Assembly (NCBI GenBank): GCA_036924285.1
Contig: JAYKYS010000009.1
Location: 14,136,001-14,200,000, forward strand
Length of the DNA: 64,000 nt
Origin: Asterella californica
Taxonomy: Eukaryota; Streptophyta; Marchantiopsida; Marchantiales; Aytoniaceae
Reading direction: 5' to 3'
Of this stretch, positions 1-64,000 are shown in pieces (within the stretch, counting starts at the first letter, position 1; every line of letters begins with the position of its first letter). The translations under genes and the position numbers were made by a program. The notes under the pieces were generated by a model. The model saw nothing but the letters and a program-made list of their open reading frames with translations. It was not told where the DNA came from and ran no database searches.

Positions 1-3000
1 GTTCGTTATATTTTTAAATACAACAAAATACATTACATGATATAAATTATTTTTTTCAGTTTTCACAATCTAATGCATAGCAACAAAGAGCTACGCTTCC
101 AACACGTAGCATATTTTATAGATAATAAATTGGATTTTCAACATAACGTTAAGTTTATACCTAAACGAAACATGGAATTGAAAGGTATATGTTACCTATT
201 TATTCAAATCAATATCCTTTTCCTTTCTGGGCTTCACAGCCACTCCCTCCATCTCGTCTTTCACTTAACCGTATGCTAGTACAGTAAAATATATAATATG
301 AAAAGAAATCTCTAATTCTTTTATAGTTTTCACTATCGAAGTATAACTATGCTAACGCATAGCAACACACGGATGGAAAACAACATCAAACCGAACGAGA
401 GGAGAAAAGGACCCGCCAAGCAAACACCTAGAAGGTATGCATGGCAAGCGTCTGTTTGCCAAATATGAGATAAGAGACAAGCGGGTTCCGTGGAGAGTAT
501 AAATTCGATGGTACGATTTGCTGTCCTCTGCGAGAGATGGGTAAGAAGAAATAAGGTATGGCGTGCTTGTTGAAGCGTTATTGAAATGAGCACGGCAGAG
601 ATGCTCGATTCTATTCGTTGCCATTAGGGAAGTTGGGTAAAATGAATAAAAACCGCCGTCTTCTTACCACGTTCTTGCGAGACACTGAGAAGTCTGATGA
701 GGACTTTGTCACTGCTTTGTCTCCTTCGTTTGCTCCGTTATGTTCTTTCTTGCTTTAGCAATATTATATGCATGTAAAGTGGAACATCTGCTTATACAAC
801 ATAACTACTGCAGTGGCAATAGCTTGGGTCTGGAGACGCATCCATCCATGTTCTAATCCTCAATCTTATCATTAGAAGAATGTATGGGGTACAGTTCAAA
901 GAGCAGGTTATCTCACTCTCTGATTATTTCATCGATTAATGAAAAATAAATTTCTAAGAGTGACTTAGAGGAGTTATCTCGGATTATTTCAGTGATTAAA
1001 GAAAAATAATTATCTAAGAGTGACTTAGAGAGGTCTGTTGATTATTTATCTTTCACTAAAGCCATCTGTAACAACACATGATTGATGAAGAATGAAAATT
1101 AAATCACGTATTATATACAATGAGATCAAAATACAATGAATGAACTAGTCTCAAGTCATTATGCTAGAATTTAACAGTAACCTAATGCACTTGTTCTTTC
1201 TTCAGGATGGAATGTTTATCCCTACCTCTGGCAAGACCCAGCCTAGGTTTTGCCTGCTTACCTGTAATTTGCCCGGCGGTTTTTTCCAGGCGACGGATTT
1301 TGGTGTTAATTTAACGATATTTTTAGTACTTTTCGAGTACTTTTCACTTTTTTTTTGTATTTTGAGATAAAACTATCCTTCGTCTTCTCTGCTTATCCTA
1401 CTTTTCTAGAAAAGTTGCCCGGACACATTACACGGGATGCCGGATCTAGGCTGGGGCTGTCTGTGGCCCTTCAGGGCAGAATAGCGTCCAGTAAAAGAAC
1501 GGTGATATATACTGGACCCTATTCTGCCCTTTGCCTATATAGGCTTGATGGGGTCTTTCCATCCGTTCGCTACTCATTGCGTCGCGTGTTTCATTCTGCC
1601 CTTGGCTATTTCACTGTTTTGATTCTATCTGCTTGCCTAGGTGTACATGTATCGACTGTCAAGGAAATATATTTAAGCGCCGTGTAAAGGTATTTCCGCG
1701 AAAAGCAGTGCACTTTGCGGCACTCAACGGTCACGTTTTCAAAGAAAGATACTCATTTATCGTAGCTCTTCTCCCGGGGTCGCCCAGACGTGCTTCAACG
1801 GAAAAGAAATCCGAAGTGATTTACCAGAGGTGCGTCACCAAACACGGCTACGGCAGAAACATATTCTTCTTTAGTCTCTGCTATCACCGTCACCGCCGTC
1901 GCCCACTTCCAAAGGAACGAATATTCCCTTGCTTAACAGGGATGTCCAGACTCCAGACTCCAGCAAAACCGTGAAAGTCGGGAACCGTACGAGCGACGGA
2001 TGCGGGGCCGCAATGTCCACCGGAGGCAGACTAGTGTATGTTACATAGAAAGTTAGAAACGACCGTTGACACTTTGACTCCGGTTCGGTTCGCCTCGACG
2101 TTTCTTATTTATATTTATTTATATTTATTTTTAGGTTCGCCTCGACGTTATCCTGGACGTGAAATCGCAAAACGTAGCTACGGAAGCCACTTACTCACGG
2201 AGCCGGACAGAAGGAATAGCGTCGCGATGAATAACAAAGAGATCCGGTTGTAATGAAATTGCGTGGCTATGCGTTACCCACTTTTTAGATTTATCCCCTC
2301 TTTTTCTTTTTTCTCGGTTTTCACAACGACTCGATTCTTTCGCTCTCTGTAATTCTTTCACTTTCCAATTTTCACCACGACTCCATCAGTCTGTTTCATT
2401 ACACGACCAAAAGATTTTGTTTTCCTTTTTTGTTTTCACAATCGATCTACAGCTATTTTACCGCATAGCAATAAGGAGCTCCATTTGTCATAGATTTGTG
2501 AGGTTATGCGTTAGCGATCCATCTAGATTTGTATTTTTTATTTATTTTTTAAATATTTGTTTAATCTATTTTCTTTCTTTATTTATATTTTCACCACAAC
2601 TCCATCTTTCCCTTTTACTACATGATAAAAGTTTTCCTTTTCTCTTTTCAGTTTTCAAATTCGACATATAGCTATGCTAAAGTAACAATAAAAATATGAA
2701 AAGACCCATCAAATCTAACAAGAGAGAAAAATGACCAAAAGATCATACACCCAACAACTTGAAGGTGAAGGAACTCGAGGTTAAATCTCACAATCCTTAA
2801 TTCTAAAGTTGCTAATCGTGTAATTGATAAATATATAAATATATAAAATATTATATATTAAAATATTATAAATCAAAAACTTTACATACAATTGATGCAC
2901 AAGATGTGATATCATTAATGATAGAAAGAACAAAGGGACATTTGTCTAAGTCGAGACAAAGTTCACAAGAAGATTTTATATCGTAGTACTAATTCAAATC

Positions 3001-6000
3001 ACGCATATGAAATTAAATAAATATGTGTTGAGTAGAGTACTATTTAGTTATAACAAAATATTTTAGAGCATATGTACTTTGATTAGACTAAGTTTATCCA
3101 TTATCTAAATCTAACCTATATGAACTTATACAGAAGTTAGGTACTGATGTAGCCCACATAAGCTTTTCAATAAGATACGTCTAAAGTCAATGAAGAATTT
3201 GTAAGCTTAAAAAAGAAAAATTTCTTTATTTATCTCTGACAAATAAAAGTAAAATTTAACTCTACTATTTACAAGCAACCAAAAGTATATAAATAGTGAG
3301 ATTAACTCTTACAATCAATCGAATAACAGAAGTCAGTCAAATGAAAATTTTAAATTACATAAGAAATAAAAATTATATAAACTTTGGAAAGTTCTATTGA
3401 AGTAAATGTTTGTTGAAATCAAGAAATGAATCTCTTGCTTTGAGGATTGTCAAAACTTAAAATTTTAAGTAACAACAAATGTAAAATCTAGTGTCTCGTA
3501 TTTACTGAAAGTAAATCCATTCTCGATTATTATCTTCAAAACATTGAGAGAACAAATGAACAAAAGAGTTTCTTAGCAAAATCTTTGATAACAAAAGCAA
3601 ACTTATGTTTTGTCTTGGAAAGAGAGCTCGTGTCTATAGCATTCAGAGTGGAACACACATCTGGGTCCAGGATTCATTGAAAAGCTAAAGATTGTTTTAC
3701 TTTCTTTTTGTATTTTGGTATTAGATTTTCAAGGTTATAAAAGGTCGAACATGAAACTCTAGTTTTGGTCATTCTCGATACGACCTGAAAGAATGCAGTG
3801 AACAGCTATGAACTTCTCTAAAACATTAGATGCTGAAATGTAACACTTGAAGGTTTGATTCTAGTTTTGCTTTTAAATTATAATGGCGAGCACTGAGTTA
3901 TACCTGAGACATCAGTCTTGAAGAACCTCTTTCCTCTCCGTCTGAATCTTTAGTAAATTATTATAGTTATTTCGAACATCGTCTACAAGACACCAAAGGA
4001 GTTCAACTACAATACATTCTAGAGTACAGCTTCGATCTGGTATGGAAATGGAGAATCAGACTACTTTTGTTATACCTCCGTGCAACAGAACACAGACTAG
4101 AAACAAGATTGCGACCATCTTGCTGTGTTTTCGGGCAAGGACCGAGAGAAATATCTTTATGAATATTGTGGCTCCAATCTTTGCATTCAATTTGGCTAAA
4201 AGCAGGATATTTTCTAACCTCCCACTGAAGCTAGAGTTCTTATGTCACCAAAAGCACTAACCTAAAGTCTCTCATGGAAACACAACCTATGCGAGTGTAT
4301 CGTCTCGTACTTGCTACTAGAAAAGAAGTCCTTAACTCCAAGATAGAAATATTCCGTCTATGTGAGAGTATGAGCGGGGGAAACTTTATCGTAGATGGAA
4401 TTTATACACAAAGCGGTAAGAGGGAGAAGTGCAAGTTGACTAAATAGCCGGATGAGCTAGAAAGATTGTAGCTGTACTGATAGCAGGTGATGAAAATGCC
4501 ACATTGAAGAAGAGCATCGTGAAGTCTGAACGAGCCGTGAGGAAGGGCGAGGGAGATATCGATGAGCGCAGATTGCACGGTTAGACTGTATAAAAGCATA
4601 GGTATCGTTGATTACGGTAAAGAAGGCGAGACACTAATTGCCGAACAAAAGGAAAGCTGCCACATTATAGCAAGAAACTTCTAGATTGCACAGCACGATG
4701 TTGTAACCAATCTGAGTTTCATCGATTAAATATATGGCGAGGTGAGAATAAGAGTTGGAAAAAGAGAAAACGTGCTCAATATATCATGATTCACTGAAAT
4801 ATTCATTATGTTGTAAACAGAGGAGCCACTCAGTGGATGTTCAACTCCAATGTTCAAATGGATGTACTAAATTGCTCAGTGAGGAAAGATGTGAGAAACA
4901 AGCTTGGTCCAAAAGACAGCTGTAGGCAACTACTACGAAGCTTGATAATATGGACTTCAGAAAATAATACATTCTGTATATCTATGTATTATTACGTTGA
5001 ACCCATGATAGAATATAAGCATGAAAGGTTCTTGAATTTGGACTTGTCTAAAACTTAGGAACATAGGAAAAGGAAGAAAAAGGCCACTATGAGCATACAC
5101 CACTCTAAAACTCTTGGGCAGATTAGAGTATATCCGGTATGAGAAGTAATAAGCCAAGTCAAGAACACCGCAAGCTTTGCACCTAAATTATCACGGGAGC
5201 TGTTTTGATCTAATAAAATGGAGCACACTTCCAATATGCTCACTTTGAAGACCATACAGCTATATGAAGGGAATAGTTTCAAGAATGTGGGTCTGAGCAA
5301 GAATTGGCACATGCACAGAGAGATTACTTGTAATCCAACGTTCTCCTATCGTGATAGGGCGTATTCCGTACTGTTCTGCTCGAGGCATGGACCTCCATGA
5401 GATGTAGTTACACGAGGAGGAAGGACGGCTTACGAAGTCGCACAGAGATTATAGAAGACAAATGTTTACTATGTCCCTGCACAGTAGATGCATTATAAAC
5501 CAAAGCAATTAAGTACAAGAGGATTGGCTGGTTCATATTCTTTTTCTGAGGACCAAGAGCGCTTGTTATCATTCCGAAATCAGTTTGAACCATTACGTCT
5601 TGATGGGCTGAGGTACATGACGAAATTACTTCTACATAGCAGATGGAAGATGCCGAATGACTAAACTAAAACCTTACAACTGAGTTCCACAAGGATATAC
5701 TCATACGACTGGTCTTGCTCACTGCTCCCATGCTGCTGGATGAACGTACGAAGAGTCCTGATACAAAACAGCTGCTACAAAGGTTAGAGACGTCATTCCG
5801 CTCTAAGTCATTTACAAACGGGTAAACGATGAGAGACGCAAGGGTTGAATTGGTCCAACAAGACTTCAGAAGGTCAGACATGGTGCTCGTAGGACAATGA
5901 GAGAAGTTTAACGAATCGTGGTTACGGAAAAAGAAACCAAGAAGGAAAAGACATCAGTACTTGTACCCAATTAGCTGGAAAATTATTAAGGAAGTCTGGA

Positions 6001-8030
6001 CATTACCCACTTCTTTCCGATCAAGAGATTGACAAGACAAAACACTTGATACAAATAAATGAAACAAATATGGTTCAAAGGTGCACCAAACACGAAGCAG
6101 AGTTTGAGGAGTCAATAATGACCTGAGCATGGGCTATTGCTCACCTGTTTTGTGGTGCAGTTGGGAGTGCCCGTGAGTCTACAATGACGTGACGATGCCA
6201 CGAGGGAATGGGCAAAGAGACACACTCCCCCACTACGTACGAGGGGTGATCAATGTAATCTGATCTCTCAACGACTTCTCCTAACTAGACTGCGATCGAA
6301 GCGAGCTAAGGAGTAAATTCTGATACTCTAAATCCTCAAAAGCAGGAAAAACGTTCCCAACCCCTGTCACCCTTCCTTAGTTCACCGCAACATGTAGTTT
6401 GTATCTCGAAGATGCTCCTCAATTACTCAAATTGTCTCCATCCGCAGCACCATTCCTTCTCCATTCAGTAAAGTAGTTTAGAGAGTGTGAGTCGCTGGTG
6501 TACGTAGAGCCGACACTTGAATAGTCAGGTAAAGGGTAAAGCAAGAACAGTTCTGACGAAAGTTGGTTGAGAGGGATGGTTCTTTCTGAATACAGCTATA
6601 ACGAAAACCTAACGACCAGAACTCACACACAGCTTGCCACTAGACCTAGAGCAACTAGAGCATCACATCGCAGTTTTCAGTTCACAGATTTGACCCTTTA
6701 CCTGACACCAGTTTTTCTACAGTCTCTTATCTCATTTCCTTTAGTGGAGCTAGAGCGTGTACTGAATGAAGCGCGAGAAAAGATAAGTACCGGCGGCGGT
6801 GATGGTTGCCTTGACCACTTGGTAGAATCCGAAGCCAATGATGAGAGAAGAAACGAGGAAAACGGCAACTCTACCGGACCCTGAGTTGGCAATTCACACG
6901 CATTTCCTTAATGCAGATGGCGCCCTTCTGATTTCTCTCGCCCTCACCTCGTCCCTGCCAAGATTCTCTCTCTTCCATTTACTAGTGCTACTTTAAATGT
7001 GCTCTTTTCGGCTGGACCGAAAGATAGTCACTCTCTTTTCCTGCGTCCTTATGCACTTCCGAGCTACAGTCGAATGACGAGGAAACAACGTCCATGTTTA
7101 GCGAACAACAGAATGCAAACAACAAAACTATAACCACCAGCAAGCGTCTTTCTTCTCGTCCTTCCAGCAGCTTCCTCTTTGCTCCGCAACGTTTCTTTGT
7201 CACTTTCACTTGCTCTGTGTTCAGCAATGTCCTCGTCATCATTCTCGCACCTACATAAAAACCTTTGCAGACAAGGGTTTCGACGGAGTAACAGTTCTCA
7301 CTTCTAAATATTCATCTACGTGTTAATATTTTTTTACTTGTTCTTAATGATATTATTTTATTTTAATATTATTTTGATATTTACGAGGGCCGTCTCTTCT
7401 CCTACGATTGGAAATGTAAATATTTGCAGCAACGGGCAAACTTTAGTGCTTTAATCCCTACCGTTTTTTCTTTCTTAAGAATACAAGAAAGATTACTCCT
7501 CTTCTTGGAAGGGACAGCAATATATATCCCAACTTCTTCAAATCTTTTTCTGCAACACCAACAGAATTGAAAATGTATACTCCTCGTCCAAAAACCGTAT
7601 AATTTTCTTCATAGTGTTCTCGTCCTTGATGTTACCCCGGGGGTTCATTAGTTAGTTTAGTTATACATATGTGCAAGTAAAATAAGATTATTTTATTCAG
7701 AAAATAAATTTTTTATATTTTCGTTATATATATATATTCGATAAATTTTTTTTTGGAAATAAAAATGTTATTTTACCTAGAAATACTTCTTCTATTATTT
7801 TTAATTAAAAAGTAAAATAAAGTATTTAATTTATAACTTAACCCGCAAGTGCTATTAACAAATAGATCGAGATTAACCTCCGGGGATGTTACTCTCCTTC
7901 TCTTAGAAAGTTAACTTCTTTCCGACTAAAAGCATCATCACATTTCTTTCAGTATTGCGTTGAAGACTTCGACTATTTGCGTCTCCTATATTGTAGAAGC
8001 AACGCATCCGTATTTTGTCACATCCTCTCG
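1..8030. other. AT-rich spacer, no recognisable gene
   Basis: I see no convincing gene here. The longest open frames are about 100 codons, with no domain signature and no consistent reading on either strand. Homopolymer and A/T-rich runs dominate 2,280-3,600 and 7,300-7,860. A short minus-strand hydrophobic stretch around 6,770-6,890 reads like a membrane segment but lacks a start or continuation. Host exons of a spliced gene could hide here, but I cannot support any. Confidence 0.5.
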
Positions 8031-8290
8031 TGTGTATGTCTTTTTTGACATCTCACCCATGCCGTTAGGAAGAAAGTCATGCACCAAACACTCATGAACT
8101 TTATCCATAGAGCAGCAACACATCTTTCAGTGTGTGCGTCTTCCTTTGCATCTCGCCCATGCTATGAGGAAGAAGGCCATAAACTTTACCCATAAAGCAG
8201 AAACTCAACTTTCCGTGTGTGCGTCTTCCTTCGCATCTCGCCCATGCTATGAGGAAGAAGGCCATAAACTTTACCCATAAAGCAGCAACG
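8031..8290. repeat. Degenerate tandem repeat, three units
   Basis: A unit containing 'gtgtgcgtcttcc', then 'catctcgcccatgc', then 'aactttacccataaagcag' occurs three times in a row. The second and third units are offset by 85 bp and nearly identical; the first unit is about 100 bp and more diverged. It makes overlapping short open frames on the minus strand that I do not regard as genes. Confidence 0.8.
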
Positions 8291-9899
8291 CCATCGAAAG
8301 CAGAACAGTACCACACAATTTCTTTGATGTTGTTTGTCCCAAATACAAGCATGAGGTGCGTTTGGAATTCCTGTAGAAAACAAAGACGAGATATGTTAAC
8401 TTAGCTGACTGAAATAATTTTAAAGGGAATGGAAGAAACAATCTCTACAAGTCTTTTCCCAAATTATTACTCCATAAAGCAGAATGATTAATGTCTGTTT
8501 GTTGTAATTTACTGTACTTGTAATTTCGGAAGTGCATTTTTCACTTTTGCTTTATGGGTTGCGTCAGGACCGTTTCGTAATTCTAAGTGTGGTTATTATT
8601 TAATGTTTATAAATAAATAGTTAATTTTTGACAACTTTGTATAGATTTTTCACATAATATTTACTTTTTCTGGTAACATAAAACGAGCAAAAGTATCCCG
8701 AAGTTGATCTAGCATGCATATTGACAATGTAACCATATCTGGTCGTCTTTTCTTTCCGCTTGTGTGGAAAGAATCATGGCTCTTTTTCTAAATGCTCATG
8801 TGGAAGAGACAAGATCAAGTGTATATTTCTGGAGCGGTGATATTGATACTAAATTGGGATTAGTTCCTTGATATAGAAGAGACGTTTCAACCAAGTATGA
8901 ACGAATCCTACCATTCAAATTTGCCCGAGATCATATCTTGTGTGGATTCATAGGGAGCAGACCAACCATCCAACAACATCAAACGAAGAAATTTGGAGCC
9001 GCAATAAGGAGCTTGCGCTAGGTGAAACTCTCGTCAATTGGATGGACTTAAGAGGAAAAGAAGAGCGACAATTCAAGGAGCCAATGACAAAATTATAGTG
9101 GACTTTGGGGTGAGGAAAGACATTCAGTCATGATGAACAGGTTGGAGCTTTACATAAAGATGACTGGATGATTTCGTGTACGTTTTATCTTTTATCTCCT
9201 GGAGGGTGTTCAATGGTTCACGCAACCATCGAGTCCATGGGATCTTCATTGCTGCTTGACGACATCACCACAACAGCAATAGTCATTAGATCGTTGACGA
9301 TGAACGTTGTAGGTGTAATCAATTGTGGACCTCTTTATCGACGATACCACACTCCCTAAACTTGTGGCTTTCTCATCAAGAAGCGTGCAGGGCCCGCATC
9401 CCTTGGTCCTTTCACGGCGTATGGAAAGCATCATCCCCAGTCTGGAAGTTACAGTCCCGACAGTACTCGAACTTAACAAAGAGTTCGGCTGCACTTCGTT
9501 CTTCCGTTTCTCCTGTGTAACTCAATCCCGCTTCTAGTCCTGTTCTTTGTTTAAGAATAATGAAGCAGATGCGATTCTATATTACTGATTATACAACCCA
9601 TGCAAGAACACCTTGCAGGTGAAACACTGCTGATATTAAACACTAGGTAATGCTGATTCATTCCTTCCTTCCTTCCTTCTTCAGAGGCGGTCAGGGTACG
9701 TGAGGCGACGCTGAGCTTTTGCTGAGTGCTGAATTCTTCCACTTGACCTCGCTTGCTGCTGCTCTTCTGGAGTGAGTTCATCCCCTGCTCTAGCTTTATG
9801 TTATTCAGACTGAAAGGTTGCAGATTATAGAAAAAGGACTATCAAATAGAACCCTTGATAGAACTATAGGCGACGCTGCCGTAGCCTAGCGAAAGGGAG
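8291..9899. other. Spacer, nothing recognised
   Basis: Both strands show only short frames without recognisable motifs. A small CCTT microsatellite lies near 9,662-9,680. Confidence 0.4.
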
Positions 9900-11320
9900 C
9901 TCCATCTACAGATCACCAATTGGATCGATGGGTGTGCTTAGAGATACTCCATGCGGATACTTTGAGTCGCAGGGACTTGCTGAAACATGCACACTGCGGG
10001 GAAGAGAAGGCCAGCAGGAAGTCTGTCGAACATCACTCTGGAGCTCTCTCCGTCGTACGAGAACGAGTTTGCTGGAACCTATCCAAGTGTGCTCTTACTG
10101 CTTTCCCTTCGTGGCTGAACACTTCTCCTGGTGGACGAAGCCACATGCCCTGTATGGAGTTGTTGTGGTAAAGAACGCCGCAGTTCCCTCCGTTCATGAT
10201 CAGACCCCAAGAGCTCCGAGAATTAGCAAGCGAGCCAGCGGGAAGTATCAGAAGACTACTCGCATGGACATGTACATTCAACAGCCCAACCCCCCACGCT
10301 TCTTGCAGGTCTCTCTCGGGAAGCACATCCCATTCATACACACCATAAGGAGGTAAAGCTAATGTACTTTTCGCAGTCTCGTATGATCTTGTCTTCATCT
10401 TCGACTTCATTAACATCGATCCATCGATCCATCGCCACAAACGTCATAGAAACTTCTTTCACTAAATTCCAATCGGAAAAACGTCTTCCCTTGGAGCTTC
10501 GGTTGGCTCCCGACGTCGATACTAGATTTCTTGAACGCGCAGTTTCTTATAGCTTTGAGAACTTCAGATGAAGAAAATATGTCCAGTGGCTCGAGGATAA
10601 TAATGAGAACTTCGAGATGTAATCGACTGATCTTACCATCGACAGGAATTTCTCCACGGTCGAGGTGCTCCGTGTGTTTTCCAGCACGCTAGACCACCAA
10701 AGCGATGATGATTTCTTCTGTGTCTGCAGCTGTTTTTCCTCGAGTTCCAGAAAGCACATTGCTGCTTTTATATTAGGGACGTAAAGGTCCAAGTCCTTCG
10801 CTGCTCTGGGACAACGAGACGTGCACCACATGACGATTTGTCTCAGTTTTTACATACTCGCCAGTAGATAAACTGAATTTGTCATCGTCATCGTCATTCC
10901 TTTTTTTGGTTGCGCTGTTGTGCAAAAGGTAGCTGAAAGCTTTGTCGGAAAGGTTCCGCAAATTCACCTCCGTAAGGTCATAGCAAGAAAGAAATTCTAC
11001 CAACTGAGACAGACTACATCGATGTTATCAGCTAGAGCATTAGCAGCACTGAAGAGGTTGGTTGACTCGCAAGCAGCTGATAACCTGCAACCTAGAAGAT
11101 TTAGCATATCTTCTGTGTAAGGGTCTTCTCTGGGTATGTCTGCCCATAGCTTTTTGACATATTATGTCTTGGAGAAACTTCAGCTTAGACTTTTTGGCGG
11201 CGAGGATGATGTCAAACATTATCTTCCAATTTATCGCCGGTGCTTTGAGGCGATCACTACAATTCTTTCCAGAGTAGAGATGATCTGGTCGGATGTCTCC
11301 AATGTGGATGAAGCCCAAGA
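9900..11320 (-). other. Unrecognised coding-like stretch
   Basis: The minus strand shows a chain of open segments in changing frames with fairly protein-like composition: about 10,033-10,440, 10,547-10,831, 10,773-11,003 and 11,040-11,318. No motif lets me name it. It could be a spliced host gene, a decayed gene or chance. There is no clear ATG-to-stop model, and I saw no transposon signature. I record it only so that it can be tested against transcripts. Confidence 0.2.
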
Positions 11321-11971
11321 CAGCGAGAAGAACGGAGGAGGAAAAGAACGGAGGAAGAAATGTCCGGCAAGAGAACCTCCGACTTGCAGGTATTAATCAT
11401 CATCGATATAAAGAAATGCGACCTGGCCACCAATAGCATGCTGCAGGAACAGACACAAACTTCATCTTGACACCTCACAGATAAGTAGCTGCACTCATTG
11501 ATCATACCTCTCAATCCATCAATCAGTTCAATGCTATTGCAAATGCGTTTCCAGTTTGTGACTCACAAGTTATGCGAGGTGTTTGAGCTTTTCTCTCGAT
11601 AGATGGCTCTTCTTTTGTCCCTTGGTCGAGATAGTTTTCCTCTTGCTGTTGCGGTAAAATTGTCATCATTGTCGTTCGGTGCCCTTTTGGACGAGTCATC
11701 ATCTATTACAACAAAATTATCGCCAAGGAACTTGTTTCCTTTCCTCTTTCCCCAATCGTCCGGACGGCTTGCTCTTAACGATCGCACGTATGTATATTTG
11801 CACGTACTACAATGTTCTAGTTAATGGCACAAATTAAGCCTCTTCCTCCATAGTTGTCGCTGCGGTTGATCGGCTAAAAATCGACCACTTCCCCACACAT
11901 ACAAGCCAAGTCTCGAATTAAGTGAATCTCGAATCTCGAACTGTTATGGAATGACGCGATTGTTACCGCTC
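11321..11971. other. Spacer, nothing recognised
   Basis: No gene, RNA or mobile-element signature is visible between the possible coding stretch on the left and the LINE remnant on the right. Confidence 0.4.
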
Positions 11972-11993
11972 TTTTTTTTTTTTTTTTTTTTTT
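11972..11993. repeat. T22 homopolymer (poly-A on minus strand)
   Basis: An uninterrupted run of 22 T abuts the LINE ORF1 fragment. Read on the minus strand it is where a LINE poly-A tail would sit. It also overwrites the first cysteine of the adjacent CCHC knuckle. Confidence 0.75.
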
Positions 11994-12452
11994 CACTGCA
12001 ACCAAAGAGGCCACATTGTTCGACACTGCCCAAGACGAAGACCAGCACAAGGAACTCCAACAGGGTTGCCATCCCACAACGCTGAAAGAGGACCAGAAGG
12101 ACAAAGACAGGAACGATCATCTCATACATGAAGTCAACAGACCGACGAAAGATTCAAAACCGTAGAAGGGAGGAAGAAAACAATGAAAACAACATGGCCA
12201 TCTAATGCAGGAGCACCGTCAACATCAAACCCCTACGCGGTACTGGAGACGAAGGACGAAATCAACCCAACAGAAGCCGAGAAGACAGAGGAATCCACAG
12301 AAGATGAAGACAAGGGAACAAGTACAGGAGCCACAAACTTGGAGGGAGAAGAGGGGAAGGAGGAAACGAGGAACAGAGAGAGAGCAACGGGAAGGGAAGA
12401 AGAGAATGAAGATGAGAGCGAAGAAGAGGAGGGAGAGGATAAATTTTTGTAA
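11994..12452 (+). pseudogene. LINE ORF1 C-terminal fragment (inverted piece)
   Basis: This plus-strand frame begins with a zinc-knuckle remnant (residues HCNQRGHIVRHC; the first Cys of CCHC is lost in the T22 run). It then runs through a basic linker with one in-frame TGA near 12,121-12,123 and a 'STSNPYAVLE' motif, and ends in a long Glu-rich acidic tail at 12,452. A knuckle followed by an STSNxxAxLE block and an acidic tail is the usual C-terminal layout of LINE ORF1 nucleic-acid chaperone proteins (family knowledge). The N-terminal half of the same kind of protein lies immediately downstream on the opposite strand, so the ORF1 has been internally inverted. It is not functional. Confidence 0.65.
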
Positions 12453-12454
12453 GT

Positions 12455-13470
12455 CATCTTTTGTCTGTATACTGAGATTTCTGGATCATCTTCCACCTCG
12501 ACTTCCACGTATTCGGTAAGATCCCTATCTAAATCTAGCAGTACGCACCCTCTGACACAGTTGAATTGGCACTTCTTCTTTTTGTTTGTGAGTATAAAAC
12601 TTCTCCTAAACTTTCTAGCATTTCATGCCCCATGCATTCATACTCTACGTGTATTCCTGCCAGTTCTACCCAGACAGGAGCTTTCCTTGTTCACAGATTG
12701 GCAAGGTCAAAGGAAGGCTCCCAGAGAAATGCGAAAACCATTCGTGTTCTCATGAATAGAGGTGATACCGACAGAATTCGATCTCTCTCTTCTTTCTCTG
12801 TTACTTGTACCAGGAAGCAGCTCCTTTCCAGAACTCGAAGTCTCTCCACATGAATTCTCATATGTTGGGTGAGTATAATTTCCGTCCATTCTCTCATCAT
12901 ATCCCTAGAGGGTGCAATGTCAGCCGTGTATAGTACGAATGCTGTCTTTTCAAGCATTGCCATCCTATTGAGGAGTAATCGACTTGATGTCTGAATTCTT
13001 GTAACTCTCTAGTCTTCTTTCGGAAGATCTTTCTCGTTAAGTTCTTGCATTATCACTTTGAGGTTTTCCTGAGTGGCGGCCGATACACATTGATCCTCCT
13101 ACAGCTCTGGGTATGTTTTCTGTTTTTGTTCGTCGTGTCTCTTGAATCGAGCTAGGTTTCTATCGATGGACTCCTTGGACATGGCGATGGCAGTCCAGTT
13201 GTATTCTGCTTTTTCTCTTTCTGGTTTGCCTTCGTTTTGTTTCTTCCCGGCCCTTGGAATGAACTCTTTACGCGCCTCTCCTCCTTGTCTGACCTATTCT
13301 GTGTTCTTTTGCAGTGACGAGTTTCCTTGGTGTCTCGAATCTTCTACCTCAGCTCGTACTCCCTCCGTTGTGTTTGGTGCGACCCCTGGTGTTCTTTCCA
13401 CGTTTCTTGCACTTATTGCATGTCTCTGGTACCCCTCTTGCTCCTTTCATTTGCTTGTGTTGCTTGTGTT
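12455..13470 (-). pseudogene. LINE ORF1 N-terminal part, decayed
   Basis: One minus-strand frame runs from about 13,460 to 12,691 and continues, shifted, to 12,455. It shows a charged N-terminus, then a coiled, charged block, then an RRM-like ORF1 block containing 'AFVLYTADIAPSRD', 'RDRILSVSPLF' and 'EPSFDLANL', followed after a TGA by 'APVWVELAGIH'. This order is typical of plant LINE ORF1 proteins (recognised from family style, not from a search). The frame holds three TAG and one TGA stops. It ends at the point (YKNL) where a CCHC knuckle should follow; that knuckle is on the plus strand at 11,994. Confidence 0.65.
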
Positions 13471-15988
13471 GTCAGTGTCGGTGGGTCTCGTGATGTAGAA
13501 ATCATATTATAAGCTGCGGAGATTAGTGTTGCCTGTGTTGCTGCATGTGTTGTTTTAGGTTAATGCTTTCGTTATCCGAATTACCTACTACTACGGTGGC
13601 TACCTGGTAGGTACACCTACCCCTCGTCTATGTGACGTGTGGTTGGTACCCATGCAGTCGCGGTCACCGTCTTCCGTCTTCTGGAAGACATGATTGAGAA
13701 GACGTTTTCCCGGAAGATGTCCATCTTCCGTCTTCCGGAGAAGTAGACTTCTTCTTCCAAAAAGACCTTAAGATCATCTTCTCTCTAAGCAAGGTGTAAT
13801 CTTAAGTAATAAGGTTATTTCAATTACATAGACATATCATTAACTTTAAAATTTCAAAAAATCTCCAATCCTGTAAATTGTGAGCACCGCAACTTCTACA
13901 ACCGAGTTTTGGATATGAATAAGTACATCCCTTTGTGCTTGAACAAGGGTTTTAGGGTTAGGGTTTTTAGGGTTGTCAATCAATTATCAATTATTTTGTC
14001 GTCTTGGGCTCTGACCATGAAAGCCTAGTTTGCAGTTGGTCTTTCCAGTAACATCTTTCACACGTCCAACAATTGATCTATTCTTGTGGAGAAGACTTTT
14101 AGAAAGAAACCGAAGGATGTCAGAGTGCACCTAAATAGATTTGGGAACACATGTTAACTTCTCCTGCGATGGTGAGAACTCTAGGACAATTTGGATTGAT
14201 TTATCGCATGGAAGTTATCCTATTGTATTTTTTATAAATATGAAAAGAGCTCGACCATCAAGTGTTCGATTGACAATAGTACATAAACATGAGTATCTTT
14301 GATCATCTCAGAGGCACAGAAGCACACATGTCTTCATCACCACAATGTTCAAACTGAGTAAGGACACTTTCTCTGTCCTTGATCAAAGGCTGAAGGTGTT
14401 GAGGCGATTTAAGAAGTGTGCTTCTTGTGCTTCTTGATGTGTTCTCTCCTCGACACTTATGTACTCAAGCATGTGTGGTGACATGGATATCGAGTTTACC
14501 CACTTGCTTGTGGAGAAACGATTCTTCACTATCGTTGCACTCTTTAACTTCCATGCAAATAAGTTTTTGTTTTGGATCACATCAGAATCCAAATTTTCAC
14601 ATAAAAAATGAAGACAAATTTATTTCCAAAAATTTTAGTGAATCACCATTTAGAAAATTTTCTTGATGAGTGATAGGTTGGACTAGAGACCATTGGGTCA
14701 TTATTTATTTCTTGAGATTGAACGGAAAAAAACATATAAAAGTGTTTTCTTTTTGGTTTCTTTTTGACCCGCTGGCGGGAGGTGAGTGCCTGCAAAGGAG
14801 GGCCAGAGCCTTTACTTGCCATTTAGAGCACACCAAACACATTAGAATTTAGACCTAGTCATCCTCTCTTCTTGATAGATAAGATGAGATATTTAGATAA
14901 TATCACTCATTAAAGATAAACAAATCTTAGAGTTTGTCAAGCAATAAAAGATCGTATTGTGAGGAAATCTATAAAACATTTAAAAGGATTATGAGACTGC
15001 ATATTATTATCATCTTTGGTACAATGTTTTTTCTTTGAGTAGAGAAAATGGAGCTTAAGAAGTTGGTGTCTCTGAATTTGGCTTTGAACCAGGTTTCTGT
15101 CATCAGCAAGTGATTAGTCATTCTACACGTATGTGCTAGCTGGATTGCATGGAGTAGTTCAGAATGAAAAGTCTTCCAAAGAGAGCACTCAAACTAGTAG
15201 GGTTTTTCATTTCAAATTCTTTTAATCATGAGGTTCCATGCATCGTGAGCCCTAGTCATTCTATTTGACAATGTATTTTGATCTCTCATGACACCATATG
15301 CACATTTTTGAATGATCAAACTTGTCACTCTTGCACCTATCATTAACGTCCTAGAGTTGTCTATTTTTCCTATCAAATATGAGATCGTGACAAATCAGAG
15401 GTCACTCTACTGTAGAGTCAAGTTGTTGTAGCAGTATGGACAGAAAAAGGTCTTAGAATCTAGTGACTGTCTAAGCAGACAAATCGAGATATGATTAACT
15501 TGCATCGGTTGCTGAGATGTATTTCTAAGTCTAATATGCGTTCTCTCTGACCGCGACCATATATAGTTAATTTACATACTGTAAGTAATTACATATAATT
15601 TCAGCTTTGGGGTTTGCTTGTCTTGAAGTATAGAGAGCACCACTGCAAGAGTACAGAACTTTAACTCACACATAATTTGGGGAAGTGAGGAGGAGTACTT
15701 ATATGGTTATTTGCATCTGTCTGAAACTATTCTATAGAATATTTACGTGCAATGTTTTCAGTTTTGAAGATTATTTATGGGTTACTTATTTTTGTGACAC
15801 GATTAGAAATAACCCACGAGTCTAGAGGGCATGGTAGCTTGGCTTTATGCAATAAAATTAGGTGCCAATTGCAAAAGATAACATTTGCTATCAGAACAAG
15901 ACGTCTCCTCGTTTGGAGTCCAAATTGTTGAGCTACGCTAAAGACGAAGATAGTTTCTTGTTAGTTGAAGAGTTGATAGATGAAGAGG
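13471..15988. other. Spacer, nothing recognised
   Basis: No gene is visible. Features of note are CTTCCGTCTTC-type simple sequence around 13,665-13,760 and the telomere-like stretch listed separately. Confidence 0.4.
13946..13974 (+). repeat. Short degenerate plant-type telomere repeat
   Basis: The stretch reads as three to four imperfect units of TTTAGGG, the common plant telomere unit. It is too short to be a telomere or a strong interstitial array. Such motifs also occur in plant promoters (telo-boxes). Confidence 0.5.
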
Positions 15989-16047
15989 ACATTTTTTTCA
16001 TTTCTTGCTGTTTTGATAGATAAACAGCAAGAAATGAAAAAAAATGT
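15989..16047. repeat. Near-perfect inverted repeat (hairpin)
   Basis: Arms of 25 and 26 nt (15,989-16,013 and 16,022-16,047) pair completely except for one extra A in the right arm. The loop is 8 nt. The core arm is 'catttcttgctgttt'. More copies of 'aacagcaagaaa' follow to about 16,080. It could be a fold-back insertion, a small MITE core or a hairpin RNA precursor; the sequence alone does not decide. Confidence 0.85.
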
Positions 16048-18006
16048 AAGAAATGAACAGCAAGAAAAACAGCAAGAAAGGTCTAATAATGTCCTCAACT
16101 TGATACGTGTCAAGCGTGAGAAACAAAGAACTTTAAGGTCTCATCCTCTTCTTGTAAGATTGTAGAATTTACTGTCCAAATCAACGTGCAACGTGCAAAA
16201 TACTACAAACAGATCCCTTGCATGAAATCACTAGTAAAGTCTAGAAAACTATACTTCTGCCACGTGGTTTAACCGTTTAGACAGGGTCAGCGACATGGTC
16301 AATAAAAAAGTCTTTGACAAAGTGCCTGAAACAGAAAACCTGTCATTTCGCGCGGTGTTAAGAGTATCACTGCGCGTGAACTCACTCGACTCTTCCGTAT
16401 AAGAATGATAGGACGAGAACTACTGTAATGATATGAATGACCAGTTAATCCATCCATACACGTAATCAGATGCTCCCCACCAACTGATCTCTGGTTGTGG
16501 CAAGGTGGGGTATTCACCGGTCGAAAATATGGTAATTTTCTGCCGTAGTTTAGTCAACCAGAACCAGACAATAGCCTTTGAAAGGTCACATGAAGATTTT
16601 CCGGTTTCAGACGCAAGCTTTGCACGCGACGTCTAGACTGATTCACAGCACGCGTGTAGAGGGGAACTCGTCACCTGTCCATGGTGGAACCATGTGAATC
16701 CTTTTGTACCAATGAAGAAATGGCTCTGCTACAAATCCCTCAATCCTATAACTTCTGTCCAACAATTCATCGTGTGCCTATACCTTCGATTGGGTGTCAG
16801 TTCCAAGTATGGACTGGAGAAATACGTCTCACATGCTACTGTGTGAGATTCAATCGAGGAGGTATTGCATACGGGCCACTTGAAATGAATGTAAGTAGGT
16901 GTTCACCTCTATTCAGGATGCATCACGACAGTCCAAAAGGTTGCTTACTGAGCTTTGCATATGAATGAAACATTACCGCAGGCAAATCATAGCTCATCAT
17001 CTTGAATGTACTCAAGGTGCGTGCTCATTTTGACTGATGTGGTTTAGCTGAAGTTATCATGTGTGGTAGGTCGTTAGCCCTTCTTGGATACCTGGCTTTA
17101 TTCAGCAACCTACAACCGGTCCTGTCGTTCAATTCCTAGAGTGGGTTAGACACTACGGTACTCGTGAACAGCACTGACAAGCTTTTCTAGAAACAGAACA
17201 ATTATCAACTGCATCGCAGTGCGATATCTAGCATCTTTGAACAAAATACAGAATGACGGGCCCATACGTATGACTTCACCTTAAGCTGTTTCACGGACAA
17301 AATAGAACAAGGCAGACCTAGACACCAAAACTACGAGCCCAGGATCAGCCACGTTTACGTTTTCTAAAGGTCAACGTAAAGTATAGTGCGCTAATACAGT
17401 GTGAGACAATTACATTCTACGACAAATGTGGAGACAAACATTGTGAAACAGTTCGTGTATCTCTGCTATGAGTGAATAAGCACAGAACTTGACTCAGTAC
17501 CTGAGTTCAGTCCAGCAGGAGTCCCTGTTCAGAACTAACGAGGACTCATGTTGGACTGAAAATTGCTTGGAAAGGGCGGAAGCTCGCTAAGATCATGCCA
17601 CAAAACCTGTCACCTGAAACCCTCTTGGACTCGTTTTATTTTTACTAGCATGGGCAGCTACGGAAAGACAAAATTTCTGCACATGTCAATGGAAGAACTA
17701 AAGGTTGCGTACCGAAAAACAACAAATCTTTGCCGGGACAGGCTCTGTTTTCGACTCCTTCGAACCTTCTGCTACGGTGTACGCAGATTAGCAATCCTGA
17801 CCCGAACGCTGCCAGCAGATACGAACAGCAAGTTCGTTATCTTCACCACTCTTACATTCACGATCTTCAAAACTTAAGGAATGGCAAGGCATAATCTGCC
17901 CTTCTGCCCACTACATGCAGGGTCCGGAACCCCGCTCTGAGCGACTGGACCGAACATGCTCGAGGTGACGCGCTCAGGCAAACTTAAAGACATAATTTGC
18001 GCAAAA
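16048..18006. other. Spacer, downstream of mTERF gene
   Basis: Short frames of up to about 100 codons exist on the plus strand (for example 16,681-16,968 and 17,563-17,877), but none carries a motif I recognise. Part of 17,600-18,006 is probably the 3' UTR of the minus-strand mTERF gene. Confidence 0.4.
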
Positions 18007-19164
18007 CTACGATCCAATGGCATCGTAAAACCCTGCAGCCTGAGGGTGACCCTGCACAAAGTTTTGGACAAACTTTTTCTCAGAAATCTGCAAGATGTGG
18101 CAAAGGGAATACTCTCTAGTGAGCAAACCCATAGTTTTCAGCCAAGCAATCAGTTGATGTCTAGGCTTGATCCTTTGCTCCAGACTGTATGTCAAGTAAC
18201 CTGGAAACTCGTTGACTATTTTCTTCACACAGTAACTGTTGGCCTGCAAAAAGTCCAGCTTCTGCTGGATATGTGAAGTGCTCAAATTCAGGATACTTGG
18301 ACAAGTAGCCACGATTTTCCCCATGCATTCTTTCTCCACTCCGATACTCTCCAGGTACTTGATCTTCGGAAGCACGTTATCCTCATTGCTAAGACAGAAA
18401 ATCTTCGGACACCTAGTTATTAATTTGCTCAGATACTTTTTGTCCACTCCAATGCTCTCAAGGAGTTTCACCTTTGGCCTCATATTGTCCTCAATGCTAA
18501 GAGCAAAAATGTACGGGGACCGCATGATAACTTTAGCGATACTCTCTCTTTCTAGACCAATACCCTCCAAAAACTTGGTCTTGGACATCATATTCCCCTC
18601 AATACTGTAAGTAAGAACTGTTGGAAACCGCTCAATTATTTTCCCAATGCTCTGCCGTTGAATGCCGAAACTACCAAAAAACGCCACTTTTGGCATCAAA
18701 TTCATCTCTAACCTACCGAGCAAAAGGTTCGGAGAAAACAAGATAACTTTTGGTAGATCACGAACACCAAGGGTCCTCAGAAAGGCTATTTTCGGCTGAA
18801 GTTCTTCCTCCAGACTCAAAGACAAAAGTAGTGGACACTGCTTCAGAACCTGCATTGCCTGCTCCTTAGTGAAGCTACAGCCGACAAAAAACTCCACCTT
18901 TCTCTGCCAGTCATTCTCTTCGGGAGTCTCAAGTGCACAGAGTTGGGTCGATCCAAGGAACCTGACAGATATATATGCGAGGCCATTTTCCAGCTTCGTA
19001 GGACGTGTCCGTAAGAAGCTCACACCTCCTGACGAAAGAGGTGTCACACTTGTAGAATGGGAAAGGGCAGGAAGCACAGTATCTCCTGCAAAGCCGTGCC
19101 TGTGAGACAGAACCACTAGTCTGCCAAGGCAACAATGCACAGCTCTCTTGACTAACGGCGACAT
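18007..19164 (-). CDS. mTERF-family protein, organelle-targeted
   Basis: This intronless gene encodes about 385 residues. The first ATG is at 19,162-19,164; the frame stays open a little further upstream but offers no earlier ATG before a TGA near 19,231. Residues 1 to about 80 are rich in Ser, Arg and Leu and poor in acids, like a mitochondrial or plastid transit peptide. From about residue 88 there are roughly eight tandem mTERF repeats of 32-36 residues with the pattern PKxxFLxxxGxxxxxIxKxIxxxPxxLxxSxEDN (examples near 126, 159, 194, 231 and 267). mTERF proteins are helical-repeat nucleic-acid-binding proteins of mitochondria and chloroplasts that act in organelle transcription, splicing and translation; which role this one has cannot be read here. 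Length and repeat number fit the family. It is the only clearly intact host gene in the window, with no neighbour suggesting co-regulation. Confidence 0.92.
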   Translation of the reverse strand: MSPLVKRAVHCCLGRLVVLSHRHGFAGDTVLPALSHSTSVTPLSSGGVSFLRTRPTKLENGLAYISVRFLGSTQLCALETPEENDWQRKVEFFVGCSFTKEQAMQVLKQCPLLLSLSLEEELQPKIAFLRTLGVRDLPKVILFSPNLLLGRLEMNLMPKVAFFGSFGIQRQSIGKIIERFPTVLTYSIEGNMMSKTKFLEGIGLERESIAKVIMRSPYIFALSIEDNMRPKVKLLESIGVDKKYLSKLITRCPKIFCLSNEDNVLPKIKYLESIGVEKECMGKIVATCPSILNLSTSHIQQKLDFLQANSYCVKKIVNEFPGYLTYSLEQRIKPRHQLIAWLKTMGLLTREYSLCHILQISEKKFVQNFVQGHPQAAGFYDAIGS

Positions 19165-22100
19165 CACAAGAACTTGGCTGGACGAGCTTAATGAACTTCC
19201 GGTGCGCCCACCATAATAAACCTCTTCTCAACCATCCGCGAAATCCGGTCAATCCTCCCCTGGCTAGCCAATGTCATAGCTACACCGTTAGACGCAGACC
19301 GATTCGCGTCCGCTTAAAGGTTGACAACTCTCCTGGATCACCGACACCCACCCATACTGCTGCAAAGTCAATATCCATGATCCAGGTAGTGCGCACCGCT
19401 TCTAGTCGTGCGGCCTAATCCAACTATCCAGTCGTCCTTGCTCCATGTGCTCTGCACTGCTGCAGGAACAACCCGGAATCAGCGTGACTCCTCCGAGTAA
19501 CTCCCTCCTTAGAGAAGCTCAGAGAAGAAAGGATTCCTGATTCAAGGAAAGACTCCCCCTCAGTGAAACAAAAAGCAGGGCTTGCAACCTATGACTCTCA
19601 CCACGCCTCGTCCTCTTAAACGATTCGAACTAGTGCATCAAGAGCAAACTTACAATCCCGCACAGTCGCTCGTGGACCGCGCACTGTAAGGTGGCATAGA
19701 AAAATCTCATCAGTCTGTAAGACTGTGCTACAAAGATACCTACATTTTGAACTATACATCGTAAATCTCACACGAAACTTAGGCACGCACAACAAAGAGA
19801 ACAATGTAAGCAGATAAACTACGACAGAGATTTCCGACTCTACTACTCTGTCACTTCTGATTCCTCGCTCCAGCTTGTAACTTGGAGATCACAGGTTAAA
19901 GTTATAAAGGCAGGACTGCATCGTCTACGCACTACCCAAACTTCTCTACCAGTTCCAATGACGCTGTCATCGGGGAGACCTCGAGTACCTGATTCTGGTT
20001 ATTAGGTCTACCTAATAACACTACATCTCGAGAAGTTCACGTATTCAGCAGCGAACAGGCACCTTCCAAAGTTGCTCTCTCTCACTCAGTGGTCGATATT
20101 CGTGCTCCGGATTCAAATCGGAGGTCAATCGAAAGATTTGCAGGTGTCTCGCGTTGCAGAAAAGGAAGCTGACTGGGCTGGGCAGAACACGAGCCGCCGT
20201 CGATCATAATGGCCTCAGTCCCCCGCCTGACGAGCGGCTCCAGCCGCCAGCGCCTTCCTGACCGAACGGGTTCGGAGAAGTTCCAACTGGGACACGGCAC
20301 TACGATAGGTGAAAACCAGGCCCCATCCCGGCCATCCGGGCCAACCCAACGTTTCGGGACTTAGCGTTGGTTTGGACCGGGTAAACTCGAGTTGACTAAA
20401 CTCCCGCTCTGGTGAGGGCCGAGGCTAATGATTCCCCTGACTCCACGGTCCTCGAGGCTGGATTCTGGACCCACACACGTGAATCATGAATAAACTGATA
20501 CTGTAATGATGTGTAATCTGGTCTCGTTCACGCCGGAATGGAATCGTGAATCCGGCGGGCCTCTCGTGAGTTCCGGAATTTAGTGTTGTGCCCGCCGGTA
20601 ATTTTCATAATTTCCGGATTTGAGCAAAATCCGTCGGAAGATTTCCGGGAGAAAAGATCTACTCAACTTTTCGACTAAAATACGAAATATTTGGTTCCTT
20701 TTCCTTCCACCATAAATGTATCCCGTGAAAACCTTTCCGAGCATTGCTCCGGAGACATGGTTTTGCCGCGGCCAAAGCCTTAAAGAGTAGTTTTTCATCA
20801 TGCAAACTTAAATCTCTTTTTCTTTTTACTGCATCTTCCTTTCATGTATAGATTCAGCGCGAAGCACGGCAGCGCTGTGAATCGAGCAGGTCTCATTTCA
20901 GAACACGGTTCTTTTTCTCTTCGGGTGGTTAGTTGATCCACTAAGAGCGCAACCGCCCACACAATTTCGTGTCTATATTATCGATTTTTGAAGCTAGGTT
21001 GGAGGGTTGGGTTGAAGCATGTATTCTTTTCTGTCTTTCAGTTTCAGTTTTACGAGACCAAAACAGTATGCCGTACACAATCTGCTGTGTAACGAGACGA
21101 GTTCCAAATGAGCATGATTTCGCTAAACGGTCAGTATTTCCAGATAGTCAAGTATGTGTAACATGTCTACGTTGGCAGATGAGTCCATGACGAATCCACA
21201 AATATTCAATGCCGCTTTCATCGATTGGTGTGTAGTAGATGTGTGGCACTTGGGATCTCATAGCTGCAATATCCAGAGTTTTATGGACTTGACGATTATA
21301 TTTGTGGTGTGAGAAAATCAGAGCATTGAATATAATGGCGTTGAGATGAGCCGTTAATGAGATTTTTGTTGTATCTGAAGTGGAAGCTCACATATATGAT
21401 GTCTTTAGATCTCCACATGAACCTCATGTCAGCTTGGATAGCCAACGAGTGTCATTTCAACACATTCTTCTTAATGGTCAGCATGCTGGTGGCGGAAGAG
21501 TGTATGCTATTCTGTCAAATTTATAAAAAATTCTTGGATCATCGTCGGATGATGTCCAACCATTCAAAGAAGAACCAACTTCACATCCTGAATCATCGAG
21601 GCCGACTACAGCTGCTGATGTTTTCGTGTTGTCACTATGAGAGTCTCTCTTGGGGAGGGCACACCTCTTGACTGTGACTGATTTTGAAATCGATCAAAAG
21701 AAAAATAGATTGCTGTCAATGATCAAAACTCAAATTTGATCTCTTGCATCCATCAAATCAAACCAGACACTCAAATATGTACACATAGGTTTTTCACGAC
21801 TCAATAAACTTTATTCTAGTATCAATTTTATCACCAAAATCTTTAGTGATCGAAAACATCTCCTCTCACTCCTGTACCCCTCTCCTCTGCTCTCAATTCC
21901 GTTGTCTTTTCACCAGATTCACCTCCAAACAGTCTAGTAGATAAAATTCAAGCTCCCTAACTCTTATTCCTCTCTCTACGGCAACTTTCCCACTGAAATC
22001 CTTCAGAAAATCTATCCTCTCAGTCTCTACTTCTCCTGCGCGTCTCCACGGCCTCCTTCGGACAAAAAGTAGAATACCCCCTTCGCACGACGTCGACTAT

Positions 22101-22276
22101 TTTTCCCAAGAAAAACCTAACACCCCTGCTAAGCTAGGGTCCTTATAAGCAGACGTACTTATCAAGTAAGCAACCCCTTGCTAAGCTAAGCCCTTCTTAT
22201 TTACGTAACAGTCAAACAGACCCCTTGCCAAGTTGGGCCCTTGATTATTAAAAATTTCTTGACTCTCGATGCCATC
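19165..22276. other. Upstream region of mTERF gene and spacer
   Basis: This holds the presumed promoter and 5' UTR of the mTERF gene. It is GC-richer around 20,100-20,480. No second gene is supported. Confidence 0.4.
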
Positions 22277-22512
22277 TTGATGCCACCTTGATTATACCAC
22301 AAGTCATCTCATGTAGACCAAAGTCCTTACAGTTAGGGAGCCACCTCATAGGACTTACAACCACCCCATATGCGCACCAGATATCTCTCATGGTATAATC
22401 AAGGTGGCATGCGGAGCTTTAGGTCAAGAAGTCCACGATTAAAGGAGATATTGGTATAATCAAGGTGGCATGCGGAGGCTTAAGCCAGGAAGCTCATGAT
22501 TAAGGGAGATAC
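22277..22512. repeat. 61-bp tandem pair plus inverted copy
   Basis: 'tggtataatcaaggtggcatgc' begins units at 22,391 and 22,452 (period 61 bp, with diverged tails ending in 'gattaa.ggagata'). The reverse complement of the unit start ('gccaccttgattatacca') occurs just upstream near 22,280-22,300. This is low-complexity transposon-like debris of unknown family. Confidence 0.7.
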
Positions 22513-22789
22513 TGGTCTTCCACCCCTAGATATGCAGGACCTGTCTGCATATCCAACATAGACTTCCTTCCAGGAGGTCAACATGCCAGAATAGAAAACA
22601 TAGGCCAAGGAGAATTGATCTTGAGACCACTTTCATCCTAGATGGGCACCCTATCATTGGGATGGCCTCTGTTTCCGTTCAAAAAAGCAAATACAATTGG
22701 TACATATTCTTAAAGAAACTTTTCTATACAGTCTTTACTAGCTTTTCCTACACTAACTTCTTTGTACAACTCCATTTTTAGTGAATGAG

Positions 22790-22862
22790 GAGTCAAAACT
22801 ATAGTACTCACGAACACCTACGCACTCGCACTGTCAGATCATGAGTTCGAGTCACGAGCCAG
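22790..22862 (+). other. tRNA-like (SINE-type) remnant
   Basis: 'gagttcgagtcac' resembles a pol III B box (GGTTCGANTCC). It is preceded at a tRNA-like distance by 'tagtactcacga', a weak A-box candidate. I see no complete cloverleaf and no CCA-proximal acceptor pairing, so this is at most a decayed tRNA-derived SINE head. Confidence 0.25.
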
Positions 22863-22984
22863 AATCGACAGATTTCTCTCTTTCACACTTTTCATAACTT
22901 AAGACTTGTACTAACTATTACCTAGAACGCATTTTCTTGAAATCGAAAATATGAAGTCGCTCTTCTCGATGAGCTCTGTAACAC

Positions 22985-23790
22985 ACAAGAAAACCAAAAG
23001 GTGCTTGAAAGTATTAATTTAAGGATCGACCCACAGAGATGCAAGTAAAGATCATCCAAAAGTAGTAAACATGTGACAAAGATGATTCTTTATGGTTATC
23101 TTTTATTCTCACGGGCAGAAATCAATCCCGGTAGAGATCAAACTCCTGTCTATCCAACAAGACAGAGTTGATAATCTTGACAAATAACATAATAGATACT
23201 AAACAGGTCATGGACCTCAAGAAATAGATAAACAACAGAGAAACAGAGCCACGGATGAAAATGTCACACGAGGAAGTACTGCTGAAGTGCTACTAAGTAG
23301 CCTCTAACACCATAAACGCTAAGTATCTTCACACTAAGTTATTTCTACTACTATTGTTCTCAGAAAACTCTGGCGAAGAAGACTCTTCTTCTGCCGAAGT
23401 TCAACTTCTTCCAAAGTGTCTTCACTAAAGAACAACTTCCTCCAAAGTCAACTTCCTCCAAAAACGTCTTCATAGCAAACTAACCTCGCAGGTGCTTGTC
23501 TATTCTCAGACTTCGTCACAAACTCCTACTCTGATTTCATATGTCAAACAGCAAGGTCCTCGACACCCAGACTAATTCCTACCACAACAATCTACGATAC
23601 TTCGTAGGTAAATCTCCGAAGTTGACAAACACACAATGGCTCCGTAAACTCAGGAAATAGAAAATCCAAAATAACAAACACATAGAGGTACTGAGCACGA
23701 ACAACACAACGCTCATATACAGATTTCCCTGAAGATGACGGATCTTCTTTCTAAGAAGTCAGGAGTACTTCTGGTCCGTCGAATGAAAGT
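22985..23790. repeat. LTR-like repeat of an unnamed element
   Basis: The segment from about 22,990 to 23,410 ('aaggatcgaccc' onward) recurs in the same orientation at about 30,611-31,017. The segment from about 23,480 to 24,050 recurs as an inverted, diverged copy at 29,816-30,610. Homologous blocks flanking a decayed coding region indicate an LTR retroelement that was later rearranged. I cannot define exact LTR ends. Confidence 0.55.
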
Positions 23791-25500
23791 CATGTGCCTG
23801 AAACGACACCAGGAACAACACCATTTCCTATCGTTAACTCCCTAACCGAGAACTCAACGGTCGCTCTAACCTCTCTAAGCTCTCTAACTACTCGTTGTCC
23901 TAATCTAGCTACGCGGTTCTTCGCCGAAGAACCCTCTACATCTACAATTGTGAACTCCTGCCTAATATTTCGAAGAATCGTCAGCTCTGAAGTATCCAGA
24001 TTTATGGCGAAGTAGTTCTTCAGCGTTGGCTCGACTCTACTCTGGAGTTGAGCACTCTGTTCCTAGGCCTTCACTAATCGTCGCTTCAAGTCCTCGATCT
24101 CCTTCGTCATCTCCGGGACGATGTCCTGGTTTTGGTTCCTCTGTCCGCGCATCTCGTCCAACTCCTTCTTCGTTAGAGAAAGAACCTTCTCATGCTCTTT
24201 CTCCTGATCCAACTTTTGCCGAAGAAGAGTTTCTTTCTCCGAACTCACGTTCTTCAACTCCTCGGCCTTCGCCTTTGTCTCCTTCTTCGCCGCGAGGACT
24301 GCCGCACGTAAGTTGTCTTTCTCTTACTGCTAGTTTCCTCGGCTGAAGTGCATCGTCCGCACTAGCTCTGCTAAGTTCAGCTTCCCCCCGACGACTTCCT
24401 CATAAGATCCTTGGTTACCCTCCAAAGCATACAACAATGGCACAACCACTTCTTGAACTTCGCCGAAGAAGCGAGTTGCACTACTTCCTCGACTGTTGAT
24501 GAAGAAGCAGCAGCTCTCAGTGTGGTATCCTCTCCCTTTTTCTCCCGAGGAGTGTCCTCGTCTTCGGCTTCTTCGGTTGCTTTCTCTTTGACCTCTTCTC
24601 CATCGACGCAGACTATCTTTGTCATCTTCATCTTCTTGCAAGACTTCTGCGCCGACCTCGGAGTTTCTTCTAAGATTTTCTTCCTCCCGCTCCTTCTCAC
24701 TGATGGAGGTACCTCAACTACATCCTCGTCCTCCTCTTGGGTTACCGTCTCAGGCGCTTTTGCTGGAACTGCCTCTGAGGTAGACTCAGCCTGTTTCTTC
24801 GCTTCTTCGGCCGCTGCGTCTTCAGCAGTTACCTCGTCAAAGAACTTCTCAAGTTGTACATCTCTAACTGGAGTCGGTGCGACCTCGAACTCTCCTTCTT
24901 CGACTGCTGCTGTGAAGCCCAACTTCTTTTGATCAACTTCCGATAAGAGTCCCATCCCCATCTAGAACATTGAGACAAATGCTCCGATGTACACTAGATC
25001 TTCGTCGGCCCAGAGCTTCTACACATGGAGATGAACGATCCTCGTCCAATGAGCTCTTCTCCTGACGAAGAGCTGTTTGATGAAATTGATCTGCCAATTC
25101 GACATGTATGTCGTTCTTCTTGGCCGGAAGATCACCATAATCGCATCTGCAACCTCTCTCTTCTTCGGGTTACAGTAATCGCTCGTTCTGTAACCATTCC
25201 TCCCCTGAAGCAATTCCTTGAAGAGCTATGGGAAGTTCTTCACTACTTCGGCCGAAGCTGCCGCCGAAGTACTGTAAAAAAGAAGGTCGTCCTCCTTGCC
25301 CGCATCATCTATCTCCAAGACAGAGGACCAGTGTGCTTTGGTCCAGTTGCAGGTCTTCCATACGATGTGTTCGTAGGGTGCTGCCTGCACACCTTCAGCT
25401 CGTGTACCAACTTCGAAGAGACCATCCTCCATCAAAGAAGTAGTAGGAACGATAGACTCATCTCGTCGAGCTCCTTCTCATAGTGGCGAAGAGCCGCTCG
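23791..25500 (-). pseudogene. Decayed large ORF of a plant LTR element
   Basis: Minus-strand open pieces can be joined in one direction: about 25,435-25,226, 25,213-25,019, 24,961-24,377 and 24,257-24,063. Between the second and third pieces the same frame continues with only two TAG stops. The 24,377-24,961 piece (194 residues) is very acidic with Ala/Glu-rich stretches and a basic RSGRKK patch. The last piece looks like a coiled coil. No enzymatic motif is visible. The layout suits the long gag-like or plant-mobile ORF of non-autonomous LTR elements, but I do not recognise the family. Confidence 0.4.
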
Positions 25501-26110
25501 GTTGACATCCAATGCTCGGAGCCTCGGCGGTTTGGATGTCTACATCTCTCTCATAAGCCGAAGACCTAGGTTTCCAATCTATTCAGCTACAACGAGGTAC
25601 GAAGAATGAGTGAGTACTTCGCCACTAACTGACTTCGGTGAAGTATGAGTTCTTCGACAATAACAGACTGCATTGCGCTCCGCCCCTCTGAATAGTGTTT
25701 ATCAATACGACAAATGACTTGAAACTTCCTATTTATATCTCGCGATGACTCTTTCACACGTGCCGAAGTTAGGGTTGGTTCAGCTTCGACTGATGTTCTT
25801 CGGTGCTCGCAGTGCGACGATGTTCTTCTTCTCCAACTTCGTCACATTTTCATCCTGGTATAACTTCGTCATTCGGTGTCTATTTGTCTTACACAACATA
25901 CCGTTAGAAAGCTCTTCGTCCGAGGAATTCAACTATGAGAAAATCTTATCTCAGATGTCTTCATAAGTTCGGTAGGTTCCTCCAGAACAGAGATTCTTCA
26001 CGAAACTTCTAATTAACACTATTCTACTGATATCTTTTATCTTATATCATCTATTCTTCTTATTTACTTTACAACTAATCAATTAATTAACAAAAAAAAA
26101 ATCAAGGCTT
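25501..26110. other. Spacer between element remnants
   Basis: The left part is 'cttcggtgaag'-rich sequence of the unnamed element. The right part (about 25,990-26,110) is A/T-rich. No gene is seen. Confidence 0.4.
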
Positions 26111-26306
26111 CACAGCTCTGCATTCTGGAACTTTTCGCTCCCTTCAAAGTGATATTTCAACCCAAGCTAGAGGGCAGCTTGTCAAGCATAGCCTCAGCTT
26201 AGCTCCTGCCCAACTTGATAAGCTAGGGTGCAACTTCTTGAACAAATGCTAGTTGAGAGTCTTCCGAAGTTCTGTTTCATCATGTGGAACGTCACGCATT
26301 ATGACA
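26111..26306 (-). repeat. Decayed 3' LTR remnant of minus gypsy copy
   Basis: Right after the integrase end of the neighbouring pol remnant comes a diverged match to the conserved pre-LTR tail ('tgcacatcctcgg', compare 'tgcatcctccg' in the better copies). A 'TGTCAT' LTR-like start follows at about 26,305 on the minus strand. The rest of the LTR is badly eroded. Confidence 0.4.
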
Positions 26307-26354
26307 TTCATCCCTTCCAAACATGCACATCCTCGGGTATGTGCCAACCCTCCA

Positions 26355-29300
26355 CTAGTCTTCAAGGTTTTCTAAATTGTCATCGTCCTCTTCAACGTCT
26401 TCATCAAGTAGCAAATATGCATCAGCATCCATCATATGATCTGACTCCAAAAATTCAGCTAGCTCAACAGATTCTCCCCTTCTTCTGAACAACTTGATAT
26501 GCTTGTCGGCGACAAGAAGCCTTAAAGGTGTACTAGCAAGCTCCTGCAAAGAATAAGTATCATTCTGATGTACTTCTAAGACAACATACGGACCAAACCA
26601 CCTCCTAGAAAATTTCTGAATCGTAGAGTGCTGGTTCTCTAGCGTATTGTCATACATCAAAACCTAACCTCCAGCATGTATAGGCTTCGGTCGGAGCCTA
26701 TGGGTCTTGTCAAACCTATCTTTGTTCTTGAGACGAGTCTCTTTCAGCTTTTGTTGTGTCTCTAGAAGATCCTCTTCTCTATGTTCTAACTGTCTGATTC
26801 AAAGTGCAAGAAGTTGTACACGATCCGTTTCATCTTCTCACGGTAGAGTAGCCCATGTAGGAAAGTCCTCCTCTGCCGGCATAATCGGCTTTTGAACCAG
26901 TAGTATAATGAGTCGTCTTGTCAGTCCACAGAGCAAAAGAGAGCAACCTAGACCAATGTCTATGTCTACCATCGCATGCCTTTACCAAGACTTGAACAAT
27001 CTATGGATGTCTTCTCTCGCTCTTACCAATCCCCTCCGGATTCATGGCAGTAGTGAGTCTAAGTTTCACTCCGTGTTGGACAAAGAACTCCTTCACTTCT
27101 GTACCACGCAACTCTCCTCGGTCTGCACGTAATCTCCCTATAGATCCATATATACAGATAATATCCTCAAGAACAAACTTACATATCCCCTCTGTGGTCT
27201 TTGTCTTCCGAGCTCGTCCTTCCACAAAGTTGGAGAGATCTTCTCGAGCCAACACCAAGTATCTCATACCCCATAACCCGAGAGGCATCACCACCAAGTC
27301 AAGAACCCACTGGAAGTGTATGCAAGGTGGATAAGTAGGCACAAGACCATCCCTATATCGTATCTTTGAGTAAAACTGACAATGTAAGCAAGAACTGACG
27401 TGGTTCACCACATCTCGATACAGACCTTTTTCACCAATATCTTTTCTTCAACTTGACGTAAGTAGTCCAAATCTCTCGATGTCCAAGGTATCATGGAACT
27501 CCTTCATTAGTTGTTGTTTAATCTGTAGGTCGTCCACTACTCGTATGAACATCTCATATCTCCTCTGTGACTGTCTCCAAAGATATCCATCGCGTAGAAG
27601 GTAGTTGTATGCTTGTTTCTTTATCTCTCTAAACTCTATTTTACTCCACCTCTCTCGCCTCTCTAACGAACTTAGATAATACTCTATGTCACGAAGCCTA
27701 CCTGTGTAAAGCTCTTCTCTAAACATCAACGGCTCTAAGTCTGTAACTTGTCAATCAACTTGACACCGAACATCCTTCCTTTCTTCTTCCTCGGCTTCTG
27801 AAAACATATCCTCCTCGTCTATATACCGAGCCCTTGACAACATATCTGTTATCACATTCTCCTTATCTTTCATATGCTTCAGCTCTGGATTCAAGCTCCT
27901 GATATATAGAATCCAACGCAACATCGCTATGTCTGGCGTGCTAGAGTTGGATATCATCTCAAGCAGAGGTAGACAATATGTCTCTAAGACTACATAGCGT
28001 CAACCTTCTCCAGATTTGGTCGTCTTCCAAAAGCACCACACAAATGATCAACCACTAAAATCTCAGACACACCAAACTTGGACCTTGCTCCTGACAAGGT
28101 GAGATGTACCTCCTCCAGACGAGTCAAAACATGCTCTACATCTCTGATATGCAACAAACCTCCTACATCCATTCGCAAGTACTTCTTCATCCTTGTCCTC
28201 AACCGCGCAAACTTTTATAGGAATATCATCTAGAAATGGAATGGTAACCTCATGTACAAACTCTCGTAATATCTTATGCATCGCATTTTGCATATGAGCC
28301 CACTGAGTTTGACGCTCCTTGAGGAAGAATACACATTCGCATAAGCCCCAAAGATGTACGCATAGTGGTCAGATCTCTACTTTCGACAACCAACTGAAAC
28401 TGATCATACCAGAATATAGATCTCCAATTGAATAGATAGCTCTCCTTGTAAATGCCTCCGCTATCTCATCAATCACAGGGCCCGTCCCAATGTTACGAAT
28501 GATCACGTTATTCGCAGATTATAGATCCTGAATAAAACATAAGGTTCATGACTTCTTGGATACAGTGAACCACCTGCTAGAATACGATCCCATAGACGGC
28601 TCAAGTATCCCCAACTGTACTTTCTTTTGCAACAACTCGATGAGTTTAGACAACAAGGCACGAAGAACCGAAATCGGTTTTAGATCCCGAGGCACATGAG
28701 GGATTGTGAATATAACCATATGTGCTATTATCTTCGGATCCACACACCTATCTCCTCTGCTGAAAAAGAAAATGCTTTACCATGATCCATTATCATCTGC
28801 TCAAATACTGTCTTCTCAACCTCAGTCAAGAAATCACCCCCTCTTATGAGCTCCTTCAACGTCTCCTTAGTAAACTGATGTCCTACTCGTCTATGATCAC
28901 GCAATATGGACTCAATGCCTACTAACTGTACTTGTTGTTGCGAGTTAGCAGATAGTTGAGTTGCTACCGGCTCCACTTTCTTCAGTACAAATTTGTACTT
29001 GGTATGGTCTTCGAGCTCCTGAGGAAGTGCACACCAACAAACCGCTTCGCTTCTCATACTGTTCTGCATCAGATGAGGAAAGATCCGCACATACGTAACA
29101 ATCTGCTCATATATATGTCGAGAGTGGATAGAGATCACCACCATGCCATCCTTCTCTTCCATCAATCTGCTTACACTGTCCAACCAACTAGCAATTGATT
29201 GTACAGACACAAACTCTTCAAACAAGCCAGAAACCACATCATCTTCAGATAGAACCCTTGCACGTCACAGCTCTGATACCTGCTTCATCATCCATTTTTT

Positions 29301-29815
29301 TTCCATATCCTCAACTTTTGTAAACTAACTCCATCCATCATTCTCGAACATTAACAACCCAGACTGTCAACTATGTACACAACACACGTCTTCAAATTCA
29401 TGTACATGTTTCTCATATGACTCTTCCACTTTGTGTATCAACTCTGACGGGATCTCAACAGTAGGTTCTACACTGTCATCCCGCTCTACATGAGTGGATT
29501 GCGAAAACCCTTAGTATGAGAATCTCTAAGGGTTTGCCGATTCCGCTCATGCCTTGAACGAACAGTCAAAAACTGTACTAAGTACTTGTCATCAAGACTC
29601 CAAACTCGGCATAATGAGATCCATCATTCATCACCTTTGTCTCCATTCGAACAGCAGTGATGTAAGCTAGCCTAGTATGACAGGATAAGAGACACGACTG
29701 TACAAAGAAATGTTGATCAACCTCTACATCTCTAATCCTTACACGCATATTGGGACAGGCTCCGTCATGACTTTCTTCATACTTCCTCTTCGTACTTCCT
29801 CTTTCGTACTTCAAG
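26355..29815 (-). pseudogene. Ty3/gypsy pol remnant, minus strand
   Basis: Read right to left, fragments in several frames give the gypsy order. There is a protease piece (29,814-29,578, 'DVEVDQHFFVQ', 'METKV'), a region before RT (29,237-28,728), RT pieces (28,743-28,546; 28,293-27,990 with 'FLDDIPIKV' as the YxDD-type box), RNase H ('LYIRSLNPELKHMKDKENVITDMLSRA', split here by description only, 27,957-27,751), integrase HHCC and core (27,729-27,001) and the integrase C-terminus (26,660-26,355, 'KFSRRWFGPYVV'). The same protein family is better preserved on the plus strand at 33,755-39,627. Many frameshifts and stops make it non-functional. Confidence 0.85.
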
Positions 29816-31017
29816 ACGTTCTTCGTACTTCATGACTTTGTTTGTATCATATTCAAAACTTAGAGACGAAGTTGAACTTGACGACTTCGAGACTTCAAGA
29901 TATGAAGTCAGAGAGGGACAACTTGTGAGACAAGATGCCCAAAGTGGAAGTGCAAGTTATGAAGGTCGAAGAGATGAAGACTTCGATGATACTGGAGACA
30001 GAAGAACTTCAGGTTAAAGTTGACGAGGTACTGACTTCATACTTTGTCATCGAACTCGATACTTCGGAGAAGATGCTACTGATGAGACTTCGAGTGGAGA
30101 TTACAACACCATTTGATTTTTCGACGAAGAGTAGAATAGTTAGAGTAGATGAGAGAATAGTACGAGAGATTATGAAGATTAGAGAGATAGTCAAGCTGTC
30201 ATTGAGCTGTATAGCTAAGACATTACAGTTAGGTAGTGTAAGCACTTCCATTCCGTAGTCTAGGGAGACGTGATTTAGCGACGAAGATGTATATCTTTCT
30301 TTTTAGGAAGTAAGATCCGTCATCTTAGGACGAAGTTGTATATAAGTGTTGTGTTGTTCGTTCTCAAGATCTCTGTGTGTTTGTTATTTTGGATTTATAC
30401 TTTCTGAAGTTTACGGAGCTATTGTGTACTTGTCTTCTTTGGAGTTTTACCTACGAAGTTTTGAAGTGTGTTGTGGTAGGAGTTAGTATGGATGACGAAG
30501 TTCTTTGCTGTTTACATCTGAAATCAGAGTAAGAAGTTTGAGACGAAGTCTGAAAACAAACCAGCAATTACGGAGTTCATTTATTACGAAGAAGTTTTAG
30601 GACAAAGATGCTCAAAAGTAGTATTTAAGGATCGAACCCACATAGATGCAAGTAAATATTATCCAAATGTAATAAACAAGTGACAAAGGTGATTCTTTAT
30701 TGTTGTCTTTTATTCTCACGAGCAGAAATCAATCCCGATAGAGATCAAACTCAAATCTATTTGACAAAACAGAGTTGATATTCTTGACAAATAACATAAC
30801 AGATACTAAACAAGTCAACCTCAAGGAAAAAGATAAACAACAAGAATATTGAGCCACAGATAACAAGTCTCAACAGAGAAGTATAGCTGAAGTGCTACTA
30901 AGTAGCTTCTATCACCATAAATGTTAAGTATCTTCACACTAAGTTATCTTCAATATTACTGCTCTCAAAAACTCTGACGAAGAAGACTCTTCTTCCACCG
31001 AAGTACGAAGTACAACT
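29816..31017. repeat. Rearranged copies of the 23-kb LTR-like repeat
   Basis: Positions 29,816-30,610 match the reverse complement of about 23,480-24,050; both contain the matched blocks 'gatccgtcatctt', 'tgtttgttattttgga' and 'tttacggagc'. Positions 30,611-31,017 match 22,990-23,410 in direct orientation. The plus-strand open frame at 29,935-30,258 is a by-product of this repeat and I do not call it a gene. Confidence 0.6.
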
Positions 31018-31667
31018 TAGATAGACCTACTCATCTCGCTCTTTGAAAATCTTGACATGTTTATTTACCACTAGTACTTTCAAGCTCGTTCAGTCCAACT
31101 CTTGTAGGGTGTATGTTGAGTTGTCGTGAATCTTCTTCACCACTATGGACCAAACCACCACTTGGAGAACTTCCGTAATGCACTATGCTGGTTGTCTAGA
31201 TTGTTGTCGTAGAATCATCTTATTTGATTTCCTTAGACCTTAGACATCGTTGATCAAATCTGTCTTTGTTCTTCAACCGTGCTTCTCGTAACCTATCAAA
31301 AGCAACCTAGATATCCTCATATCTCCTCTCCAACTATCTAATCCGAATAGAAAGAAGTTCTCCCTCTGTCAGATTGTCCTTCCAAGGTAGCACACTCCAT
31401 GTCGGAACATGTTCTTCATTCGGCATGACAGGTTTTTGACCATGTCATGAGCTCCACTAACGTGTAATCCGTTACCAAGCTGTACGTCGTCCGATTTGTC
31501 CATAACGCAAATGATAGAATCGAGACCACTCGCGCATCCTTCTGTTGCAAGCCTTCACCAAAGCCTTCACAAACGGAGACCACATTCGCTCTTAGCATTC
31601 CTTTCAAGGTTGTAGGCAGTTATCAACGACCACTTCACCCCACACCTTACAAAAAATTCACGAGCGT
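31018..31667 (-). pseudogene. Gypsy integrase C-terminal remnant, left part
   Basis: The minus strand encodes eroded integrase C-terminal sequence ('SFALWTNRTTYS', compare 'PFALWADQTTHS' in the plus-strand element). It breaks off exactly where the plus-strand element begins at 31,668. It resumes at 42,998, beyond that element, with the adjoining part of the same integrase core. The element therefore inserted into this older opposite-strand copy. Confidence 0.8.
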
Positions 31668-33678
31668 TGTCGTGTCGTGGACCGGCTCCTATATGAAATT
31701 CATACTTCGATGCTTGTCGCTCAAAAGACACTCATGAGAAAGACAAGCTAGGCCCTAGCTTACGGACTTTTAGCATCATTTCGGATCTCCATTTTCATCG
31801 TATGGATGGGTAGAGCTCCTTGTCAGCTTTCCATAGGCACTTCATCTACTTCGTTTGGACGCTTAGTGGAGAAGTTACAAGACTCAAAAGATGGAGAAAA
31901 CAAGCTAGGCCCTAGCTTACGGGTTTTTGGCACAACTTCGGATCTTCGCTTTTATCGCATCAGTGGATAGAGCTCCTTGTCAGCTTTCCATAGGCACTTC
32001 ATCTACTTCGTTTGGACGCCTAGTGGAGAAGTAACAAGACTCAAAAGATGGAGAAAACAAGCTAGGTCCCAGCTTACGGGCTTTTGGCGCAACTTCGGAT
32101 CTTCACTTTCATCACATAGATGGGTAGAGCTCGTTGTCAACTTTCCATGGACATCTTGTTTACTCATTTGGACATCTAGTGAAGAAGTTATGCGACTCGA
32201 AAGAAGGTAAAATCAAGCTAAGCCCTAGTTTACTTGTTGACTGGGTATTTGAGGCTTCAGGCGCTATATCAAAGACGCAAGGGGCCTGCTTCATTATTAT
32301 TGAGAGAACTTTGTACGTACAGAGATTGACGCAAGGGGGCTGCTTAAGGGGCTTGCTTGTTCTTGCGACTTGTCGGTGGACGTTTTGGAGAATTGGGAAG
32401 TCCAATACACGCGCGCAAGGTGTCATCGGGTTCAAATCTGTGCAGGCTACGCACAGGTTAAGACGGTTTGAGAAGAGACATATCGGAGGTTGTGTTCTGA
32501 GAGAAATTGAGATGCATGAAGCAGATTTGGGATTTTCAGTTACCTGTGAAGGAGAGTTGGACCGTTCGGGCCGTTCCGGAGTCCAAACTTGCTGTCCTTG
32601 GATCCATCGGGATCAGAACAACGAGTTCTTCAGGAAATTGAAGACGATACGAAGTTTCACCGGGCGTTCTAAGTGAAATTGGCTCGCAAAGAAGCGCTCG
32701 CGTCAAGTTTTTCATCGCCTGCGACATGAGATTGGATTGTTCTTCGCGATCGGTGAGCCAAGCTCTTCGTTCTTGGTGCCTACGTGACCAAGGAGTCTTC
32801 ATCTATGCATAGGAGAAGACAATACGTGGATTGGATTGTTGGTTTGGGTGTGGTGAGCAAGTTTGAGCCGCAGGGAGCTGATTTACGTCAGTTTTTTGCA
32901 ACCTACGACCAAATTTCTTACGTGGTTTTGCAAGGGGAAACCTAAACAACTTGTTTGGAGTCTTGTTGGGTTCAAGGTAGCTAGATCTATCTGTCAGGGA
33001 AGACGGATATCAGTTTAGACAATCTGTTTGTGCGGTGTGTGCGGTTTTAAGCCGCAGGGAGGAATTTTTGAAGGTTCGGTCACCTACGACCGAAAATCGG
33101 TGATATCTCGGCTGTTGGGAGTCGGATCTGAAGGTTTCTTGGGTTAACGGAGTCAGCGGAGGAGACCCTATCGACATCTGAAGTCCGTTCAGTGAAAGGA
33201 GGAAGTCCACAGATAGGTCTTTTTTTATTTCTTCGCTACGGGTTTTGCTCTTTTGAGTTCGTTAGAGTTCTGGTTGGCTGTATGCAGCTTGTGGTAGCTA
33301 GCTTTAGCTAAGAGCTTATACATGGATGTGGTTTGGACTTGGGTTTGGATCGCGTGATACTGCTGTGGCTCTGTTTGTTAGCAAAGAGAAGTTTCTCTTG
33401 CTTTGAGCTACGTTTCGGTGGTTTTGGGTAAGGGTTGTGATTCAAGGGTTGTTTTCAAGGGCTTTTGAAGCAGATTACAGACTGCTCTGGTCTGGTTCTC
33501 AATTCTGTGCTCTTAGGAGAAAGAAACGGCAGTGTACATACATTTGGAGTGTATATATCGCAGCGTTCGATTTCGTGGTTGTTTTTCTCTGTCTTGTCTC
33601 TGTTTCAGCACACAACATCTCCACAGCCAGGAACCTCGCATTTTCCTGGACATCCTTCACGCAATATCTGACATGATA
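31668..33678 (+). repeat. 5' LTR of the plus-strand gypsy element
   Basis: About 2,011 bp, from TGTCGTGTCGTGG to a mutated GATA end. It is homologous over its length to the LTRs at 39,703, 46,199 and 60,284. It carries three units of a roughly 157-bp tandem repeat near its 5' end. The internal sequence after it, 'ggtggtgaactcgacgtgaag', is shared with the gag-only element and is the likely primer-binding zone, but I could not match it to a tRNA. Confidence 0.9.
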
Positions 33679-33754
33679 CGGTGGTGAACTCGACGTGAAG
33701 GTCTGGGGTGGAGATTTCTTCTGTGTGTGAACTTTGAAGAAGAGATTGGGAGTC

Positions 33755-34980
33755 ATGAGTGGGGATGGGAAAGGTGATGGAGATGGAGCTAGTGGTTCAG
33801 GTGGGTTGTCGAAGGTGCAGTTGGATCCGACGACTGCATCGATGTTCCAAGCTTTCACTATGTTCTTACGGCAGCAATAGTCTGATGAGCGGAAGAAAGC
33901 TTTGGCAACAAAGGCGTTACAAGCGGTGGTGCAAGATTGATCAGTTTGATGGGAGAGATGTCTCAAGATATCTGAGGCATTATGCGAAGGAGATGGAGCT
34001 GAACCGGATCTCAGAAGATGAGATGATTGAGACGTTTGAGTTAGCAGCAGCTCTAGAGATTAGAGACCATGTTAAAATGCTAACAAAGCATTTTAACAAG
34101 GACTGGGAGACGTTTGCTCGTGCATTGATGGATGAGTACTTCTTGGAGGACTCCGATCGAGTCACCAAGAAGTCATTCTTGGAGTGGGTTGAACAACCGA
34201 GGAAGGGTTTACAAGCTACAGAGTTGCTCAGGGAGTTTGAGAAGCAGTTTTCACGGCTGACCATGATGAAGAAGTTGACGTTGCAGTCCAACAAGACAGA
34301 GCTATTTCTTCGAGCTGCAGATGAGAAGTTGCAGGAGAAGCTAGAGGTACTTCTGGAAGACCGGGAGGAGGACGATGGATTGATCAGTAGCTGGAAGAAG
34401 GTTGAAGAAGCTGTTGGTCTGCTTATCAAGAGGGAACGGAGACGAGAGAAGGTTCTTGTTAGGAGACTGGCACCAACATCGGCTGTTGTAACACCTGTTC
34501 CTGTGGTCCGACCAGTGGTTCCTGTTGCTAGACAGGTAGTACCGGTTGTTCCAGCTGTTCCAGTTGTTCCAGTTGTTCTAGTTGTTCAGGCACCTATGGT
34601 ATCTCCTAAGAAGGATGATTCAAACCTTGAGGAGATTTTGCATGGAATGCGAGATCTGCAGATCAAGCTCACAAGATTGGAAGAGAAGGGATCTACAAGC
34701 GGAGCAAGACCGGTTGAGAAGCAAGGTTGGATCCAGCGGTGTATCTGGTGCGATGGTACTGATCATCCGCGCAGAGATTGCAAGGAGTTCACTGATATTC
34801 TGCAGCAAGGAGTGATCTTCTGGAAGGATGGGAAGGTAGCGCTGAGGGCACTGGTGCACTTCTTCAGACCAACTTTGGTAGAGGAGAGATGAAGAAGTTG
34901 GTTGAGGACCACCTATCAACGCAAGCAGTTGCAATGGTGGAAGCTGGAACCTATGACACGAAAGTTGAGGATCAAGCCGA
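33755..34980 (+). pseudogene. gag (capsid-like, CCHC), frameshifted
   Basis: Homology to the intact gag at 48,414-50,000 places the start at the ATG at 33,755. That frame meets a TAG near 33,881 and then loses a base just before 'QFDGRDVS', so the main open part is in another frame (to 34,892). Features are 'DGRDVSRYLRHY' near the N-terminus, a long helical charged segment, a Val/Pro-rich linker and a CCHC knuckle (C-x2-C-x4-H-x4-C, 'CIWCDGTDHPRRDC') near 34,740-34,785. A further shift near 34,850 moves the tail ('MKKLVEDHL') to a third frame, ending at TAA near 34,997. Gag coats the element RNA in the virus-like particle. Confidence 0.85.
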
Positions 34981-35293
34981 GAGAGGTTTTAACAGGTAAG
35001 TTGAGCCAAGTGGATTGTGATCATCGGTCATCTCCATGAAACAAAAAGGGAAGATGGCACGTGAGACGTTGCTGAGAACAGCTGCTACGATCCGGAAGGA
35101 TACTAGATGGGAAGATCCGATAGAAGCTCTATCGGTGCATGCTTACATCGCCAAGAACCAACACGAAACGTTGTTGGAAGAGAAGAGAAGGTGAGATTCA
35201 GAGGATGCATGGGAAGGAACTTCTTCCAAGAGACAGACTCGAGGAGAGAAGGTTCGTCAAGAGCTTCGGGATGCAGGAGCTCAAGGTCTACCG

Positions 35294-36178
35294 ATGGATG
35301 ATGTTCCTTCTCCATCGAAGGAAAGAGTGAAGGATTCTCAGAAGGAGAAAGGTAAACCGGCTGCATACAAACTACAGTCGAACATCGAAGCTTCAACATA
35401 CTTGAAGGGAGCCTTGGAAGATCGCATTCTGAATGCGAAGGTGGAGTTTACCTTGAGGGAAGTGTTGGGCATTGCTAAGCGTGAGTTTCATGATGTCATC
35501 ATCGATGTCATCAAACGGAAGCGACAGGTTATGGGTGAGACTGGTTTATCGCATGCCTTGGATACTAGGATGTTTGTGGATGAGGAGAGAGAGCTTGCAA
35601 AGTGCATTGTTTATTCTTCAGAGGAAGAAAGAGATCGAAAGCGCAGAGTACATTTTGAGGATGAAGAGGAGGATGGGAAGCAGAGCTCAAGTCATTACAG
35701 TCACAGTCACTGGGCTCGAGCTACAACGGAGACGTTGGTGAGAATCGGAGACTTGGTTGCTCTGATCGATCTTGGATCAAAAATCAACATCATGTCGAAA
35801 GAGCTGTACAAGAGGAAGAAGTGGCCGATCGACACAGAGCATGGGTGGGTCATAAGAGCAGCCAACAACACAAGAGGAGACTTGTATGAAGCTTGTCCAG
35901 ACATCAGAGTGCGCGTAGATGATGTTGCTATTGGGCAAAACTTCTTTGTTCAGGAAGCAACATCATACCCGCTCATTCTTGATCAACCTTTCATCATAGC
36001 AACTCGGATGGAGAGAAAGGTACTGGATGACGGATCTGCTTATGCTAGGATCCGAAGTCAAGATGAGACGAGAGCGGTACAATTCTTGAATGTACCGTCC
36101 AATCACGAGCGCAACCGAGATCGTTTGAGAGAGAAACCGCTTCCAAGGGTGAGTGAAGAGTTCAAGGATTTTCGTTGA
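35294..36178 (+). pseudogene. pol: pre-protease and aspartic protease
   Basis: This open segment of 294 residues has a charged N-terminal part aligning with the end of the gag-only protein ('HDVIIDVIKRK'; the other copy has 'HDVIIGIIKDR'). A retropepsin-like domain follows, around 'VALIDLGSKINIM' and 'PLILDQPFI'. The active-site triplet reads D-L-G, where retropepsins normally have D-S/T-G. In this gypsy lineage the residue may vary, so I do not claim inactivation from this alone. The frame ends in TGA at 36,176-36,178, before RT. Confidence 0.75.
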
Positions 36179-38200
36179 GTACCACTATAGAGCGGGATTG
36201 TGGTGGTGCGCAAGAGAAGGTACTCTCGCTTGATGGAGATAGTGTCTTTTGTACAGGGTTTGTTGGGTTTTCAGAGTGTGGGATTGCTATCTACAAGAAA
36301 GTAGAAGAGCTGAGGAGAAAAGAACAAAAACATTTGAGTGATGTTGAGTTGATGATGAAAGAGTTGGGTGAGCTAGAAGGGGATGAATGGATTTCTGGTG
36401 TTTATGAAGAGGACGAGTTGGAGGATCTTTTGCGAGAGATCATGTTTATTGGATGGGAGGATATGGATAAGGTTGTGCATATTCATTCAAGGGAGGTCTA
36501 TTCGGTGATCGAATCATTTTGTGCATAGGAGGTTCGAGTTGAGACAAGGTACAAGACAGTGGATAAGAAGATAAAGCCAGTTGCTGGTCCTTTGCCGGAG
36601 GACACTAACCAACAGATGGATCGAGCTTCAAGGGAGAAGAGTTTGAGAGATCTTGCAATGATAGGACACAAGTTCACGGAGAAGATCTTTGAAGAGTTGA
36701 AGATTGGATCTGATGGGTCTCTTCTACCAGAAGAGAGGATGTGCTTCAAGGAGATGCTTTCACGACATGAGAAAGCATTTGCTTTTGAGCCACATGAGAT
36801 TGGGTGTGTAGATCCATACATTGTTACCCCGATGGTTATCTTTATGGTACCGCATGTGTCATGGAACCTGAGATCAATTCCAGTACCGCGGGCTCACTTG
36901 CCCAAACTAGTGGAGTTGCTGAAGGAGAAGATGCGGATGAAGATCTTGGAGCCGTCGTTTGCACCGTATTCAAGCAGATGGTTTACAGTACCAAAGAAGA
37001 ATGGGTCGCTGCGGTTTATCCAAGACATGCAGCCGATGAACGCAGTAACAATAAAAAATGCTGGGGTGGGACCGATTGTGGATGAGTTTGCTGAAGCGTT
37101 TGCAGGAAGAGCAATTTACTCAATGGGAGATCTTTACTCAGGGTATGATCAGTTTCGACTAGCGGAGGAGAGCAGAAGCTTCACGACAATGAGGACACCT
37201 TTGGGGTTGGTTAGGATGTGTACTTTACCACAGGGAGCTACCAACTCGGTATGATGAACGAGATGAATCGAGTTCTAAGAGACTTCATTCTTGAAAAGAC
37301 GATGTCGTTCTTGGATGACATCCCCATCAAAGGATGTGTGGAAGATGAGAAGGATGAAGCATTAGATCAGAGAGGGTGTCGACGATATGTCACCGATTAC
37401 ATCGCAGATTGTGAGAAGATCTTATCTCGACTTGAGGAAGTTCATCTTACGCTGTCTGGTGCGAGGTCTACATTTGGGATTAGAGAAGTTTTGATCGTTG
37501 GTCATTTGTGTGGATCGTTTGGTCGGAAGCCAGATCCGAACAAGGTGGATGCGATTAGAAAGATGAAGGAGATTTACAACTCGCTGACAGAAGTAAGAAG
37601 ATTTTTGCGTGCTTGTGTATTCTACCACATTTGGATTCCTCATTATGTGCATGTGGCGGATCCGTTGTATGGATTGTTGCGTAAGGGTCATAAGTTCATA
37701 TGGGAGGAAGATCATACTAATGCGATAAGGAAGCTGAAGTCTTTACTATCATCTCTTCCAGTTCTGGGAAGGATTGATTACAAAGGTGCTAGGCCGGTGG
37801 TTCTTACTGTGATATACAAGTCCAGTTGCAATTGGATGGGCAGTCGGACAGGATGATGAGGATGGAGACAGGTTTGCGGTTAGGTTCGAAGCGAAGGTGT
37901 TAAGTGCTCGACAACGTGCTTACCCGCAAGTGAAGAGAGAACTGTGGGGTATTGTTTCAGCTATGAAAATTGAGAAAGAATATTTGATTAGAGCAGTAGT
38001 GGTGGTTGAAACTGATTGCTTGTCGTTGTTAGGGATGATCATGAATTGTTCAACTCCTGATATTGCGATGTTACAATGGATCGCATATATCAAGTCGTTG
38101 AACCCGGAGTTTAGACATATTGCAGGGAAGGATAATCTGATAACGGATATGTTATCTCGGGCTGGATATGATGAGGAGGATGAGATGATAGAAGACATTA
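36179..38200 (+). pseudogene. pol: reverse transcriptase and RNase H
   Basis: The RT N-terminal part is in one frame from 36,175 to 37,254, broken by a TAG at 36,526. It includes 'YSSRWFTVPKKNGSLR' and 'YSMGDLYSGYDQFRL'. A shift then moves to 37,218-37,856, which holds the catalytic box as FLDD at about 37,308-37,319 (the usual gypsy form is YxDD) and the connection region. Another shift leads to the RNase H part (37,897-38,200: 'RAYPQVKRELWGIV', 'VVETDCLSLLGM', 'HIAGKDNLITDMLSRA'). In life it would copy element RNA to DNA and remove the RNA. Two or more frameshifts make it inactive here. Confidence 0.85.
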
Positions 38201-38398
38201 ACGACGTGGGTACAGAGTTCTATTCGATTGCACAGGCAGGAAGGGAAGATGAGTTGTTTGTTGAAGGGTTGTATGATGATGATTTGCTTGATATCGGAGG
38301 TACCTTAGTACGATGGTTAAACAGACAGGTTGGACGGATGAGAGGTTTCGGAGAGTTCGAAGGAAGGCCTACAACTTCATGTTGCAGGATGGGTTTCT

Positions 38399-39627
38399 TT
38401 GAAAGCGACCGAAGTAGAAAGGTGGGGTATCGCTACGAGTGACTTGCAACAAGAAGATCAGCAGAAGTTGCTCAAGGCGTTCCATGAGAGTCTTTGGGCT
38501 GGACATCGAGAGATTTGGACCACTTTTACAAAGATGAAAGAACGATATTGGTGGAAAAATATGTACAAGGATGTTGTATCTTTTGTGGAGTCTTGTTTGA
38601 CATGTCAGATGTATTTGAACATCCGACATCGTGACGGATTACACCCGACTTATCCGTTGACAATCCACTTCAAGTGGGTGGTAGACTTGGTGATTACGCC
38701 GGTTGGATTGTGGCAGATGAGATACTTGGTACTTGCTAGAAAAGATCAAATCAAGTCAAGGGTAGGGCGCTTCGGACAAAGACAACTGAAGGGGTATGTA
38801 GATTTCTCTTAGAAGAGGTTGTTTGTCGATATGGATGTGTGGGAAAGATCACTGCGGATCGGAGAGAGTTAGATGCACATGAGGTCCGTGAATTCTTTGC
38901 AAGGTATGGGGTGAGGTTGTCACTGACAACTGCTTACAATCCCGAAGGAAATGCCAAGAGTGAACGTGGTCATCCGTCCATTGTGAAGGCTTTGGTGAAG
39001 GCATGCAACGGGAGGGTGTGCGAATGGCCTCGACTCTTACCATTTGCGTTATGGGCAGATCAAACAACACATAGCTCGGTGATAGGTTACATGCCAGTGG
39101 AACTCATCACAGGTCAGAAACCTATCATGCCGATTGAAGAACACGTTCTGACATGGAGTGTGTTACCTTGGGAGGACAATTTGACTAGAGAAGAGCTTCT
39201 TGCTATTCGGCAGTTAGAGAGAAGGTCAGAGGATATCCAAACTGCTTTGGATAGGTTGCGAGAAGCACGGTTGAAGAACAAGGTCAGATTTGATCAGCGA
39301 TATCGTTTGAGACCTAGGGAAATCAAGGAAGGTGAATGGGTGTTAGTCTATGACAGCAGTCTAGACAACCAGCATAGTGCACTCCGAAAGTTTTCCAGAA
39401 GATGGTTTGGTCCGTATGTGGTGAAGAAGGTTCATGACAACGCAACTTACGCCATGCAAGACTTGGATGGAACGAGCTTGAAGGTACCAGTGGCAAGTAA
39501 ACGTGTCAAGATTTTCAAAAAGAGAGATGAGGAGGTCGATCTAGCAGATATCTTGACGGAGTTTCAATTTGAGGATGAGGATTATGCAGAAGACCTTGAA
39601 GGTGAGGTTGGCTACGATAGGAAGTAG
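38399..39627 (+). pseudogene. pol: integrase
   Basis: The zinc-binding HHCC part is at 38,399-38,812 (H-x4-H of 'HESLWAGH', later 'CLTC'). The catalytic core has D in 'WVVDLV', D in 'ITADRRE' and E in 'GNAKSERG', so the DDE triad is still visible. A frameshift lies between 38,812 and 38,839. The C-terminal part has 'GEWVLVYD' and 'KFSRRWFGPYVV', the GPY/F-type module of gypsy integrases. There is no chromodomain; the protein ends in an acidic tail at 39,627. Confidence 0.88.
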
Positions 39628-39688
39628 GACGATAAGCCGGTCCACTCCTTGGTTGGTATCTCTGGTGCATATCGGAGGATGCACAGGT

Positions 39689-39702
39689 TTAGAGGGGGTG
39701 GA
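39689..39702 (+). promoter_or_regulatory. Polypurine tract before 3' LTR
   Basis: 'agagggggtgga' abuts the TGTCGTG start of the 3' LTR, the expected place for the primer of plus-strand DNA synthesis. The same purine run with minor changes precedes the LTRs at 45,630 and 60,284. Confidence 0.8.
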
Positions 39703-39779
39703 TGTCGTGTCGTGGACCGGCTCCTATCTGAAATTCAGACTTCGATGCTTGTCGTTCCAAAGACACTCATGAGAAAGAC

Positions 39780-40405
39780 AAGCTAGGCCCTAGCTTACGG
39801 GCTTTTAGCATCATTTCGGATCTCCATTTTCATCGCATAGATGGGTAGAACTCCTTGTCAGCTTTCCATAGGCACTTCATCTACTTCGTTTGGACGCTTA
39901 GTGGAGAAGTTACAAGACTCGAAAGATGGAGAAAACAAGCTAGGCCTCAGCTTACGAGTTTTTGGCACAACTTCGGATCTTCACTTTTATCGCATCAGTG
40001 GATACAGCTCCTTGTCAGCTTTCCATAGGCACTTCATCTACTTCATTTGGACGCCTACTGGAGAAGTTACATGACTCGAAAGATGGAGAAAACAAGCTAG
40101 GCCCCAGCTTACGGATTTTTGGCACAACTTCGGATCTTCGCTTTTATTGCATCAGTGGATAGAGCTCCTTGTCAGCTTTCCATAGGTATTTCATCTACTT
40201 CGTTTGGATGCCTAGTGGAGAAGTTACAAGACTCGAAAGATGGAGAAAACAAGCTAAGCCCCAGCTTACGGGCTTTTGGCGCAACTTCGGATCTTCACTT
40301 TCATCACATAGATGGGTAGAGCTCGTTGTCAACTTTCCATGGGCATCTTGTTTACTTCATTTGGACATCTAGTGAAGAAGTTATGCGACTCGAAAAAAAG
40401 CTAAA
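39780..40405 (+). repeat. 157-bp tandem repeats inside the gypsy LTR
   Basis: Units contain 'cttgtcagctttccataggcac', 'ggacgcctagtggagaagttac' and 'aaacaagctaggcc', at a spacing of 156-157 bp: starts of the first motif at about 39,856, 40,012, 40,169 and (diverged) 40,327. The other LTRs of this family hold three units (about 31,818, 31,977, 32,134; 46,350, 46,507, 46,664; 60,436, 60,592, 60,749). They lie near the LTR 5' end, probably in U3. The ~66-residue open frames they create are artefacts of the repeat. Confidence 0.9.
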
Positions 40406-40453
40406 TCAAACTAGGCCCTAGTTTACTTGCTGACTGGGTATTTGAGGCTTCAG

Positions 40454-41579
40454 TTTCGCGCACCTACCGCCTTGTTGCGTCAGCGGAAGCTCTAGCTCAG
40501 TAGGTCGTGAACTTTCCACCGCTAACCTGCAAACACAATCACAAGTTAGCGTCCATGCACCACTTACCTTAGTTCTGTTTGGTCCGGACCGGAGCCGGAC
40601 CGTCTCCCTATTCATCAAGCTCAGCAATCTTAAGTCTCGACTTAGATCCGCCTAAGTCAGTCCCAAACATGAGCAAGTCACAAGATGACTTGGGACGGAC
40701 TTCCCATAAAGTCCAGGGTCCTAAACGGTGCCTCCAGCACACCTAGCGGCCCAACCGCCCGTGATGTCCGTCTGGGTCTAGGCTCCCGAACGGTGGTCTA
40801 ACCCGCCGACTCGTTCCCTAGTCTTGCCCCAGCTCTTACATCGTTCCTTGTCCAGACGTCCAAGTCTGGATCGGAACGTGCCTTGGAACTGGCCCAGCCA
40901 TCACCTCATGCCCCCAGAGTCCGCCCGCCGAACCCTGGGATCGGGTGACTCGTCCTGGCCCACCCAGGCATCGAGCCCCCCTCATATATACTTCTGGGGA
41001 TCGGCGGCCCCGCCCTCCTCTTTGATCCCTGAAAATTATACCACAACCCGATTGTGGTTCGGCCATAACTTCCAGCTCGGACGTCAGATCGAGGAGTGTT
41101 ATATATCACTGGAAAGCTCTCGACGAGACCTTTCCAATGATACCTCACTCGCCTCGAGAACTTATGTGGAGCTCCGTCCACGACCTAAAACGTCCCTGGA
41201 GCTCCAACACTTAGCAGTTTTTCCGAAAACCTGTGGTCCAGACCCAAGGTCGAACCCTGTGGTTCGTCTGCGTCTCGGACCCACGTCTCGGTCCCGCGTC
41301 TCGGACCCACGTCTCAGACCTATGTCTGAGACTCATGTTTTGGTCCGTTCCCAAACTCACCTCCTTAGGTCAGCGTTCGTCTGGGGCCCTCTTGGGGTAG
41401 GCCCTTATGTCCTAACCCAAGGTTCCAACCTTGGTTCAGAGAACCACTTAGGGTTCATCTGAACCCGACTTGCCGGCCAAGCCGTTAAGTCCTACTCGCA
41501 GCGTTCACAACCTAGCGCAAGTCCGCTAGGGTTCTGTTGTTCGCGTCTGCGCCCGATCTTGAGAATGAGGGGCGCGACA
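40454..41579. mobile_element. Solo LTR of a different element, 5-bp TSD
   Basis: This 1,126-bp insertion is bounded by TTTCGCGCAC and GGGCGCGACA, inverted ends matching the TGTCGCG...CGCGACA form with one mutated base at the left. TTCAG is duplicated on both sides (40,449-40,453 and 41,580-41,584). Removing the insert and one TTCAG restores the host LTR exactly as in the partner copy at 32,255. No gag or pol is inside; the 212-codon open frame at 40,824-41,462 has no recognisable domain. A solo LTR forms when the two LTRs of an element recombine. Confidence 0.9.
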
Positions 41580-42997
41580 TTCAGGCGCTATATCAAAGAC
41601 GCAAGAGGCCTGCTTCATTATTATTGAGAGAACTTTGTACGTACAGAGATTGACGCAAGGGGGCTGCTTAAGGAGCTTGCTTGTTCTTGCGATTTGTCGG
41701 TGGAAGTTTTGGAGAATTGGGAAGTCCAATACATGCGCGCAATGTGTCATCGGGTTCAGATCTGTGCAGGCTACGCACAGGTTAAGACGGTTTGAGAAGA
41801 GACGGATCGGGGGTTTGTGTTCTGAGAGAAATTGAGACGCAGGAAGTAGATTTGAGATTTTCAGTTACTTGTGAAGGAGAGTTGGACCGTTCGGACCGTT
41901 CCGGAGTCCAAACTTGTTGTCCTTGGATCCATCGGGATCAAAACAACAAGTTCTTCAAGAAATTGAAGACGATACGAAGTTTCATGGGGCGGTTTGGGAG
42001 TTTTAAGTGAAATTGGCTCGTAGGGAAGCGCTCGCGTCGGGTTTTTCATCGCATGCGACCTGAGATTGGATTGTTCTTCGCGATCGGCGAGCCAAACTCT
42101 TCGTTCTTGGTGCCTACGTGACCAGGGAGTCTTCATCTACGCATAGGAGAAGACAATACGTGGATTGGATTATTGGTTTGGGTGTGGTGAGCAAGTTTGA
42201 GCCGCAGGGAGCTGATTTACGTCAGTTTTTTGCAACCTGCGATCAAATTTCTTGCGTGGTTTTGCAAGGGGAACTCCAAACGACTTGTTTGGAGTCTTGT
42301 TGGGTTCAAGATAGCTAGATCTATCTATCAGGGAAGACGGATATCAGTTTAGACAATCCGTTTGTGCGGTGTGTGCGATTTTAAGCCGCAGGGAGGAATT
42401 TTTGAAAGTTCATTCACCTACGATCGAAAATCGGCGATATCTCGGCTGTTGGGAGTCGGATTTGAAGGTTTCTTGGGTTAACAGAGTCAACGGAGGAGAC
42501 CCCCGTTCAGCAAAAGGAGGAAGTCCACAGATAGGTCTTTTTCGATTTCTTCGTTACAGGTTTTGCTCTTTTGAGTTCGTTAGAGTTTTGGTTGGCTGTA
42601 TACAGCTTGTGGTAGCTAGCTTTAGCTAAGAGCTTATACATGGATGTGGTTTGGACTTGGGTTTGGATCGCGTGATACTGCTGTGGCTCTGTTTGTTAGC
42701 AAAGAGAAGTTTCTCTTGCTTTGAGCTACGCTTCGGTGGTTTTGGGTCAGGGTTGTGATTCAAGGGTTGTTTTCAGGGGCTTTTGAAAGCAGGTTACAGA
42801 TTGCTCTGGTCTGGTTCTCAGTTCTGTGCTCTTAGGGGAAAGAATCGGCAGTGTACATACATTTGGAGTGTATATATCGCAGCATTCGTTTTCGTGGTTG
42901 TTTTACTCTGTCTTGGTTGTGTTTCAGCACACAACATCTCCACAGCGAGGAACCTCGCGTTTTCCTGGACATCCTTCATGCAATATCCGACACGATA

Positions 42998-43500
42998 GCG
43001 TCATGTGCATCTAGCTCTCTTCGATATACAATGATTTTTCTCACACATCCATATGGACAATCAACCTCTTCCAACAAAAATTTACATATTCCTTCAGTTG
43101 TCTTTGTCTCGAAGCGCTCTACTCTCAACTTGATTTTAAAGATCTTCTTGAATAAGTACCAAGTATCTTATCTGTCACAACCCAATCCACATAGTCACCA
43201 AGTCTATGATCCACTTGAAGTGGATTATCAATGAGTAAGATGGGTGTAATCTATCTTTTATGGAGTCTTGTTTGACATATCAGATGTATTCTTACATCTG
43301 ATATGTCAAACAAGACTCCACAAATGATATGACATCCGTGTACATGTTCTTACACCAATACCACTCTTTCAACTTCGTTAAAGTGATCCAAATCCTTCGA
43401 TGTCCAGCCCAAAGACTCTCATGAAATGCTCTAAGTAACTTTTGTTGATTTTTTTTGTAGTAAATCACTCAGTAGCACCTCTGGTTGCCGTGGTCACCTT
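42998..43500 (-). pseudogene. Gypsy integrase remnant, right part
   Basis: This continues the minus-strand integrase interrupted at 31,667: core sequence first, then toward the right the HHCC region ('tcttcgttaaagtgatccaaatc' is the antisense of the 'WTTFTKMKERYW' region of the intact family). A 28-bp perfect palindrome is inserted at 43,261-43,320. Confidence 0.75.
43261..43320. repeat. Perfect 28-bp palindrome, 4-nt loop
   Basis: Two 28-nt arms (43,261-43,288 and 43,293-43,320) are exact reverse complements around TTCT. The right arm is the native antisense integrase sequence (antisense of 'ESCLTCQM'). The left arm is an added inverted copy replacing about 20 bp of the native sequence. This is the footprint of snap-back or template-switch repair. 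Confidence 0.95.
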
Positions 43501-43505
43501 GAGAA

Positions 43506-43760
43506 TTGTTTGACATTGAGAGATACCTTAGTATATTGATCAAGCAATCAGGTTGGATGGATGAGAGATTTCGGAGAGTTAGAAAGAAACCTACAACTTC
43601 ATATTGCATGATGGATTTCTTTGGAAGCGACCAAAGCAGATTGATCTACTTTGGTCGCTGGTTGGTTGTTTTTTCAACGGTCTTGTCAATTGTGGGTTCG
43701 ATTAGAGGATCAGATATTGAGAGATGTCTAGAAAAGCCTGAATTTTTGAGTAAGTTAGTT
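43506..43760 (+). pseudogene. Gypsy pol fragment in plus orientation
   Basis: Nucleotides 43,515-43,640 match the RNase H-integrase linker of the plus-strand element at about 38,290-38,410 ('ggatgagagatttcggagagtt' versus 'ggatgagaggtttcggagagtt'). The sense is opposite to the adjacent remnant at 42,998-43,500. At 43,627-43,658 a fold-back (14-nt arms, 13 paired, 4-nt loop) ends the homology. Confidence 0.65.
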
Positions 43761-45395
43761 TGTTGAGAAGGAGGTTTTCAAGTAAGTTTGACAAGTCGTA
43801 GTTAATGCTACGGTGCTCCGTTTAAAAGATATTGTTATCACCGGAAAGCTTGTAGATAGGGCTTTCGGGTGAGTGACTTGAGAAAAATGGATTTGGAGAA
43901 TGGTTAGTTAATTATAGACCTTCAAAGTCAGTTGTTTAGGCAAAAAGCTTTTGCGATCATTGAAGCTTTTCTCACACTAAGCACAGTGATGAAACTTTGG
44001 AGGGTTGTAACTTGGGCAACATGTGTTTATATTGTACATTTTTTATACCATTAGATTTTTTTCAGGGCTATCTATCTATTGGTTTAGAGTTAGACGTTGA
44101 ACTTGTTAGTTTATGGATAAGTTTATGCGTTCGCATAAGCTTTGATTTGCCAAACCTTAACCAATAGTACTAGTGGTTAGAGAGCTTGGTTTTGGATGTT
44201 TTTGGTATCACTCGAAAGCATTTGGAGAGAGCTTTTTAACAAGACACCAAAAACTTGAATTGGAGTTGGGATTAGAAAAGTACAATTGATTCTAAATTAG
44301 TTGCAAACGAGATTTTAGGATTTTGCACTAAGAAATATTTTTGGGCGTGAAATCTTACACCTTGCCTTAACTTAGCTTCCGGACCTCAGTTTAGGGAGTT
44401 TAAGATATGATTGGATAAGGATCGTCTGAAGACTACGTGTTCAGATGTGATTTATTTATTTGGAGAAAGTTTCAAACTCCAATATTATATTGGATTTCTA
44501 AATATAAATAAAAGATAAATTTGCACTTAAGAAGAGTATTTTATGTGGTTGTAAGCTCCAACACGCTTTCTGAGATACGAGAACTCAAAACCAAGAATTT
44601 TGTATTTTCTCAAATATCCTCCATGCAACAGACGGTATGAGATCATATTTCTTATAGTTTGGATGATTTGAGTGGTCCTTAAGGACATGTATATCTGAAT
44701 AGCCTATATAGTCTTATATATTATAGAAATAAATATATCATATGAGTATGATAACAAAGTTATATAAGTTTAGAAGCGAGAAATAGCACTAAGCTTGAGA
44801 TGAACATCGGATATAATCAAAAGCTTCTTATAATTATCTATTTTGGATGGTCATATGTATGGAGGGTGCAAGATCAGATATCTAGTATGAAGTAGTTACC
44901 ACATCTGAAATTGTTTAAGATAAGACAATTAAGTTTGACCTTTATGTGTTCGTATTTGTTTTCTAAGGAGATCAATTCCTCAAAGGTCATTCATTGATCA
45001 ATCACAAGTGTATAAGATATTTTATTATTTTTGTATAAATGATTATAGTTCAAGAGGACATTCTTCACGATGCATATGTAACAGCCGCTCATAACAATCA
45101 GTTTCCGCTCACGGTTCTCTTCCAAAATTTCATGCATTCCTCATATTGAGAATTTACAAGTTCACAAAATTTGTATTTTTTCTATTTTTGAATGCATTCC
45201 GCTCTTGCTTAGATGATCAAAATCCCTTTAGTTGTTATCAGCCATCCGATAGAACCATAATAAAAAACACACAACATGAATATAATTTTGCATAAAAATA
45301 TATATTTTGATCACATGATGTATATAATACGACATGAACAATCATCAAATATTGAAAAACTTCATAAAAATAGAGAAAATCTAAAACACTGCATT
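43761..45395. other. AT-rich spacer, nothing recognised
   Basis: No coding, repeat or RNA signature is seen. Strong A/T richness, especially 44,440-45,380, suggests old decayed sequence. Confidence 0.4.
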
Positions 45396-46198
45396 TCACG
45401 ATTCTTGACAGATTTCAGTTCGAGGATAAAGATTATGCAGTAGAGCTTGAAGATGAAGTTGATGAGCATGGATCCAGAGAAAATCATGATAGGGTTTTAA
45501 CTTCAAGATGACGACCAAGTTGCAAACTTGAGGATGAGGTTGACTAAGATGGGAAGTAAGATGACAAGACTGGGTGTTCCGTCCACTCCTTAGTTGGTAT
45601 CTCCGGAGGATGCACAAGTTTAGAGAGGATGTCATGGATCGATTTCTATCTGAAAATCCAAATTTGATGCTTTGCATTATCACTCCAAAGACGTTCATAA
45701 GGGTAAAAATGAGCTTTTTACGTAACTTTTGGATCTTCACTTTCATTGCACCAAGTGGTGAGTTCATTTTTAGCTTCTCATGGGTATTTTATTTACTGTA
45801 AATAAACGTTTAATGACAAAGTTATGAGATTCAAAAGATGGAAAAATCAAGCTAGGCCTTAGCTTATCGATGCTGACTGGGTATTTTTCGTTCTTGGTGC
45901 TATACTAAAGGTGTAGGGGGCTGCTTGGTCATTATTTGAGAAACCTCACGTATTGTGAATTGACATAAAGAGGCAACTTAAGGGGTTAGCTTGTATCTGC
46001 GACCTGCCGACAGACGTTGCAAAGGATTAGGAAATCCAATGCATGCGCACAAGGTGTTGAGTTCATATCTGTGAAGGCTACGCACTAGTTAAGACGATTC
46101 GTGAAGAGGCAGATCTAAGGGTGTGTTCTAGAAGAAATTGGGATGTATGGAAGGAGATTTGGAGTGCTTCAATGACATGAGAAGGAGAGTTGGACCGT
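45396..46198 (+). repeat. Old gypsy tail and 3' LTR, left part
   Basis: Positions 45,396-45,629 resemble the end of integrase plus the conserved tail ('gtccactccttagttggtatctccggaggatgcaca') and a polypurine run. A diverged LTR starts TGTCATGG at 45,630 and is cut at 46,198 inside 'gttggaccgt'. The rest of this LTR continues at 62,317, so the 16-kb composite between is a later insertion. Confidence 0.8.
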
Positions 46199-48230
46199 TG
46201 TCGTGTCGTGGACCGGCTCCTACATGAAATTCAAACTCCGATGCTTGTCGCTCCAAAAACATTCATGAGTAGACAAGCTAGGCCCCAGCTTATGAGCTTT
46301 TGGCATCATTTCGGATCTTCATTTTCATCACATAGATGGGTAGAGCTCCTTGTCAGCTTTCCATAGGCACTTCGTCTACTTCGTTTCGACGCCTAGTGGA
46401 AAAGTTACAGGACTCGAAAGATGGAGAAAACAAGCTAGGCCCCAGCTTACGGGTTTTTGGCACCACTTCGGATCTTCGTTTTTATCGCACCAGTGGATAG
46501 AGCTCCTTGTCAGCTTTCCATAGGCACTTCATCTACTTCGTTTGGACGCCTAGTGGAAAAGTTACAAGACTCGAAAGATGGAGAAAACAAGCTAGGCCCC
46601 AGCTTACGGGCTTTTGGCGCAACTTCCGATCTTCACTTTCATCACATGGATGGGTAGAGCTCGTTGTCAGCATTCCATGGGCATCTTGTTTATTTCGTTT
46701 GAACATCCAGAGAAGAAGTTATGCGATTCGAAAGAAGGTAAAATCAAGCTAGGCCCTGGTTACTTGCTGACTGGGTATTTAGGGCTTCAGGCGTTATATC
46801 AAAGACGCCAGGGGCCTGCTTCTTATTATTCAGGAGATTGAGGAGAGAACTGTACGTACAGAGACTGTTGGAAGGGGGTGCTTAAGGGGCTAGCTTGCGT
46901 CTGCGATCTGTCAACGGACGGTTCGGGAGATTTAAGAGTCCAATGCAAACGCGCAAGGCGTCGTTGGGTTCAGATCTATGCAGGCTACGCACTGGTTCAA
47001 ACGGTTTGGGAAGAGACGGATCGGGGAGTGTGTAGTGAGGGAAATTGAGACGCAGGAAGCAGATTTGAGGTTTTCAGTTACCTGTGAAGGAGAGTTGGAC
47101 CGTTCGGGCCGTTCCGGAGTCCAAACTTGCTGTCCTTGGATCCAATGGGATCAGAACACCGAGTTCTACAGGAAATTGAAGACGATGCCAGTTTTCATCG
47201 GGCGGTTTGGAAGTTTTGAGTGAAATTGGCTCGCAGGGAAGCGCTTACATCAGATTTTCATTCACCTGTGACCTGAGGTTGGGCTGTTCTTCGCGATCGG
47301 TGAGCCAAGCTCTTCGTTCTTGGTGCCTACGCGATCAGGGAGTCTTCATCTACTCATAGGAGAAGACCGTGTGTGAATTGGATTGTTGGTTTGAGTGTGG
47401 TGAGCAAGTTTGAGCCGCAGGGAGCTGATTTACGTCAGTTTTTTGCAACCTGCGGCCAAATTTCTCGAGTGGTTTTGCAAGGGGAACTCCAAACGACTTG
47501 TTTGGAGTCTCGTTGGGTTCAGGGTAGCTAGATCTATCTGCCAGCGAAGACGGATATCAGTTTGGACGATCCGTTTGTGCGGTGTGAGCGGTTTTAAGAA
47601 GCAGGGAGGAGTTTTTGGAGGTTCGGTCACCTGCGACCGAAAATCGACGATATCTCGGCTGTTGGGAGTCGGATCTGAAGGTTTCTTGGGTTAACAGAGT
47701 CAGCGGAGGAGACCCTATCGACATCTGAAGTCCGTTCAGCGAAAAGAGGAAGTCCACAGATAGGTCTTTTTCGGTTTCTTCGCTACGGGTTTTGCTCTTT
47801 TGAGTTCGTTAGAATTCTGGTTGGTTGTATACAGCTTGTGGTAGCTAGCTTTAGCTAAGAGCTTATACATGGATGTGGTTTGGACTTGGGTTTGGATTAT
47901 GTGATGCTGCTGTGGCTCTGTTTGTTAGCAAAGAGAAGTTTCTCTTGCTTTGAGCTACGCTTCGATGGTTTTGGGTCAGGGTTGTGATTCAAGGGGTGTT
48001 TTTAAGGGCTTTTGAAGCAGGTTACAGACCGCTCTGGTCTGGTTCTCAGTTCTGTGCTCTTAGGAGAAAGAACTGGCAGTGTACATACATTTGGGAGTGG
48101 TATATATCGCAGCATTCGCTTTCGTGGTTGTTTTTTCTCTGTCTTGTCTCTGTTTCAGCACACAATTTCTCCACAGCCAGGAACCTCGCGTTTTCCTGGA
48201 CATCCTTCACGCAAAACGTCCGACGCGACA
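46199..48230 (+). repeat. 5' LTR of the gag-only element
   Basis: It runs from TGTCGTGTCGTGG to CGACGCGACA (2,032 bp), a clean TG...CA. It carries three 157-bp units and is followed by 'taggtggtgaactcgacg', the shared primer-binding zone. Confidence 0.92.
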
Positions 48231-48413
48231 TAGGTGGTGAACTCGACGTGAAGCTCCGAGATGGAGATTTCTGTGTTTGAATTGGACAGAAGAGATCAGC
48301 AATCATGAACGATGATGAGGATGGATACTGTTGTTCGAGAGGATGTTGTGGACCTGGGATGATGGATTTGTAGACAGTTGAGATCATGAGAGGATGGGAG
48401 GATGAGACGAGCC

Positions 48414-50000
48414 ATGACTATGGATGGGATGGACGGATCAGAGGGTATACCAGGGATGCAGTTGGATGCAACAACTGTAGGATTGTTTCAAGCCTTCACT
48501 TTGTTTATGCGACAAGAGCAAGAGAACCAACAAAAGGAGGCTTTGGGGACGAAGGCACTTGGAAGGGTGATCGACAAGTTCGATCTATTTGATGGGAGAG
48601 ACATCTCAAAGTACTTGAGATGTTACAAGACAGAGATGGATTTGGATCAGGTACCGGAGAAGGAGATGATCGAGACGTTCGAACTCGCTGCGGTGCCTGA
48701 GATAAGAGAGCATGTGAAGGGTCTAGCAAAGCGTTTTGGGAAGGACTGGGATACATTTTCACATGCGCTGATGGAGGAGTATTTCTTGGGAAACTCAGAT
48801 CGAGTAACCAAGAAATCATTTTTGGGATGGGTCAACATATCCAACAAGGGTTTACAGCCTACAGAGCTGTTAAAGGAGTTTGAGAGACAATTCTCTCAAC
48901 TACCTCAGGTGGACAAGCTAGCCTTGGAGACTTACAAGACAGAGTTGTTTCTTCAAGCTGCTGATGAGACATGGCAAGAACGGTTAGAGCTACTTCTGGA
49001 GGATGCGGAGGAAGAAGATGGGTTAACAAGGAATTGGGAGGTTGTGCATGAAGCGGTTGAACTTCTTGTCTGGAGACATACAAGGGAAAGGGTTACAAGG
49101 TTGACACCTACAGCGTTGACTACCACACCAGTTTGGGTAGTATCTGAGGTTCAACCTCCAATTGCGGTTGTAGAGGAGAAGGATCCAACCATCGAGGACC
49201 TACAGCAAAAGATGCAAGATCTCCAAGCTAAGGTTACTAGGTTGGAGGATAAGGGATCGTCGACCAAGATGGAGCTTGTACCCAAACCAGCTTGGGTCCA
49301 TCACTGCCTATGGTGTGATGGTACAGACCATCAGCGAGATGATTGCATCGACTTTGCAGAGTCTTTGCAACGAGAGGTTATTTCTTGGGAGGATGGAAAG
49401 GTTGCATTCACAAGTACGGGTACTCTCCTTCAAGCCAACGTTGGTAAAGGAGGGATGAAGAAGATTGTGGATGATTATCTTGCGGCACATGCAGTTGTAG
49501 CTGACGAAGCTACAAGTTATGGTGTTAGGGTGGAGGAGATTGAGCATGATCTCCATAGAGATGGTTTGGATGAGCACGAGGATCTAAACGAGCTCAGGTT
49601 GGATACTGCATCCACGATGCAGTGCGAGAAGAAGGACCAACAAGATACTTCTTCAGGGAGGTTAGCTCAGGAGGATAGGATTCAACAAGAAACTATTCTT
49701 CCTGAACAGGCAATGGAGAGCAATCCTTCACAACCGGAGGAGATGATTGAGGTGCAGACAGCGGACGTGGGTGATCTGATTGCTGACAAACAACTACCAG
49801 ATGCAGATATGACGACGATGGATGTGAAGGGAGGTTGGGAGGAGCGTATTCGAGATGCACAAGTTGGGTTCCTATCACGAGAGGTCTTGGATGCAGCTAC
49901 AAGGAGAGTCCATGATGTCATCATTGGCATCATCAAGGACAGATATACTGAGGACGAAGGAGAATGGATGGATGCTTTCAAGGCTACGGGTATAGGATGA
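48414..50000 (+). CDS. Gag polyprotein, intact
   Basis: An uninterrupted protein of about 528 residues. The frame opens with an ATG at 48,402, but homology to the other gag ('QLDATTVGLFQAFT' versus 'QLDPTTASMFQAFT') and the local ATG cluster favour 48,414. Order: Gly/Met-rich start, capsid-like helical region with 'FDGRDISKYLRCY' and 'WDTFSHALMEEYF', a Glu-rich helix, then a canonical CCHC knuckle (C-x2-C-x4-H-x4-C, 'CLWCDGTDHQRDDC') near 49,306-49,350. A long acidic tail ends near the point where protease begins in the autonomous relative ('HDVIIGIIKDR'). The absence of stops contrasts with every other coding remnant of the family here and suggests recent activity or selection on gag for packaging. 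Confidence 0.85.
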   Translation: MTMDGMDGSEGIPGMQLDATTVGLFQAFTLFMRQEQENQQKEALGTKALGRVIDKFDLFDGRDISKYLRCYKTEMDLDQVPEKEMIETFELAAVPEIREHVKGLAKRFGKDWDTFSHALMEEYFLGNSDRVTKKSFLGWVNISNKGLQPTELLKEFERQFSQLPQVDKLALETYKTELFLQAADETWQERLELLLEDAEEEDGLTRNWEVVHEAVELLVWRHTRERVTRLTPTALTTTPVWVVSEVQPPIAVVEEKDPTIEDLQQKMQDLQAKVTRLEDKGSSTKMELVPKPAWVHHCLWCDGTDHQRDDCIDFAESLQREVISWEDGKVAFTSTGTLLQANVGKGGMKKIVDDYLAAHAVVADEATSYGVRVEEIEHDLHRDGLDEHEDLNELRLDTASTMQCEKKDQQDTSSGRLAQEDRIQQETILPEQAMESNPSQPEEMIEVQTADVGDLIADKQLPDADMTTMDVKGGWEERIRDAQVGFLSREVLDAATRRVHDVIIGIIKDRYTEDEGEWMDAFKATGIG

Positions 50001-50073
50001 TGGATAAGGATGGCTTACAGGGGAGAAGTCATTGCTGAAGATAATTTGTGTTGGGAGGATGATGCTTGGGGGA

Positions 50074-50155
50074 TTGTAAATATTTTCAGGAAGGTTGAGA
50101 GGATGATGCTTGGGAGGTTGTGAGGATTTTCAGAAGAAGATATCAGGGAGGATGA
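50074..50155 (+). repeat. 82-bp flanking duplication, left copy
   Basis: The 82 bp starting 'ttgtaaatattttcagg' and ending 'gggaggatga' sit directly left of the nested methyltransferase element. They recur, apparently identical, at 59,661-59,742 directly right of it. Gypsy integrases normally duplicate 4-5 bp. Confidence 0.95.
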
Positions 50156-50666
50156 TGTCGTGCGCATACACATCGCTACACAACATACATCGCTGTCAGA
50201 GATACACCACACATACACATAACACATGAACGATGTCATACACATACACAAGTGTACCACAATAATCTGAATACAGAGATTACCATCTCCAACACCACAA
50301 CAAGGATTACTCACAAACGGTCAAGCCAAACCCACTCTAAACGCGAAGAGAATCCGTGTTACACTCAACTAGACTATCCACCATAGCCTGGAGCTTGAAG
50401 ACTCAACTCAAAGAACTAAGGCCTCCAAGCCCTACCTGCGAAGTTTACCCCTAGTGGGCTCTCTCTCCAACTCGCCCTAACGGCACTAACGGCCTTACCG
50501 GGATGCGTCACTTCGCACTCGGTCAACCTAGCCGAGGTGCCCAAACTGACGTGATAGCTGTCGTGCGCATACACATCGCTACACAACATACATCGCTGTC
50601 AGAGATACACCACACATACACATAACACATGAACGATGTCATACACATACACAAGTGTACCACAAT
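50156..50666 (-). repeat. Left terminal repeat block (full LTR + 108 bp)
   Basis: A 108-bp sequence (TGTCGTGCGC...CCACAAT) occurs twice, identical: 50,156-50,263 and 50,559-50,666. Between them is a 294-bp block (50,263-50,556) that also forms the right end of the element, followed by 'gc'. Seen from the polypurine tract at 50,667, a complete LTR of about 402 bp runs leftward (50,664 to 50,263), followed by the first 106-108 bp of a second LTR. Confidence 0.9.
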
Positions 50667-50680
50667 CGCCCCCCTAACTG
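50667..50680 (-). promoter_or_regulatory. Polypurine tract of methyltransferase element
   Basis: On the minus strand 'TTAGGGGGGCGA' lies immediately before TTGTGGTAC at 50,664-50,666. This is where a plus-strand primer should sit and it marks the internal/3' LTR boundary. Confidence 0.6.
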
Positions 50681-50837
50681 ACGGTTAGGTCCCTCTAACT
50701 CTAGATAGCTCCATATCCCAACTACGTGATACACACCTTCATGGGTGCAAGGATCAGGAGGCCGGGTGCTACATTGCCCCATCGTTAGTCGCCTGTCTGC
50801 AATCCATACCACGCAAAGATCTTATCGACTATCTCCG

Positions 50838-52472
50838 CTATATACATCGAGGACAAACCCACCGTCTAGTAGGAACTACACTGAGAGGTGGAGTCAAACA
50901 TGACATGTGCCAACCTCTCGAACAACCATCACACACCAACATACGGGCTGCTCCACCAGCAGATCCACACAACATACACCTCAAGCCCGCGCGTACAACT
51001 GCTAAGCTTGGGTCAACGGTACCATCAATGTTGGGAAGATGACATGGCGCGCAATTACGCACATGGTCCTTCCATACAACACCATCACGGCCCTCTAACA
51101 TGAGTACTCCAGAAGGTAACACCTCACGCACTCGTAAAATAGTGCACCCTGCGGTCACGTCCAACGTCGTCGGTGCAGTCTGCTGTAGATAGATATAATC
51201 GCCAAGATGAAACCTGCGAATCGACGGCCGATAACCTCCTCCTCGGATAGTCGCATACCGCAACGTGTCTCTATGCTGGGCAATCGCTAGGTTCTCAAAA
51301 GCCATAGGCATAACTCTCTGAAATGTCTCTGCTCGTTGAGAACATGCTCTCACCCACATATCCAGGTCATCAAGGTCCAGCACCTCAGCAGAATCACGAC
51401 GAATGGCCGAAGGTAGATCTGGATCTCGGCCATACAATAAGAAATACGGTGAGAAGGAAGCCAAAGACGCTTGTCGGCTAAAATGGTAGCCCATAGCCAA
51501 CCATGGTAATTGCACATCCCAGTCTCCCAAGTGGCCCTTCTGCAAGCCATACTTGCGCAATCCTCTCTTCACCGTCTGAACTACCCTCTCCGCCAAACCA
51601 TCCGCCTCAGGATGATCTCGAGATGTAGTCCGATGATCAATCAGCGCCTGATCACACAAGGCCTCAAACTCACCAAGGAACTCTGTACCTTGGTCTGTCA
51701 GCACTTCAGCTGGTGCTCCGAAACGACTCAACACTCGATCTAAGAACGCGTACGCCGTCCTTTCACTCGCCTTGTCTGGTAATACCACCAACTCAATCCA
51801 CTTGGAGAAGTGCTCCACCATCACCAACACATACCGATGGTGACGTACAGTCAACGGTAAGGGTCCCGCAAAATCCAAACTCCAACGGTAACCCAACCCC
51901 ATAATCGGTAAGGGGTGTAACTGTGGAGTAGGAGCATTAAACGATGCTCGTACTCGATCACAAACCACACATCGTGCGACAAACTGTTGCACATCGATGT
52001 GCATACCACGCCACCAATACTGTCCTTGGAGTAAGCTATGCGTACGCTTCACTCCAAAATGTCCCAACTCCTCATGGGCATGTCGTACTAACTGTGCCCT
52101 CTGGGATGGATGTGGCACTATCCGTACCCTCCCATCACCCCACACTCGAAGTACATGTCGTCCTTCTCGTCGAAATCTCTTCGCTCGTTGGAGGACACGA
52201 TCTCGCTCCTTGGCACTTACTGTGTCTACTACCACACCAGTACGTAGATACTCCATCACGGTCACATCATCATGGATATCTCGCTGGTCTGAAACACCAT
52301 CTCCACCCTCAGGATCTGGAGACTCATCATCTACTCTCTGTCCAGAGAAAGATACGACTTGGCCCTCCATACTAGAGTTCATGGCCAACACACAAAGAAA
52401 GGCAGATGCATGCCACCCTGGCACTATCTCCTCATCAACCTCGTCATGCCAGCGAGCCCCAGTCTGATCCTG
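50838..52472 (-). pseudogene. pol: integrase with C-terminal PHD finger
   Basis: An open run of 528 residues from the in-frame start at 52,424, in the same frame as the upstream RT and separated from it by one TAG (52,473). Residue positions count from 52,424. The zinc-binding HHCC comprises H117, H122, C152 and C155. The core has D184 ('WSLDFAGPL'), D244 ('LTDQGTEF') and E279 ('GLAERVVQ'), the complete DDE triad. A C-terminal beta module includes 'FHLGDYIYLQQ'. The last 48 residues form a PHD finger with C483, C486, C498, C501, H506, C509, C524 and C527 (C4HC3, 'CDGCSRGWH'). PHD fingers commonly bind histone H3 tails, so a role in choosing insertion sites is an inference, by analogy with chromodomain-bearing gypsy integrases. 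The frame ends in TAG at 50,838. Confidence 0.9.
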
Positions 52473-54236
52473 CTAACTCGTGCACGGGTTGCGACTCAAC
52501 CCGTCGGCATCTAGGTTTGCAACTCCAGGTCTATGTACTACCTGGAAGTCATACTCCTGTAAGATCAGAGCCCATCGTGCAAGCTTCCCTGTAAGCTTGT
52601 CGGACTCCATCAACCACTTGAGCGGCTGGTGATCAGTGATGAGAGTAAAGGGGTTCCCAAACAGATAACATCGAAAGTGTGCAACAGCCCACACTGCCGC
52701 CAAACACTCTCCCTCATACGAACTATACCTCGCCTCCGCTGAATTGTTGGAGCGACTGGCATACGCCATCACGAACTCCTTTTTCTCATCATCATGCCGA
52801 GTCAGCACTGCTCCAAGTCCCAACATACTCCAATCGGTGTGCAGTTGGAAAGGACGCCCCCTAACGGGTCTCCTCAAGATGGGAGCAGATGTCAACTTAT
52901 CCTTGAGCTCTATGAAAGCTCGCTCCTGCTCATCTCCCCACTGCCACTCCTGGTCCACCTTCATCAGCTTGGTCAACGGCTTCGCAATTGCACTAAACCC
53001 TTTCACGTATCGACGATAGAAGTTCGCCAAACCAACAAATGCTCGAACTCGACTCACATCTGTGGGGCGTGGGATACGTGCAATAGCCTCAACCTTCGTC
53101 TGTTGAACACCCAATCCACCTGGATAGATGGTGTGGCCCAGATACCCTACCAACTCATGGAAGAACTTACACTTCCCAGGGTGTAACTTCAACCCATGAG
53201 CTCTCAACCGCTCAAACACATCCCGTAAGTGTCTCTCGTGCTCCTCCACTGTAGCACTATAGACTAAGATGTCGTCAATATAACATCTGACAAAATCCAA
53301 TCCTGCTAGGATTCTGTCCATCACCCTTTGGAACTCAGCAGGGGCGTTCTTCAACCCAAATGGTAAGAACCGCCACTGATACAAACAATCCTTGCCGTGA
53401 GAGTCAATTCCCCAAAATGCTGTCTTGGACTTATCTTCTTCTCTCACTGGCAACTGATGATACCCTGCTCGAAGATCCAAAGTACTGAAGACCTTCACAT
53501 GCCCCACTGCATCAAAGATCTCTTCAGGTGTCGGCATGGCATACTTATCGGACTTCGTCTGCCGATTGATAGGACGGTAGTCTCCACACATCCGCCTATC
53601 CGTGTAGTTGTCATACATATCCTTCTTGGCTGGCATAACTGTGGCAGATGCATACTCTCCATGCGACATCTCCACCAACCCAACCTCCAATAAGTCTTGA
53701 GTCCGACTCTGGATCAAGGCTCTCTCCATGTCACTGTACCTGTAAGGACGTCGAAAGATTGGCGTGTCATTAGCCAAGTCGATCCGTATACCAGGTCCCT
53801 TCAAGGTACCCAAATCCTTCATACTGAAGGCAAAACAATTCCTGTAGCTCTTCAGGAATCTTTGGACTCTTCGTCTCTCCTCTCCTATAAGCTTGGGTCC
53901 GATCTCCGGCTCCCAAGTATCCTCTGTCACCATGCTAGAGGTAGAAGACGAAGTCGTTGACTGCTATCTTGCAGCCTCTGGAGCAGTTTCCTTCTGCTCA
54001 CCACCAACAACCTCCACCGCTACTGTGTGTAAAACTTCTGCAGTTCTAGCTGCAAACTCCACACTCTCTCCAATGACATCCCATGATGTCCAAGGATGAC
54101 GAACTCCACGTGCTTCGCCCCCAGCCTTTGCCTCCACCGACCCGGTAGGCAAAGAGCTCAAGAGTGCTCGAGCAGTAACACCCGTCGATCGCATCCGACG
54201 CTGCTCAGCCAATCCAAGACTAACAATCCATGTCAA
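52473..54236 (-). pseudogene. pol: reverse transcriptase and RNase H
   Basis: In frame with the units on both sides. Positions count from the ATG at 53,933 (486 residues). RT: D153 ('FSTLDLRAGYHQ'), 'FLPFGLKNAPAEFQ' and the YIDD box at 218-221. RNase H: D367 ('LHTDWS'), E409 ('EGECLAAVWA') and D434 ('ITDHQPLKW'), then the connection to integrase. Upstream, 54,236-53,964 is a linker from the methyltransferase domain, ended by a TAG at 53,964. All catalytic residues of both activities are present and there is no frameshift, so the only visible lesions are the TAG codons at 53,964 and 52,473 and the upstream stops. Confidence 0.92.
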
Positions 54237-57083
54237 TCAATTCAAGTCCATTGCTTGACCCAATACTTGACGACGTGAAGCCTCCGACACCGAAGCTACT
54301 GCCGTCGTACCCGTAGTGAAACCCATCGCTCGCTCTCTCTCATCGGCATTGGGCTCCACCAACTACCGTAACTGAGCATCCCACACAAGCCCAGGTCCTC
54401 CATCTCTGTAAGCATGTGACGCTGGAAAGCTTACCAAAGTGGGTAATGCTACCATGGGCCGTCCCACTAGGTTCATCACTGCCATGGGTGACCTATCGAC
54501 GACTCTCACTACTTGAGATCGTCGTCCTACATCCAAGATGCTATCAACCGTGAGGTGCGCTGGTCGTCTCACTCCATCGTGTGCGCGCTTAAGCACCTCT
54601 CTCGGTAACAAGTTCGTCCACCACAACCGTGGACGATGTGCACGAGATCCCACTCTCGCTGCATCCAACAACACTGCTGGTCCAACCCAAGACCGCACTT
54701 GGTGCACACTCGCCATCATCTGTGTACGAGCATCACCCAACAAAGGAACGTTCTCCAAGATGTACGCTGGAGAATCCACCTGATGCATCTGGAGATGTCG
54801 TAGGATCCGTAACATCTCCCAGAACATCCTAGATCGCGGGTCATGTAAACCTTGACCTCTCCCTGCACGCGTGTGACCTTGACATGGCCATCCGGCTATC
54901 ACCAAGTGAATGGTGCCCACAAACGTAAGATCCTGCGCCCCCAGCAGCAAAATATCCGACGGTAATGCTTGCTGGTATCCTCTAACAGCTGATATGGGCA
55001 ACAACTCAGGATATCTCTGCACCAAACGTGCCACATGTCGCAATGAGATGCGTCTCGCAATCTCATCTCTCTCCACATACAAGTATCGCTGTACTTGTAT
55101 ACCTGCCTGCAATACCACAGCCAAACCTGTGCTGATCCCTCCAAACAGCTCCAGCACACATACACCTTCCTCTGGATACTGCCACACAATGGGAGTCGTA
55201 TCCAACGGTGATAAGGTCACAGGGCCAGTAGCAGGAACAACCCTTTGTTCCTCTACTGGTGGTACAAAAGCTTCACTCCAAGCCTGCTGCACCAACTGAT
55301 CAGCATACTGCTGCAACTCTCCACTCGAACTCCAGAGTGGAACATCCAAGGCAGATGGTACTAACATAGACATGCTAGGCATGTCCTCCACCTCGTCATA
55401 GATCGGAGTATCCTCCGCATGGGCATTACCCTCCAACAACTCGTCCGGCCAAGTGATGATCGAACTGAACCCTGCAACGGATGCCATCGTTCCTGGTGTA
55501 GGCTCCGTCGTCCCAACTCTAGCACTGAACCGCACTGGTAAGCGGCTCACTCGTCCCTCACCGGACTGCCAACCTGGTCTGTAAGATGCTGTCTCTGCCC
55601 AATAGTCAATCACGAACCTCATAGGGTACAACACAGCACCTCCCACCAATACATCATAAGACTCTGCGGCTGTAACGATGGCCTTGGCCCTCACCATAGA
55701 GCCATCCGTGGGGTGATCTGGTCGAACTCTCACCGTCAACATCTCACGTGTCATGTGCAGAGCCGTACCTCCTGATCCCCCTAGAGATGTCTGCAACTGG
55801 AATGGACATCTCTCTATCTCGGACTTCTTCAGACCCAAACCAATACACGCCGCCTTTCCCAACATCAACGGTTGGGCTCTAGAGTCTAACAAGACCTTCT
55901 GGGGTCGATACACTTTCCCTGAAGGTGCCACCAAACAGAAGATACCACTTATGTTGTCCAACAACACCACACCTGGTGCCAAACTAGCACGGTCAATCGC
56001 CGGCCTAGCTGGTAACTCATCTAACCTAGCAGCCGCCGCTTGCCAAGTACCACTGGTAGCTGTCCTGATCCTCGACTCCATGGACACGTCTACCGCCTCT
56101 CGCTGAACTACTTCAGCACTAGAGGTAACTACATCCTCGCTCTCACTGAGCGTGGCCGTCAACTGGAACACTGGAGCCAAGTTGACTCCCAATGCCCTCA
56201 TATCCGTGGCTGAGAATAGTGGGGCTCGCAAAACTGCTGTAGCCGCCCCCAACATCGGGTTCGACGTCGCATCCACAGACGTCGAAGATGGACTCACATC
56301 ACACCCACTCCTGGATGTCGATGTCTCCAACTCTACTGCACCATCGGTAGATCGTTTAGGAACCATAGATGTGGTCTTCAACGCCTCCGATAACGTGAAC
56401 GACTGGGGAAGCCTGGCTTGTCTACCAGCCTCTCCGCGTTGTGGATCCAACTCCACTGACGCACCTCGTGGCTCAGAGGCACGTACTGCACCTCTAGTCA
56501 CTACCGCAGATGCCTCAATCTGCGCCACACCAGCCATGAAGTCGAAGTCACCTCCTTCTCGTCCATAAGACGTGGAAGCCTCTGTTCCACCTGATCTCCG
56601 CTGAGCCATAGCCATACTAGCTATCCTCTGCTCCAACTGCTCAATCCGAGCAGCCATACCTGCTTCTGACGTTGTAGCAGGCGGTGGACCGACCGGTCCT
56701 CTCCCAGGTGCTAGACCTCTACCTCCAGCTCGACCACCACGGCCTCCCTGAGCTCCTCCGCCTCGTCCACGATCAGCCTTCCCTTGCCGCAACTCGGGAT
56801 GGAGATCAAAACAACGGTCACTACTGTGACCAGGTCGTCCGCAATGCTCACATTGCCTAGGTACTGCTTGAGACGTCCCTGATGTCTCTGACGTCTCATA
56901 ATCTCTCCTCTGTGGACAGTCCCTCTGCTGATGAGGACCATCACACGTCCAGCAAGGACCCGCTTGCTGCTGACTAGAGAAGGGCGGCATGGGCTTCTGC
57001 CCACCAGATCCTCCAACACCTCCCTGAGATCGTGATTGCTCCGCACGATCCTTACCACCACCACCACCACGCTGTTGCGTAGC
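54237..57083 (-). pseudogene. gag-pol: CCHC, protease and DNA methyltransferase
   Basis: An open run of 875 residues (56,990-54,363), continuing in frame after a TAG (54,363) to a TGA (54,237). Two zinc knuckles: C13-C16-H20-C25 and C47-C50-H55-C60. A basic Gly/Arg stretch follows at 71-100. The protease domain has 'LLDSRAQPLMLG' at 367-378, so the usual D-S-G reads D-S-R, and 'YDVLVGGAVLYP' at 445-456. From about 605 comes a C5-cytosine methyltransferase: motif I 'LELFGGISTGL' (613-623), motif IV 'PCQ' with the nucleophile C703 (codon 54,882-54,884), motif VI 'ENV' (746-748) and motif VIII 'AHRPRLWWTNL' (784-794). Past the TAG come motif IX 'ERERAMGF' and motif X 'VLGQAMDLN'. Motif VIII is DNMT3-like; PCQ is more DNMT1/bacterial-like. 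The domain is complete but interrupted by stops. Confidence 0.93.
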
Positions 57084-58073
57084 CTATGATCCTCGAGAAG
57101 AGGTGGTCGCTCCATGTGGTGTCTCCTTGCTGAACCCAGCAACCACCACCCTCTCCTCCACCATGTTGAGCTCAATCCGCTCAGCCAGACTAAAGACAAC
57201 CGCCAACGTCGGAGCGGTATCTCTAAGAAGAGTAGCATCTCTAACTCTCCTACGCAGCTCCCGGTCTAGTATCCCATACCAGAACTGGACTGCCTGTGCT
57301 TCCGTCACCCCTTGGGTAACGCTGATCAACCGCCTCATGCGAGTAAACGCCTCGCGTAGGCTCTCTCCAGTCTTCCGCTGGAACTCCTGCAGACTCCTCA
57401 ACTTGTCGGTCCGCACACCCTGATAGTTCTTCCTCAAACATTGGAAGAACTGAACCACAGGGTTAAACCCTGGTGGTATCCCGCTCACACTACCACCTGC
57501 TCCACTACTTGTGGATGCACCGGTAGTAGGTACTCCGCCACCTGTGGCTGCACCACTGCTACTGGCACCCGAACTCGCAGGTGCTACGTCTCCCGAAACT
57601 GCACCAGTAGTGATAGAAACGTAGTTGGGAGACTAATGTTGTCTCCACAACTCGATCTCAACACTGTAATCTCGCCTGAACTCATGATAATCGTCCATCG
57701 GCGGTCCCTCCAAGTGTTGGAACAAACCCTTCCACGCCATGAAGGGTGTAAACAGCTGTGGGTTCCGCATCTGCTGCAGATCGCACCAACTGTCAAACTC
57801 CTGGATGAAGTCATCCAGCTCAATGGTACCAACTGTACCCGAGTAACGTCGAGGCCCCTTCGTGGCCCCATAGATCTCGTCCATGTCCCACAACAACGGT
57901 GTGGTGACACTAGACTCACCACCAGAAAACGCGCTGTCTGCGTCTGACTCGTCCTCTGGAACAACCGACGGCAATGGTGTAGGTAGTCGGTACCTCACCC
58001 CACTCCGTGTATATCCACTGTCCGAGAAGTCCCCACCAGAACCTCCCGAGAACTCCGTGATGAGAGAATCCCG
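57084..58073 (-). pseudogene. gag of the methyltransferase element
   Basis: In frame with pol. After a TAG at 58,074-58,076 the frame is open through a Ser/Gly-rich N-terminus and an acidic block ('PEDESDADSAF'), then 'LDDFIQEFDSWCDLQQM' and 'FMAWKGLFQHLEG', to a TAG at 57,633. It resumes through a Ser/Gly/Ala/Thr linker into a gypsy capsid domain ('LRSLQEFQRKTGESLREAFTR' pattern; 'FWYGILDRELRRRV'), ending at a TAG at 57,084 just before the zinc knuckles. There is no in-frame ATG at the very start; the first clear one lies near 57,890, so the true start may be mutated. Confidence 0.75.
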
Positions 58074-59355
58074 CTAACACACTCTCCAACTGGAATGTCG
58101 TAATCCCCGTCACCACCGTAACCACCACTTGCCTAACCCCGCTCCTACTGAGCTCACCTATCCCCTACTAGGACGGTCAAGGTAAGGGCAACCTGTACCT
58201 GCCATCACCACAGGCAACCTCTCACGGTCTGTTGGTCGTCACTCCAACCGCACCGTGAGAGAGACAAAGATAGTCTGACTGGTCCGTAACTCCAGCCTCA
58301 CTATCGACAGCACACTGGAGTGAACTCACTCCGGAAATCAAGCGCCAACACAAGCAAACGCGGCGCACAAACAGGAAGCAGAGTATGGAGGGGTTCCAAC
58401 CACAAGAAGTCCAAACGATAACCCTCCACACTCAAACATTCACATAAAGAGAAACCCAGCCCCACCCGGACTGACGACTCCTTGTCGGTGACCACATGCA
58501 CAATATATGGTCACCAACAGTCGTAACTGACACTAACTAGATGTCCACACCTCTAGTAGCTCCCAAAAACATCCACGTGGTAGCTCTACTAGCTCACCCA
58601 AGACAACTGCCACCAATTGCCTCCATACGCGCCTCTACGGTGTAGGCAAACACTACCACAACTATAGCTTCCCCCTAATACTGTGGGGTCGCCCTACCAC
58701 TCCTTTAGGGACGTGCGAGAAGGTCTCCTACTACCTTATACAAGTCCATAAGTACTTGCACGCATCCCTGTAGGACACCAAGAGCTATTGGTCTAGTGGT
58801 AAAGCCAAAGCTAAGACTACAGAGTCAGGAGTCCAGGTCCAGGAATAGTGTTGGGATGGGTGACCAGCTGGTTTTACCCTTCCAACACACCTGAAGCTTG
58901 GATACCTCTCTCACGCACGCCAGCAAGCTGGCTTGCAGCGGGCGCGGGCTCGGGCTCAGGCTCAGCTCCGCTCCGCCTCCGCACTCTCGCACTCCGCTCT
59001 CCGCTCTCACGCCTCCGCACTCACGCACCTCTGTTCCTCGAAGCCTCCAAAGAGTCCACTCCGGCCCGACATTGACAAGTATTTCAGCTGCTACGCCCAA
59101 ACGCGCAATCCGGCTCCAACAACACACTTCAAGAACATTCCGCAAAATTTCTGCAGCGCTTCCGCATGACAGAAATCTCCACTCGACCCCAACAACAGCA
59201 AATCGATCTGCGACCAGCAATGTAGCACGGCGCCCACACACCTCGATCACAGCTCCAAACAATCAACCACGAACGGCAACGCCCGAAGATACCAGCGGAC
59301 GATTTCCGATTTCAGATCTGCGAGCTCTTACTGAACTCCGCCTCGACCTGCACTG
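58074..59355 (-). other. 5' untranslated region of methyltransferase element
   Basis: About 1.3 kb between the right terminal repeat and gag with no supported coding sequence. A tRNA/5S-like patch is listed separately. The plus-strand open frames at 58,848-59,356 are compositional (Ser/Arg/Thr-rich) and lack a domain. Confidence 0.5.
58781..58885 (+). other. tRNA-like / 5S-like patch (possible SINE head)
   Basis: 'ttggtctagtggtaaagc' matches a tRNA A-box region, with 'gagtccaggtcc' a weak B-box match at a plausible distance. Immediately after, 'gttgggatgggtgacc' is like the 3' internal region of 5S rRNA. No full tRNA or 5S gene folds out of it. It may be a captured SINE head or an internal pol III-like signal of the element. 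Confidence 0.35.
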
Positions 59356-59367
59356 AGTTCTTTGAGT
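59356..59367 (-). promoter_or_regulatory. Self-complementary primer-binding-site candidate
   Basis: On the minus strand ACTCAAAGAACT directly abuts the end of the right 294-bp terminal repeat. It is perfectly complementary (12/12) to AGTTCTTTGAGT inside the same repeat (59,510-59,521). No tRNA-type TGG-starting PBS is seen here. Yeast Tf1 primes its DNA synthesis from the first 11 nt of its own RNA paired to a PBS next to the LTR; the layout here fits that mode. Confidence 0.5.
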
Positions 59368-59660
59368 AATCTGAATACAAAGATTACCATCTCCAACACC
59401 ACAACAAGGATTACTCACAAACGGTCAAGCCAAACCCACTCTAAACGCGAAGAGAATCCGAGTTACACTCAACTAGACTATCCACCATAGCCTGGAGCTT
59501 GAAGGCTCAACTCAAAGAACTAAGGCCTCCAAGCCCTACCTGCGAAGTTTACCCCTAGTGGGCTCTCTCTCCAACTCGCCCTAACGGCACTAACGGCCTT
59601 ACCGGGATGCGCCACTTCGCACTCGGTCAACCTAGCCGAGGTGCCCAAACTGACGTGACA
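59367..59660 (-). repeat. Right terminal repeat (294-bp partial LTR)
   Basis: The same length as 50,263-50,556, with five differences by my count (about 1.7%) and no indels. It lacks the 108-bp part found twice at the left end. The outer end is GTGACA, where the left counterpart reads GTGATA. Confidence 0.92.
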
Positions 59661-60283
59661 TTGTAAATATTTTCAGGAAGGTTGAGAGGATGATGCTTGG
59701 GAGGTTGTGAGGATTTTCAGAAGAAGATATCAGGGAGGATGATGGTTGAGGAAGATACTATTCTACAGCGAGACAATGATGGTTGCAGTTGATGATTTTG
59801 GTTGCAGCAGTGTGGTTCCTTTTTTTTTCAGAAAAACAAAAAAGAAGAGTTGGATACGTACAACGACATGTACATGCTTGAGGTTGAGGGTTACTGTCAG
59901 GATACGGGTGATGATTGACAGGATGGGGGATGTCTACTACGACACTTGGGTCACAACCTCGACAATGAGGTTCTACATGACGGATGGAAGACATTTCTAT
60001 GATATGATGGGTTATTCTTTCTATGTCTTCGCATATTGAAGATGTGTAGATTTAGAGGGGGTGATTGGATGAGAGGTTCGAGGTGAAGATCGATGAGCAT
60101 GGATCTAGGGAGGATCATGGCAGGATTGCAACTTCAAGATGACGATCGAGTTGCATACTTGAGGATGAGGTTGACCGAGATGGGAGGAGGAGGAGAAGAT
60201 GGGAATGAGTGTGAGTTCTGGTCCACTCCTTGGTTGGTATCTCTGGTGCATACCGGAGGATGCACAGGTTTGGAGGGAGTGGA
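59661..60283 (+). other. 82-bp duplication and tail of the gag-only element
   Basis: Starts with the second copy of the 82-bp flank (59,661-59,742). The non-coding remainder of the gag-only element follows, sharing 'gatgagcatggatct' and the pre-LTR tail with 45,460-45,629, and ends in the purine run 'tggagggagtgga' before the 3' LTR. Confidence 0.8.
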
Positions 60284-62316
60284 TGTCGTGTCGTGGACCG
60301 GCTCCTACATGAAATTCAAACTCCGATGCTTGTCGCTCCAAAAACATTCATGAGTAGACAAGCTAGGTCCCAGCTTATGGGCTTTTGGCATCATTTCGGA
60401 TCTTCATTTTCATCACATAGATGGGTAGAGCTCCTTGTCAGCTTTCCATAGGCACTTCGTCTACTTCGTTTGGACGCCTAGTGGAAAAGTTACAGGACTC
60501 GAAAGATGGAGAAAACAAGCTAGGCCCCAGCTTACGGGTTTTTGGCACCACTTCGGATCTTCGTTTTTATCGCACCAGTGGATAGAGCTCCTTGTCAGCT
60601 TTCCATAGGCACTTCATCTACTTCGTTTGGACGCCTAGTGGAAAAGTTACAAGACTCGAAAGATGGAGAAAACAAGCTAGGCTCCAGCTTACGGGCTTTT
60701 GGCGCAACTTCCGATCTTCACTTTCATCACATGGATGGGTAGAGCTCGTTGTCAGCATTCCATGGGCATATTGTTTATTTCTTTTGGACATCCAGAGAAG
60801 AAGTTATGCGATTCGAAAGAAGGTAAAATCAAGCTAGGCCCCTGGTTACTTGCTGACTGAGTATTTAGGGCTTCATGCGTTATATCAAAGACGCAAGGGG
60901 CCTGCTTCTTATTATTCAGGAGATTGAGGAGAGAACTGTACGTACAGAGACTGTTGGAAGGGGGTGCTTAAGGGGCTAGCTTGCGTCTGCGATCTGTCAA
61001 CGGACGATTCGGGAGATTTAAGAGTCCAATGCAAACGCGCAAGGCGTCGTTGGGTTCAGATCTATGCAGGCTACGCACTGGTTCAAACGGTTTGGGAAGA
61101 GACGGATCGGGGAGTGTGTAGTGAGGGAAATTGAGACGCAGGAAGCAGATTTGAGGTTTTCAGTTACCTGTGAAGGAGAGTTGGACCGTTCGGGCCGTTC
61201 CGGAGTCCAAACTTGCTGTCCTTGGATCCAACGGGATCAGAACACCGAGTTCTACAGGAAATTGAAGACGATGCCAGTTTTCATCGGGCGGTTTGGAAGT
61301 TTTGAGTGAAATTGGCTCGCAGGGAAGCGCTTACATCAGATTTTCATTCACCTGTGACCTGAGGTTGGGCTGTTCTTCGCGATCGGTGAGCCAAGCTCTT
61401 CGTTCTTGGTGCCTACGCGATCAGGGAGTCTTCATCTACTCATAGGAGAAGACCGTGTGTGAATTGGATTGTTGGTTTGAGTGTGGTGAGCAAGTTTGAG
61501 CCGCAGGGAGCTGATTTACGTCAGTTTTTTGCAACCTGCGGCCAAATTTCTCGAGTGGTTTTGCAAGGGGAACTCCAAACGACTTGTTTGGAGTCTCGTT
61601 GGGTTCAGGGTAGCTAGATCTATCTGCCAGCGAAGACGGATATCAGTTTGGACGATCCATTTGTGCGGTGTGAGCGGTTTTAAGCCGCAGGGAGGAGTTT
61701 TTGAAGGTTCGGTCACCTGCGACCGAAAATCGGCGATATCTCGGCTGTTGGGAGTCGGATCTGAAGGTTTCTTGGGTTAACGGAGTCAGCGGAGGAGACC
61801 CTATCGACATCTGAAGTCCGTTCAGCGAAAAGAGGAAGTCCACAGATAGGTCTTTTTCGGTTTCTTCGCTACGGGTTTTGCTCTTTTGAGTTCGTTAGAA
61901 TTCTGGTTGGTTGTATACAGCTTGTGGTAGCTAGCTTTAGCTAAGAGCTTATACATGGATGTGGTTTGGACTTGGGTTTGGATCTTGTGATACTGCTGTG
62001 GCTCTGTTTGTTAGCAAAGAGAAGTTTCTCTTGCTTTGAGCTACGCTTCGATGGTTTTGGGTCAGGGTTGTGATTCAAGGGGTGTTTTTAAGGGCTTTTG
62101 AAGCAGGTTACAGACCGCTCTGGTCTGTTTCTCAGTTCTGTGCTCTTAGGAGAAAGAACTGGCAGTGTACATACATTTGGGAGTGGTATATATCGCAGCA
62201 TTCGCTTTCGTGGTTGTTTTTTCTCTGTCTTGTCTCTGTTTCAGCACACAATTTCTCCACAGCCAGGAACCTCGTGTTTTCCTGGACATCCTTCACGCAA
62301 AACGTCCGACGCGACA
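60284..62316 (+). repeat. 3' LTR of the gag-only element
   Basis: 2,033 bp, TGTCGTG to GCGACA, with three 157-bp units. Differences from the 5' copy are few and mostly single bases, for example 'gtttcgacgcc' versus 'gtttggacgcc'. This indicates a recent insertion. Confidence 0.92.
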
Positions 62317-63137
62317 CCGTTCGACTGTTCAGGCCGTTCGAGAGTCTAAACTTGTTGTCCTTGGATCCATCGAGAACATAGAGTTCTTCAAGAAATTAAA
62401 TACAATATGAAGTTTCATCGGCCGACTTGAGAGATGTGAGTAAAATTAGCTTGTAGGGAGACACTTACGTCAGATTTTTATTCGTCTATGATCTGAAATT
62501 GGGTTGTTCTTTGCGATCAGGAGGAGTTTTTGGAGGTTTGATCACATGCGACCAAGAATCAAATATATCTCGGCTGTAAGAAGTCGGATCTAAGAGTTGT
62601 TGGAGTCAATGAAGTCAAGGTGGAAGACCTTATCTATATATGAAATCAGTTTGGCAAAAAGAGAAAATTCTTAGATAGGTCTTTTTGATCTTTTCGCTAT
62701 GATTTTTATCTTTTTTTCGATTTGGTAGAACTCTAGTTGGTTATATACGGCTTGTGATAGCTAGTTTTAGCTAAAGGCTTGTACATGGATATTGTTTGGA
62801 TCTGGGTTTGAATCGTGCGATACTGATGCAAAGCTTTTTGTTAGCAAATGGATGTTCTCTTTATTTTGAGTTACGCTTCGGTAATTTTGGATCTAGGTTG
62901 AGATTCAGAGACTTGTTTTAGGAGGTTAGGTGTAGATTATAGACCATTCAGGTCTATTTCTCAGTTTTGTGTTCTTAGAGAAAAATAAAAGAGTGTATAT
63001 AAAAGTGAGAGCTGGTATGTCTTGCGAAGCTTGTTCTCGTGGTTGTTTTTCTCTTTCTTGTCTCTGTTCAGCGATATCTCCACAGCCAGGAACTCACATT
63101 TTCATGGACAACCTTCATGCAAAATTCGATAAGATAC
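62317..63137 (+). repeat. Old gypsy 3' LTR, right part
   Basis: Resumes the LTR cut at 46,198 ('ccgttcg.ctgttcaggccgttcgagagtc' aligned to 'ccgttcgggccgttccggagtcc' of the young LTR). It is diverged throughout and ends near 63,137 at a GATA-like LTR terminus. Confidence 0.8.
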
Positions 63138-63214
63138 CGCTTTGTGGATTAATTATACATTCATGAGCGTCAAGGTATCATGTCCTCGTAGTTGTTTTGG
63201 CATCACTTTATCTT

Positions 63215-64000
63215 GTGTTTAAAAGTACTTGAGAGAAATATGGAGGTATTATGCGGAGTAAGTAACTAGGACGACGAGCAATGGAAGAAGAAAAGATACC
63301 AAAGATAACATGTGAGTCTTCTAACATAAGGAGATCTTCGATATGCAAAACGTCCTCCACAAAGGGAAAACATCTTAGAAGCGGGAGTAAAGTCCTCTAT
63401 ATCCACCGGTACCTCGAGGACGCGTAAATCATCTCTAAGTGAAACAAATCTCTCCGGCAGCTAGAAGTCCGACGGTATACCTATGAGAGACCAAGCCTTG
63501 CACTTTGACACTTTCACTCTGAACCTTACCAAGGTCAATTGAGAGACGAGGTGATCAAAGACAACACCGACTTAGTCCGCCGGACGTACGATGTGCATAT
63601 CATCAGCTAGAGATGGAAAAACACAACATGGAGCAGCCAAGGCGATGGCCAGGAGAGCTCTATAGTGAGCCAAGGCAAAGAGAGGTCCATCCAAAGGATC
63701 TCCCTGACAAGTATCTGCAGCGGAGCTGATGACTGTAACCTCCTCTATCGTCAGACCGTGTTGATAATAAAGAGAATAGGAAGAACCATAGAAAGATCGC
63801 ACGAAGAGAACGAGATCCTTCAAAGATCCACCGCCATCCATGAGCTCCCTAAAGATGGAAGCGCGAGAAATATTATTAAAAGTATTTTTCACGTCCATCT
63901 GTAGGACAACACAATCGAGATAGTTGTCCAAAAGAGCCATAATGTCGAAAGTCACAGACTCACAACTTCCAAGCGTCGCAACTCCAAACTGATGTGGACA
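63215..64000 (-). pseudogene. LINE-type reverse transcriptase fragment
   Basis: The minus strand from the window edge reads RT sequence: 'LQMDVKNTFNNISR' (palm motif A), 'QGDPLDGPLFALAHYRALL' and 'FPSLADDMHIV' (xADD catalytic box, non-LTR style). After a TAA (63,572) the same frame continues with 'RVKVSKCKAW' to a TAG and on to about 63,330. A frame change then gives 'SSIARRPSYLLRIIPP'. These are plant non-LTR retrotransposon ORF2 features. It is truncated by the window and inactive. It may or may not belong to the same family as the ORF1 remnant at 12-13 kb. Confidence 0.82.

Follow-up and report, generated by a model that had tools for sequence, protein, structure and literature searches.

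DNA methylation silences plant transposons, and a transposon that keeps a DNMT3-type enzyme of its own raises the question of who benefits. For gypsy elements, the accessible part of the 2018 work on this subject offers one alga and one inconclusive assay (de Mendoza et al. 2018, PMC5890265). In this study, a stretch of 64,000 nucleotides (the window) was analysed, in which a sequence-only reading had placed a complete C5-cytosine methyltransferase (MTase) domain inside a gypsy Pol. Sequence comparison and a predicted model confirmed a real DNMT3-like C5-MTase inside a gypsy polyprotein, between protease (PR) and reverse transcriptase (RT). As a whole, the locus is probably best explained as a decayed Ty3/gypsy element of green plants, with an MTase as writer and a PHD finger as reader, which would have methylated its cDNA through a Gag-linked enzyme and inserted in permuted form. 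The element carries both a silencing-type enzyme and a chromatin-reading module, and it has kin among liverworts, peat mosses and green algae. Relatives occur in Marchantia polymorpha, a tractable liverwort for which genetics and methylome data exist, which makes the question addressable in a land plant.

The extent of the element was set from its repeat ends and flanks (Table 1). On the coding strand, gag, zinc knuckles, PR, MTase, RT-RNase H (RH) and an integrase (INT) ending in a PHD finger follow one another. Pfam gave RVT_1 (3.5e-32), rve (1.9e-14), PHD (1.4e-10) and DNA_methylase (1.1e-8); the gag region had a weak PF03732 match (0.0033, under the cut-off of that model) and was homologous to that of Marchantia P0001 (75% over 122/135). 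The protease active-site motif (55857-55895) reads DSRA in the window and DSGA in P0001 and P0008. The order PR-RT-RH-INT with an rve integrase is that of Ty3/gypsy elements, but the two ordinary terminal LTRs of that group are absent, A1 lying at one end and B1-A2-B2 at the other. The resulting coding-strand order, A1-coding-B1-A2-B2, is the split direct repeat arrangement of DIRS elements (A-coding-B-A-B); the DIRS tyrosine recombinase (PF00589) had no match in the six ORF pieces scanned, the rve integrase being found instead. No chromovirus chromodomain was matched after the integrase in the Pfam scan, and the PHD finger occupies that place. No second copy lies in the 64-kb window, where other elements gave no more than weak RT/INT matches, and no alignment to the rest of the window spanned the insertion site.

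Table 1 Features of the element and its flanks, in window positions
Feature	Position	Strand	Remark
Whole element	50156..59660	-	9505 bp; repeat ends and flanks
Flanking 82-bp direct repeat, copy 1	50074..50155	.	perfect; part of an 85-bp perfect match
Flanking 82-bp direct repeat, copy 2	59661..59742	.	perfect; abuts element
Repeat A1, 5' terminal repeat	59367..59660	-	98.6% identity over 292 bp to 50263-50554
Self-primer AGTTCTTTGAG in A1, predicted 5' end of RNA	59511..59521	-	complementarity
Candidate self-primed primer-binding site CTCAAAGAACT	59356..59366	-	flush with A1 end
Gag region	57084..57998	-	two stops interrupt the frame, 57633-57635 and 57084-57086
Two CCHC zinc knuckles	56811..56954	-	CWTCDGPHQQRDC and CEHCGRPGHSSDRC
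Protease region	55431..56000	-	homology to Marchantia, 59-61%
C5-MTase domain, DNMT3-type, motifs I-X	54243..55202	-	Pfam, profile, predicted model, motifs
Motif I, LELFGGIS	55131-55154	-	
Motif IV, PCQ	54879-54887	-	C703 of 875-residue run
Motif VI, ENV	54747-54755	-	
Motif VIII, AHRPRLWW	54618-54641	-	
TAG between motifs VIII and IX	54363..54365	-	lesion; P0001 and P0004 read through
Motif IX, ERERAMGF	54318-54341	-	
Motif X, LGQAMDL	54243-54263	-	
TGA directly past motif X	54237-54239	-	in-frame stop
ORF1 stop, TAG CAG TCA, readthrough-type UAG-CAR-YYA	53958..53966	-	stop 53964-53966
RT and RNase H	52476..53933	-	PF00078 3.5e-32, PF17917 8.4e-35
Internal stop, besides the natural one	52473-52475	-	P0215 sense there
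Integrase: zinc-binding H2C2, rve core, C-terminal PHD finger	50838..52424	-	PF17921 1.1e-17, PF00665 1.9e-14, PF00628 1.4e-10
PHD finger, C4HC3	50844..50978	-	all eight zinc ligands present
Polypurine-tract-like TTAGGGGGGCG	50667..50677	-	directly before B1; by eye, without control
Repeat B1	50559..50666	-	100% identity over 108 bp to 50156-50263
Near-palindromic B1/A2 joint CACGACAGCTATCACG	50550..50565	-	halves match the two ends of the element
Repeat A2	50263..50554	-	match to A1
Repeat B2, 3' end of element	50156..50263	-	match to B1

All six motifs named by the sequence-only reading (I, IV, VI, VIII, IX and X) were located in order on the minus strand, including C703, which is the series of PF00145 (PC in motif IV, ENV in motif VI), and the open part of the domain matched that model (1.1e-8, 35.3 bits against a cut-off of 22). 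A 13-row profile of the domain found DNMT3A at 2e-25; phmmer with the single domain against PDB gave 0 matches at E up to 1, DNMT3 being reached by the profile only. The predicted model was of high quality (pLDDT 90.4, pTM 0.90), and DNMT3A/3B were nearest among solved C5-MTases by profile and fold, although DNMT3A formed a long branch of unsure exact placement in the domain tree. Motif IV is PCN in DNMT3A and PCQ in the window, so the domain is DNMT3-like rather than a canonical DNMT3. The catalytic Cys-Gln was present in 115 of the 118 relatives' rows readable there (158 rows in the alignment), in line with the earlier proposal of a separate lineage with a PCQ motif IV.

The same profile ranked DNMT3A/3B far above the RNA enzyme DNMT2 (2e-25 vs 2e-9). 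This speaks against methylation of RNA, such as genomic RNA in particles, instead of DNA, a reading which the Gag-linked position of the MTase would suit and which the 2018 authors raised for LINE-borne enzymes in the accessible part of their paper (PMC5890265), and which we regard as very unlikely. The domain may instead have lost its methylating activity and persist as a part of Gag that binds nucleic acid or has a structural role. DNMT3L, a non-catalytic partner, provides the model for such a role, and the Klebsormidium domain, as described in the accessible text, gave no methylation in yeast (PMC5890265). The retained Cys-Gln argues against this, as do a motif-VI-like EN[VIGALT] in 133/158 rows (a pattern match anywhere in the row, position unchecked) and the retention of motifs between rows of only 31-48% identity, and we hold a non-methylating role to be improbable. 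Among the 61 rows of at least 300 residues, 15 miss one or more of five simple motif patterns.

The motifs do lie in order in a single gag-pol frame, as had been described, but six in-frame stops (five TAG and one TGA, at 57633, 57084, 54363, 54237, 53964 and 52473) interrupt that frame before the final one. Sense codons stand at 57633, 54363 and 54237 in P0001 and at 52473 in P0215, so these four stops are regarded as lesions, and the TAG within the domain together with the TGA behind it means that the window copy cannot make a whole MTase without readthrough. Despite several internal stops, just 4 of 292 sites distinguish the two A repeats. By its reading frame, the window element is a decayed, dead copy, and the case consequently rests on its relatives. 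An excess of TAG (5/6 internal stops other than the final one) was considered as a sign of deamination and dismissed, since codon counts already favour TAG.

Several stops would also be expected if a piece of an MTase gene had landed once in a dying element. This chance chimera is refuted by the relatives, and its probability is negligible: the same domain occupies the same place in proteins of Marchantia, Calypogeia, Sphagnum and Closterium, and the frame is open in L012 (CADCWO010000201.1, 9285 bp), a contig of a cyanobacterial metagenome-assembled genome (MAG) that holds an open eukaryotic gypsy-MTase element. Absence of the domain from all other copies, named beforehand as grounds for rejection, is contradicted by related elements, which carry it. 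The ends of L012 overlap by 127 bases, which suggests a circle in the assembly graph.

Searching with the MTase domain returned 48 proteins; a profile gave 462, the best 120 of them being listed. Named carriers among the listed matches were Marchantia polymorpha, Calypogeia fissa, Sphagnum troendelagicum, Sphagnum fallax and Closterium NIES-53 and NIES-54, and nearly all others were metagenomic or unnamed. Riccia sorocarpa P0215 has the RT-RH-INT of the element, without an MTase in that protein. Between the window and Marchantia P0001, the MTase domain is 77% identical, compared with 75% for the gag core, 61% for the protease, 58% for the linker before the MTase and 54% for the zinc-knuckle region; the RT is 84% identical to that of P0008. 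At the protein level, the MTase is better conserved than its flanks, which argues for purifying selection on it. Some Marchantia gene models skip stretches, presumably predicted introns. Pieces of the element family also occur under bacterial MAG labels, probably as contamination (P0057, Obscuribacterales; P0240, Spirochaetia). Viral and bacterial origins were rejected. Identity to the 11 IMG/VR loci is 25-44%, and none of them had an RT, integrase or PHD match; the best of 65 GTDB loci is L012 (49%), itself such an element, the other 64 reaching at most 45%, and 21-34% where the match spans at least 140 residues.

More than one element domain was seen in 54 of 163 proteins, and two architectures emerged: PR-MT-RT (43/54) and RNase H-MT-integrase (11/54). 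A first tree of 88 rows placed 7/7 labelled RNase H-MT rows in one 19-row set without any PR-MT row (SH-aLRT 95). A more careful tree comprised 50 rows from 160, without two references and three long rows, and with near-copies and unlabelled rows below 310 residues removed by hand; there, the 29 rows of known MTase position (22 and 7) need one change, and the split has support of 100/98. The place of the window differs by run. In the careful tree it belongs to a set of 12 rows, shared with Marchantia, Calypogeia and Sphagnum (100/99), from which the unnamed P0005 and P0006 are absent; the quick tree joins it to those two (88), inside a 33-row set that also includes these bryophyte rows. The host is likely to be a bryophyte. 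The integrase-PHD search listed the best 120 of 455 matches, among them 119 further proteins, 100 with a PHD finger and nine with an MTase directly before the integrase. In the integrase tree (30 of 108 rows, those without upstream sequence left unlabelled), the window, Calypogeia and three Klebsormidium nitens integrases formed one clade (100/99), the labelled members of which have RNase H directly before the integrase. Volvox, Haematococcus, the MTase-before-integrase rows and one RNase H-integrase row (P0219, beside P0240) fell outside, and the MTase-before-integrase label clustered imperfectly, with two changes. No MTase was seen in the chlorophyte-element proteins P0231, P0242 and P0255. 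Our reading of these trees is that a single PHD-integrase gypsy lineage may span the green plants and that its MTase takes one of two positions.

The stop between MTase and RT differs from the four lesions. UAG CAR YYA is the type I context of stop readthrough, known from tobacco mosaic virus. TAG-CAR-YYA occurs once per coding strand in the window (53966) and in L012 (3489), both times at the homologous stop. In L012, Gag-PR-MT ends at 3489 with TAG CAA TCA, and the frame goes on with RT-RH-INT-PHD, which occupies 3492 to 6632. Among five Marchantia ORF1 models, P0001, P0002, P0003 and P0010 end 75-86 residues past the MTase, near the expected position of the stop, and P0012 ends 24 residues past it, off that position. 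The stop at 53964-53966 appears to be natural rather than a lesion. Given the conserved stop and the ends of the Marchantia models, the MTase is most likely the C-terminal end of an abundant Gag-PR-MTase product, with RT and integrase obtained by readthrough. The position between PR and RT noted in the sequence-only reading stands, but the domain probably does not belong to the RT-bearing Pol product.

As the C-terminal part of Gag-PR-MTase, the enzyme would enter particles at Gag-like amounts, and RT and integrase would arise from rare readthrough of the ORF1 stop. Riding with Gag, the enzyme would most likely methylate the cDNA of the element itself: cytosines would be modified inside the particle, before or at nuclear entry, and the new copy would arrive already methylated, resembling silenced host DNA. 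The 2018 authors suggest, in the accessible part of their paper, that the cDNA of DIRS elements is methylated upon retrotranscription (PMC5890265). A point against a role on the Gag side is the RH-MT-INT architecture, in which the MTase is off that side.

The integrase retains D184 and D244 (frame of 50838-52424). A script named E273 as their acidic partner, and by reading of the sequence it is E279, 34 residues past D244, which would be the usual catalytic Glu. Among the closest solved relatives of the PHD finger are those of MLL3, KMT2D, DPF2, KDM5B and CHD4, several of which read the H3 tail. We infer that the element may be targeted through histone reading, the finger steering the integrase to chromatin via the H3 tail. 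The MTase might likewise act in the nucleus on host chromatin or DNA, for example around insertion sites, and not on particle cDNA. Its DNMT3-type fold and the histone-reader-like finger on the same element are compatible with this, animal DNMT3 pairs catalytic and PHD-like modules, and the MTase adjoins the integrase in the RH-MT-INT architecture. In the window and L012, however, the ORF1 stop separates it from integrase and PHD finger and leaves it with Gag, and action on host chromatin is judged rather unlikely.

Methylation of the element's own cDNA remains the preferred reading, and the repeats bear on how that cDNA would be made and inserted. No tRNA primer-binding site was recognised by eye after A1. 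The stretch CTCAAAGAACT there is a perfect 11-nt complement of a stretch inside A1, and equal length was found in 9 of 5000 shuffles; in a free complement search, 6 of 400 shuffles equalled the window pair (12 nt) and 2 of 400 the L012 pair (13 nt). L012 has a G-run TAGGGGGGGCA, similar to the polypurine-tract-like TTAGGGGGGCG, near 6939, in the corresponding place (by eye, without control). L012 shares 15/16 bases of the joint CACGACAGCTATCACG, the distances to the LTR start being 101 vs 103 nt, and 1 of 1000 single-base shuffles equalled this. The core of the joint in L012 is a perfect palindrome, GACAGCTGTC, and the ends of the element, readable on the coding strand as TGTC...GACA, are its halves. 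L012, probably a collapsed circle, does not show the direct A-B joint.

Self-primer, polypurine tract and palindrome agree with one another, and together they would account for the repeats as LTRs in permuted form. From the positions of self-primer and polypurine tract, self-primed reverse transcription would by ordinary rules build LTRs of the form B-joint-A; a two-LTR circle cut at the palindrome within the LTR would then yield the observed A-coding-B-A-B insertion, the A2-B2 contact being the joined product ends. Permuted repeats in this lineage are based on one window copy and the legend of a K. nitens figure (PMC5890265). With the readthrough-type stop, the palindrome leads to testable predictions on enzyme dosage and the origin of DIRS-like repeats in a gypsy element. 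DDE integrases are expected to leave target duplications of 4-6 bp. The 82-bp flanking duplication, with a degenerate 44-bp tandem on one side, is too long for an integrase and is unaccounted for by circle cutting.

An element of this kind is already known, as the sequence-only reading had noted: KnitGypsy-Dnmt3 of Klebsormidium nitens likewise has a DNMT3-related domain among gypsy domains and, by the Fig. 4 legend, a DIRS-type repeat arrangement, and purifying selection was reported for it (de Mendoza et al. 2018, PMC5890265, seen in part). In the same accessible text, two SymbioDIRS domains methylated CG in yeast and the Klebsormidium domain did not, a result its authors called inconclusive. 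SymbioDIRS-Dnmt3 and SymbioLINE-Dnmt of Symbiodinium also carry a C5-MTase, the former DNMT3-like with A-coding-B-A-B repeats; they use tyrosine recombinase or LINE machinery, whereas the window element has a DDE-type (rve) integrase. Against the accessible 2018 text, the following appear to be new: the bryophyte-like host with named land-plant carriers; the PHD finger on the integrase (a term absent from that main text); the second architecture, with the MTase between RNase H and integrase; the conserved UAG-CAR-YYA stop with RT-integrase behind a putative readthrough; and the three signals (self-primer, polypurine tract, palindrome) from which the permuted repeats would follow. According to a 2019 paper, land plants have no carriers of such elements, and no land-plant report was found in the literature searched, with most subscription journals outside it. 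Tf1/sushi-type and other self-primed LTR elements share a primer-binding site complementary to their own 5' RNA (PMC4600332, PMC6317226, both in part); the Tf1/sushi type is placed among chromoviruses (PMC6317226), whereas the window element has neither a chromodomain nor ordinary LTR order. The plant Ty3/gypsy groups of the REXdb survey share PR-RT-RH-INT, and comprise chromodomain clades, OTA, Phygy and Selgy, with PHD and Marchantia absent from the main text (PMC6317226).

A wider reading is possible, though doubtful: an ancient retrotransposon lineage of streptophytes and probably chlorophytes, in which a Gag-packaged de novo MTase, found at either of two polyprotein positions, methylates the cDNA of the element ahead of integration. 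A histone-reading integrase, working at the palindromic junction of a circle, would then set an already methylated copy into chosen chromatin. If true, it would be a self-writing, self-targeting parasite exploiting the host silencing code.

An older LTR element (LTRs 46199-48230 / 60284-62316, 98.8% alike) hosts the insertion in its internal region. One long ORF (532 aa, 48402-50000, without Pfam match) was seen in the remaining internal region, so this outer element may be non-autonomous. The clearest host gene seen in the window is an mTERF gene, a single ORF on the minus strand (18010-19167, Pfam 5.3e-54).
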